From Siphonodentalium dalli (lineage: Eukaryota; Mollusca; Scaphopoda; Gadilida; Siphonodentaliidae), in assembly GCA_032622095.1 (NCBI GenBank), contig CP136065.1, positions 150,293,577-150,357,576 of the forward strand: a DNA stretch of 64,000 bases, given 5' to 3'. A program made the position numbers and the translations under genes. Positions 1-64,000 of this stretch are shown in pieces. The notes under the pieces are model-generated. The model was not told the origin of the DNA and did not search any database. It was given only the letters and a program-made list of their open reading frames with translations. Each line of letters starts with the position of its first letter. The first letter of the stretch is position 1.

Positions 1-325
1 TCATGTGTGTGTGGAGAATAGGTATACAGGGGGTGACCGTATGTCTAATGGTGAGGTAAATGGGTATTTAAGGATTGACCTATGATCATGAATGTTGTGA
101 ATATGTATACATGGAGTGACTATATGGTTATGGGTCATGTGTAGGAGTATAACAGGTGTGCTTGCATTGTGACTCATGGATGAGTTTGTGGTGTGTACGG
201 GTATAATATAACCAAGTATGGCTGTATGGTCATGGGTCAGGTGTACGTTATACAGTGGGTGACTATATTGTCATTTGTGTGGTGCTTATGTATATATGGA
301 GTGACTGTGTGGTAATGGGTGGCTA
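1..325. repeat. Minisatellite, about 42-44 bp unit, plus orientation
   Basis: Diverged tandem units combine a GTGTATATGTATAC-like part with a GAGTGACTGTATGGTCATGG-like part. The same unit fills the core of the complete element at 30233-34189, so this is read as the core of a second copy that is cut by the window edge. Long open frames across such arrays are rich in His, Thr, Tyr and Ile and are by-products of the repeat. Confidence 0.8.
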
Positions 326-480
326 TCGCTTTCCTCCATTGTACATAAACACCACCAAAATGGAGAACTCTCTGACATTACCTCTCTATTGATTAACATA
401 TCCTTGAGTTATTGTGGAAAGTGATAGACACACAAGGTTTCACATGTACAGCCCATCCATTATCAAGTCAATCCATATGT
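326..480. repeat. Unique segment shared with the other long-TIR element, inverted here
   Basis: The part at about 354-440 is the reverse complement of about 32895-32965, including the words TATCGCTTTCC and CTCAAGGATATGTTAATC. It marks the point where the flanking minisatellite changes orientation. Confidence 0.65.
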
Positions 481-1190
481 ACATAAACACTACACAAAAA
501 ATCATACCTTCTCTACTTGCATATACACCTCACACATGACAATTCAGCAACTCAATGTATACTCATACGCGCCATCCATGATCACACCGCTACTCCCTAT
601 ACACCCACCAATGATCTCCCTATATACCCACACGCTCGCCAATGACCATCCAGCTTACTCCAGGTTTGCATATACACTTCAATCATGACCATACAATCAT
701 TCAATGTACACCTATACACATTACACATAACCATAAAATCACTCCCCATTTATCCACACACTCCGTCCATGATCATACAGACAGCACATGTATACATATA
801 CACCCACCTCTCACAATGCAGCCACACACGGTACACTTGTACATCCCACCCATGACATTACAGTCACTCCATATATACATAGACAACACACAGATGCTCA
901 TGCAGCTACTCTCGTTGTATCCATACACCACATCAGTGCCCATACAGCCACATCGGGTACACCCGTACTGGGTACACACAACCATACACTGATCAGTCAC
1001 TCCATGTATACCGATTCACCTCACACATGATCATACAGCCACTTCTTGTATACCTATACATCTCACCATGGACACCCCACTCATAACCAAAGTGTCACTC
1101 CTTGTATACCTATTCATACAATACATACAATAACTCCCTGTATACATATTCACCTCACCTATGATCATACAGTATGCCATCTTAGCATCC
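481..1190. repeat. Minisatellite, about 42-44 bp unit, opposite orientation
   Basis: The units are reverse complements of those at 1-325, such as CACCCATGACCATACAGTCA and CCTGTATACATATACACCTC. Together with 1-325 this forms a head-to-head arrangement around the segment at 326-480. Confidence 0.78.
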
Positions 1191-1204
1191 ACCCTGTATC
1201 CAGT

Positions 1205-2303
1205 TGAAATTTTTTTTATCCTAATGGGCCAGAATAGCCACAGATTATGGTTCATCTCAGTTCCGTCTCAAAGTTCTGCCCATTTCCTTTCAAAAATATG
1301 GCCAGAATCACAAAAGAGGTTCTCGGCAAAATTCCATACTGCAACTTTATAATGAATTTTTCATGCCCAATATGGAACTAGGACAACCAGAATAGAACAT
1401 GTAGTTGTCAGTTAATTATCTAACATGTATAATAACCAAGTGAGTTACAATTTGCAACATTTTCGGAAACTCAGAATAATGGTTGGGATATATGTAAAAT
1501 ATGAACTTTTTTTTACCAAATTTGGTTGCCTTTTTGGAAGCCATCTTGAGCAATTTGGTCTATAACACCATAGTGTGACACATTTAAGATATACCAAAAC
1601 AATAAACACCTTTTATACCAAAGATAATTACATTTTACTTGAAAAAATGGTCCAAACCCGAAAAGAGATTTTTTGCCGATATTTATGTCAAGTTCGTGAG
1701 AGAAAATTCCAATATTTCTGGTGATGTCAGTGCTGGCAATAGTAACAAATAACCATGGTGCATCGGACATGTTAGTATTCAATGTATAGAAGGCAGAATA
1801 GCCAATTGTATACATCAACCACAACTTGTAAGCGGTTGCAGGGCATGCTGGGGCAATATCTACCATTTTCCATATTTTGGCAGCCATTTTGGCAGCCATT
1901 TTGAGCCAAAGTAACAATTTTGGTTCCAATTAGTTGGAATATTCATAGGTAATGATATGCCTCACTTACATTAACAGTTGAAATATGACTAGAATCCCAG
2001 TTGTGATTGTTTGTAAAATTTTATACCGCATTCTGTAAAATCAAATTTTTTAGGGATCGGAATGGGCTAGGACCCCAATAATTGCACATTTCATTGCTCC
2101 AATGATCAGTTAATATACAAAATAAAGTCACATTTCTCAACCAGTTCCAATCAGCATAAACTGATCTAGAAGATATGTGAAAAAGCGACATATTTTCAAC
2201 TTCCGGCAGCCATTTTGGCAGCCGTCTTGGATGAGGAGTTTCAATTTTGCCCTATAAACGTGTCATTTTGTCTTAGCTTCACGAAAATATATACATACTA
2301 ACC
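1205..2303. mobile_element. Arm of a partial long-TIR element (copy 1)
   Basis: The sequence from the GGGCCAGAATAGCC word to the TTAGCTTCACG word is collinear with the right arm of the complete element at about 33045-34075. Shared landmarks are the ACAACCAGAATA word, the CCATTTTGGCAGCCATTTTG words and the outer CTTAGCTTCAC word. The arm is interrupted at about 2304 by the 122-bp repeat element. Sequence at about 2806-2877 (ATCAAACTGACTTA, then two GGCCGCCAT-type words) may be its outermost remainder. No coding capacity was recognised. Confidence 0.72.
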
Positions 2304-2757
2304 GATGAGCCCGACGTTGTCCGGGCTATTCAAAAACCAAATTTCAAGTCGATAGCTCCACCCGTTTCCGAGATCTGGTCTGCGCATGCGCGAAGCTGGC
2401 GTCGCACGGGCTCGGCGACCCGATAAAATTCGTATCCGGGGCAAGGTACATTCACATAGCAAATTTCAAGTCGTGAGCTCCACCCGTTTCCGAGATCTGG
2501 TCTGCGCATGCGCGAAGCTGGCGTTGCACGGGCTCGGCAACCCGATAAAATTCGTATCCGGGGCAAGATACATTCACATACCAAATTTCAAGTCGATAGC
2601 TCCACCCGTTTCCGAGATCTCGTATGCGCATGCGCGAAGCGGGCGCCGCACGGGCTCGCCAATACGACAAGGACGACCGCCTGGTCAAACTACACACACG
2701 TACCAAATTTCGTCCCGATCGGTCGAGAATCGTAGATTTGTATAAATGACAGACAGA
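2304..2757. repeat. 122-bp tandem repeat with NRF-1-like palindromes (copy 1)
   Basis: The element opens with GATGAGCCCGACGTTGTCCG, has about three 122-bp units starting near 2339, 2461 and 2583, and ends in a GACA microsatellite. Each unit contains TGCGCATGCGCG (2381, 2503, 2625), which matches the NRF-1 consensus YGCGCAYGCGCR. A second copy with the same head and tail is at 26938-27600, so this is a dispersed element. The open frames across it on both strands are repeat by-products. Confidence 0.8.
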
Positions 2758-3037
2758 CAGACAAACATACATTTTACATTATACATTTTACTAGAGTTTC
2801 CCGCTAAAATTTTCATCAAACTGACTTAGGGCCTAGTCTGAAAAATGGCGGCCATGATGGCCGCCATCTTGTCTGGAGTCTACACAGCCACTTTTTATTC
2901 TTGTTAAAGGTACTCAATCTGATCAGATGCTCCTAAATTACTATTTCTTTGCCTACGGGGGTAAAAAATATTTGATTCGAATCGAGGAACCCACCCATCA
3001 AAGCTCAGAGTGATTAGATATCGATGTTTGAAGTTTG

Positions 3038-3246
3038 CTGTTTCTATTGTTTGTGGACCAGAACTTGTCCAGAACCACGTGCTCAAATGGACAAATTGCG
3101 GTTGTAAGATGGATAACTCGAAAATCAAGTGGTTACTATTAACAATAATAACCACTTGATTTTAGAGTTATCCATCGTACAAACGCAATTTGTCCATTTG
3201 AGCACGTGGTTCTGGACAATTTCTGGTCCACAAACAATAGAAACAG
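3038..3246. repeat. Foldback MITE, about 104-bp arms
   Basis: A near-perfect inverted repeat starts CTGTTTCTATTGTTTGTGG and ends with its complement. Only a few mismatches separate the arms and there is almost no loop (centre near 3141). It is too short to code. No clear target duplication was seen. Confidence 0.88.
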
Positions 3247-4229
3247 TTGGTTTGTCACGTGGTTAGGTCGACTTTTCATTTATTGACATGTAATCCCTTT
3301 TATTAACAGATTTTGTACACATGTGATCGCTATTTTATGTCAAAGTGATGCAAATTGGAAGAAAGTCGCAGCATTAATCGGAACAAAGGCAAATCCTCAA
3401 GTACAGACTTACACACTGTGGAATGGGAAACCTTGTGTTCTTTTACCAACTGTAGTCTGCTGACATTACTTGAACATCCATCCAGACCAGTGATAGACCA
3501 ATACAATGTATATTTTTATAACCATGTTTATATCGATTCAGTAAATAAAGAGTAATACATATTAGCTGAACATCACTGCAAATAGATGCTGTAGTACAGT
3601 AATGCCCTAAATAATCGACTCCTTAACCACAGCAGAATTATGGGTAATTTTTCAGGATTTAGTCGGAAATATGGCTTGTTGCCATTCATCGGAAAGCTCT
3701 CAGTGAGGAGTTGATTATTTAGGGCATTACTGTATGCTTTTCATATCTGAAGACTACAAATGAAGAATCCGTTTAATAATGAAAGTGTTATCTTCATGCA
3801 TCAAATTAGAGATAGCAACAATTTCCAACTTTGATCAGGTTCTGGTGAAAAAAATAATTTGATAAATACACAATATACTAATATACATACCCTGAATATT
3901 TAAAAAAATCATAGCAATAAAAATTTATCAGCATTTTTCAACTTCCTGAATTCAAGTGAAAAAACATTCTTTATTTTTACCATAAACAACACAGAACGCT
4001 CTTTAATGTTCATAACAACACAGAACGCTCTATAATGTTCCAAGTCGAAGGAAAACGAGAGACCCTAATATTCTTCTGAGGTGATCAGTTCCATGATTTC
4101 AAGGCACATAGTGTAGACTGCTAAAATAGGTATTAAATGTAGTTATCAAGCTATTTTATCATGCAAATGAGACAAAAGTGATTAATTACTAGGCCTGAAC
4201 TAAATTTGAAGATTACTTCAAATACTAAC
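3247..4229. other. Intron 9 sequence next to exon 9
   Basis: AT-rich non-coding sequence. It holds one CAGT-ended MITE (3595-3734) and a short direct duplication of an AACACAGAACGCTCT word at about 4008 and 4020. I looked for the next ABCA exon (signature motif and Walker B) and did not find it anywhere from 1 to 4229. Confidence 0.7.
3595..3734. repeat. CAGT-ended foldback MITE, internally deleted copy
   Basis: It starts TACAGTAATGCCCTAAATAA and ends GGGCATTACTGTA. The left arm is complete to the CTCTCAGTGAG centre, but most of the right arm is missing. TA flanks and CAGT ends suggest a pogo/Tigger-like Tc1-mariner origin (inference). Confidence 0.85.
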
Positions 4230-4384
4230 CTTAGCAAAGAAAACTAAATGTTCCTCCACTGTGAGAAGATCAAACAAAACATCGTGTTGTGGACAAAGGC
4301 CCAAGCTGCTTCTGACATTGTCAATGTCTGTTCTAATGTTGTACCCATTTACAACAGCATATCCATCAGTTGGTGGAATGAAAC
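4230..4384 (-). CDS. ABCA3-like exon 9: NBD1 from after Walker A to the Q-loop
   Basis: 155 bases encode residues 585-635. The conserved SLGLCPQHDVLFDLLTVEEH segment places the Q-loop glutamine at about residue 616. Before it is a PPTDGYAVVNGYNI-type segment usual after Walker A in ABCA proteins. The acceptor is a TTTTCAG at 4385 and the donor is AAG/GTTAGT at 4229. The exon starts in phase 2 and ends in phase 0. The signature motif and Walker B must lie in exons beyond the window. Confidence 0.95.
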
Positions 4385-5118
4385 CTGAAAACAGATATCA
4401 ATTTAAGTGACTAAAAAAAGTCTTGATGGTGGTTGCCAATTAAACAATTGAATGGCAAATCAATCTGGCAGTGATATGTATTTCAGATTGGCTTTGTAAA
4501 AAATTTCCAGTCAAACACTCAAGTACCCTGTGAAAATGTTTTCTATATAAATAAAAAAGAAAGAAAAGAGCATTACCACATGCATATAATAGGGTCGTTA
4601 TCGGTAGTTTAGTTCAAGTTGCAATTGATAAAGATACTATCCAGAAACTTAATTGATTTGATTACACAGAAATCCACATGATTCAGCCAAATATAATTTT
4701 ATTGAACCCAAATTGGAATTTGATTTTGTATTTTAATTCAGTTCAGTCATGTAACAAGTTTGGATGTGATCAAACAATCCTAACTCTATAAAAATCATAT
4801 GATAAATAACTGAGCATAAACATACTATGTTTAGGTACATAGGAATATATTCATAAACATACACATACGCTCTTTAGCGGCATTAAAACAATACTAAAGC
4901 GGGTTGGAGGAGAGGGCTGCCTGCCCTTTCAAATCTTCCCGGTTCTCACTCCCAAACTCCTTATTCTTTCCTGATTTTATCACAGCCAGTATGTTGAACT
5001 GAATCAGTCACAAAACCAAGTTACATGTAGGTGATGACCAAGCATCATGAACTAAATATCAATATCTCAAGTAAATATCATTAGACCAAACCACTATTTG
5101 AACTCAAACTACACCCAC
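4385..5118. other. Intron 8
   Basis: AT-rich intron between the two NBD1 exons. Nothing else was recognised in it. Confidence 0.75.
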
Positions 5119-5248
5119 CGGTCAGCATTGACATTGTTGTCGTTTTCCCAGCCCCGTTGTGTCCCAGTAATGCTGTGATTTGACCTTCATACATATCCAG
5201 TGTCATCCCTGCAACAGCCAATTTCGCTGTGTCTCCAGAACCAAACTC
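5119..5248 (-). CDS. ABCA3-like exon 8: NBD1 Walker A
   Basis: 130 bases encode residues 541-584. The [16 protein letters not shown] segment is a perfect ABCA Walker A (P-loop) at about residues 569-584 and binds the ATP phosphates. It follows a typical strand segment ([12 protein letters not shown]). The acceptor is TTTCAAACAG and the donor is ACCG/GTGGGT. The exon starts in phase 0 and leaves one base for the codon completed in exon 9. Confidence 0.96.
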
Positions 5249-5489
5249 CTGTTTGAAATAAAATTTGTCTCCTTCATTTCACTATTTCCTCATAACTATC
5301 TTTAAAAATCCAAATAGCCATATTGTATGCTATGCTATATGATTATATAATACTAGTATAACATTTGCTTTAATTTGCAAGTCTGCATTGATAAGATGTG
5401 TGAATTAAAATTTTATCACTCTCATTTTCTTCATGTTTTACTCAAGTCAACAGTGTATTGACACTACACAATACCTACATATAGATAGG

Positions 5490-5644
5490 TTATCACCACC
5501 ATGTGTGTTTCCGAGATCCGTATTCAAGTCGAGCTGCCTTCTCTGGGCAGTCTATCGACGAGTTCGCAGGACGAATCGATAGACAGCCCAGAGAAGGCAG
5601 CGAGACTTGAATACGGATCTCGGAAACACACAGGGTGGTGATAA
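5490..5644. repeat. 155-bp hairpin at the 3' side of the Crypton
   Basis: Arms of 69 bp (5490-5558 and 5576-5644) pair with about four mismatches around a 17-base loop. The arm starts TTATCACCACC and includes GTTTCCGAGATCCGTATTC. It lies about 130 bp past the stop of the recombinase pseudogene, so it could be a subterminal structure of that element or an independent MITE next to it. Confidence 0.85.
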
Positions 5645-5691
5645 TTCGTCCCATAAAAATGCAATAAAACTCAATTTAAAACAGGAACTAT

Positions 5692-5697
5692 TTTATT
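5692..5697 (-). terminator. Possible polyadenylation signal of the Crypton gene
   Basis: AATAAA on the minus strand, about 80 bases after the recombinase stop at 5777. The position fits a 3' end, but the region is AT-rich and a chance match is possible. Confidence 0.4.
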
Positions 5698-5776
5698 ACG
5701 CGCAATACAAAACGTACACAATTCTCAGCACGCGACGTCGTGAGAAGTCAAATTCTGAGAAATCCACGTCACGTGA

Positions 5777-7508
5777 CTATTCAATTTCGCTTTGACTGGA
5801 ATCCGATTCAATGATGAGTCGACGATATTTACATTTCGAATGTTCGACATAATTGTCACTTTTAACAGGATAATTGTAATATTTGATGGTGCAATTTCCT
5901 TGGATGGTAATATTGTTGGCGAGTGGCAATGCAGGAGATGACTGTCCATTCACTGTTTTCACAAATTTCCTACTTTCCGACACTTCAACAATCGACTTCT
6001 GACTTGCCGCATTCGCAATTCTAGTCGGAACAGAATTCCAATTGTCAACATTGGAATCAGAAGTTGGTGTTCGTTTTGATGCTATGCAGTGGATATCCGA
6101 CATTTTTCGTTGCATTTCTACAGATGCAACAGAATAATTATTCACACTGGCAATATTTCTGTGACCTGAAAGCTGTGCAATGGTGTTAGGAGTAAAGTCA
6201 TTGTGAAGAAGTCGAGTGCAAGTTGTTTTCCGGACAAAGTTATTGGTCTTTCTACCAGGAAGTTCACCTTTCTCTGCCATCTGCCTTTATTATTCTGGCC
6301 AATGCATGTTCACCCATAGGTTGAGCCTTATACCAGAAAGGTGAATCTGGTTTCCGATTATGATTAACTTGAATGTAAAATGGTGAATCAGGCTGCAAAG
6401 TGTTCAATGGATGCTTTGATGTGAATACCTTGTACGCCGCAACTGGACATTCTGAGCTGGAACTCCAGGGATTGCGAATGCTTTTGGACTGAATGCTCGG
6501 TGGTGAGTATTGGCACTTTCTCCTGTTCAGGTTTTTGTCGTCCTTTCATTGTGTTTAAGAAATTCAACACCATTCGCGTCCTTCTCAAGTGCCATCGCAA
6601 ACTATGTTGCTCTTTTCCAGTACGCATGCCGAATAATTTAACATTATTGTACCACATCAGATTTGTTAATCCGTAGGGGCAGTCAACACTCAGCACTGAT
6701 CTCTCCCTCAGAAGAACTTCCTCACTTTCCGTTATAGGTTCCGCTGCATTTGGGCGATTACCTTTGCCAGCTTCTTTTAACTGCTTCCTCTTGCTTGCTA
6801 ACACCATCCTGGAACCTTCAAATTCACGGTCCATGCATATGCGATAAGGATATTTCTTTCCCTCCTCAAGTATCTGTCAATACCATGGTGGTATGATGTC
6901 AATGAGTCTGGCTCATAATCAGATCCATCAACTTTCCATATAGACAGAATGAATGACCCTATATAATTGTCCATATGAATTGGGTCAATTGTCTCAATGG
7001 CTTGAATATCATTTCTCTCTGACAAAAATCTTGTGAATGCCCTTATCACCACTTGTGTTTTCTTCACTGTATTATCATTTTGCATGCTAGTAACAAAGTC
7101 ATCTTTCTCAGAATCATGAACATCAACAAATATTGGAGCCTTGGAATTTGATGCAGGTCTCTGAATATTCAGATTCACCGCTGATGGTTCAATAACATTA
7201 ACAGCAGCAGTACTAGTGGTGTCAGTGGTTGAAATACTTGCATTTGTGTTATTAGCATTGTTGCTTCTTCTCCATCCCCATAATGGAATTGAGGAACCAA
7301 AATCAGAAACACTGGCTGAGATTGTGGTATCTGCAGGCAACATTTGAGAATTACACTGACTTTCAACTAAAACATTGCTTTCACTAGTTTTAGAACTGTT
7401 TACTTGGTCGATTCTGCTCACAACATCATGCAAATCGTCATCTTCTCTAAATAGCTGCATTAGATCATCGTATGATACCTCAATTAGATTAACTGCTTCA
7501 AATTCCAT
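5777..7508 (-). pseudogene. Crypton tyrosine recombinase (DUF3504-like), frameshifted
   Basis: The reading is scattered over at least four frame segments: 7508 to about 6830, about 6834 to 6580, about 6400-6285, and 6280-5777. The first holds an acidic N-terminus (MEFEAVNLIEVSYDD) and a SAM-like core-binding domain with an EPDSLTSYHHGIDRYL segment. The second holds a FEGSRMVLASKRKQL helix and a KLFGMRTGKEQH segment with the probable first catalytic Arg. The third has SPFWYKAQPMGE. The last has FVRKTTCTRLL, QLSGHRNIASVNNYS with a conserved His and the likely nucleophilic Tyr, and an acidic tail. The residue usually His in the HxxR box is Asn here (NNFVR). Function is a DNA strand-exchange enzyme, here inactivated by indels. 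Related domains have been domesticated in some animal genes, but the frameshifts argue against that here. Confidence 0.88.
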
Positions 7509-7546
7509 ATTGTTTTAAATTTCGTACTTTCGCAAGAATCGATAGA

Positions 7547-9602
7547 TTTACGTTGTGTACTCTGCAGAAATTGCAAATGCAGACGACGCTTTAAAAGCAT
7601 CTAAATCACCCATTAAAATTAATTCATGGGAAATACAATGAAATAACGGACTTTTTTAGTAAGTAATCTCTCTTGTATCCTTAACAAAATATACTTTTAT
7701 TTCAAATTCCCTTCTGTATTTTATCGAATAAAAATTGCCGTCAGCAGCTTCTGATCAAGACTGTACCGAATTGTGGGGAATTCCCTACTTAGCTTATAAT
7801 AGAAATTGTGAAATAGTCAGTATTCATGCGCACTGTTAACAATGTGTTGCTTTTTAAATTTCCAAACATTTTGCGGTGCGTTTTTTTCGGTCCTGTCCTC
7901 GCTCCACATTCTTTCCACTTTATTAACACAAGTATTTATTATGTTACGTTCGTAGCGCACGCTGATGTTATTTTACGGCTTTTAAATTGGTTATTTAGAC
8001 GCTTTGTTTTGAAAACAAGCCAATTTGTCGAAACGCACGTGCACTCGCTGTTGCCATCCACGATATCCTTGTTGCCATCCAGGATACAAGATCGGAAACC
8101 GCCTAGTCGTTTACACGTGTATTTGAGGAAAAATAGCTAAATTGTCAGATAAATATATATATGTGTAATCGCGATTTTTCTCCCAGGACCCTGGACCAAT
8201 TCAACCAATTATGTATGGTGATTCGAGTTATCCCGGAGGATGTTATAACAGCATTAGTTTTTCCAAATTTTTATTTTAAAAGAGATAATTTACTTTTGAT
8301 ATTTTTTGGTTTTTTATTTTTATTTTGTTTAATTTAAAGGTGGCATATTATGCAATGGTTTTTAGAGTGGTCTACACCCCTCATACCAATGTGTCGTGAT
8401 CGGGTCTGATCCCAACCATTGAAAACAAGAAGTCTCTAGATGGCTGGGAACATAAGAAATTGCTGTTATGCCAACTCCTCATAGTTTGAGCAAAGAAAAA
8501 ACATCATGACTTATATCTCCCCATGAATTGTGACATCTTGAATTGATGTAACAGTAATGGCATCCAGAAATGAGAACCTTGTGATATAGTATGCCAACAG
8601 TTTTCTTCAGACGTCAAGGAGTTATTATATATAAGTTATGTTGTCGATGCGCATAACTATGTAACTTTTCAGTAAGATGAGAATCCATTCCTATATATAA
8701 CGATTGTTCAAGGAATATGATTTCACATGCAGCATAGTTGCATTGATGACACATTTGGGCTATAGTCGGAAATTAAATAAAAATTATAACATAAAACTAT
8801 TGCTATTTTTGCATTAGGGGATTACCTCTCCAAGCGGTAAAATCAGCGGTCGGCCCATGACTGTCTCTGTGATTTTATACCGGTCAAATTGCAACGTTTG
8901 CCAGTAAAATAGGCATGTCATCTACCCGAAATCATAGCAGTCATCCATTTGTCCTACCAGAGTAGCTGTAATTTGACTGCCTTTGTAGTGGTCAATTTAG
9001 TAATACAGTGAGTGTATTTACTAAGATTTCTGCATTGTTTACAGCATCGCGGCCCCCATGTTTTACACCATTCTTAGAAACACACACGGTGACAATTCGA
9101 CTGAATATAAAACACGTGTACCCTGTAATTGCTACACTCTGCCATATAAATTGTCTCTGTTTAATACTAATATACTCCACTAAATAAGTCATGAGATTTT
9201 AACTCAAATGGGAAACCTATCTCAAAATGCTGAAACGTTGACACCGCATATCAGCAAATAGGTGCGTCGGTAAAATATCATGTATGCGGGATATGTTTAC
9301 TAACCCAACCAGAGACCAATTAAATTCATTTTTAGCCAAATCAAAACTGTTGCATGTTATCTTTAAATTGAGCAAGGAGTTCAAGATATACAAATTTATT
9401 TTTCTTAAATCAAAATATTTAATAGAGTAAAATGTGCAGGCCCCTAAAATGGAGCCTGTTAAATTAGTATTTATATATTACTGCCCTTGTAACACAATAA
9501 TTACAGAATATTTGTGATTAGAACAACTTTCAAAAATATAATTTTCAGGTAAATATTATAACATCTTGCAGGACAATGTTTTTAAATGAGAATGACAGAT
9601 AC
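7547..9602. other. Remainder of intron 7
   Basis: Non-coding AT-rich intron. A 104-codon plus-strand frame at 7826-8140 has no recognisable similarity and no supporting splice structure. No RNA gene or element end was recognised. Confidence 0.65.
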
Positions 9603-9743
9603 CTTTTTCAAATTACGGATCTGAAGACCAGGTTTCATGTTTACAGGTTCATTCTCAAAATAATCTGGATGCTGACCGACACCAGGAATGCAGAGTCCCT
9701 CTAAGTAATCTGCTGCTGTGTGTGATGTAAACCAGTAAGATTT
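9603..9743 (-). CDS. ABCA3-like exon 7: linker from helix 6 to NBD1
   Basis: 141 bases (47 codons, phase 0 at both ends) encode residues 494-540. KSYWFTSHTA continues the PWYFPFT of exon 6, as in ABCA proteins. The GLQIRNLKK segment starts the NBD1 beta-sheet. The acceptor is CTCCAG and the donor is AAG/GTATCT. Confidence 0.94.
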
Positions 9744-10348
9744 CTGGAGAGAACAAATAAAGGAAACATGGAGAGCGAGGTTTTTGCAAAATTACAATGG
9801 AGCTTTCCGCACATATTTATTAATGGGAGGAGCTTATGGTTGCTAGTAGACAAGGCAGATCTGCAGAAAGAGTTTAATTATTTTTACAGCGCTCTGCCGA
9901 CATGCTATAGTACACCCAACTCATACCTTCTTTATCTCTTCAAATATGATGACTGTCACGCAAAATGAAAAACAGTGTTATAATCATTGACGAATTTCCA
10001 ACATTATTGCACAAATCAAAATTTAAGTACGTTATGATTTGACAACAAAATAGTTGAAAATAGACAATTTAACACTGAAAGTATGCACAGATATAAAAAT
10101 TAGGGTGAACAAAGAATTCTCAATGCAGCAAGTGATTGGCTCAGTTGCTGATTGGTAGAAAATATTTGCTAATAATTAATTGATTAACATCTGTTGAAAG
10201 GTCCAATACAGGTAACTATTAGAAAAATCTCTTGTGGAAAAAGAACTCGCTTGCCAAAACCTTTCCCAAATGAATTTTTTTTGGCCAAATGTGAATTATT
10301 TTTGCATCTGGCAAATTTGGCAAGTGGTAGTGCGTTAGCTTTACTTAC
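9744..10348. other. Intron 6
   Basis: 605 bases, AT-rich. Nothing was recognised. A 66-codon plus frame at 9768-9968 looks like chance. Confidence 0.7.
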
Positions 10349-10530
10349 TGTGAAAGGGAAGTACCACGGCTGAGGAATTCCGTAATCTCCTGGATGAATA
10401 GCTTCCACGTACCAAGCAATGATGAAATAAATGACTGAATCTAATAGCAGCATTAATATGACATGCATCAAAGAGAAATCATCATCGACAGAAGCACCAT
10501 CACCAAAGGTATTCCACTGAACACCATTGC
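10349..10530 (-). CDS. ABCA3-like exon 6: last membrane helix of TMD1
   Basis: 182 bases encode residues 433-493. HVILMLLLDSVIYFIIAWYV is a strongly hydrophobic helix, followed by IHPGDYGIPQPWYFPFT, a hallmark junction of ABCA transporters. The ASVDDDFSL segment before the helix is also typical. The acceptor is TTTTCAAG, the donor is ACA/GTAAGT, and the first two bases complete a Gly codon from exon 5. Confidence 0.96.
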
Positions 10531-10709
10531 CTTGAAAAGGATAAAAAAAATAATAATAATCAATAGTTTTTTTTAGTGTCTTATGAGGCCCTAAGTGCTT
10601 ATTGAACATATACATTATTATCCCGGGTGTTGAGCAATCTCAAATCTAATACACATGCACCTCTAATCACCTTCACACAAACATACACTTATACAACAAG
10701 GTAGGTACC

Positions 10710-10925
10710 TACAGTAATTCCCTAAGTAATCGACTCCTTAACAATAGCAGAATTATGGGTAACTTTTCAGGATTTGGTCGGAAATATGGCTTGTTGCCAT
10801 TCATCGGAAAGCTCTCACTGAGAGCTTTCCGATGAATGGCAACAAGCCATATTTCCGACTAAATCATGAAAAGTTACCCATAATTCTGCTGTGGTTAAGG
10901 ATTGATTACTTAGGGCATTACTGTA
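10710..10925. repeat. CAGT-ended foldback MITE, full copy
   Basis: A 216-bp near-perfect palindrome with TACAGTAAT and ATTACTGTA ends, arms of about 105 bp and its centre at about 10817. The best-preserved copy of this family in the window; it lies in intron 5. Confidence 0.92.
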
Positions 10926-11139
10926 TTTCATGCCTAGGTACAACAAAGCTGTCACAATTCACAGTACAGATGGCCTTGCTCAAGAGTAACACTTGACATG
11001 AGATTTAAAGAGCATATAACTCTACAGTCACATGTCAACTCAACATCAAGCCAAAGTTGGGTAATTCAAAACTCTACCGGTATGTGTGAAACTCACATCG
11101 CGGTCAACACAGCACAACAAGGTGGGACTTTAGCCACTG

Positions 11140-11870
11140 GACCATCCAAGATAGCAACTGGAGGACATGTTTTTCAATCAAATTAGGAAAAATTTGACAG
11201 TTCTCATCTAATTCCACCCAGAATATCCATAGGAAGTTTGGTGACGATCAGGTGATGGATGTGGCCTGTAAGGTGTGCCGAAGGATTTAGTCATGCAAAG
11301 AGTAACATTCCAGATGGCCACTGATGGTCATGTTTTTTAACGAAAATTGGAAAAACTTGATGCTCCCATCTAGTGAACACGCCAAAGATCCAAATGAAGT
11401 TTGGTGATGATCGGATGACGGATGTGGACTGGAGGGTGTGTGGAAAAATTTAGTAAAGCAAAGAGTTGTTCATCGATAATCATTCAAATTCAATAGCTCC
11501 CATCTGGAGGTGAACCTGAACATGCCTGTACATTTTCAAAACATTCCTCCAACAGATGTAGGCTGCAGGGTGTGTCAATGGGATTAAATGTAAAATTAAA
11601 GATGTTTTTTTAATTAATTTTGGAAAATATTTGACGGCTCCCATCTAGAGGCCACCCCAAAGATCCATATGAAGTTTGGTAATGATCAGATGAGGGATGT
11701 AGCCTGTAGAGTGTGCCAAAAGATATACTAATTCAAAATGTAAATCCATTTTCATGACAATGACCACGATATACAGCTTCAATGTTGTTATCGATGGATG
11801 AACAGACGGACAGAGCCCATTTCTATATTCCCCACCAAACTTTGTTTGCGGGGATAACAAGTTTCAAGCC
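11140..11870. repeat. Tandem repeat related to the 164-bp family
   Basis: Diverged units of about 160 bp share words with the arrays at 20.6-21.9 and 52.5-60.0 kb: GGATTTAGTCATGCAAAGAG, GGCTCCCATCTAGAGG-like and AGTTTGGTGATGATCGGATG-like. The block ends differently, with a GGACAGAGCCC segment and CCACCAAACTTTGTTTG. Non-coding. Confidence 0.72.
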
Positions 11871-12900
11871 TATAATCAGTAATCACCTCTCAGAATACTA
11901 CCAGATCTCACACATTTAAATTTGTATCATTGAAGATTTTGCCCATGTATGTTTGGAAAATAATTTACCAGAGCCACACATGCTTACTTACCAAAACAAT
12001 GATGAAATAATGTACATAAAACTGGCTAGACCTATTTTACAGAATTTGTGGATGTCATTACTGCACATGTACAGTTTCAATTTGACCAGTTATTATGTTT
12101 TTGGACATGTTTTTTATTCTCTTGCTTTGCTTTTATTAAATTCTTTATTTTAAACTGTTTCTTTTTTATTTTCGGTTTGATCAATGATCCTATATTTATG
12201 TTTTCGCAATCTGGCCAAGGTTTCCGAAAAATGGCCCAAAAAAGTGGCCGAATGAATGGAAGAATTGGAGACCATTTCAATAGCATGAGAGTGCAATTCT
12301 GTACATAGATATCATACCACATTACTAGATGCCCTGATCTACACTCACAATTACTGATCTGGGTGCTGAATATAATTGTTTGTTGATGAAGATCAAATCT
12401 GGTTATTGTCAATTTGTATGTGACCGTACTTGGTAATTTGTTAGTTTCTAAGAAACTTCTATTCACTACCTGTTGATTTCAGCAAAGACAAAAGATTGAG
12501 CACATCAGTCAATAGAAGTTAGTTTGAATTTTCAAAAAAATTTGCATGCATGTGATTCTGAGATAATTACAGCTATGTACAAACAAACACATGTCAGAAG
12601 TATGTCACTCAATGTGTTAACATCAAGCTAACATTCAGTTGTATTGATAAATTGTGTTCGCAAACTATTCAAGAAGAGATCTAATTAGCTGGAATTAGCA
12701 GAAATTAGCTGGAATTATTTTTTAAATTAATAAAATACCAAGTGGAGTTGGACAGAAAATAGGCATGTTGTGAATCGTCGTAATAGTGCAATCCATTGAT
12801 AAATTTTTACATTAATATAGCTTCAACTACCGGTATTGCACCCAGATCGGCGAATAGAAATAAAAGTCGGCCGACCACAGTGTCCCCCAACAAGGTGGCA
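11871..12900. other. Intron 5, unassigned part
   Basis: AT-rich sequence. Overlapping frames of 66-129 codons at 11953-12466 on both strands show no family resemblance. Nothing else was recognised. Confidence 0.6.
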
Positions 12901-12919
12901 AGTCGATGCCGCTTTGTTA

Positions 12920-13870
12920 AAGAAATTAAAAAACATGTTGAAATGTTCTAAGTCGAAAGGGTTAATAATTCAGTAAAAAATAATTTTTCCGTCATCTATA
13001 TACATGTTGCACATCTCCAATATGTGGGTAACAATACTCTGAAGTTTCAAATATCTACGATCAAAACTGTAGGAGGAGTTGATTACACCATGAAGGTACC
13101 CTCATACAGAAAATTATAAAAAATGTTTTTCAAAGTCGAAAGGCCCATAACTGTGGGAAAAATCATTGAATCAAACTCAAATTCGAACTTGACCTGTATT
13201 TTGATATGAACGACCCACTAAAAAAAACAGACTTTCCAATTAAACAATCTAAACTTGAGTTATCATCCGGAAATCAAAGAAAAAACAAGAAAATTGAATT
13301 TTCTAAGTCGAAAAGCCCATAACTCTGAGAAAAATCATTGGATCAAACTCAAATTCGAAATTGACCTGTATTTTGATATCAATGACTCACAAAAAAACGG
13401 AATTTTCAATTGAACAGTCCAAACTTGAGTTATCATCCGGAAACCAAAGAAAAAAGAAGTAAAATAGAATTTTCTAAGTCGAAAAAAGTCCATAACTCTA
13501 GGACAAATTATCGGACCAAATTAAAATTCGAACTCAACCTGTATCTTGATATGACTGATCCACATAAAAACGGTATATGCAATTAAAAGATCCAAACTTG
13601 AGATATCATCCGGAAAACCGAAAAAGTGAGAAATTTTCGAAGTAAAAAAAAAGTTGAAAAACGGGAAATAACTCCATAAAAGAACATCGGATCAAACCCA
13701 TAATTGCAGAGTACCTGTGGTCTTGGTTGAGACACCTTCATACCAAGTTTCAATCAAATCGGATGATCATTACTGGAGTTATAACTCTGGACGCACGGAC
13801 AGGATGCACGTACGGATGGACGGGGCTGATTACAATAGTCTCCCAAAAATAAATTTTTCGGGGGACAATA
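12920..13870. repeat. Tandem repeat, about 180-bp units
   Basis: About four units contain TTCTAAGTCGAAAAGCCCAT, then ATTGGATCAAACTCAAATTC, then CTTGAGTTATCATCCGGAAA. The block ends with a GGACGCACGGACAGGATGC segment and a CGGGGGACAATAA word. Similar units recur at 49560-49960, so this is a dispersed element with internal repetition. Confidence 0.75.
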
Positions 13871-14775
13871 AATGCCTAAAAGCATGACTTTTGAATTATG
13901 ACATAGGGCCCTGCGAAGCTTCGATTCAGTGTTGACATTTGCAACCAGATTTGAGATCAATACCGAATCAATTTGCATATTTTTGAATCAGCCCATTCTT
14001 TCCCGTTTAGGCAGCTGGTTTAGGGGGACAAACAACTAAATTTGTTATTAAAAGAACTCAATTGATGGGGCAATTGCCGCATTATACGGTTTTTCCCCCA
14101 TCTGGAGGTCTCGCTGGCTCCGTGTATGATGTAATATTGAGTTTATACTAGTTAAGCGATTACGTGTAACACTCGTAACATTGGTGATATTTGGACAATG
14201 TTGGGGCAAAATGTAGTATATATCTATAATAACTATACACAGGTCAAAAGTCAAGACATCTACGTTCTGTATAATTTTATATAGTTATTGTTAGCAAAAG
14301 TTTCTTATAATTATTAAAATTAATTAATAAACACTATTACATATATACATTATATTATAGTCGAGTAGTGTATCTACAGTAGTATGTACTCATTTTATAG
14401 TGGTCAAGGTCTGTGCTCAGATGACGTATATGTCATATGTTATACTCAGTGATATATAGTCTCGATTTTCATTTGAGAAAGTTGAGAAAGATGTCAGTGG
14501 CAAAATGTTTGTCTGTCTTGATTCTTTGTCTCAGCTTTTATGAAAAATAAGCGAACAATAATTAAAAGGATATCCTATGGTCAGCTATGATTTTCTCCGT
14601 CCAATGCTTGTCCCAATTCAATTCGGATTCGATGTCAATATAGACATCGGACACCCGATTCTTTAGATTCAATTGCCAAATTTTCGATTCGCAGGGCCCT
14701 ATTATGACATCACTATCAATAAATAAAGATTCAGAAATTTTCGATGCAAGTCTGAGTTTAGTGTGTCTATCATTT
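13871..14775. other. Intron 5, unassigned part
   Basis: The word GGGCCCT followed by TCGATTC-type sequence occurs near 13907-13926 and, inverted, at about 14683-14700. This may mark the ends of an insertion of about 0.8 kb, but the match is short. No gene was recognised. Confidence 0.45.
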
Positions 14776-14868
14776 GCAGAATGAGGTCCCCAGAGGGTAA
14801 ATTTAGTAATGCAACCCCACACAGCGGGTTATAATCACCAAATTCACTATCTGGGGACCTCATTCTGC
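14776..14868. repeat. 93-bp foldback MITE, copy 1
   Basis: It starts GCAGAATGAGGTCCCCAGAG and ends with the complement. The second copy is only 200 bp away. Each copy is flanked by the same dinucleotide on both sides (TT here), consistent with a 2-bp target duplication. Confidence 0.85.
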
Positions 14869-15068
14869 TTAGACCTCATCTTCTAGGAAATATATATAGT
14901 CTCAAATTAACATTGTTTTAGTTACTTTTTCACTTCTGGGAAGTTTCTATATCCCCTAATTTTCAGAAGATAAATTGCATAATCAAGGTGACTAATGGGT
15001 GAACATCACCAACTTCAACAGAGAAACTTCAATATGATCCTAGGTCTCCAATAGAAGTTGAGACCTAA

Positions 15069-15161
15069 GCAGAATGAGGTCCCCAGAGGGTGAATTTGGT
15101 GATGCTAGCCCACTGTGTGAGACAGTGTTACTAAATTCACCCTCTAGGGACCTCATTCTGC
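15069..15161. repeat. 93-bp foldback MITE, copy 2
   Basis: Same ends as the copy at 14776, with AA on both flanks. The internal 30 bases differ from copy 1, so the pair is not a simple local duplication. It lies 94 bp past the splice donor of exon 5. Confidence 0.85.
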
Positions 15162-15254
15162 AAACGTCAGACACATTATATCCAGGCTTGTGTGGGTGCA
15201 GATCTGGCTGTTTGAATTTGTGGTGTGTGTGTGTCTGTATATGCAATGCAATAC

Positions 15255-15428
15255 CTGTTCCTTCAAACATTCCTATGACCAGACCACCATATGCTACAGC
15301 AACATTGAAGTCAAGACACCCAACAATTTTGTCGACGAAAGTCAAGTCATTGTATCGAGGCTGCAGGAAGAAGTATGGGATATACGACATGAAGAACAAA
15401 ATCCCGCCGGCAGCTGCTCCGGAATTTG
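15255..15428 (-). CDS. ABCA3-like exon 5: TMD1 helices
   Basis: 174 bases encode residues 375-432. ANSGAAAGGILFFMSYIPYF matches the helix after the FFSK segment of ABCA proteins, and NVAVAYGGLVIGMFEGTG is the next helix. The acceptor TTTTTTTGCAG has a long pyrimidine tract and the donor is ACAG/GTATTG. It starts in phase 2 and ends with one base that completes Gly with exon 6. Confidence 0.96.
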
Positions 15429-17098
15429 CTGCAAAAAAAAAAAAAGAAATTAAAACTTTCATTACTGAGTGAATTCTACTAGTTACAAAATTATGCCTTG
15501 GAATAGTTTATTATTTATCTGGAGGGATGTTCAGGAAAAATAAGCAGACAACAGAAGAACATATAATACAAGTACAGTCTCAGCAAACTTCAGACCCACA
15601 TATTTTAAAGTGGGTCTGACTACGGTCACTACCAGTTGTTGAGTTATGCTCGAACAAGATATGTCCTAGGATTAGATCACAGGAGCTTATAACGCACTCT
15701 GCTCCCCCCTCAATTCCATTTCTATCCATATCAGTTAATTTATTTTTGAACACCAAATATCTCCTAAGGCCATTATTTATCCGGGTTGAAGTCTCCCAAA
15801 TATCAATGGACGTCAATAGTCGAAAATCAACCCAGTGGAGCACGTACATTACCCCCTGTGGTTTAGATTCAAATATGTCAAACTTCGCCCATCATTTTGG
15901 AAATCCTGGGTAACCTAATCAACAAGAGGAAGCATATAGTAGAGTATATAGTATGCACTCTATCCTCTGAAACTTTTCCAGCAATGAGGTATAAAAATGT
16001 GAGTCTGTAACATTGGTGCAATCAGGAAGGCATTTTATAGAACTGTAGACCTACGGGTACCCCTGAAAACAGGACAGAGAAGCAGATACGAACATTGCCT
16101 TTTATATGCAAGATGTTCTGAGTTCAGATCTGAGTTATTTTAACTTGTTCATTATAATGCTGGAATTGTCACTAAGTGAGAAAATAATTAAAATTAGTAT
16201 GTCATTGGCAAGCTGTAAAAAGATATATACATGAGGTTTCTTTTGTATATACCCATTCATTCTTTACTTTCAATGGCTCTAAAGATGAATCTTAGAGCTA
16301 AAAATGTTAAATTTCATTATATATTAAATTACTCATTGGCACAGATTGGCAAGCTTTCATTATTTGTCTTCTCTATTAGGTATATACATGTAAACTTAAG
16401 TAATCATAATATGTACAGCGTTAACAGGACATATCATGCACTGAGATAAAACCTAGATAACCTAATACATAACAATGAACATTTAGTGTGACATTATCGA
16501 TAACTTGGTACAGCATGTTCTCAGTTAAGCAGGACAAACATCTGTGTAAATTGTTTATCTATAAATATAAAAGGAAGAGTCTAGATGGAGGTCCTGTTTA
16601 AACAATGATAAAGCATCAGTTAAATTACCTATGGAAAATTTATCACACTAGTGAGTGATTCATTTAACAATTATTGACTTACACCGCTTAAGAGTTGATC
16701 AAAATAAGACGGTATTAAAATTCTGAAAAGTTTTTTAAATCATATGTATATATATTATATATATATTATGTGGGGGTATTTATATAATATATAAATATAT
16801 AAATTTCATAAAACCTAAAAACTATTGCAAATCGCCAATAAGAACACGTTTTCAGTTGATTTTTTTCCCCGCAAAAGCAGCCTATGTGAAACCTTAGAAT
16901 AACAAGCACGCTATAAAAAGAACTAGAAGTGGGCAGTCCAAATGGACTAAGGATACCCCCCGTATATATATAATATATTTCATTGTAATAATTGGCAGTA
17001 TAATATTGGCAAAAGTTGACTTTAAAGGCATATTCACAATACAAACTACCAATGCTGATTCCGGATACCGATAATCAGTTCATCAATATATGCCATAC
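15429..17098. other. Intron 4
   Basis: AT-rich, with a TATATA-rich patch at about 16741-16800. No exon or element end was recognised in it. Confidence 0.7.
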
Positions 17099-17336
17099 CT
17101 TTGCTAAAGAAGACACTGACAGCGAAGCAGAATGTAATGACTGCTATGGAGTAACTGACAAGATACAAGCAGATAATAAGCGGATTAGTTTCTCCAATAA
17201 CGCTCCCATGTTCACCGATGTCAATACAGAGCAGAAACGTCATCATGACAATTGAGATCAGCAGAAACAGTAAATACTTGATGAACCAAGCCAACCAATG
17301 GAGCCAGCCACTCAGCCCCATCATCTTCATTGACTC
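17099..17336 (-). CDS. ABCA3-like exon 4: TMD1 helices
   Basis: 238 bases encode residues 296-374. ESMKMMGLSGWLHWLAWFIK is highly typical of ABCA proteins. Two hydrophobic helices follow (YLLFLLISIVMMTFLLC and IICLYLVSYSIAVITFCFAV) with FFSK at the end. The acceptor is CACTTTACAG and the donor is AAAG/GTATGG. It starts in phase 0 and leaves one base. Confidence 0.97.
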
Positions 17337-17880
17337 CTGTAAAGTGATAACATGTCTCATGATGGGTTCACAAGTGTTGAATTTGATGCATCATCTGTAA
17401 GTTCTACATCTGATGCCGAATTAGAGTGTGAAATCTTTGGAGATTTAGCAGACATGTAGCATGACTCACAATGGGTTCACAAGTGTTGGATTTGGAGTAT
17501 CATCTGCGATTTATACATCTGATACCGAATTAGAGTGTGAAATCATTGGAGATTTAACAGACATGTAGCACTCATCATGGTTGTTGAGTGCATCATATTC
17601 AAAGTGTGAGACATGCGTTGTGGTGCATTTGCTTTAAAACAGAAAATGGATAAAATCTGTCATGGCTACGGTACTATTGTTCATCAGTATCAGCACATTT
17701 ACACAATGATTATAATACATAAGACATGTATTATTTTGTATATAGCTGATAATAAACTTGACGTATGGACACCATTAGTGCCAACACTGCAGAATACAAG
17801 ACAATCAATGACTGTAGATTCGCTCACCTGACTGTAAAGACTGAGAAGACTGTGACTCTGAAGACTACAGCAGTAGTAGG
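17337..17880. repeat. Intron 3 part with a short tandem duplication
   Basis: About 110 bases near 17355-17460 are repeated at about 17462-17568, with shared words GGGTTCACAAGTGTTG and TAGAGTGTGAAATC. The stretch at about 17785-17880 resembles 21880-21960 (CAATCAATGACTGTAG, CGCTCACC). No coding content. Confidence 0.65.
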
Positions 17881-18097
17881 TACAGTAATGCCCTAAATAA
17901 TCGACTCCTTAACCACAGCAGAATTATGGGTAACTGTTCAGGATTTAGTCGGAAATATGGCTTGTTGCCATTCATCAGAAAGCTCTCAGTGAGAGCTTTC
18001 CGTTAAATGGCAACAAGCCATATTTCCGACTAAATCCTGAAAAGTTGCCCATAATTCTGCTTTGGTTAAGGAGTAAATTATTTAGGGTATTACTGTA
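17881..18097. repeat. CAGT-ended foldback MITE, full copy
   Basis: 217 bp, same ends and arms as the copy at 10710, with a few more mismatches. It lies in intron 3. Confidence 0.9.
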
Positions 18098-18580
18098 CTT
18101 TTCAAAATCACTTAAAAAACAATAAATTCTTAACAGGAACATAGCTAGAGGTTCTCTGTTGAGCGGCGGTCTTCACTTTGAAATTTCTAATTGCACACTA
18201 CTGACCAAACCAATCAACAATCCCCCTACACTAACCAGACCGCAGTTCTAAGTTCACAAAATTCTTTTTGCACATCCGTCTTAATTATAAGGAATATTAC
18301 AACTGGTACTTCAAACTCTCCAACTTTTGGAAATTTCCAACCTGACATCCCCCATAAAGTTACAATTTGTGGCGAATCTGACATCCCCCATAAAGTTCTA
18401 AAATGTGGCCACTTCGGTCTAATAGTTTAAATTTTCCATTGAATACTGGTTGAATAAAAGGCTGCTCGGCCGGAGTCCCCCGAAACGGTGGCTTCATTTG
18501 GACTATAATATTATATGGAAAACAATTTGTGCATTGTCTCATAACTGAGCTGCATACAAATAACCAAGTCTGAAAAAACT
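18098..18580. repeat. Intron 3 part with GGAAATTTCCAACC words
   Basis: Around 18310-18410 are words of the GGAAATTTCCAACCTGACA kind that recur at 38.5-38.8, 40.1-40.2 and 60.85-61.55 kb. They mark a short decayed piece of that dispersed family. Nothing coding was recognised. Confidence 0.55.
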
Positions 18581-18589
18581 CTTAAAGTC

Positions 18590-19060
18590 GCGATATAATC
18601 TCAAATTGGCACAAAATAAAAAAATTCTAAGAATACAGGTTCGGACAAAGTTGCATTCCAGGATGTACAATTCTATGTTGAAAAATGGCAGTAACTCCGC
18701 GAAACTGACTCCGACTTAACTCAAAATCGCAGGTGCACAGGTTCCCATGCTGGTTGACACATGTGCCACTTAAAAAAAATTACTGGCAAATGACGGAATA
18801 CAGGCTCGGACAAAAGTTGCGTCCCAGGATGTACGATCCTATGTTGAAAATGGCAATAACTCCGCCAATATGAAACCGACTGAACTCAAATTCGCAGGTG
18901 CACAGGTACACATGCTAGTTGACATCTGTGCCAAGTTTAAAAAAATTAATCAGAAAATGACAGAATACAGACTCGGACAAATTCATGGATGGACAGACAA
19001 ACAAACAAGGGTCATTATACAATCTTCAGACGGGAAGTCGGGGGACAAAAATCTCAAACT
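18590..19060. repeat. Tandem repeat, about 165-bp units
   Basis: Three units are marked by GAATACAGGTTCGGACAAAG-like words at about 18632, 18803 and 18963 and by TCGCAGGTGCACAGGT words. The block ends in GGACAGACAAACAAACAAGG and a GGGGACAAAAATCTC word, an ending style shared with the other internally repeated elements here. Confidence 0.7.
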
Positions 19061-19866
19061 ATGAGAATAATTCTAACCTATTTTTGGTGTGAAAATAAAA
19101 TCTAGGGGAGAGTTAAATCTTTTATCTCTGCCCCTATTATGCCCCAATTTGAGCCGATGTAAATCACAATTTATGAGATCCATTCATCTAGTAATGTCAA
19201 ACGGTATATTTTAAGAGTTGCGGTAAATTCATTTTCCTCAAAAGTAATTACAGAATTTAGGGAAGGGTAAATCAGCATGGCACCACTGATAATATTCCTT
19301 GAAATTATCAGCGTAATAGATCTACACCTCATTAGCATATATAGACAAAAATAGTTAAATGCCTATAATACATATTATTGTAACACCTGTTAACTGATAA
19401 CTGATCAAAAATATGATCACAGGAATCCATATACCAATACCCAACTTGAATTCAAAAGCCCAATTAATTTGTTTTAAGAAGGGTTAAAGTACATTCTCAT
19501 GCCTATAATAGAACTTGGTACTGTAATGAACATTTCGGAGATCCTGGGTATCCTATTCAACAGCCATGTTAACTTAACCCTTTGGAGAGTATTTATAACA
19601 TCATATACATTTATGTGTATTTTCTGTTTACGTGTGCTACCATAATCTATTGCACTTATACATTGGGACATTATATTAATTATAATATCTCCTATACAAT
19701 TCATTTATAAATCAGATGATTAATTGATGTTATGTCTACATAAAAATGACACTTCCTGAAACGACATATATGTCGTTCCACTCGCAAACCATACAGCAAC
19801 ATATATGTTGTTCTATTCGTCAAAGGGTTAAGCAATTAATGACTACTAGCATATACTGGTACATAC
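19061..19866. other. Intron 3, unassigned part
   Basis: Sequence at about 19380-19490 (ATATGATCACAGGAATCCAT) recurs at about 47990-48075, so part is a dispersed repeat. The ACGACATATATGTCGT palindrome is at about 19762. No gene was recognised. Confidence 0.55.
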
Positions 19867-20126
19867 CTTTAGCTTTTTCTCTTTCTCATACACAACATCC
19901 TGTACGATACTGAGTGCAGAAAGAATAAAACTGAGCATAACAATGAATGGAAACTGCCGCTGTATGACGATCACAAACTGGTCATCTTCATAAGGAGGAT
20001 ATGGCTGACGTCGGAGATTGATCAGTGTCTGATTTATCATGGGCCTAGTTGAATCTACTGCAAGCTCTTCAAATATAGCATTGTTGATTGCATACTCTAT
20101 ACTAAGAAATCCTTCCCTGTAATATC
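19867..20126 (-). CDS. ABCA3-like exon 3: end of extracellular loop and helix 2
   Basis: 260 bases encode residues 209-295. GYYREGFLSIEYAINNAIFE is the conserved ABCA segment that closes the first extracellular domain. QPYPPYEDDQFVIVIQRQFP leads into the helix IVMLSFILSALSIVQDVV, with the charged tail YEKEKKLK. The acceptor is TTATAACAG and the donor is AAAG/GTATGT. Phase is 2 in and 0 out. Confidence 0.97.
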
Positions 20127-20622
20127 CTGTTATAAAAGAATAAATACTTCCTAGAAGGCCAGGTCTATTACTTCAGATTCTTGTGTCACTGAACTTAACC
20201 CTTTCCTTATTATAAGATGCTCATTGACTAGTAGTTCTCTTGTAGCTCCTGGGAATAATTTGTTTCTGATCAAACCAAATATCGAACTGAATACACACCA
20301 ATATTCGTGAATCAAATTTTGAATTGAACATTTATCAATGATCATACCAATTATCAAGAAGCTGTTGAATATTACTCAAGTTGTCATCCAGACAACCAAA
20401 AATTGCAATTTCTAAGTAAAAAATTACGATAACTCAGACAAAAATCATCGAACTGGAACCATAATCAAAGTTGACCTGAATAATGTGATGAATATTCCTC
20501 ATATCAAGTTTTGTTCAGATCAGTTGATATTACCTGGAGTCATTACCTGCACAACACAAAAATTACAATTTCTAAGTCAAATGAGGGCCATAAATCCAAC
20601 AAAGAAAGTGCCAATGACACTG
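20127..20622. other. Intron 2 part next to exon 3
   Basis: Diverged relatives of the 12.9-13.9 kb tandem units (AACTCAGACAAAAATCATCG and similar) are visible at about 20395-20600. No gene was recognised. Confidence 0.5.
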
Positions 20623-21877
20623 TAGCTCAACTTGGGAAGGAGTAAAATCCAAAATGGCCTCTGGCAACCATTTTATTTTACGAATTTCGAAAAAAACTTG
20701 ATGGCTCTCATCTAAAGGTCACCAAGAAGATCCATATACAGTTTGGTGATGATTGGATGAGGGATGTAATTTAAAGGGTGTGCCAAAGGATTGAGTCATG
20801 CAAAGAGTAAAATCCAAGATGGCTGCCATGTTTTTCATCGAAAATTCAACAAATTTGATGGCTCCCATCTAGAGGTGATCCTAAACATGCCTGCAAATTT
20901 TCAAAACAATTCTCCAATAAATGCGGGCTGCTGGCTGAGCCAATGGATTTAAATTTTAAATCCAAGATGGCTGCTGGCGGCCATGTTTTTTAACAAATTT
21001 AGGAAAAATTTATGGCTCCCAACTAGACATCATCCCAAAGATCCATATAAAGTTTGCGATGATCGGATGAGGGATTTAGCTTGTAGGTTGTGCCGAAGGA
21101 TTTAGTCATACAAAGAATAAAATCCAAGATGGCTGCTGGTGGCCATGTTTTTATCGAATTTTGGAAATAATAGATGGCTCCCATCTAGAAGTCACACAGA
21201 AGACCCATACAAAGTGTGGTGATGATAGGATGAGTGATGTGGTCTGTAGGGTGAGCCAAAGGATTTAGTGATGCAAAGAGTAAAATCCAAGATGGCTACC
21301 AGCGGCCATGTTTTCATTGAAAATTTTTCAAATTCGATGGCTCCCATCTAGAGGTGATCCTAAACATGCCTGTAAATTTTCAAATCAATTCTTCAATAAA
21401 TGCGGGCTCTGGGGTGAGCCGGTGGATTCAAATATGAAATCCAAGATGGCTGCTGGTGGCCATGTTTTTTTAACAAATTTCGGTCAAAATAGAAGGCTGT
21501 AAAAAGAGTAAACTCCAAGATGGCTGCTGGCAGCCATGTTTTTCATCGAAATTCGTTCAAATTTGATAGCTCCCATCTACAGGTGATCACAATCGTGCCT
21601 GCAAATTAAAAAATGATCTGGCCATAAATACGGGTTGTAGGGCGTACCGATGGATTCAAATTTTAAATCCAAGATGGCTGCTGGCACAATTTGGAAAAAA
21701 GTCAATAGCTCCCATCTATAGGACACCCTGAAGCTACATATGAACTTTGGAGAAGAACGGATAAGGGATCCAATCTTCACCAAACTTCATTGTTGACGCA
21801 CGCATTGGACATCCGGACGCACACACGGACGACAACCCATGGCAATAGCTCAAACTTTTCATTGTAAAGCTGAGCTA
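20623..21877. mobile_element. Internally repeated element with TAGCTCAA ends
   Basis: It starts TAGCTCAACTTGGG and ends TGAGCTA preceded by CAATAGCTCAAACTTTTC. About seven diverged units of 150-170 bp carry AAATCCAAGATGGCTGCTGG and CATGTTTTT words. The second copy at 52497-60056 has the same start and end, which supports these boundaries. It has no coding capacity and is probably a non-autonomous element mobilised in trans. Confidence 0.72.
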
Positions 21878-23295
21878 AACAAGACAGTCAATGACTGTGG
21901 GGTCGCTCACCAGACTGCAAAGACTGATAAGACTGGGACTCTGGAGACCACAACTTTTCATAATCACTTTAAAAGAAGTAGATCTAAACAGGATATGTGG
22001 CCAAATTACCAACTGTACACTACTGATCACCCCCCCCCCCCCAAATATAAGCAAAATAGGCCATTTCATTCTTGCATAGAATTAGAAGACGTATCATGAA
22101 TTACTATGGGGAGAAAGAGTAATGTAGCTGGCCTTGCACCTACTTGACCTGGTGACCCTGATTAAACAAATCTGAATCACACATCACCAAAGGAGCCTCA
22201 ATATTATATATGAACTAAATAGAGCTGGTGGTTCTTTCAAAGAACACTTTTCAAGTTTGCCAAATATGTTCTGGTGAAGTGGTGGGTGTGGGAGAGTTAA
22301 ATGTCCTGTTGAAGGATTTGAACAATACATATGATAGATTGATGTTGTAATTGGGAATTAATGACCTCTAGCAGATCTCCAGGAAATGTTTATAAAAATG
22401 TCAGACTTCACTTGCAATTTTTAATATTTTTTGGAGTTATGTCCCTGGCCCTGCCCACATTTGACCCAGTGACCTCATTTGAACAAATCTGAATGTGAGT
22501 CACCTAGGCAATATCCACACCAACTATGAACCCATACGGTCTTATGGTTCCAGAGGAGAAGTTTAAAGAATTGTTGACTGACGGACGAGGAGTGATGACT
22601 ATAGCTCCACCAGAGACTTCGTCTCAGGTGAGCCAAAAACTATTGAAATTATAGAATGACTCCCCCCCTTTGGATCCCAAAATGCAACAGAATTCAAACT
22701 TTTTTAATGGAAGGGGAAGAACTCCATCTTTAATATATAGAGTTATTCCCCCTGCATTGAAAATAATTTTGCTTTTTACTGCAATCTAGATGACAAAACT
22801 CTTTGGCAACTCAATAAAAACAACATGTCCACAGTTTAATATACTGGATAAGTTGATAATACAATGTTTTGGAGCTTGCTCTTTCAAATGGTATATAATA
22901 TGGTATATAATATGGCATATATTTTATATAATGTAATCTGGGGGTTAAAAAATTAAGTAGTTTACTATTTTATATTCATTTTAGTCTAAATAATTAATTT
23001 TGAGAAAACAAATTACATCTCATTGAACAAATCTGCTAATTCCACCTCCTCAACCCATGTGGACATCCCTGCAAGAATAGGACATCTGTGATTTATTGGA
23101 TGCTTGTCTACATTTGCCTAACAATATTTCCTTAACCTTGAAAGCCAGTGCATTCTCTTAGGTGAGGCTACCCAAGGGACACTCACATATAAAAGACAAT
23201 GCACTGGCATGATACTAGTACCTTGTTATAAAATAATAAATATTGGACAAATATTAAAACTAGGAGCTCATTTCTCTAGATCAATGGTCTATTAT
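21878..23295. other. Intron 2, dispersed repeats without a gene
   Basis: A run of C is at about 22029-22042. The stretch at about 22130-22640 contains a TGACCTCATTTGAACAAATC unit and ends with GACGAGGAGTGATGACTATA and CTCAGGTGAGC, and it is repeated at about 28390-28940. An AT-rich patch (TATATAATATGG) is at about 22890-22930. Confidence 0.6.
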
Positions 23296-23840
23296 TATAC
23301 TTCCATGGTGTAACCAAGGAAGTATATTGTTTTTCTATTGCGGTCATTTTCTGTTTAATTGGAAATACACAGAAACTAATGGGAGGAGGACCGCGAAATC
23401 TCTAGTAAATGTAGGCATCTAAAGGATACTCAAAATGAAGGTACCGCGATTTCGGCCCAACTTTTTTTGGCAGAGTGAAATTAAAAACAAAATTATTTTT
23501 CACTATTATTATTATTATTAAAATACTCGACACTTTTGTAATCACTATATTTCGGAAAGTATGAGCAGTAGAAAACTAAAAGTTGGTAATTATGTTGGGG
23601 CAAATGAGTTGTGTGCCTTAGTCACATAACGAATATTGTCCGCGCTTTCCTCGCAGAGTTATCTCCCTTTATTTGAAAAAATGTCATTTTATTATCTCGG
23701 AAATTATAAGGAGCAGAGCATCGAAAATTGGACCGTATGCACACCTCGATATGCCCTACTAATCACGGGCATCAAAACTTGTGTCCGCGCTTTCCCTGAG
23801 GAGTTACCGCCCATAAATAGGCAAACCTCTATTTGATTTA
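23296..23840. repeat. Partial copy of the TATACTTCCATGG element
   Basis: About 540 bp from TATACTTCCATGGTGTAACC onward are nearly identical to 25016-25560. The only clear differences are a few substitutions and fewer ATT repeats in the microsatellite near 23505. Confidence 0.85.
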
Positions 23841-24049
23841 CTATGCTGTACTCTCGTACCATTCCAGATAACTGCATTTGGATTTCATAGTCATCTTGAC
23901 TGTTGTCAGTTTAGTCTGAGAAAGAAAATTGGACAGGGTCGGACATATATTTTGACGCTTGGGGGCAAAATTTTCGAAAAAAAAAGGTTTTCATTGACAT
24001 TCATCTATTTAAGTATGTAGTTTCCCTGAACGAAAACAAACCCATACCG

Positions 24050-24790
24050 GAAAGGATTTTTGAAATCCGAGAAGAAATGCAAGAGTTACGGGCCCTCAAA
24101 GTTTGCAATTTGGGCCCATGTGCTTGTGTACACATCTCCTCCGAAGATGTCGAACTGTGGATGTCATCTGATACGCCAATGCGTGCGGGCTGAAGAGAGC
24201 ACGCGGTGTGCCAAATTTGGTCAGTGTCGGTTCAGTGTTGTGGGTCAGGGGAGGGGCGGTCAGGGGTACCAATTTTTTATTCTTCTCCGAATCAGATGAA
24301 ACTTGGAATATAACATCTAAACCGCCAACCGATCTAATAACTGAAAGAAGTTCAAAAATCCATTGAAAAATGACAGAGTTGCGAGCCTTCAAACTATGCA
24401 AATTTGGGCCCATGTCCTTGTGTACACGTCTCCTCCGAAGATGTCGAACTTAGGATGTCATCTGATATCCCAGTGCGTGCGGTCTGAAGAGGGCACACGG
24501 TGTGCCAAATTTTGCCAGTGTCGGTTCAGTGCTGTAGGTCAGGGGAGGGGTGGTCCGATGTACCAAAATTTATTTCGTCTCCAAATTATATGAAACTTGG
24601 AATATAACATCTACCATGCACGTTGATCACAAAACTGAAAACAGATCGTAAATCCGTTAAAAAATGGCCGAGATTTTGGAACTCAAAGTTTGAATATGGA
24701 CCCATATTCTTCCTAATAACCAAAATGTTATTCGTCTCCGAATCAGATGAAATTTATAATAAACAAAGGAGCTGATCACAATAGTGAAAA
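24050..24790. repeat. Tandem repeat, about 300-bp units
   Basis: Two and a half units (about 24055-24345, 24350-24640, then partial) share GCCCATGTGCTTGTGTACAC, CTCCTCCGAAGATGTCGAAC and a GTCAGGGGAGGGG word. The frames across them are repeat by-products. Confidence 0.75.
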
Positions 24791-25015
24791 TTTTTTAAAT
24801 CCATTGGAAAATAACGAAGTTACGGGACCTCAAATTTCGCAATTTGTGCCAGGTTGACAATTTCCTAACCACGTCACATAATTTCGAGGCAGGGGTGGGG
24901 TCAATCACAAACACTTGAGATAAAAATACACATGGGAGGACAACATATAATCACAATACTTAAAATTTTTAGTTCCTAAACTGCGATTCTTTCAGCTCTA
25001 GATTTGAGATATTAT

Positions 25016-27744
25016 TATACTTCCATGGTGTAACCAAGGAAGTATATTGTTTTTCTATTGCGGTCATTTTCTGTTTAATTGTAAATACTCAGAAACTAAT
25101 GGGAGGAGGACAGCGAAATCTCTAGTAAATGTAGGCATCTAAAGGATACTCAAAATGAAGGTACCGCGATTTCGGCCCAACTTTTTTTGGCAGAGTGAAA
25201 TTAAAAACAAAATTATTTTTCACTATTATTATTATTATTATTATTATTAAAATACTCGACACTTTTGTAATCACTATATTTCGGAAAGTATGAGCAGTAG
25301 AAAACTAAAAGTTGGTAATTATGTTGGGGCAAATGAGTTGTGTGCCTTAGTCGCATAACGAATATTGTCCGCGCTTTCCTGCAGAGTTATCTCCCTTTAT
25401 TTGAAAAAATGTCATTTTATTATCTCGGAAATTATAAGGAGCAGAGCATCGAAAATTAGACTGTATGCACATCTCGATATGCACTACTGCCCACGGGCAT
25501 AAAAACTTGTGTCCGCGCTGTCCCTGAAGAGTTACCACCCATAAATAGGGACACACTACACACCAGGATAAATAAACAATTTTTTATTTTTTTTATAAGT
25601 ACAGAGCTCTAAATTTTTTATAGCATATTCCGAATTGGACGAGAGATTCGGACTGGAATATACCGCTTAAACATGTTTTTACCCAGGACTTTCCGCGTTA
25701 CGGAGTACGGAAATATTGCAACTATTTTCCAAACCGGGTGATTAAAGAGCAAGATAATGTCGTAGCAGGTACGTTGACATACTTTATGTACGTCCCAGAA
25801 GTTTGACGGCTATACTATAAATGTAACATGCCCAACGGAGAATGCGTGTTGAGAATGGGTTGAGACTTTAGGAAAATTCCATGAAAATTGCAAAGGGGAG
25901 AAATTCAAACATCGAGATAATTTTTTTTGACGAGTACATCTGATGGCTAGTGTTCACACGCATCTAGAGGGCGATTTTCTAATTTTCAGATGGAATGGTT
26001 TACTCGTGACAACACTATATATCATAAATGTGTATACTTATGTAGTCTATCACTAGCCGATTTTTAGCCCCAAATCCAAACGGCCTAATATAGGAGCGAG
26101 TTTCACGCTGGAGCATGTAAGCCGGTATACTGTAGGTATGCCTACAAAATTTGACCGCTCTACAATAAACTCAACCTGCTCAAGGGAGTGTTTGTGTCGG
26201 GTAGGTGCAGATTTGGCAAATTCCACCGAAGATCACATGGGGAAAATTACTCCGAAAATCGGATATTGAGATAAAAACTTTTCGACGAGTGGATGTCATA
26301 AGTAGTATCTAAACGCAAGATTAGTACGCTTTTTAAAGATTTAGATTGGACGGTTTAACCCTGGTAGCGTATAATGTTGTAACGGGTGATATATATTATT
26401 CAAATTCAAACCCTCTCTTCATGACGCAAATTCAAACAGACTTGTCAAGAAGCAAGGCAAATGCATGAACATGCTCATCGATATACTATATCGGTATGTC
26501 CGCTGTACTATAAAAGTAACCTATTGTCACGATTTGACCTGTCCAAAACACTCCCCGGACAAAAGTGTTCCTAGGTATCAAATTTCGTCGAAAACCGTTC
26601 GTTTTACACGATTTGACCTTGAACTAACCATTTCGAAGGTCAATGTCAGGTCGGGGTCACGATTTGACCCACCCAAAAGACTCCCCTGACAAAAGTACCC
26701 CTAGGTGTCAAATTTCGTTGAAATCGGTCTTTTTTACCTGATTTTACAAAAGGATTGACCTTTTTGGAGGTCAAGGTCAGGTCAGGGGGTCACGATTTGA
26801 CACGTCCAAAACACTCCCTGGACAAAAGTACCCATATTTATCAAATTTTTGTCAAAATCCGTCCAGCAGGTTTCCCGGTCATAGCTAACAGACAAACAAA
26901 CAGACAGACAGATGTCCCAAAATATATATTGAACTAGCAGATGAGCCCGACGTTGTCCGGGCTATTCAAAAACCAAATTTCAAGTCGATAGCTCTACCCA
27001 GCCCGACGTTGTCCGGGCTATTCAAAAAACAAATTTCAAGTCAATAGCTCTACCCGTTTCCGAGATCTGGTCTGCGCATGCGCGAAGCTGGCGCCGCATG
27101 GACTCGGCGACCCGATAAAATTCGTATCCGGGGCAAGATACATTCACACACCAACTTTCAAGTCGATAGCTCCACCCGTTTCCGAGATCTGGTCTGCGCA
27201 TGCGCGAAGCTGGCGTCGCACGGGCTCGGCGACCCGATAAAATTCCTATCCGGGGCAAGATACATTCACATAGCAAATTTCAAGTCGATAGCTCTACCCG
27301 TTTCAGAGATCTCGTCTGCGCATGCGCGAAGCTGTAGTCGCACGGGCTCGGCGACCCGATATAATTCGTATCCGGGGCAAGATACATTCACATAGCAAAT
27401 TTCAAGTCGATAGCTCCACCCGTTTCCGAGATCTCGTCTGCGCATGCGCGAAGCGGGCGCCGCACAGGCTCGCCAATATGACAACGTCCACCGCCTGGTC
27501 AAACTACACACACGTACCAAGTTTCGTCCCGATCGGTCGAGAATCGTAGATTTGTATAAATGACAGACATACAGACAGACAGACAGACAGACAAACAGAG
27601 GTCTTCAAAATATATATGAGATTTAGAAATGTCAATGCAGGTGCGCCATCGGATCATAAGGTACCAATATGCATTCGCATGAAGAGGAACACACATATAC
27701 GCATAACACTCACATCGGATGGGATGGGATACCATGGAAGTATA
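25016..27744. mobile_element. 2.7-kb element with TATACTTCCATGG inverted ends
   Basis: The left end TATACTTCCATGGT is matched by ACCATGGAAGTATA at the right (27731-27744), a 14-bp inverted terminal repeat. Its interior has diverged tandem units with CGATTTGACC and CAAAACACTCC words (26400-26930), and the NRF-1-type 122-bp repeat at 26938-27600 appears nested near the right end. No transposase was recognised. Boundaries are inferred from the inverted ends only. Confidence 0.55.
26938..27600. repeat. 122-bp tandem repeat with NRF-1-like palindromes (copy 2)
   Basis: Same head (GATGAGCCCGACGTTGTCCG, itself repeated at 26998) and same GACA tail as 2304-2757. Units start near 27031, 27153, 27275 and 27397. 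TGCGCATGCGCG is at 27073, 27195, 27317 and 27439, spaced exactly 122 bp. Confidence 0.85.
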
Positions 27745-29064
27745 TCTGATTCCATGGAATCTGACCTCTAGTTTTATATTCATTTTATTTTAGTATATGT
27801 AATTGGTTTTGGAAAAAAATTTACATCTCAATGAACAAATCTGAGAAATTTGCCCCCTCCCCAAACATATGTGGGGACATCCCTGCGAGAATAGGACATG
27901 TGTGATTTATTTGGATGTCTGACTATATTGACCTAACAATATTTCCTTGATCTTGAACCCCAGTGTATTCTCTTATATATAGGAGAATACACTGGTGCAG
28001 GGTCTTTATTGCTGTACCAGCATAGCTCTGGTAATGAAATGGTTAATACTAATACTATTATAAAAATGTGTAAACTGTCAAACAGTTAGAGTTGTATTTG
28101 AGATTGCTGTAAACACATAGGATTAAATTTCATTCACACACCTCTTTCTCTCTTAGCCTGATAAATGTGGATATTGAGATAAAAGTTAATTACTTTATAA
28201 TGACTGGACACACAGCTGTGAGCACTGTGAGAATTAAGGCTGGTCAGTTCCTGCAATGTCATATAACTAAAGTGTAAGGCTTTTAATGGTGTGAACCTTG
28301 CAGGGATCTGGTGTGGGGTGGCAGGGACATGCAGTTGTGGTGGTGGGGGAGGGGGGTTGGGGGGGGGGCAAGGGTTTAAAACAAGGATTTGAATTTTTTT
28401 TGTTTTAAGAGTTATGTCCCTGGGCCCTGGCTCTGCCCCTATTTGACCCAGTGACCCCATTTGAACAAATCTGAACCCCAGTCACACAAGGACTCTCCAT
28501 ACCAAATGTAAGCTAAATCGGTCAAATGGTTCAAAAGAAGCAGTCATTCTAAGAATAGAGTTATGGCCCTGGTTTCTCATCTAATCAATCTGGTGACCTC
28601 ATTTTAACAAATCTGAATGTGAGTCATCTAGGGAACATCCACACCAAATATGAATCCATACGGCCTTATAGTTCAGTAAAAGAAGTCGTTCTAAGAATTA
28701 CTATGGAGGAATAGAGTTATGGCCCTGCTTTCACAACTATTTCACCCAGTGACCTCATTTGAACAAATCTGAATGTGATTCACCTAGGGAACATCCACAC
28801 CAAATATGAACGCGTTACGTCTTACAGTTCGGGACGAGAAGATATTCTTGACGGACGGACGGACAGACAGACGGATGGACGGACGAGGAGTGATGACTAT
28901 AGCTCCACCGGAGACTTCGTCTCAGGTGAGCTAAAAAGGGCCATAAGTCAACGTCTGGAAGAACACACAGATAAGGCTGATAACAATTTTCCTAAAAAAT
29001 TTGGCTAGGCATATGGGCTGACAAAGATTTTGCAAAACTAGACAAAGTAAAGAAATATATATAC
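27745..29064. other. Intron 2 part before exon 2
   Basis: 27775-28010 resembles 22975-23220 (ACATCTCAATGAACAAATCT, GGACATCCCTGC). 28390-28940 is the second copy of the unit at 22130-22640 and ends in GACGAGGAGTGATGACTATA and CTCAGGTGAGC. 28318-28370 is G-rich and could form a G-quadruplex. No gene was recognised. Confidence 0.6.
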
Positions 29065-29376
29065 CTGGAGAGCCACCACATTTCTTTGTTGGTTCCCGAG
29101 GTCCCACTTTTTGAAACATTGGAAACTGAAATCGAGTTCGCCATCGAGTATCCGAGTTGAAAGGATTTAAGGTGAACTTTTGCTGTCCTGCATTTCTTGG
29201 GTATGAACTAAGTCTCACAGTATATGATATATCCTTTGAAAACAGAGAACCATTATTCTTGAACTCTCCATCAAACACAACTCCACCGATGTATTCCCTC
29301 GTGTTATTGACAGTCGAGTTCACGAATAGAAGAAAGTCTGTCATAACATCTTCATCCGTGAAACTCTTCAAATTTT
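29065..29376 (-). CDS. ABCA3-like exon 2: first extracellular loop
   Basis: 312 bases encode residues 105-208. It carries the NSTVNNTREY stretch with two potential N-glycosylation sequons, GVVFDGEF, and RTRFQFPMFQKVGPREPTKK, which matches the PGPREPT region of ABCA3. The acceptor is ATTATCTTCAG and the donor is CCAG/GTATAT. The first two bases complete a Glu codon from exon 1 and the last base starts the Gly completed in exon 3. The frame is fully open. Confidence 0.95.
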
Positions 29377-30232
29377 CTGAAGATAATAAAAAATAGTGAT
29401 CAGAAGATTGTACATGTTCATTATTCGGGGAGATGAATATGTTTTCCAGATTCCTTAGCTCCAGTTACAACAGCAACAGCAAGAAAACAACAAAATATTT
29501 AGAAAAATATAATCTAATTTCATGTAAAGAAACACAGTTCATGACCACAGTTTATACATGTATGTTTACATAAAGATGCTAAAATACACACATGTGATCC
29601 TCTTAAGTACTGTAGGTGGATGCGCATCATTAATGTATTGACATCAAAGCACATGCATGTAAGGAAAGTGGTTCAAAGTGGAAAGGATAATTTAATAAGT
29701 TCTGCCCATTTGAAACAATAAAGTCACATTCGAGAAGGTATCCATCTGTTTGTTGCACACTGCACAGATAAATTCACATTGGCTAGCAAGCAAAAGTTTG
29801 CATTATTGACAGAATGTGTCTATGTGATGGGTGAAAAGAGTTAATTATTTCAAAACTAATCAATAAATCAATGCAAAAACCCATACAGGTGAAGATTGTG
29901 CCTTGATAAATAAGAGGTGAGCTATGAGATCTCAGATTGAAAATAGTTTAGTTACAATATCGTATTAGCATGTGTCTACGGAATTGGTGGGAAGGGTTAA
30001 TTTTTTCTGAGCCAATCATTGGAAAGATATGGAAAAAACTATACAGGTGATGCGTGTGTCATCCGGAACCCTTTAATGAAATTTCAACAAGATCGGAGGA
30101 AAAATGTTATCGCATCAGATAGCACATGTCAATGTGATGGATTGGAAGGGTCAATAATTTAAAAACTGATAAATACAAAAACTATACAGGTGAGAGGTAT
30201 GTCAATTATAAACCTGAATATAAAATACTAGC
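29377..30232. other. Intron 1 part
   Basis: From about 29690 to 30210 there are two or three diverged units containing GCATGTGTCTACGGAATTGG and GGGTTAATT words. Similar units are at about 48880-49140. Non-coding. Confidence 0.55.
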
Positions 30233-33200
30233 TGAGCATTTTTTGTAATTCAAGATGGCGTCCAAGATGGCTGCCATTTTCCTGTAAGTCAGCTTGATGC
30301 AATTATAGTGAGAACATCTCGTCATATGTACACACATGTATATATTGTATATATTTATGTGAAGCTAAGACATAACGCCACCTTTATGTGCCAAAATTGG
30401 AACTCCTCGTCCAAGATGGCCGCCAAAATGGCTAACGGAAGTGGAATTTTTACGTTTTTTACTAATATCTTTAAGATAAGTTTCTGTGGTTTGGAACTGT
30501 TTGCGAATTGTGACTTTATTTCTGTATTTAGCATGTTAACTGACCACTGGAGCAATGAAATATGCTGTTCGTGGGGTCCACATCCCTTCCGATCACTCAC
30601 AAATTTGATTTTACAAAACGCGGTATAACATTTCACAAAATATCCCCATTGGGATTCTAGTCATATTTCATCAAGAAGTGGGAAGAACTGTCAAATGTAA
30701 GTGATGCATTGTATATCTTATTGATATTCGAACTCAATGGTACCAAAATTGTCACTTTGGCTCAAAATGGCTGCCAAAATGGCCGCAAAAATATGGAAAA
30801 TGATAAGTATTATCCCAGCGTGCCATGCAACCGCTTACAAGTTGTGGTGATGCGCACAATTGAATATTCTGTCTTATATAGCTTGACTACTAACATTTCT
30901 TATGTATCTCGGGTATTTGTTACTATTTTAACCACTGAAATACCAGAATTATTCGAAATTATTCTGTCACAAACCTGATATCAAAATCGGCAAAAAAAAT
31001 CGCTGTTCAGGTTTGAGCCAGTTTTTAAAAGTAAAATGGAACTATGTTTGTTATCAAAGATGTTTTGATATGTGTTACATGTGTCATACTGAGTTGTTTT
31101 AAAACAAATTACTCAAGATGGCTTCCAAAATGGCAACCAAATTTGGTAAACATTATTATATACATATACATATGTGTATATACGTGGTGTATATGTATAC
31201 ATAATCAATTGTGACTCGCATGCTACTTAATCAACTAAATTATCTATTCTGGTTGTCCCGGTACCCTACGAGACACGACAAGTTCATTTTGAGGAATGCA
31301 ATATGGATTTTGCCAAAAACTTCCTTGTTTTTGAACGGAAATGGGCAGAACGTTGAAACGGAACTGAGAGGGATCATACTGTGTGGCTATTCTGGCCCAA
31401 TAGCTCCAACATTGATCAACTTAATACAGTGTGTATGTCTGTTGAATGTATGGTCATATGCGAGGTGCGTCGGTACACATGGTGAAATGTATAGGTGTAG
31501 AAGGAGTAGCTGTATGGTGATGTGTGAGGTGAACATGTTTACAGTGAGTGGCTGTCTGGTCATTGAAGTGGTGTATGGGCATAACGAGAGCAGCTGCACT
31601 GTCCTGTATGTATATATGGAGTGACTGTGATCAGGGGTGGGATGTACAGATGTACATTGGGTGGCTGTATTGTCATGGGTGGTGTATATGTATACATGTG
31701 TTGGGTGTATGGTAATGGATGGGTGTGTGTATAAATAGGGTGTGGGTGTATGGTTATGTGCAATGTGTATATGTGTACATGGAATGACTGCACGGTCATT
31801 GTTGAAGTGTATATGCATACCTGATCACCTGGTGTACACTTTGATGGCCATTGAAGGCTAGTGTATATAGAGAGTGACCTCATGGTGATGGGTGGAACGT
31901 ATATGTTTATATGTAGGGCCTATTGTATTGTCATTGGTGGTGTGTACAAGCATACAGTGAATAGATGAATGCTCATGGAGATGGTGTATAAGTATACAGC
32001 GAGTGGCTGAATTGTCACGGTTGAGCTGTATATGCAAGTCTGAAGTGTGCGAATGGTCGTGTGCGCGGGGTATTGGTATATCTAGAAGGGCTGTATGACC
32101 ATTGATGGGGTATATATATACACCTGGAGTGACGCTGTGGTCATGGGTGAGGTGTATATGTATATAATGAGTGAATATATGGCCATGACACGGCCAATAT
32201 GTATATAGGGATTGACAGTATGGCAACATTAATGGTGGGTGAATTGATATACAAGGAGTGACTATGATCACGAATGTGGTTTATGAGTATACAGCGAGAG
32301 GCTGAATTGTCATGGGTCAGGTGTATATGCAAGTCTGGAGTGTATGAATGGCCGTGTGCGCGGTACGGGACATTGATATATCTAGAAGGGCTGTAAGGCC
32401 ATTGGTGAGGTCTATATGTATATACCTGGAGTGATTCTATGGTTTTGGGTTGGGTGTATATGTATATCTTGAGTGGCTATATGGCCACGGGTGTCGCAAA
32501 TATGTATATATACAGGGAGTGAGACTGTATGACCACTGGTGAGGCAAATATGTATACAAGAAGTGATGCATGATCATGGATGTAGTGAACATGTATACCA
32601 GGAGTGAATGTATGGTCATCGGTGAGGTGTATATGTATATCTTTAGTGGCTATATAACTATGCATGTGGCAAATAAATATACATGTCGTGTGAGGTGTAG
32701 GAGTATACCTGGTGTGTCTGCATGGTTATTCATGGCTATATGGCCATGGTTGGTGTATGGGTAAACCCAAGTTTGGCTGTATGTTAATGGGCGAGGTGTA
32801 TGTCTATACAGCGAGTGGAACATGGCCATTTATGTGGTACTCATGTATATATGGAGTGACTGCATGCTCATGTGTGATTTGTACTGGTGCACCTTTGTGT
32901 GACTATCGCTTTCCACAATAACTCAAGGATATGTTAATCGATAGAGGTAATATCAGAGTGTTCTCCGCATTAATTGCGTTTTATATGCAATGTGAAGAAA
33001 ACTGTTTTCCTGACAATAGTTTATAAGTTAATCAATTTTGATGCTAATGGGCCAGAGTAGCCAAATAATATGATCCCTTTCAGTTCAGTTTCAACGTTCT
33101 GTCCGTTTCCGTTAAAAACATGGACAGAATCCCAAAAGAGGTGTTCGGCAAAATCCATACTGCATCCCTTAAAATGAATTTGTCGTGCCTCATATGGTGC

Positions 33201-34189
33201 TGGGACAACCAGAATATAAGATTTAGTTGTCAATTGATTAAGTAGCATGTTTAATAACCAAGTGAGTCACAATTTACTACCATTTCGGAACAGCAGAGAA
33301 TAATGTTAGGAATATAAACTTTTTACCAAATTTGGTTGCCATTTTGCAAGTCATCTCGATTAATATTGTCTAAAACACCACACTATGACATATTTAAGGC
33401 ATATCAAAATAAAAAGAACCTTTGATACTAAAAATAGTTCCATTTTACTTGAAAAAAATGGTCCAAACATGAACAGTGATTTTTTGCCGAGTTTGATGCT
33501 GTTTGTGATAGAAAAATCTAATAATTCTGGTAATTTCAGAATAGTAAATATTAAAAATGAATCAAGGTGCCTAAGAAATGTTGGTATTCAATGTATATAA
33601 GACAGAATAATCAATTGTGTGCATCACCACATCTTGTACGCGGTTGCATGGCACGCTGGGATAATAATTACCATTTTCCATATTTTGGCGGCCATTTTGG
33701 CAGCCATTTTGAGCCAAAGTGAAAATTTTGGTACCATTCAGTTCGATTATCAATACAATATAGAATGCATCACTTACATTGCACAGTTCTTCCCACTTCT
33801 TGATGAAATATGACCAGAATCCCAATGGGGATCTTTTGTGAAATGTTATACCGCGTTTTGTAAAATCGAATTTGTGAGTGATCGGAAGGGGCGAGGACCC
33901 CACGAACAGCATATTTCATTGCTCAAATGGTCAGTTAACATGCTAAATACAAAATAATGTCACAATTTAAAAAACGTAAATATATTCCACTTCCGGTCGC
34001 CATTTTGGAGGCCATCTTGGACAGGGAGTTCCAATTTTGGCACATAGAGGTGACGTTATGTCTTAGCTTCACAAAAAGTATACACGTGTATACATATGAC
34101 AAGATGTTCTCACTATAATTGCATCAAGCTGACTTATAGGAAAATGGCAGCCATCTTGGACGCCATCTTGAATTACAAAAAAATGCTCA
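30233..34189. mobile_element. Complete long-TIR element with minisatellite core
   Basis: The left arm at about 30233-31427 and the right arm at about 33018-34189 are inverted copies of about 1.18 kb. The ends read TGAGCATTTTTTGTAATTC and its complement. Both arms carry repeated CAAGATGGC/GCCATCTTG words. The middle, about 1.6 kb, is a minisatellite. I see no transposase, polymerase or integrase frame, so it is a non-autonomous foldback-type element. It sits in intron 1 of the ABCA gene. A target duplication could not be settled. The partial copy is at 1-2303. Confidence 0.8.
31430..32895. repeat. Minisatellite core, about 42-44 bp unit
   Basis: About 34 diverged units of a GGTGTATATGTATACAGGGA and GTGACTGTATGGTCATGG type, all in the same orientation, unlike the head-to-head array of copy 1. 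Confidence 0.82.
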
Positions 34190-35096
34190 AAGCGGATTTT
34201 AGCGGATTTTGGATATGTTATAGAGGAGAGCTTCCTCTTCAAAATGGTATAAAAACCAACTTAGTCCGAATTTTTTCTAGGTTGACCCTAAAATTTTAGT
34301 TTATCGACCAGACTATACCCCGAGTCACCACACCAAATTTGATAGGAATATGACCAGCGGTTAGGGAGAAAAATGTTCACACAGAGATGGATGGACATAT
34401 CCTACTCTTTTGTATATACAGATGAACATGATGGGATAAACCAGAGCAATACAAATTCATGGGGGTTCACAGGAGAGCGTCAATTTATATTGAGCAATTG
34501 ACATCATTTCTGCAAAACATCGGTTTTGAATAACACAAATAATACCATAGCACTTGCCACCTGTAGCATTTAGACCCCACACAATTGGACCATACTTACT
34601 TGCAAGCCATTAATCACATCCGACAAATGATAAACAAATGAAACTCCAGGAAAATGCTATCACATATTTAATTAATTTCAAATATAAACCTGGACCAAGA
34701 TCCCTGGATAATGGTCCGGCTATGATAGGCAGGCATATTGAAGTGCATAATTGATTAACATTGATAATTTGATATAATGTTGATAAGACATGATGGAATT
34801 ATCTGAGATGCAGGTAATTTTAGGAATTTTCAAAAAATATGATATGACAGAGGTGAATATTGGAAAGATATGCAACTCTGGCCGAGATTGCTTTGAAAGA
34901 CCTTGTGATGGTGAATAATATCCATACATAAATTTCATTCAGATTGGACAACCAGTGGCTGATCAAGATAAATGTTTGGATGGACGAAGGCACACATCGA
35001 TGGATATATACATGTAATCCAGTATACTCCCAGTATTTGAATATGGGTAAAATTATGAAGAAGAAAATCAGTATATGCACATGTGACACAACTTAC
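34190..35096. other. Intron 1 part next to exon 1
   Basis: AT-rich intron. Nothing was recognised apart from an extension of the exon 1 frame past its splice donor. Confidence 0.65.
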
Positions 35097-35409
35097 CTTC
35101 TGTGAAGAAAGGAAATTTTTCCTTGAGCCGTGACATTACTCTTTTTACAGCTGGGTGTGGAGGCATGTACGCAAGCTTGTGTGGGAGCTCCATGGAGCCA
35201 TCAACCTTAGGGAATACACTAATTTCACAACTATTCCAGTTGGTAGCATTTGGTATACTAGTCCTATCAACTTCCTGCCTAATTAATATGAGAAGTAACA
35301 TAAAACTTGTTGGCAAACCAATTTGAAATAATGTCGTGATAAGTTTCCGCTTCTGCAGTGTGAAGTTCTTCCACAGTAGAAGGAAAAATTGCTGTAGTGT
35401 TCTAGACAT
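35097..35409 (-). CDS. ABCA3-like exon 1 (first coding exon): start codon and helix 1
   Basis: 313 bases encode residues 1-104 plus one base. The start ATG at 35409 sits in AAAAATGT, with A at -3. The sequence starts MSRTLQQFFLLLWKNFTLQK, the usual ABCA N-terminus, and a hydrophobic helix follows at about residues 23-43 (ITTLFQIGLPTSFMLLLILI). Next comes the start of the extracellular loop with IPNATNW (a sequon) and ELAYMP-like HKLAYMPPHP. The donor is GAAG/GTAAGT. The frame stays open beyond the donor by chance. The protein is expected to be a multi-pass membrane transporter. Confidence 0.96.
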
Positions 35410-35454
35410 TTTTCAATCTGCTAGGACAGTTTCTTGCACTGAAGATCTTTACAC
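35410..35454 (-). other. 5'UTR part of the first coding exon
   Basis: A good acceptor (TTATTTTCAG) lies at 35455-35464 on the minus strand, so the leader is probably spliced. A second CTTCAG acceptor occurs closer to the ATG, near 35440. The upstream non-coding exon and promoter were not identified. Confidence 0.5.
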
Positions 35455-37060
35455 CTGAAAATAAACATGACATAAAGCGCATAAATAGAAAAAGCATAAT
35501 GTGTTTATAACTTAAAAGTCCTTTGGTGATTTGTGCTCGCTATCATGAGCCGGGGTTCAAATTCCACTCAATCCCCCAAAAAATTGCACTGTCTCAAAAA
35601 CACATGCTTCTAAAAATCAGCGCCTTGTGTTTTATATAGGCTCAGGCATAGAGCAACGTTGAGCATGTCTCGGAGATGTATATATAACATGCTATTGTGC
35701 CATATCTACTATATATACACAATAGAGACATTAAAATGTGCATGTAGTGCGACGTTGGAATACAGCGGCCATTTGAGCTTCCTTATTTGGAGTCACTTCG
35801 GTGGACTTATGTTATTGATATCAGACTTTCATGGCAACAGTGGCCATCTTGTTTTTTTTTCAGCTGTATGTTACTAGAGAGTTTTAAAAAACTACTAAAT
35901 ATTAGTTTAGCCATAGTATGAAAATTGTGGTAGTTCAGGGGTCTGATTACATAACATGGTTACCATGGCAACATACATGTACTATATAACTTTGAGCCAC
36001 ATGCATTTGGCGATTATTGTAGCAGTCCTGACTAGAATTTTGTTGTATGTTTGACACAAAAAATCATTTGAAATCATATCTTCCGTTCTTGGCTGCTGTC
36101 AAACATAAAGTGGCAGGTTGCTATGAAAACAGTATGTAAAATGTGTATGCATATTTTGAGAAACCACATCTCAACAGCGAGGTGACAAACTATAATGGGG
36201 CGGATACTATTAGATGACAAAATTATGCAATCTACGAAAAGCTCCATTAAAGTTGGCACACAAGTACAACACATGACTATATAAGTCCATTTGAATATTA
36301 GAGGTGGAAAATGCCAATCGTTGCCATGACAACCATTTGTAAAACGCCACCTTTTCTCCAAATTCTAGCCATTATGTCACAGTGTAGTTAAAATATGGCT
36401 ATGATGTTACTCCTTTGTTCATAGAGTCCAGTTTATAGGATAATGGATGGTTATTGTCGAGATCTACATTATTTTACAAAACAACGATCCATTATTTTAA
36501 TAAGGGACGTTCAATATCCAATTTAATTTTAATGAAGGTTATTTTACTATCGAAATATTTCATTTTATATGACTTCAGGTGTGATACCATAATGTATGGA
36601 CGTAGCTATCTATAGACAACGGGTTTCAAGTATAATATCGCTCTTATGGATTGCTAGAACATGACAGAAGGGATATACCTATATCTAGAGCCTCGTCGCT
36701 TGGGTTGGTGTGAGGGGGTGGGTCTATAACTTCGAATTCCAGGCATGTCATTTCACGAATAGGTATTGAATTTTCAACTGTTAAATTTCTCGAATCTGAT
36801 TCCGTTCCCGTGTGGCATGTTGTAGCACCACTTACGATAAAACCTAAACTAATATAGTAATGTATATGTTAATGTAGTCCTTCGATCTTTAGTATTACCC
36901 GCGACCTCGAACTACAAGATCGCCAAATCTCCGATTATGCATATCGCTGCACCAATCTGCCATTCAATGTATACCGGTAATTCACCGCAAAATCCGAAAT
37001 ATGCCGCATAAATAATTTAATACAAATGCCGAAATGTAAGGGCAAAACTCCCGATGATAT
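35455..37060. other. Region upstream of the first coding exon
   Basis: No exon was recognised. The leader exon and promoter of the ABCA gene should be here or further right. GTTCAAATTCC at about 35553 resembles a tRNA B box but has no A box partner. Confidence 0.5.
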
Positions 37061-37505
37061 CAGTAAATCTATCCAGAAGGAGTTTACTGTCGGTACGTAC
37101 GTCTGTTCATTCAACGGCCGGAAACGCAATGGGGAACTCACTCGGGGCCCACCGCTCCTGCTAAATCCGTCCGAAATCACATAACCGTCCAGTGCACATC
37201 GATAAATGCTAAGTTGCTCTCTCTGCAATTTTATAAAAAAAAATAGCGTGACGGCACTTAAAATGCTAAGTATTTTCTTAAAAATCCAAATTATTCTTTC
37301 AAAATTGAATTGTGATTTTTCAATATCACCGTCTGCACTGGCGGCCCACCGTTCCTGCTAAATCCGTCCGAAATCGTATAATCGTCCAGTGCGCATCGAT
37401 AAATGTTAAGTTGCCCTCTCTGCAATTTTATAAAAATTAGCGTGACGGCAGTTAAAATGGTAAGTATTTTCTTAAAAATCCAAATTATTCTTTCAAATTT
37501 AAATT
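37061..37505. repeat. Direct duplication with GCTAAATCCGTCCGAAATC
   Basis: About 150 bp at 37145-37290 are repeated at about 37345-37497, sharing CCACCGCTCCTGC-like, GTCCAGTGCACATCGATAAA-like and GCGTGACGGCA words. The inverse of part of this is at about 39395-39440. Confidence 0.7.
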
Positions 37506-39437
37506 GGGATCAACGTCTGTATCCGTGTGTGTAGAATTTGAATTGTAGCGCTCACGGAAGATTGAACAATCAGGAGTTTATCACTTCTTTTTCGACATTA
37601 TACCGTAAACTTCGGCGATAAAGTTTGTTTTTAGACTAGAAATGGGACATTCCAATGGGCAAACCATAGTTTTCTGGTAAGTTTGTTTTCTCCGGGACCA
37701 GCTGCCGGGACACGAAAATTCATGCATATACACGGACAAACTGAACAGGTCTACAGGTGGTACATTAAAAGACAAGCATACGGTGACTCCAGTGCGAAAT
37801 TGTTATGGCTCCAGTTCGAAAACGAACAAAAATGATAAGCTCCAGTGCGCACCGACGATAAATAATTTCGATATATCTGGATATATTGCAAATAATTCAT
37901 CGAGAATTTAGTAGAGTATAGGCGTTATAGCCGAGCATAATGACATTTTATCTAATATTTGTTTACAAATTTGTCTCTTTGCGCTTTGCAGAGCAAATAT
38001 AGATGTTACCATTGCAAAATATATAAGGTGGACAAGTGTCAAAATTAATAGTAACAGAATCGTTCACATTATATTGCAAACCTGACATTTGGCATGAATG
38101 GCCAGTGTATGTCAATTATGAAGAATGACTTTTTTTCCCGATAAACCATCACAATGGTCGACATATTCAAAATGGCCGCCACTTTTACGAAATGGCCGCC
38201 GTTTTCAGCTTTTACTCTGCAACGTATTCGACGAATGTGACTTCTATTCTTTATTTGAAATTTTTTATATTTCGCTCAAATAAAGGGTGTTGTAGGATGG
38301 CCGCACACCCAATACAACATGGCCGCCGTCCGGAGGGATTCAAATAGGGAACCCATGCCAGTTCTTGCCCTTTACTGATGTAGGTCGAACAAAAAGTGGT
38401 GTAGGTCCCCCCCCCCCCCCCAAGACACACCACATATTCACCAAACACATCCGATTAAAAATGGCCGCCGTCCAGAGGGGTCCAAAATAGGGGATCACTG
38501 GGTTTTTAACTTCCAACTGTTGGTAATTTCCAACCAACCTGACACCACCTATAATATTGGTATATTTCCAATTGATAGCAATTTCAGACAAATATTTTGA
38601 CTAAATATAGAAACGATTTGCTAGAGTTGGTCTAAAACAACACATGTCCCACTAATTAGTTGTTGGAAAATCAACCAACTAACAATTTCAACCTATATGT
38701 GGTGTAAAATTTCCAACAAATGCTGTGAGGCATGAAATTTCCAGCTGTTGAATATTTTGACCAAAGTTGGAGGGGTAATCCCCATCAAACCCCCCTGTCG
38801 CCACGTCCCTGTGGTGGAATTCACCCCTCTGGTAATATCGCCGGCGCCACGTCCTTTCATATCAACAAAAATAGCTTCATGGAAACCGTGAAACATCGAA
38901 ATCAACATGAAAGCACACTGGGGTGACGATTTCGGACTGGTGCACTTTCGCCGAATGCGCACCGTCGTGCAGCTTTATTATCACAAAGGCAACGTATCAT
39001 TTTGTGATATTTTATAAACCTTGATTTAACAAACTTACGATCCCCCCATGACAATGATTTTGATTGGCAATATTAAAAACAATACCAAGATGACAATAAC
39101 TGATGATGGTAGTAAAATTGAGCACATGCCCCACTCAGAATGCTTTCGGATTTGTCATAGTAAAAAGCACTGGAAATTATGAGGTTGTGAAAAAATACAA
39201 AGAATTTCAGATTTATTGAATCCTGCAGACGAAAAGCCGCTTTCCATATACAGAATGGTCTTTAATTGAGGGGGAAACGTAATTTTCTTATATAAACTTC
39301 TCACATTTATGCTCCCTGAGCTGCCCTGAGCTCAATTTCTGGGCATGGTATAGACTTTATATTGCCGGAAACGCACAGGAGCCTGGCGATTGCGCACTGG
39401 ACGATTATACGATTTCGGACGGTTTTAGCAGGAGCGG
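37505..39437. repeat. Large tandem duplication, unit 1 (about 1.9 kb)
   Basis: It starts at a GTCTGTATCCGTGTG word and runs to GGAGCCTGGCGATTGCGCAC followed by CGATTATAC. It includes a C-run at about 38409-38422 and GGCCGCCGTCC words. It contains TTTCCAAC and TTGGAAA words like those at 61 kb. Non-coding. Confidence 0.72.
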
Positions 39438-39770
39438 TGGTCTGTATCCGTGTGTTGAATTTGATTTGTAGCGTTCACGGAAGATTGAATAATCAGGAGT
39501 TTATCACTTCGTTTTCGACATTTTACGGTAACCTTCGGCGATAAAGTTTGTTTTTAGACCAGAAATGGGACATTCTAATAGTTTTTTGGCAAGTTTGTTA
39601 TTTCCGGGACACGAAAATGCAAACATATATACACGAAAAATCTGAACGACAAGCACACGGTGACTCCATGCAGTGCGAAATTTTTAGGGCTCCAGTTCGA
39701 AAACGAGCAAAAATGATAAGCTCCAGTGCGCACCCACGATCAATAATTTCGATATTGCAAGACTCTATTT

Positions 39771-39805
<35 letters not shown>

Positions 39806-40818
39806 AATCCAACATGGCCGCCGTCCAGAGGGATTCAAATAGGGAACCCATGACAGTTGTCGGCTCTTTACCGATTTAGGTCGAACAAAGAGTTGTGTAG
39901 GGTTGCCCCCAAGACACCCCACATATTCACCAAATACATCCGATTAAAAATGGCCGCCGTCCAGGGGGTCCTAATGTTGGTATATTTCCAATTGATAGCC
40001 ATTTCAGACCAATCTTTTTTACTAAATATAGAAAATATTTGCTAGAGTTGGTCTAAAACAACAAATTTCCCACACAATAGTTGTTGGAAAATCAACCAAC
40101 TCACAATTTTAACCTATAAGTGGTGTAAAATTTCCAACAAATGCTGTGTGAGGCATGAAATTTCCAGCTGTTGAATAATTTGACCAAAGTTGCAGGGTGA
40201 GAGTAAGATCCCCACAAACTCCCCCTGTCGCCACGTCCCTGTGTGGAATACACCCTATGATATAATATCCCCGGCGCCACGTACCTTCATATCAGCAAAA
40301 ATAGCTTCATGTAAACCGTGAAGCATTGAAATCAACATGATAGCACATTGAGGTGACGATTTCGGACTGGTGCACTTTCGCCGAATGCGCACCTGTCGTG
40401 TAGCTCGTTATCGCAAAGGCAACGTATCATTTTGTGATATTTTATAAACCTTGTTCCCCACATGACAATGATTTTGATCGGCAATATTAAAAACAATACC
40501 AAGATGACAATAAACTGATGATTGTAGTAAAATTGAGCACATGATCCACTCAGAATGCTTTCGGATTTGGCATAGTAAAACGCACTGGAAATGATGAGGT
40601 TGGGAACAAATACAAATAATTTCAGGTTTATTGAATCCTGCGGACGAAGAGCCGCTTTATATAAATACACTGGCCTTTTATTGAGGGGAAAACATAATGT
40701 TCTTATATAAACTGCTCAAATAACGCCCCCCCCCCCCCAGCTCAATTTCTGAGCATGGTAGACTTTCTCTCGCCGGAAACACACAGGAGCCTCGCGATTG
40801 TGCACTGGACGATTATAT
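39438..40818. repeat. Large tandem duplication, unit 2 (about 1.4 kb)
   Basis: Same order of landmarks as unit 1: TTCACGGAAGATTGAATAAT, CGATAAAGTTTGTTTTTAGA, GGTCGAACAAAGAG-type, TCGCCACGTCCCTGTG and a final GGACGATTATA. It is shorter because of internal deletions, and it contains a CA microsatellite where unit 1 has none. Confidence 0.72.
39771..39803. repeat. CA microsatellite
   Basis: About 16 CA repeats. A frame through its complement reads as a Val-Cys run and is not a gene. Confidence 0.95.
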
Positions 40819-42743
40819 TAAGCCACTAAACTCCGATCGTGTTCTGGCGAAGTTATATATGGAAAATTGTTCTTTCGCAAAGTGGTCTGTGCTAAAAGTA
40901 TAAGTAGTGTTGTATGCCTTGGGAAGAGTGATGGTGAAGAGAATACACCATTCACATCAATTTTGTTGCACAATTTGACATGTGTACCGACAAAATTAGT
41001 ACACCCAGATCTTCTGATAAACATCAATGAAATCTGAAGTTGGTTGTAAAAAATAGCCACAGGAGACGACGAGCAACACGTTTCAGTTGTGGGCTTGGTT
41101 GACAAAATAACTAGCTCTTCTTTTTTATATAACTGGAGACCAGGCTTTCACGACAAATAGTTTTAAACAAGTTAACAAGTTGTTATATACATACATGTGT
41201 ACTACTGACCGCAATATTTACGACCCTAACCAGGAGAAACTCAGAGCCAGATTTATTAAGAATAATATAAAGGATATGCTCATCAGTTGAAAAAATTATT
41301 ATTCCACAAAAAGTTTGGGATTAACTTCCCACGTTACTAATGTTGTTGTTGAGCATGCTTTGCACTTACAAAGATCAAGCACATCAGGGAAACAATACCA
41401 TTGACCACCCCTTCTCTTCTTCAGTGCCACCTCCACGCAGGATCTAGATCTTGAATTGGCACTATTAGAAATTGGATTGGGGTCTCCGTCTAATATTCAG
41501 GAGTTCAGCGATTCATGACGATTACTCCTTTTCCTGATAACATCGACATTTCTGTGTATTTGCCATGGCAGTCGGTTCAGTTTGTGTGCAACACAATTTT
41601 GCACAGTGTAACTTGCACTTATTTCCAGTCATGTTTTATTATGTCGGCTTGCAATATGTTGGTTGGAGTATTCCAAGCTTGAAGTGCCAACAAGAACGAC
41701 GCTGATAATGACAACACCAAACAAACCCAGTCTGATATATGAATAACCAGATATACACACAGAAAATGGCGTACGGTTACTGGTAACATCGAGTTGCCAT
41801 GGAAAAGATCTTGTTCTAATACTCATTATTGAAGCGGGTGTGTGTGTATATGATATGCAAAGGGCAGTCTAGCAACACAAAGCCGTCAGCTTATATCCTA
41901 ATATGCGTCTTATGCACAAGCAGTCGGACATATAGGGAATTACCCCACTGCTATGTATATGTATATGTGTGCTATGTATATACTGCGCACAATCTTATTC
42001 GACCTTGCATCTAATCATTCTAGTGCTCTACGTCATTCTAGTGCACTACCAGGTTCTCCATCGGACCCATGACCAGTGGCTCACACATTCAAATGACCTT
42101 TCTTAAAAGTACATGTACGGTCACTTATATTATGTGATTCTGGGCTACATGGAGTCCGAGCATCTGCGTGTGCTGACACTCCGACGTGTCACCCGTTCAA
42201 TACGATTGTTTGGATCGGATCGGATACTTGAAACTATAATGAAAGGTCATGGCATTATTTACAAGTATATTATTGTACCTACAATGCTAATTGTAAGAAA
42301 TGTTAAACTGCACTTTGATTCCATGCTATATATGTACAGTCAAATTAGACTGAAGCCTTATTGCATTTGTTCTTGTCCCCGAAGGTGTAAGTGCTCAAAC
42401 ACTCAACATTCGATAAATACACAGCTACCCTTGATTCCGATAGCCACAACCCGATGTTGTCAAGTTCAGAGAATGCTAGGGTTTTGTCAGCATACGACTA
42501 GATACAACACTCGGTGACAAACAACAATAGGCGACGCCGGCGCAAATGAACAATTGACCATACGTATTCGAATTTAACTAGGGGCATTCAACATTCAACT
42601 TTTTAAAGACTGACTGACGCCAACACGTACATGTTTCACATCGGAATGTGTGTTCACACCTGAAGTTACCAAAGATGGATTACCTCGAGATATCATGGCC
42701 GGGAGTGATCAGAATATTTATGGTTCGCTATTATTAGAGTTAA
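40819..42743. other. Unassigned region
   Basis: No convincing gene. Two frames were inspected: 41629-41826 minus (65 codons, one hydrophobic stretch GLFGVVIISVVLVG) and 42113-42517 plus (134 codons). Neither has recognisable family features. A TATATGTATATGTG patch is at about 41956. Confidence 0.5.
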
Positions 42744-43336
42744 AGGGGTACTGTACGCCATTTTCAATAAATTTCCGGTGATAACAACGATCTATTATCG
42801 ATAATATATAGAAACATAAGTAATTTGAGTCGAAGATGTATTCTGTAAACGCTCAGGTTAATAGGCTATCTTAAAATTTAATAATTTAAAAGTTAATAAT
42901 TTAATATAAATTGAATTTTATGGCTGGAGCCATAAAATGGCGGAAATTATAATACGAATTTCCTTGTACAAGGCGTAATCAAATTATAATTGAGGGATAC
43001 TGGATTATTAAACCCATTGCACACACGATCGTTTGGAACATTATGCTGATACGGGGAGAAAACTCAAGCCACTCACTGACTAGTGACGATACAATAACAT
43101 AAATTAGTACATGGGACTAGTATGCATATATAATATAACTTTTATTTGATACATTTGTTGAAAACTGTACAAAAATTACTCGACAACAACAATTTGTATT
43201 TTTGCATTCCGGTAAATTTTCCATCCGTAACACTACTTCGTACTCAACAGACTTTCAAATAATGGAAAAATTGTTACCTTATTCTCCGACTCAGAGACTA
43301 TATAAACCAACAACAACATTTGGGTACAGTATCCCT
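42744..43336. mobile_element. TTAA-flanked 593-bp element
   Basis: TTAA at 42740-42743 is followed by AGGGGTACTGTA. The right end TACAGTATCCCT is followed by TTAA at 43337-43340. That gives 12-bp inverted ends with one mismatch and a TTAA duplication, as used by piggyBac and Kolobok families. The interior is AT-rich and has no transposase, so the element is non-autonomous. Confidence 0.65.
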
Positions 43337-43604
43337 TTAAGATATTCTCCGTGGAAAACATCATCAGATATGGATCCTATAGAACACAGCACAACTGATT
43401 AATAATTAAAGATAAGCACAGTTTGGTGACGTTTTATTAACAAAACTTGAAGTCAGTGGACGTGATGATCGCAACTGAAATATATACTCTCTTAGAACAA
43501 CAATTTCCCCTTCTTTCCCCAACATATACCTATTTGGAGAAAAATACACAAAATTATTGTTCAATATATCATAAACATTGGGTGTTCACTGGTGAGCAGT
43601 GAGT

Positions 43605-43973
43605 GTTGGCTGGTGGTGGACATGCAGCATGAGTATAGGGATGGAGTTCTATTCTATTGAGGCACACAACAAACACTATAATCATCAAAATCCGTCAGAA
43701 TTTAAAGATCAAGACGGGAGACTTGAGGCACAAGTCTTCAAGCTAAATGGGAGGATACGAGAACTAAACAAGATCTCAAATGTTGTATCTCCATCTTCCT
43801 CCTCTGATCTCAGTGAAAGGAAAAAGATTCGTAAAGGTGACAATAACAAATTGACCACAATCAAGAAATACAACTTTAGCCTATACACAGACGGACTTCA
43901 TCCCATTGTTCTACCAGCAAGGTACTGGTTGAGGAAACTGTCAGAAAGTAATATAGCTGATAACTGTTGGTAA
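43605..43973 (+). pseudogene. Possible ORF1 remnant of the retrotransposon
   Basis: An open frame of about 120 codons ends 115 bp before the ORF2 frame. It includes a polar region with a leucine-spaced LEAQVFKLNGRIRELNK stretch (short coiled-coil look), a Ser run, and YTDGLHPIVLPARYWLRKLS near the end. DGLHP could be the D-x-x-H motif of the SGNH esterase domains found in some CR1/L2 ORF1 proteins, but the Ser-containing block was not seen. Assignment is weak. Confidence 0.4.
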
Positions 43974-44088
43974 AAGGTAAGTGAATCAGTGTCTAACCCA
44001 TATCAGTCAGCTAGGATTTCCAGGCTATACTAGTAGGGCCCCTAGCACTTAACCCACATACCTACCCCAACATGTATATTATCTATCG

Positions 44089-47000
44089 ATGCTGCTTATA
44101 TTCTCTGCGATCAAACAAAGCCAAAATCAAAAGAGCTGGGAAAGTCAACTAACACTTGCAAGTCTCATGAGGATGAGATACAACAGCAGTGGGCGGCTTA
44201 AAATCCTACCGACCATCAGTCGCAAACACACGACCATCAGTCGCAAACACACAGATGCTGCAAGTTGTTTCCTACTTCTCTTACTCGCAGGAGACTTGGA
44301 GACAAACCCGGGGCCTAAAAGAGCAGATACCTACCCCTGTGGCTATTGTGATACCCCAGTAACATGGGAAAATGGTGGAGCCTGCGGTGATACATGTGAC
44401 ATCTGGTATCACAAAGAGTGCCTAGGCTACAACACACAGGAAATGAGTAGACTTAGCAAGAGCAATGTATCTTGGCACTGCTACAAATGCGATAACATAC
44501 ATGTACTATGAAACACTATCGAGACTTGAACAGCACGTTGCAATCAATATCATCCAACTTCAGCCCTGTGAGAGCAAGTAGTCCACGGTGGAACTGTGAG
44601 CATTCGAAATCTCAAAGAAACACAACTTCTATAACCTCAACAACATCTGAAATACCATCTTGTCATGTATTCGAGATACCAAATAAGACGAACCTGAGAT
44701 TACTGACGATGAATTGTCGCAGCCTCAAAGACAAGACCAAGAATTGGCTGCAGCAATAGAGTACATCAAACCGGATATTGTGTGTGGCACAGAGTCGTGG
44801 ATGAGTGGTGTAAAACCAGGTAAACCACCATAATTGGACGCAATGAAGAACATCGAAATGTTTCCAGCGAACTACTCATTGCACCGAAATGACAGGTCAA
44901 CAACAGGAGGTGGAGTATTCATCATGGTAAACAACATCATTTCCTTCGAGCAACCACATCTAGCAACAGAGAGTGAAATAGTGTGGACCAAAATAACGCT
45001 CCAGAACAACAAAGAGCCCATGGTTGGTTGCTGTTACATGCCACATCGATCCGAGAAGACAGTATATGAGTTATCAAAATCCATCAAGAAAATCACGGGG
45101 ACCTCAACTATCCCGACATAAACTGGGATATACCAAATGCGCAAACATATTGTCCCGACTACAACATACAGATTAACCTAATCCAGACTATGACTGACTG
45201 CCAGCTCACCCAAATACACAGATATGCTACGAGAGAGAAGAATATGCTTGATCTGGTATTCACACCAAACCCCACACTTGTCAAGTCATCTGCAAGTGTA
45301 CCAGGCATATCAGACCATGCGATGATTGTCACCGACATAGAAATAAAACCCCACTACCTACACACACCACCTGGGAAGTGCTATATCTTCAGCAAGACAT
45401 CATGGAGAGATCTACGTCATGAAGCTTCTCTAACATCTGCCAACATCTACCACGAGAAGAGCCAAGGTAGGAACGTAAACGAGCTATGGAATATATTTAA
45501 AGACGACATCAAGGCCTCCATGGAGAAACATATTCCATCTAAGACAATCCGGTTCAGAAACAAACCTTCTTGGTTGACGACAAAAGAAAAACGAATGCTT
45601 CGGAAAAGAGCACGTCTGTACAAAAAAGCAAAGAAAACAAACAAATGGGACGGTCGGTCCAGTACAGATCATAACAAAAAGAATGCAAGAAACAACTTAG
45701 AAAAGCTGAATGGGATTACACCAACACAATGATACAAGATTCATTAGACAAGAGAGACACCAATCCATTCTGGCGCTATATTAAATCCAAGAAGAAAGAC
45801 TCAATTGGAGTAGCGCCCCTTCTCTCTGAGGGAAAACTGGTAAACGATAGTCAGGAGAAAGTGGAAATTTTGGTGAACCAATTTCAATCTGTGTTTACCA
45901 AGGACAAGACTGGCCCAATGTCCACAACGAACAAGCACATCACAAATACCATAAATCATAGACAATCAATCGGAATGGGGTGACAAAGCTTCTAAAGGAG
46001 ATAAACCCCGGAAAGGCATCCGGTCCTGATGATCTACCTAACCGTGTCTTGAAAGGAGCTGAGACTGGACTAACAGCCATCTTCCAGCTCTTCATCGACA
46101 ATGGAATGCTGCCAAATGATTGGAGAAACGCCAACATCTCTTCTGTCTTCAAGAAAGGGGACAAACATCAACCAGAGAACTACAGGCCAGTGTCATTAAC
46201 ATAAGTATCATGCAAAATCCTCGAACACATAATATGCAAGCACATCATGAAACATCTAGAAGAAAATATAGTCGTCACCCACCTCAGCCATGGATTTCGA
46301 TCAGGACATTCATGTGAAACACGGCTACTGATAACAACAAACGACCTACTAAAAAACGTCAATGCCAGTAAACAAACAAATCTGATAATACAGGACTTTT
46401 CAAAGGCATTTGATACAGTTCCACACAGCTGCTATACAAACTGGAAGAATATGGTATAAGAGGGCAACTACATACATGGCTCACATCCTTCATCACCAAA
46501 AGAAAAATGAAAGTAGTGCTTGAAGGCCACAGTTCAACCGAGCTAGACGTAGACTCCGGAGTGCCACACTGAACAATAGTAGGGCCTCTCCTGTTCATTT
46601 GCCATATTAATGACTTACCGGATACAACAGTAAGACTTTTCGCAGACGACTGTCTGCTATACAGACAAGTCAACACCACCAAAGACCAGGTCATACTCCA
46701 TCATGACCTAAAGAGCCTTGAGATATGGGCACAAAACTGAGGCATGACATTCGACGCCAAAAAATGCTCCGTGATGAGCCTAAAAGGAAAACACAGCAAA
46801 AACTAAAGGCTGGATGGCGAAATACTCAGCCAGGTCGTCACCAACCCATATCTTGGTATCCAGATTTCGAAGGACTGAAATGGACATCATTCTCAGAGAA
46901 ATCCGAGAGAACTTCCTATATATCATTAGTAAGATCAATAATATGGAGCTATAATATGGCACACCTGCCAGCAGAAAAATATAGATCTCCTAAAAAAAAT

Positions 47001-47486
47001 TAAACGAAAGGGAGCAAGATTCATCACTGGAGACTACAGGTCAAGAGAAGAGGTCAGCATGACGAGAATGTTAAAAGAGCAACACTTCATGCTCGTCGAA
47101 AAACACAGCGCTTGACCTACTTCTATAAGGTGGCAGAGGGTCTGGTACCGGCTATACCAACAAACAACTTCCTAACTAAGGCTAAGGCAAGGAGGAGAAT
47201 TAAACCAAAGCGATTCAATGACCACCAAACAACAAATATCCTTGAGAGAAGAGAGACGAACAATAATAAGTGCTTTGAAATACCATCAACGTCCTGTGAC
47301 CAGTACAAACATTGATTCTTTGTGGACACAGTACAGTACTGGAACAAATTACATCAAGACGTCGTAGCACTAAAGACACCACAAGAATTCGCAGCTGTGC
47401 TATCAGAAACAGCAGCTGCTGGCGCCGCGCAACAACATCGCCTACCGCCCGTCATATCATACCAAATTAGTCACACACGTCAATGA
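44089..47486 (+). pseudogene. Retrotransposon ORF2: 2A-like, PHD, endonuclease, reverse transcriptase
   Basis: The first segment (to 44511) has a hydrophobic stretch, then AGDLETNPGP at 44287-44316, then a PHD-type zinc finger (CGYC, WYHKECLG, WHCYKC). The endonuclease is split over frames: LTMNCRSLKDK at about 44700, TESW at about 44790, GDLNYPDINW at about 45098 and SDHAM at about 45313. The reverse transcriptase shows PGKASGPDDLPNRVLK, YRPVSLT, FSKAFD at about 46397 and the catalytic FADD at 46639-46650. The tail ends at the TGA at 47484. Frameshifts lie near 44510, 45095, 45725, 45975 and 46205, with stops near 46570, 46738 and 46805. The product would copy its RNA at a nicked target. Confidence 0.87.
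44287..44316 (+). other. 2A-like (StopGo) motif
   Basis: AGDLETNPGP matches D-x-E-x-N-P-G-P, with Leu where Val or Ile is usual, and is preceded by a leucine-rich stretch. 2A-like sequences are known in APE-type retrotransposons of marine invertebrates. They make the ribosome skip a bond between G and P, here just before the PHD finger. Activity is not shown. Confidence 0.7.
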
Positions 47487-47489
47487 GAT

Positions 47490-49530
47490 CAAGCGATGAC
47501 CTCAATATTATTACACAGATTTTCAGTAGATCGGCACTTGCTTGTAAAAGGGCTTTCTCGATCGCTGGTCCGATTCTTTGGAATAAAATAATACCATGAT
47601 GGACAGGTAACTCTTAACTATGCACCAGAAGCTTACACCCCGAATGGAGGAATTTTGCCATTATCCTGTGGATCGTTTCACACAGTAGGGTTCTTTAACA
47701 ATGGTTGCACACAGGAATAGGACAGCCATTTACGTCCCCACCGACAGGGCGACGTTATCAAGCCAGTATCATCCCTGTACACGACACCGGGCGGTAGAGC
47801 CCGAAGCCGCCATCGCACGCCGCCGCCGCCAGCCATATTGGCCACAAGCCGCCGCCAGCCATATTATCCTAACGTCAGCCACATGAAGAAAAACAATCCG
47901 CCACCGGAATTTAACGAGAGGCCGATCACGATCGGCAGATGTTTAACCCATACCTTGGCGATAGTGACTAGCCATAACTGATAATTTGTCAAAGATATGA
48001 TCACAGGAATTAATCCATATATCAGTACCCAACTTGAAATCAAAAGCTCAAATAATTTGTCTTAAGAAAGGGTTAAAGTATTTGGGTTGGGGGAGGAGTA
48101 GTTTTAAATCTCATAACTCTGTCCCTATTCACACAAGGACCTCTCACTGTGAGATCCAATGGTTTAGTGATTTCGGAGGACATGTTTAGGAGTTTAAGTT
48201 AATTCATTGGAAGCAAAAGTGATAAATCCCTATCTTTGCGACTTTTGACATGCCAGATATTCAAAATTTATTATTCACTTCTAAAGAGAAATTATAATTG
48301 TTGACAAGCCAGACTGCTTAGAACGACATATATGTAGGGGATTCCATCTCGTATTTAAATGGTACTTTAATTACCCCCCCCCCTTCCCGCATTCTCCCCA
48401 GTTATTTGTTTATCAAACATGGACAGATATAAGATCAGATCTGACCTGTGTATTAAATAAGATTAAGTGTTTCATAACAGGGGTGTATGTTTTTCAAAAA
48501 TATATGTAGTTTATACAATTCAAAAGTATTATCTATATAATGTTATACAGACATAATATGATGGGGATGACCACTAAATCGTTCATATAAAAGAAAGTAA
48601 GTTAGCCCTCATTTGAATGGTTTCACACATTACACTGTTTTACAAGTAGCTTGGGCACTAAAGCCACAACCTTCAATGTTAATCTTATAAGTGCTCTGTG
48701 GCCCCTAAAATTCAATCAACCATGAAAATGTGAACAAATGGGAAAATAAGGTTCCTGGAAATACTAACATCTACCATATTGATTTTCAAAACAAGTCATC
48801 ACTTACAATAGTCATGTATATTTATCTGCCTGTTTCCCCATTGCATAGATAAATCAAATTGGCTATCAGCTGTTGTTTTAATTTTGAAAGCACGTGTCTG
48901 AAGGGTTAATATATTTTTCAAAAATCAATTAGTCAGTCAATACCAAAATTGATAGAAGTGTGCAAAGATACCCAATATATATTAAGAGATATGAGGAAGA
49001 GTCCATGTACATTATAGCATGTGTCTATGGAAACCTTGGAAAGGGTTAATTATTTTTGAAGCAAATTAATGGAATTTAGAAGACACTTATATAGGTGAGG
49101 GGGGCCCTTATCTCATCCTGTAATGAAATTTCAAGAATAGCAAAAAACACCTGTCTTGTGCTGCCATTAATCAATTTGACAGTTAGAATAAACAAACAGC
49201 CAGCCACCAGTGTTGTTTATCTTGCTTGACCCACCAGAGCTCTGTATCATATGTCATCACTCATTTCATAACAGATTTCACTTGTAATGACAACATCTAT
49301 AAAAATCCTCTGATATACTCTGGATGTTGGATTACATGGTAATTTATTGATATCATTATATTACATGAAACTATTGCAATAAAATCTTCATATTTTCAAA
49401 ACAGGATATCACACGGATTCACACCTAATTAATCGTATAAAACTAAAATAAATGAAAGTGTCAATTTTTTTTTATTATTTAAATTTTTTTTTTATTGTTA
49501 TTAAAGTTCAAACACAAAATTTAATATCTG
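47490..49530. other. Region right of the retrotransposon
   Basis: It contains a CCGCCGCCAGCCATATT duplication at about 47820-47870, the dispersed unit at about 47990-48110 also seen at 19.4 kb, a C-run at about 48375, and diverged GGGTTAAT units at about 48880-49140 also seen at 29.7-30.2 kb. No gene was recognised. Confidence 0.55.
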
Positions 49531-49559
49531 TATATGCTAAATTTAGCAAGGAGCTAAAT

Positions 49560-49960
49560 CTAAAAAAAATGAATTTTTTTCTTCTCGAAAAAGGGTCATA
49601 ACTCCTTTAAAATTAATCGGATCAAACCCATATTCGAACTCGATCTGTATTATGGGCTGTGAAACTAACATACCAATGTTATGGTTCCAATCAGATAAAA
49701 AATGTTTGAGTTATGGCAGAATGCGTGAATTCTAAGTTGAAAAAGGGCCATAACTCTGTAACAAAATCTCGGATCAAACCCAAATTCGAACTCGATCTGT
49801 ATTTTGGGCTGAGAAACCCATATACAAAATTTGGTTTCGATCGGATAAAAAATGTTTGAGTTATCGCATTACTCGTAAAGTGTCTACGGACAGACGGACA
49901 GACGGACAGACAGACGGACCAACGACGAGTGGTCAATCCGGGCAACGACACTATGTTTAC
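49560..49960. repeat. Tandem repeat related to the 12.9-13.9 kb units
   Basis: Two units carry GGGTCATAACTCCTTTAAAA-like and CAAACCCAAATTCGAACTCG words, followed by a GGACAGACGGACAGACGGAC tail and CGGGCAACGACA. The GACGGACA-type tail is a recurring end of internally repeated elements in this window. Confidence 0.72.
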
Positions 49961-50033
49961 CATACTATGGTATGGGTAAACATAAAAATGGCTGTACCAT
50001 GTGCATGCGTTATATATCAAGCACAACTGTACT

Positions 50034-50697
50034 TAGATCATGCCATGAATCTCTACTCCAGCTGACGCCCGTAGAGATCATATTCCACCAGTACAAAACA
50101 CGGGAACTTTTTTTTAAGTTTTGACAGAGAACACCGCGGGTCGTAGGATGCAAGTTTCTTCACAAAGGAGACAGATACAAACGATTCATGCACGAAACAA
50201 TGTTTTATTCCAAATCAATGTCAATATACAGTAGATATATATATATATATATTGAGTATTAATCCAGGGTGAGTGTTACGCAGGGGGAGCTTGACCAGTT
50301 TTGCAACCGGTTCGGTTGAGGGAAGTTATACCATAGACTAAAAATAGGATTCCTTCATCTATGGTTATACTTTTGGCCATCAACCAATCAGAATTGCTTC
50401 CGCGTTTGGTCGCTTAAGACAATGAATTTCGTGACAGGGAATAAAATAAATATTTATCGCGGAATCGGATCTCAAAAGTCACGTCAATAATGTAATCTCG
50501 AGCAGGGGAACTTCACGTACCGATGAATAAATCATTAAGCAACAGGTATTAACAAAGAAATACATTAAATTCTCCGCGTTATTTTTTTGACTTTATAAGG
50601 TTCCCTGTCAAAACTTTAAAAAAGTTCCCGGGTTTTGTACTGGTGGAATATGATCTCTACGGGCGTCAGCTGGAGTAGAGATTCATGGCATGATCTA
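50034..50697. mobile_element. 664-bp element with long TIRs and 9-bp target duplication
   Basis: It starts TAGATCATGCCATGAATCTC and ends with the complement. The inverted ends continue for about 80-90 bp (ACTCCAGCTGACGCCCGTAG, TACAAAACACGGGAACTTTT). AACTGTACT occurs directly before (50025-50033) and after (50698-50706), a perfect 9-bp duplication. Long TIRs with a 9-bp duplication fit Mutator-like elements. No transposase is present. Confidence 0.88.
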
Positions 50698-50706
50698 AAC
50701 TGTACT

Positions 50707-52496
50707 GTGAATCACAATGATCTAAACCGCATTCAGTCTACCGTACACTGCCAGATAAGTGCCTCAGATCTGAGGAGAAACACAGTTCAATGTCATTAAA
50801 ATTATTCCTTCCACAACACAGTTCCTGGGCATATACGCTATACTGCATTGATAATATCGGCATACATGTATTATGGACACTGCTTGGTTGTTATATTATC
50901 AGAACACATGGGCCTCTCAATATGGAATAGACTATTCCAATGCATGCTTTCATCTGAATTGGGTCAGCATCCATTCAGCATTGAAACTTGAAAGGGTTAA
51001 AATATGAATTGTTTATTTCGACACGACTCAGTCTCAAACATTGCTGGAATTTGTCAATATATGCACATAACCTGTAGAATAGAATAGAAAATAGTTTGAA
51101 ATAATATATAAGGATTCATCCTTCAATGATGGGAGCTCATACAAGCCGAACACAACCGAACACAAGTCCAAATAATGGGAAATTTCATGAATAAAGTTCA
51201 TAGGTTCACACTATTAATATACGAAGTTTGGTGGAGTTTGGGCCAATAATAAGTGTTTTATTCGATATTTTGTAAGACGCGTTTAGTGTTCGGCATAGAA
51301 AAGCCGAACACAAGCTAGCTTATGTTCAACACTCATGCAGTCACCGGTAATTAATTAACACATATATGTGGCGTTAGCTGGCGTTTGAGATATATAACTC
51401 TATATATAGTCTACTAAATATACGACCACCTTGTAAACTTCAGACAATGTATTCACGTTCAACCTATTACTATACGAAGTTTGGTGGAGTTTGCTTCAAT
51501 AATGAGTGTTTTGTTAGATGTTTTGTATAACGCGTTTGTGTTCGGCATAGAAAAGCCGAACACAAACTTCTGTCTCGTGGATTAGTTTATCCGCTGATAG
51601 GTGATAAGTAATATCTGCCAGATGGGAGTTGGCAGGCTTTATTCGCGAGAAAAACGTATTGTTGTCCATTTTCGTCTGCATTCTCACTAAAATGTTACCC
51701 CCACCCCGTTATTATTACAAGTACATTCGTACAATATGGTAGTTTAGATGGATCATACTGGACAAATGCGAACATATCAGCACGCCCCGGACTTCTAAGA
51801 AGTAGTAAATCGGTTGTTGATGCATGTTACTCATACGAAAATGGTACGGAGAGTATAACACTAACCACAAAACAAATAATTTTCAAATAGTTTATTACAA
51901 TCATAAGTAAACATTGTAAAATTATATATATGCAAAACATAGATCTGTCACCTGTGTTACTATACTCTTCTCTATTCATGACCACCGACTAGTTCTTTTG
52001 TTTTCACCGATCACCATCTCTGTTTTGTTTTGTTTTTTATCACCCTGCCTGTTTTTTTGGATTTACAGTGGTTATTCGTGACATCGTGTCGACATGTCCT
52101 GGTTCATAGATATAGTGATCAACATGCTGCAGCAATTTCTGATAGCCGTAGGAAGACACTGATATTCGTTTTCGTCACGCATGTTTATACACCGACAGAC
52201 CGTTATTGGGTTCTTCATCGTGACATCAGGACATGTGTGTGTCTGGCCAACATCCAATCAGGCGATATCTTCATATGTTTGTTATCTGGCAATTCTACGT
52301 CGTGTTTAGCTGGCGACATAACATATCTTGGTGATGGTGCAAAGGAATTCTGGTGGAATTGATGTCAATCATAGTATATGTTAAATGTACTATACAATAT
52401 ACTATACAATATACTATATATACTTATATACAATGCATGAGTCGGTGGCATAAAACACACGTAGCTTAAAACATAATGAAAGTGTCAATGACACTG
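50707..52496. other. Region with two direct repeats, otherwise unassigned
   Basis: Two units of about 250 bp (about 51148-51320 and 51420-51570) share ACGAAGTTTGGTGGAGTTTG and end in the hairpin GTGTTCGGC...GCCGAACAC. A 110-codon plus frame at 52030-52362 has no recognisable features. No gene is supported. Confidence 0.55.
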
Positions 52497-54197
52497 TAGC
52501 TCAACTTGGAAAGGGGAATAATTTAATGTATTACAGTCAATGGAGCGATTAGGAATGTGGAAAGTTAAATGTCTAATACTAGTTTATAGACATGAAGAGA
52601 AAAGTAAAATCCAAGATGGCTGCTGGCGGCCATGTTTTCGGCCGAATGACCCCACCAAAATGAGTCGTTCCCATCTACATGTCATCGTTAACATCCATGA
52701 CAAATTTTATGACGATCAGACTAAAGGTACGACCTGTAGCCCATGCTAAAGAATTTAGTCATACAAAGAGTAAAATCCAAGATGGCTGCTGGCGGCCATG
52801 TTTTTTGGCCAAATGACCCCAAAATTACTCGTTCCCATCTACATGTCAATATTAACATCCATGACAAATTTCATGATGATCAGACGAACAGTACTAGTAC
52901 GACCTGTGGCCCATGCTAATGGATTAAATTTTGAAATCCAAGATGGCCGCCATGTTTTCTGTCCGAATGACCCCAAAATGACTCGTTCCCATTTACATTC
53001 CAATTTCAACAGCCATGACAAATTTTATGATGATCAGACTAAAGGTACGACCTGTAGCCCTAGTCCAAGTCTTCTCGTACTAAAACTAGCTAAGATATTG
53101 GGATGGAGAGATGCTAGTGTTTAGTCCGAGATCGCGCGCATAGCCTTCTTATGACACGAGTTACGCCCAGGATCTGTGGCGGGAATCTGTGGTGTATTTT
53201 ACTCGATTTACCTAACAAAGCAATACATGATGCTATATACGTCGGAAAGAGTGACATCTTATGGTCAGAATGGTGTATAATAATCTAACTTTAATGTTAA
53301 ATTACACATAGAATATTCCGGTTGATTGCCACAAACATCGTTGTTTTTTCTGTTTGTTTACTTAACTGAAAGCCGAACTCAGGTTCCGAAGAACTTCGGC
53401 ATTGTCCGGTGTTTGTTCTGAGTATTCTAGTTTCCGTTTCTATATATAGCGCGGGGTTTTCCGAACAAAATGGTGAAAACCGATCGCCGCAAAGTCCAGT
53501 TTCCAATGTGCTTTGAGAACAATTCCCGCACTAAAAACTTAATGACATAATGGAGGATCAGAAAGGTAGTTTTGTTGACAATTTTCGCAAGCAACTTGTC
53601 AAAATTGGAGCAAATTAGAACTCTTGTGTCTGACTTGCCATGCGTGTGATTTTCATCCATGTGCATTTTGACTTTTGTGTTGATAAAATAATCGGAGAAC
53701 CGAATCACACAGTTTCGAAATATAGTTCTTCCGTTTTAGTGGGACTTTTCAAACTTAAAGTCGCCGTCGCGAAGTTCATATTTTACCCATTTCCCCGCTT
53801 ATTAGACCAACAGAGTCGTTCTGAGAACGAAATTAATCGTCCCAAGATTAGCCGCTATCGATTCGCATTCCAGGAAACCCCCCCTGGCATGCGCACAGCA
53901 GTAAACGCGAACTGCAGATTGGGTGTAATTTATTTTTGACCCGTGACGTCATTAATCACCTTGCGGCATTCTGTTGACATTGTGTTATCGAAATCGGTTT
54001 CTGCGTGGTTTTGTTTTAGTTCACAAACATGTTTCGTTTTCGTTGGAAATCGTGAATTCGGAATGTATTTATGTGTGTAATAAAATATTGAATAATACGA
54101 CTTGAATTATTCGCGTGGCCAAAAAAATCCGGAGTAAATTCGTACATATTTGGACGAAGTTCGTGTGTCACTGTGACTGTCAGAATAGGACCACAGC

Positions 54198-54257
54198 AGA
54201 TCATGCCACGAATCTCTACTCCCGTGCCGCTGGAGTAGGTATTCGTGGCATGATCTA
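54198..54257. repeat. Minimal foldback copy related to the 50034 element
   Basis: AGATCATGCCACGAATCTCT and its complement stand almost back to back around a GTGCCGC centre. These are the terminal words of the 664-bp element, so this looks like an end-only derivative nested in the 6.24-kb element. Confidence 0.7.
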
Positions 54258-55046
54258 CATGTAGGTCCACGGGAACTTCGAAATTTATTAACTTTCAACC
54301 TATTGTTGATATGAAATGCATGGGATACGTGACCGCTTTCGCAGATTTCTGCTTTCAAGTCCCACAAGAAGAGTACTAATTACGTTTCTGGCTGAACTAT
54401 CAGAAGGGCTTCTTGGGTGGCTATGCTGTCTACGTATCTGCATGTATCATCTTTGTGAAAATGATTTTAATATGATCAAACAGTGAAATACAGATCTATA
54501 CAGTATACCATGGCTTCTTCCATTCGTTGAGTTGAAAAAGTAAATACTGGAGTGTTATTACGCTGAATAATATAATATCTATGTTCAGGGTAAACACACC
54601 AGCCCCTCCCAAAATGGGCCGCATCCTCTGCATTGTATGGGGTTCAAGTTTTTTTTTTCAATTTTCCTCTGACTCATTCTTTTTTATTATAATATACAAA
54701 AATGTGACAACAATAACGACCATAAAAAACGTTTGCTTTAAAAATAGTGAACCAAAATCATTATTTTATCATTTTATGCAGATTAGTTCCATACATCACC
54801 TTCTCAGGAGAAGTCTATTTCTTGCCATTTCATGACTATAAAGCAAAATAATCAATAAAACCCCCAAGATGATTTTTTGTCATGTAGGTCCTGGACTTCT
54901 CCCCTTCCTAGCCTGGATATCTTACCCCAACCCAAACCCTGACTCAAACAACATTTTCTGGGAAGAAGTTAATTTATCATTGTTTCGTGACTATATAAAG
55001 CAAAATAAGCAATAAAACCATGATTTTTCTCAAGTAGGCGCTGGTG

Positions 55047-55048
<2 letters not shown>

Positions 55049-55077
<29 letters not shown>

Positions 55078-55078
55078 G
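55049..55078 (+). repeat. Run of 30 G
   Basis: An uninterrupted G30 tract, able to form G-quadruplex structure. Its length may be an assembly or sequencing estimate. Confidence 0.9.
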
Positions 55079-56107
55079 CTACATCATGTTCTGGAATCTT
55101 CGTTTCATGACTTTATAAAGCAAAATAAGCAATGAAACCATGAGACAATTTTTTGTCATGTAGGTGCTGGGTTGTGGGTAGCTATCCAGACCTGGACATT
55201 TGAAAGAATGAAATTAAATAAAAACAAATTTAAATCTCAAGTCATTTTTCTCGCCATTTCAGGATCAAATAATCAATTGTGTGATTAAAAAAATATGTCG
55301 CTTGGAAAAAAATATATTTTAATAAAAAAAAAGAAGGGAATTATAAAAAAAAACATTTTTCTGCCAATTTCAGGATCAAACTATGAAAAGTGGGGGGAAA
55401 TTTGTCACTTGAAAATATTTTTTTTTTAAATAATAACTAAGTTTAATATCAAACAATTTGGCCATTCCAGAGTCAAACGTTATCAAATGAATGAAATTAT
55501 TTTCAGTCATATATGGGAGATGAAGATTAGGGAGATACATTGTAACAAACTATTAAGATTTCATTCATTTTTCATGCATTTCTCCAGCTCGGGCAAACGA
55601 AAGCCCCTGTAATTTCCACCATCATTTGGGAAAGCATACTGAAATTACTGATGCCATTCACAACACACGATGGAAGAGGTCTGCAGTTATGCAAACCATG
55701 GTAGCCATAGCACCACCGAATAAACTGTCTATGCGATATGCCTGTATTTGTTGTGCAGAGGTCCATTAAACGGATGACTATACTGTTGCTGGTATCCTAA
55801 CCATGCAACTTCAAGTAGCCATGGGTCCAGGCACACACTCCTGAAGGGGACAGTCTCTGTGATACACTTGAAGTGTCCTTCTTCCTATGAAATCGCTTTT
55901 GTCACTTCCTTTAGCTTGGTCTCAACTTTTTCAATCTCATGGCAACATCTGCACTCACAGGTACATTGTAGTCTCCATCACATACATAGGTGCATGAACA
56001 CCTGAAATGACAAGGGAAATACATTTATTATGGAACAACTCAGAGTTAACATTCAATTCCTCAATTTTGTTGATGCAAACTTTGACAAATTTGTAACAAA
56101 CTCGACA

Positions 56108-56308
56108 TACAGTAATGCCCTAAATAATCGACCCCTTAACCACATCAGAATTATAGGTATAGTTTCAGGATTCAGTTTGAAATATGGCTTGTGGAAATTC
56201 ATCGGAAAGCTCTCATGAAGGCAACAAGTCATATTTCGGACTAAATCCTGAAAAGTTACCCACAGTTCTGCTGTGGTTAAGGGGTTGAATGTTTAGGTCA
56301 TTGCTGTA
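56108..56308. repeat. CAGT-ended foldback MITE, most diverged copy
   Basis: TACAGTAATGCCCTAAATAA at the left; the right end is TTGCTGTA, with deletions and substitutions around the centre. It is nested in the 6.24-kb element. Confidence 0.82.
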
Positions 56309-57559
56309 TGTTCTGATGAATGACAGTGGGCATGCGTCTGTCCGTCCACTTGTTCTCATGGATACATGCATCTTGGATAAGTTCCGCACAAATTTGTTAT
56401 CAGAAGTTATACCTGCTGAATTGTTTACCAGGTATCTATTTCATTATCCAGTTTTGTTAATATCCTGTTTTAAAGATTCACAGCTTATACTATAGTAGTT
56501 TGTTTACCTGGTGTACATGATATCTCCCCCAGTGCATCCCCCCTTTTTACTATTTTCAGTCTGTCAAATGCTCACACCCACCGAGAATTCAACATATGAC
56601 AAAATATAAATGTACACGTATTAATTTATTGCTTATTTATTTTTATGTTATAGTCATTAAATGGCTATAAATTAACATGTTACAAGTTGTTTGAGTCAGG
56701 GTTTGGGTGGAGAGGGGGTAATTAGATACCCAGGTCTGAATATCCCCCACACCCAGCATCTACATAAGAGTATATGACAAAAATAAACTAATTATTTTAT
56801 TGCTTATATTGCCCTATAATGCTATATATCCATTAAAATTTTGATTGAGTCAGGATTTGGGTTGGGAGAAATTACACAGGCCTGAATATCCCCCCCCCAA
56901 AAAAAAGAAACCAGCAGCTGCATATGAGACAAAAATATCTTATTATTTATCACTTACATTTACCGGTATATCGCTTTATATAGTCATGAAATATATATGG
57001 CGAGAAATTAAAATTAATCGAGAAAAATTTCATTGAGTCAGGGTTTGGGGTGGGAGGGGGGAATACCGAGGCTTGAGTATCTCTCGCCTTTTCATGAGTG
57101 TATGAAGCAAAATAAGCAACTTATAAAATAATAAATTCATTTTTGTCATAAGTAGCTGCTCGGTTGGGGAGTGGGGGCGATAATAAACCCGGGTATCTTT
57201 CTCCTGCCCCAAATACTGACTCAAACAACTTTTCTTGGAAAGTTAATTTCTTTCCGTTTCATGACTATATATTCAGAAATAGCATACATTGGCATGTATA
57301 GACCAAGTTTTCTCAGTCCACAACAGCTTGGGAAATTGGTTGGGTTGATGCTGTTTTGGACCGAGAATCCGAGATGCCTCCTGTTGCTCTTCTATACCAG
57401 TACCGTAACAGATTTTCATTCAAAAGACATACTACATGTACATGTATAGTACCCCGACAGTCATGTGAACCCATGAATATAATCATCTCACTTGGACCAC
57501 AATGAATCTGTCTTCAAAATGATATACAATGTACCATATACTGTTATAGAAAATATCCA

Positions 57560-57760
57560 CACCAAGATATTATCTCGACTCTCTCGAGATTTCGAGAAAA
57601 GAATCTTGAGATATTAACATATTTTCTCGAGATCATACGGCAAGATCTCAAGAAAATATGCAGAGATCTCAAGATAATATCGCGAGATACTAGTAATATG
57701 TTCAGAGCTTGAGATGCGCATGTCAGGATCTCAAGATGTGTCGAGATAACAATTAACAAT
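57560..57760. repeat. Cluster of TCTCGAGAT / ATCTCAAGAT words
   Basis: At least eight degenerate copies of a 9-10 bp palindromic word occur at irregular spacing, often followed by AAAATAT. A simple repeat-rich patch with no coding content. Confidence 0.65.
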
Positions 57761-57769
57761 AACATGTTG

Positions 57770-59197
57770 AATATTCAACTTTCAAGACACTTTTTTTTTC
57801 TTGGACAATGTCACAAGTCAAGAGTTAGCTAATTTTTGACAAATTATTATTTTAGCCAGTGCAAACACTGTCTCTGATTGTCATAGTACTGATACTAATA
57901 GCTGAATCTAATGTCAATCCGTGAGCAGCCATGGACTGGCAGTGGTCGAGTCCAGAATTTCAATACATCAAAAAATTGCCATTTTTAGTAAAAAAAAAAT
58001 ACTACTGGTATATTTTTAGACTAACATTTCGGCAGACACACAACTTTTCCTTGAATTATATTTCATATTTCGATGTATTGAGTATGCGTAATGATTATTA
58101 CACATGTCCGCTCGTATAAACCGGGTTTTAGCTAGTATTTACATCAATTTTATTTTCACATGTTTTGCCAGTGACCGCGATATTTTTAATAAGAGACGCT
58201 CAGTGACTCACCATTTTCGTACGCGATTTTCATCTCTTCGCCATCCAAGGTCTGGATCGTTTGGTGGTCTCACACCATGTAATTTTGTGGTAATTCCGGC
58301 TCGTGCATGTACGCTCCCGTTGTCAAATATAAAGTGTCTTCTGACGAATCAGACGAGGAACAATCAGATCGCAAAAAATGTTTCTGTCAGTGTCAGCCAT
58401 TGTGGGAAATACCCAAGGTCCTTAAGTACGTCACACGCTTTCTCGCAAATAACTGTTTCCGTCAAAATAGATAATGAGGTGAGGCATCAGGCTATCACCC
58501 AGACACACACAGTCGTAAACACTCGTATCTTTCAGACAGCGGGGGATTGTATTCTTAAATAAGTGTGCATAACTTGATACAAATATGAATAAATGAACAT
58601 ATATTGAGAATTTTCACGACGTCGACTTTAAGGTTAAAAATTTATACAAATTTTGTTTGATTTGTTGTGTGCTTAACAAGAGCAGTATATTGCTCTGTTC
58701 GCTCAGTATATATCTTAATTTCGCTGAAGTCCACCAAATGTGGGAAATGTAGCACCATATTATTTATTCTAATGCCCGTTGTGTTTACACTGTTTTAAAC
58801 TTTGAGAGGGTTGTAATTCCCCGTAATTTATTTAATGTATTACATTTATATCTTCAATGTTTAATTAATCTATTTATTTTTTATTTATTGATACACATAA
58901 TTACGATTACAATGGAGAATTCATCGTAATTTGCGTTGTCAGTCGAAAATCTACGGAATATTTTCAACGGAAAATGCCGAACACAGTTCGCGAGGTCAAC
59001 TGAGTTCGCATACTTTTAAAAATTTGTAAACATTGCGGTAAATGTCTCTTTTCGCATTAAATTACCGCTTTCAATTCACAACTGATGTGGGGTTCAGATC
59101 AAATAGCATGTCTTCTGCGGAAAATATCTTTTATTGTCGCAATTGTGATATTTTATTTCATATAATTGTGGTTTTATTTGAGCGGGTCATTAACGCT
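57770..59197. other. Right interior of the 6.24-kb element
   Basis: Includes the unrecognised 152-codon frame at 58104-58562. Another frame nearby, at about 58320, reads as an acidic SSDESDEEQSDRKK stretch. No catalytic motif was seen. Confidence 0.5.
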
Positions 59198-60148
59198 TAA
59201 CTCGTGTCATAAGAAGGCTATGCGCGCGTTCTCGGACTAAACACTAGCATCTCTCCATCCCAAAATCTTAGCTAGTTTTAGTACGAGAAGACTTGGACTA
59301 CTGTAGCCCGTGCTAAAGGATTTAGTCATACAAAGAGTAAAATCAAAGATGGCTGCTGGCGGCCATGTTTTTTTGGCCGAATGACCACAAAATGACTCGT
59401 TCCCATCTACATGTCGTTATTAACATTCATGACAAATTTTATGATGATCAGACTAAAGGTACGACCTGTAGCCCGTGCTAAAGGATTTAGTCATGCAAAG
59501 AGTAAAATCCAAGATGGCTGCTGGCGGCCATGTTTTTCGGCCGAATGACTCCAAGATGACTCGTTCCCATCTACATGTCATTGTTAACATCCATGACAAA
59601 TTTTATGATGATCAGACTAAAGGTACGACCTGCAGCCCGTGCTAAAGAATTTAGTCATACAAAGAGTAAAATCCAAGATGGCTGCTGGCGGCCATGTTTT
59701 TTGTCCGAATGACCCCAAAATGACTCGTTCCCATCTACATTCCAATTTCAACAGCATGACAAATTTTATGATGATCAGACTAAAGGTACGACCTGTAGCC
59801 CGTGCTAAAGGATTTAGTCATACAAAGAGTAAAATCCAAGATGGCTGCTGGCGACCATGTTTTTGTTCCGAATGACCCCAAAATTAATCATTCTGGTCTA
59901 AATGTTGATGTCAACAGCTATGACAAATTTCATAATGATCCGACCAAAGGTACGACCTGTAGCCTGCATTGACGCCTTACGTACACACGTACACACATAC
60001 ACACAGACGACAAAGCCATGGCAATAGCTCAAACTTTACAAAGTAAAGTTGAGCTAAAAATGTGAAGCACAAAATATAAAGCACAATATAAAAGCACAAA
60101 ATATGAAGCACATCTTGTGATTACCACAAAATTTAGGCACCCACTGAC

Positions 60149-60280
60149 CACAGGAGCTTGGAATTTGGTCAAAACCCTCTTTTATTGGCGGAACCACCAC
60201 CCGGGACCATAGGTCATATGGCCCCGGGTGGTGGTTCCGCCAATAAAAGAGGGGTTTTTACCAAATTCCAAGCTCCTGTG
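60149..60280. repeat. 132-bp foldback MITE with 7-bp target duplication
   Basis: It starts CACAGGAGCTTGGAATTTGG and ends with the complement. The arms of about 60 bp are nearly perfect. CACTGAC lies directly before (60142-60148) and after (60281-60287). The ends and near-8-bp duplication would fit a hAT-like origin, but this is uncertain. Confidence 0.85.
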
Positions 60281-60840
60281 CACTGACATTCAAGAATATT
60301 CGACATTAGAGGTAAACAAACACTGCCCTCAGCGGAACGGATTTGGGCAGAGCTTGTTCTCCTTGAAGTCAGTTGATGGAAATGGCTCTGATGCGTGCCT
60401 AACTTTTGTGTATATACATGTATCATGCTGCATGATGGTGGAAGCCGATATAAAGCCAGTATTTAACTTATTGTAGAAACACATGCATGGGTCTCTCTGT
60501 TGGGGGGTGCCCACTGCACCCCCCCCCCTTGAATCAAAATCAGACCGAACACACAAGTTTTGCATAATTCCATTTGCACCCCCCCCCCTTGCTCCTCAGT
60601 GTTCAGGCCTACTATCCTATATATTCATAAGCCATGGTTCTATATACCCAGTATGAGAACATTCAGATATTTTAACCTGAAAAATGGCATAAATCCTAAC
60701 ATCTAGTGGTCTAACTCCAGACAAATGCACACGGCTACGGACAAGAGACCAGGACACACCGGGCCGACCATGGTTGTTCAACCCGGTGTGAGGAAATTTT
60801 GAAAACTATACAGGAAAATCGCAAATCCTAGCCTCAACTG
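60281..60840. other. Unassigned stretch
   Basis: Two CCCCCCCCTTG-type words at about 60520 and 60583 mark a short duplication. No gene was recognised. Confidence 0.5.
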
Positions 60841-61600
60841 AAGCTTTCCTAGTGTTGGAAATTTCAAACCTCATACCCCCCCCCCTCAGGTTGGAAAATT
60901 CTCTCCCCCTCAGGTTGGAAAATTTTCCAACTGATGACCATTTCAGTCCACATGTTCAGACCAAATGTAGTTAAATATTGTTTTGTTAAACTAATTAGCA
61001 GTTTTTTATTGGCCACAGGGGAGGGACAATGACACAACGAAAACGGTGTGCGAAAATTTTGAAATCTGAACAAGAAAATCGCAAAATCCTAGCATCTAGA
61101 CTAGCCTCAAGCCTTCCTAGAGTTGGAAATTTCAAACCTGACACTCCGACTTAGGTTGTAAAATTTCTAACTGATAACAATTCCAATGACAATGTTGACC
61201 AAATGTATGACAATATTGTTTCTTAAATTAACTATAGCAGTTTTTGACTGGCCACGGGGGAGAGACCAGGACACAAGCTTTCCAAATGTTGGAAATTTCC
61301 AACCTGTCACCCCCCCTAACGTTGGAAAATTTCCAACGGATGACCATTTCAATCCAAATTTTTTACAAAAAATAGGAAAATATGCAAATATTGGTCCAAA
61401 AACAATTAATTCCCTCCAATAAATTGTTTGAAAATCAAACTACAAGAGCATATTCAACCTATTGTTGGTGTGAAATTTCCAACTAATGTTTTGGCAGGTG
61501 TGACATTTCCAGCTGTTGAAATTTTTTACCAAAGTTGGGGGGTGATACACCCCCCCCCCAAACCCCCCTGTCGCCACGTCTCTGGATGGCATACACACCC
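60841..61600. repeat. Dispersed repeat with GTTGGAAATTTC words, three units
   Basis: Units of about 200 bp share CTTTCCTAGTGTTGGAAATT, CAGGTTGGAAAATT and ACTGGCCACGGGGGAG-like words and end with CTGTCGCCACGTC at about 61567. The same words occur in the duplicated block at 38-40 kb and near 18.3 kb. Confidence 0.68.
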
Positions 61601-61901
61601 ACACTGTTGTATAGGTTTTTTGTTAGTATATTGTATTATTATTCTAGGGAGGGGGCATTAGTAGGACTTGTTAGTACTTTTTCATATATACATACTGGAG
61701 TATTTTTCCATGCTTGCGAACCTCACTGGGACTCAACTCAACAGGCCTCAGATTTATGTCTATACTTATAATAAAATAAATTGTGTACATGACAACGGGC
61801 AGGAGAGGATAACTGATAAATGACATCTCAGTGAGGCATACATGGTTTCACACTCATATTATATATATGGGAGGCCCTTTTCACATTTATTATTTATTTG
61901 T

Positions 61902-62087
61902 GCTTAAGCGCAAATATTTGCGCTTAAGCGTAAATCATTTGCGCTTAAGCGTAAATCATTTGCGCTTAAGCGTAAATCATTTGCGCTTACGCGCAAATAT
62001 GTGTCTATCCTGGTCTATCAATTTATTTGCACTTAACCGCAAATCATTTGCACTTAAGCGTAAATCATTTGCGCTTAAGTGCAAATA
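61902..62087. repeat. Palindromic 21-bp array, TTTGCGCTTAAGCGTAAATC type
   Basis: Units of GCGCTTAAGCGTAAATCATTT repeat about eight times, with a short interruption at about 61999-62028. Each unit is nearly palindromic around CTTAAG. Frames across it read as LRLSVNH repeats and are not genes. Confidence 0.88.
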
Positions 62088-63322
62088 CGTAACACTCCCT
62101 TACTTCCCTCTGATTGTGAATGATTGAGTCCATCTCATAGTATATTATCATGGGCCCATAGTAGTAGCCCCATACAGACTTGAAAGTTGAAGAGAAAACA
62201 TATTTCCATATGCATATCAGCATCTCTGTCCCTCTCTAGTATATGTTATTAAATGGACATCTCCTGCACAGATATATACCATTTCCATGGCCATAAATAG
62301 GGAATTAGGGGTTACTGGGGGCTTGTTTCCCTCATATGGTGTACTTATTGACTTGAATTAGGGGAAAAATCCCTATTTTCATATTATCAGCATCCCTGTC
62401 CCCAAGAATTTGAGTCTCCATCCCAGAGATCTAGTATCAACTATATATTTTGAGACTTCCGTATATATGTGTGTATGTACTTTATAGAATCGAAAACGGC
62501 TGCACTGATCGAGACCAAACTTCCCATCTAAGGGTAAAAACCCACGGGAATGGTCGTCGCGGCGTTTTGGAGAAGCTCCGAACACCCGTTCTTCACTGTG
62601 GGGTTAATCGCGTTGATAGTTAAAGAGCATTCGTGTCCGCAGTGTCGTTGATAAAGAGCGTATGCGTGTAATGTGATTCTTACGTCTGGGTCCTGGCGTG
62701 AGCGTATGTATCCAGACATGAGCGTGTTGTGTGATTCTTACGTACTTAGGGCTTCCTAAGAACGGGGGAGATTTTCATCGGGTCAGTTTTTCCACCCGAG
62801 GTGATCTTCACCTTGAAACGGGTACCCACAAATGATATATATGTGTGTGTCCTTTATAGGACTCGAACCGATTGAGCTCAAACTTGCTACATACGGGAAG
62901 TGTCATGGACGGGTTAAATTGTGACCCCGACCTGACCTTGAATATGATCAATTCACTGTCAAATCGGGTCAAATTGAAAAACAAAAAATTTGATTACAAA
63001 AATTAATTAAAAAAGCCAGTAAATTAAAAAGGCACAATTAACCCATTGAAAAACAAAAGATGTAATTAAAAAATTAATTAAACAAAGTAAAAATTGTCAT
63101 GTTTCTGACAATTGTCGCCAGTGGCGGGCTAACCTGCTAGTATTTTATAAAAGAGACATATACTGCACAGATCTATAACATTTCCATGTCATGAAAGGGA
63201 TCTTGGGGTTACTGGGGGATTGCTTCCCTCATATGGTGGGCCTATATAGACTTTATAGTGATATGTTTAGGCCTGTGCCATTTAAAATTAATTCAGGGGG
63301 ATCAATGCATATTAATTTTTAT
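62088..63322. other. Stretch between the two palindromic arrays
   Basis: About 130 bp at 62235-62345 are repeated at about 63135-63245 (TTACTGGGGGCTTGTTTCCC-like and TCATATGGTG words). 62470-62700 and 62840-62950 carry related TATATGTGTGTATG and GAACCGATTGAGC-like heads. No gene was recognised. Confidence 0.55.
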
Positions 63323-63485
63323 TTGCGCTTAAGCGCAATGATTTGCACTTAAGCGCAAATGATTTGCGATTAAGCGTAAATGATTTGCGCTTAAGCGCAA
63401 ATGATTTACGCTTAAGCATAAATATTTACGCTTAAGCGCAAATGATAGAGGTTATTTGCGCTTAACCGCAAATATTTGTGCTTAA
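63323..63485. repeat. Second palindromic array, TTTGCGCTTAAGCGCAAATG type
   Basis: About eight units of the same near-palindromic word as at 61902. Together with the shared flanks, the two arrays look like the ends of one duplicated block. Confidence 0.86.
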
Positions 63486-63499
63486 CCCTTTGAAACCGA

Positions 63500-63562
63500 C
63501 TGGCCGCAAAAGCGGCCAGCCAGAAAACGTTCATACACCCGACTGGCCGCAAAAGCGGCCAG
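63500..63562. repeat. Two identical perfect hairpins
   Basis: CTGGCCGCAAAAGCGGCCAG occurs at 63500-63519 and 63543-63562, each an 8-bp GC-rich stem with an AAAA loop and each preceded by CCGA. The spacing is 43 bp. Function is unknown. Confidence 0.88.
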
Positions 63563-64000
63563 CAGCATTCAGTGACATCATAAACCTATGTAGCATGTGT
63601 ATACATGTTATAACAATTGGTATATCCACTTATATCTATGTAAATGACCCCAAGGAACTTCAGCAGTGCCATGGGTGCATGTGTATGAGTTTGTTGCCGA
63701 CTAGTTGGGTAGAAAAAGCATGCGCATGCGCACAGCGCAGAATTCAACAAACGTACATTATTTGAAGCGATTCGGGTAAAGCTCTACATTGTTGCGCGGT
63801 TCGCAGGATTGTAGAAAGACACAATTTAGATCACACTTTTTGGTTTAAATTAGTATTGCATACATAATCAGTGTTCTGTCATATGTGAGGAAGGCGCACG
63901 CAGTTACTTATTTGAGTATATTTGTTTCGCGCATGCGCATAGGATAAAATGATAAATGTATGGATTTTTGTGAAATGATACAATCACATCAAGGATCTCC
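63563..64000. other. Right edge, non-coding, with two NRF-1-like sites
   Basis: TGCGCATGCGCA at 63721-63732 and CGCGCATGCGCA at 63928-63939 both match the NRF-1 consensus. No exon was recognised, and no second promoter feature was found. Confidence 0.45.

Follow-up and report, generated by a model that had tools for sequence, protein, structure and literature searches.

An element of 6,240 bp at positions 53061-59300 of the window, the 64-kb stretch of DNA that was analysed as a whole, is probably a non-autonomous cut-and-paste DNA transposon of the Mutator (MULE/Foldback) type, judging from the form of its ends and its target-site duplication. It is a real nested insertion of a non-autonomous DNA transposon, ordinary in kind, and its family is unplaced. 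Seen directly were its ends, the target duplication, an empty site that is restored when the flanks are joined, and older mobile DNA in the interior; no transposase was recognisable.

Ends, target duplication and insertion site

The terminal inverted repeats (TIRs) of the large element extend over 106 nt with three mismatches (positions 37, 72 and 104), which is equal to two mismatches over 103 bp and agrees with the initial annotation, where TIRs of 103 bp with about two mismatches had been described. Beyond the 106 nt no TIR similarity was found, since the alignment of the next 500 nt was matched or bettered by 51 of 200 shuffles and that of the next 1,000 nt by 116 of 200. A GCCGAAC motif, spotted by eye, is sub-terminal near both ends, and it was not paired by the TIR-extension alignment. 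Both TIRs are flanked by the target-site duplication (TSD). Among TSD lengths of 6-12 bp only 9 fitted at these ends, so the perfect 9-bp duplication claimed earlier was confirmed; the chance identity of two random 9-mers from the window is 1.4e-5. The coordinates are collected in Table 1.

Table 1. Positions of the large element's parts, its target and the neighbouring 664-bp element in the window.
Feature	Position	Strand	Details
Left TIR	53061..53166	+	106 nt, 97.2% complementary to right end; tip TAGTCCAAG
Right TIR	59195..59300	-	inverted partner of left TIR
TSD, left copy	53052..53060		perfect 9 bp, CTGTAGCCC
TSD, right copy	59301..59309		perfect 9 bp, CTGTAGCCC
Second copy of tip motif within left TIR	53122..53130	+	TAGTCCGAG, one mismatch; mirrored in right TIR
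Target array, left part	52603..53060	+	164-bp units
Target array, right part	59301..59964	+	164-bp units
Hairpin, right end of Helentron-like element	60026..60055	+	DNA fold z-score -5.9; 0 of 200 shuffles equally stable
Decayed inverted pair of tips akin to the 664-bp element	54188..54268		25 nt at 96% and 46 nt at 83% identity
Interior repeat, three decayed copies, forward	54793..55197	+	nhmmer
Nested palindromic MITE	56105..56311		TA at both ends (by eye); one of four copies in the window
Interior repeat, three decayed copies, reverse	56571..57011	-	nhmmer
Interior repeat, two further decayed copies, forward	57078..57290	+	nhmmer
Second element, 664 bp	50034..50697		80-bp TIRs, one mismatch; 9-bp duplication AACTGTACT; TAG...CTA tips

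The tip motif TAGTCC[A/G]AG occurs at TIR positions 1 and 62. The internal copy may be a candidate second binding site, and the recurrence would fit a transposase that binds twice; the evidence is weak, as an internal copy also turned up when the TIR was shuffled (118 of 5,000 shuffles). When the 20 bases of the TIR tip were searched with up to three mismatches, no other occurrence was found in the window. Neither the TIR patterns nor the satellite pattern gave an exact match in the viral and prokaryote contig collections, and such misses say little. The 11-mer of the tip, taken on either strand, occurred in the literature only under titles on unrelated subjects.

The whole window was scanned for exact 9-bp repeats that flank tips alike at 18 or more of 25 positions, with a spacing of 100-12,000 bp. 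This strict scan returned 10 rows, two of which, the large element and the 664-bp element at 50034-50697, reached 25/25. The other eight scored 18-20 and all came from 21-bp repeat arrays near 62-63.5 kb, where a 21-bp palindromic repeat like ATTTGCGCTTAAGCGCAAATG forms two arrays, at 61896-62086 and 63321-63446. When repeats of 8-10 bp with one mismatch were admitted, the scan gave many more rows, some with 25/25 tips, within other long inverted repeats, and the weight therefore rests on the 9-bp repeat being exact and lying directly at the TIR termini. None of the added rows paired a perfect 9-bp repeat with 25/25 tips.

The large element interrupts a tandem array with a unit of about 164 bp, at a junction between units. 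Joining the flanks with one copy of the TSD yielded a normal unit junction like the other junctions of the array, and the array ran in register across the insertion. The empty site was restored in this way. To its left, this array is bounded by a flank with CAATGACACTGTAGCTCAACTTGG, and to its right by a hairpin, AGCTCAAACTTT...AAAGTTGAGCT. At about 20.6-21.9 kb, a related array is bounded by the identical left motif, CAATGACACTGTAGCTCAACTTGG, and by CCATGGCAATAGCTCAAACTTT with a slightly diverged hairpin, the motif of which is at 21847; between its units and those of the target array, stretches of 44-71 nt match at 84-91%. Two related elements of Helentron-like form, each with a satellite-like core and a right-end hairpin, can be outlined at about 20,600-21,870 and 52,480-60,060. 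Helentrons end in a hairpin. The carrier of the array has a satellite-like core array between flanks common to its copies, and with approximate outer boundaries it resembles the non-autonomous Helentrons (HINE) of oysters, which are described in an excerpt of PMC7492417 as carrying satellite-like cores, lacking a TSD and inserting at oligo-T. The bivalve and oyster papers (PMC10294476 and PMC7492417, both in part) serve as comparison only. The 164-bp array is thus the insertion target and not the interior of the large element, which is a nested insertion in an older, Helentron-like element.

Interior content and order of insertions

The interior was compared with Pfam in six frames with stops masked, and no transposase was found at E<=1, in agreement with the initial annotation, in which none had been recognised. 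The only Pfam match of any kind in the six frames was CR_prot_dom_plant (E 0.059). No PHD finger was matched, and no Pfam family that could represent a captured host gene came near its cut-off. As a positive control, the same method was applied to 43600-49839, a region as long as the large element, in its three plus-strand frames. RVT_1, split over two frames, was detected there at 43.6 bits (E 3.7e-11), above the cut-off, and at 29.3 bits (E 8.9e-7), just below it. Since the method detects a frame-broken RVT_1, a transposase domain in moderate decay would probably not have been missed, while an intron-split or far-decayed transposase might escape the scan. The control region itself is a decayed LINE with the reverse transcriptase over two frames and an ORF that weakly matches a PHD finger (E 2.3e-4, below cut-off).

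From the list of ORFs of at least 50 aa, ten with lengths of 76-155 aa were searched singly; they gave MmeI_hel (E 0.13), CoV_RPol_N (E 0.026) and Endonuclease_7 (E 0.066), which were far below the cut-offs and were taken as chance. The longest ORF (155 aa) had no PDB relative at E<=1, and no RNA family reached its gathering score in the window. No gene was recognised in the large element, and the parts of its interior that can be named are decayed repeats and other transposable elements. The former comprise eight matches of 66-148 bp to a 129-position profile, in both orientations, and the rest of the window gave none at E<=0.01 (nhmmer). The tandem-repeat interior of the initial annotation therefore holds only in part: eight interior repeats exist, but they are decayed and lie in both orientations, and the regular 164-bp array is the target. 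The palindromic MITE nested in the interior belongs to a family with TACAGTAATG...CATTACTGTA-like ends, whose other copies are at 3593-3736 (partial), 10707-10929 and 17880-18099.

In a tree of seven MITE arms, in which node supports were low (0.03-0.79), the branches private to the two arms of the nested MITE measured 0.136 and 0.181 substitutions per site, and when these arms were aligned with each other the fraction of differing sites was 0.237. Between the TIRs, 3 of 106 sites are different, or about 0.014 per TIR, so that the MITE is about ten times more diverged per arm. For divergences of 0.27, 0.2 and 0.1, the probability of three or fewer differences in 106 sites is 3e-11, 2e-7 and 0.005, respectively. 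Either the large element arrived with an old interior or its TIRs were homogenised, and the perfect TSD favours arrival without proving it. TIR identity is no clock, because gene conversion or selection can keep TIRs alike. Most likely, we infer, the whole 6.2 kb jumped as one unit after the insertion of the nested MITE. TIRs that are 97.2% alike and a perfect TSD, compared with 0.14-0.18 on the nested MITE arms, are signs of a fairly recent move, as had been proposed before. The insertions are cleanly readable as a stack, with the Helentron-like element containing the large element, and the latter containing other, partly older elements.

Superfamily assignment and rival explanations

The superfamily call rests on TIR and TSD length, because no transposase was found and, within the window, no second copy has these ends. 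The hAT superfamily has 8-bp TSDs and tips of the form YARNG; the large element has a 9-bp TSD and the tip TAGTC, and hAT is disfavoured by both TSD length and tip. MULEs have TSDs of 8-11 bp, often 9, and typically long TIRs (PMC6446971, in part). The perfect 9-bp duplication and the ends of 103-106 bp agree with these traits, although long TIRs are common and not universal among MULEs. The large element has no MULE-type DDE transposase inside, which non-autonomous members do not need. The lengths of TIR and TSD, usual for MULEs, and the lack of a detected transposase thus support the earlier view of a non-autonomous DNA transposon insertion. Against the MULE assignment, the TAG tip is unlike the G/C-rich tip that is said to be common in arthropod MULEs (PMC13359780, in part).

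In the proposed mechanism, the 103-106-bp ends would be recognised and bound by a transposase whose gene lies elsewhere in the genome. This borrowed enzyme would excise the large element whole, the excised element would be joined to the target with a 9-bp stagger, and gap repair at the staggered site would leave CTGTAGCCC on both sides. By analogy with the systems compared below, the transposase acting in trans would probably be Mutator-like. If the element moved with its old interior, and if its host is an animal, a MULE-type transposase of that host can carry several kb of non-coding DNA between ends of about 100 bp. MULEs are reported as rare across 100 animal genomes, and no Pack-MULE was found in the reference genomes (PMC8277862, in part).

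Several described systems are similar in part. The non-autonomous Mutator/Foldback elements Tm1-HH and Tm1-ML of root-knot nematodes (Meloidogyne) have mostly 9-bp TSDs, TIRs and no transposase, and stand beside a Tm1 member whose MULE transposase is of the Phantom type; in one copy that has been described, another transposable element is nested (PMC3169594, in part). The Tm1-HH elements described there are about 1 kb long with asymmetric tips and TIRs of tandem motifs of about 14 bp, whereas the large element is 6.2 kb long with simple TIRs. Drosophila Foldback FB4 is also non-autonomous, with a 9-10-bp TSD and long TIRs, and is held more likely to be a MULE on its TSD and TIR traits, but its TIRs are about 700 bp, compared with 103-106 bp here (PMC8277862, in part). 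Rehavkus has a 9-bp TSD, TIRs of 26-400 bp and internal repeats like the large element. It is also described with a PHD-finger transposase and a minisatellite before the 3' TIR (PMC6446971, in part), neither of which was found in the large element: the repeats of the latter are decayed, lie in both orientations and stop at 57290, some 1.9 kb short of the right TIR. The invertebrate MULEs Phantom and Muta have 8-10-bp TSDs and, where present, TIRs of 18-613 bp, which is like the large element, but they encode a MULE transposase, in some cases with FLYWCH or SWIM fingers (PMC6446971, in part), and none was found here.

A non-autonomous transposon of another or undescribed superfamily, with 9-bp duplications and TAG...CTA tips common to the 664-bp neighbour, is a less favoured explanation, which we regard as rather unlikely. 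The two elements are 2.4 kb apart and have TIR sequences that are unlike beyond the tip, yet in both the TSD is 9 bp, the TIRs are long (106 and 80 bp), the tips are TAG and the tip motif is repeated within the TIR. In a loosest scan (at least 15/25), TAG was present at both tips in only 3 of 124 rows, namely these two elements and 13904-14701. However, there are two cases only, and a common trinucleotide arises by chance at about 1/64. The repeat in the 664-bp element (AGATCAT at TIR positions 2 and 42) is weak evidence. Since the outer bases of its TSD are complementary, a duplication of 7 bp with TTAG tips fits this element too; a length of 9 bp is in line with the unambiguous TSD of the large element. 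No exact match to the 664-bp element's tip was present in the viral contig collection. That both elements form one undescribed lineage, defined by 9-bp duplications, TAG...CTA tips and a repeated tip motif, whose putative transposase would move up to 6 kb of unrelated DNA, is quite unlikely on these features; two TAG-tipped 9-bp elements side by side are a modest lead. For Merlin, the 8-9-bp TSDs fit and the conserved terminal GG (PMC8101967, in part) does not, as the tips are TAG. Dada was set aside on its TSD of 6-7 bp and the lack of TIRs in the described families (PMC3706591, in part).

It is distinctly improbable that the large element was once autonomous and, by decay where it now lies, lost any recognisable trace of its transposase. 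Its 6.2 kb are within the 1.4-10.0 kb range of transposase-encoding arthropod MULEs (PMC13359780, in part) and parts of its interior are old, but the TIRs and TSD are nearly perfect compared with these decayed parts, and no trace of a transposase domain was found by a method that detects a frame-broken reverse transcriptase. A chance arrangement, in which two inverted 106-bp segments lie within a tandem array and the 9-bp repeat reflects the periodicity of the array, is highly improbable. Tandem-repeat flanks would show unit sequence on both sides of any breakpoint; the overlap, however, is exactly 9 bp and abuts both TIR ends, in an array that keeps its register. Among 13 hand-picked inverted pairs, a 9-bp repeat within six bases of the ends was present in two (the large element and the 664-bp element) and a 7-bp repeat in one (60149-60280), while the other ten had no 6-12-bp repeat at their ends.

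Other features in the window

The third TAG-tipped row, 13904-14701, is a 798-bp candidate MITE with an 8-bp repeat, TTATGACA, and tips TAGGGCCCTGCGAA (TAGGG) alike at 18/25, which we take to be hAT-like by the form of the tips. The 132-bp palindromic element at 60149-60280 has 7-bp direct repeats (CACTGAC) and lies about 0.1 kb past the Helentron-like hairpin. A broken gene at 5777-7514, with weak sub-cut-off similarity to Phage_integrase (E 4.4e-5) and to DUF3504 (E 5.2e-4), may be Crypton-like. An exon-like ORF at 28931-29464 resembles residues 128-231 of an ABCA3 chain (PDB match, E 8.4e-6). Judged by this ORF and the LINE with RVT_1, the DNA probably belongs to an animal. Moreover, a large inverted duplication extends over 30239-34182, with the longest ungapped pair of arms measuring 422 nt at 90%.
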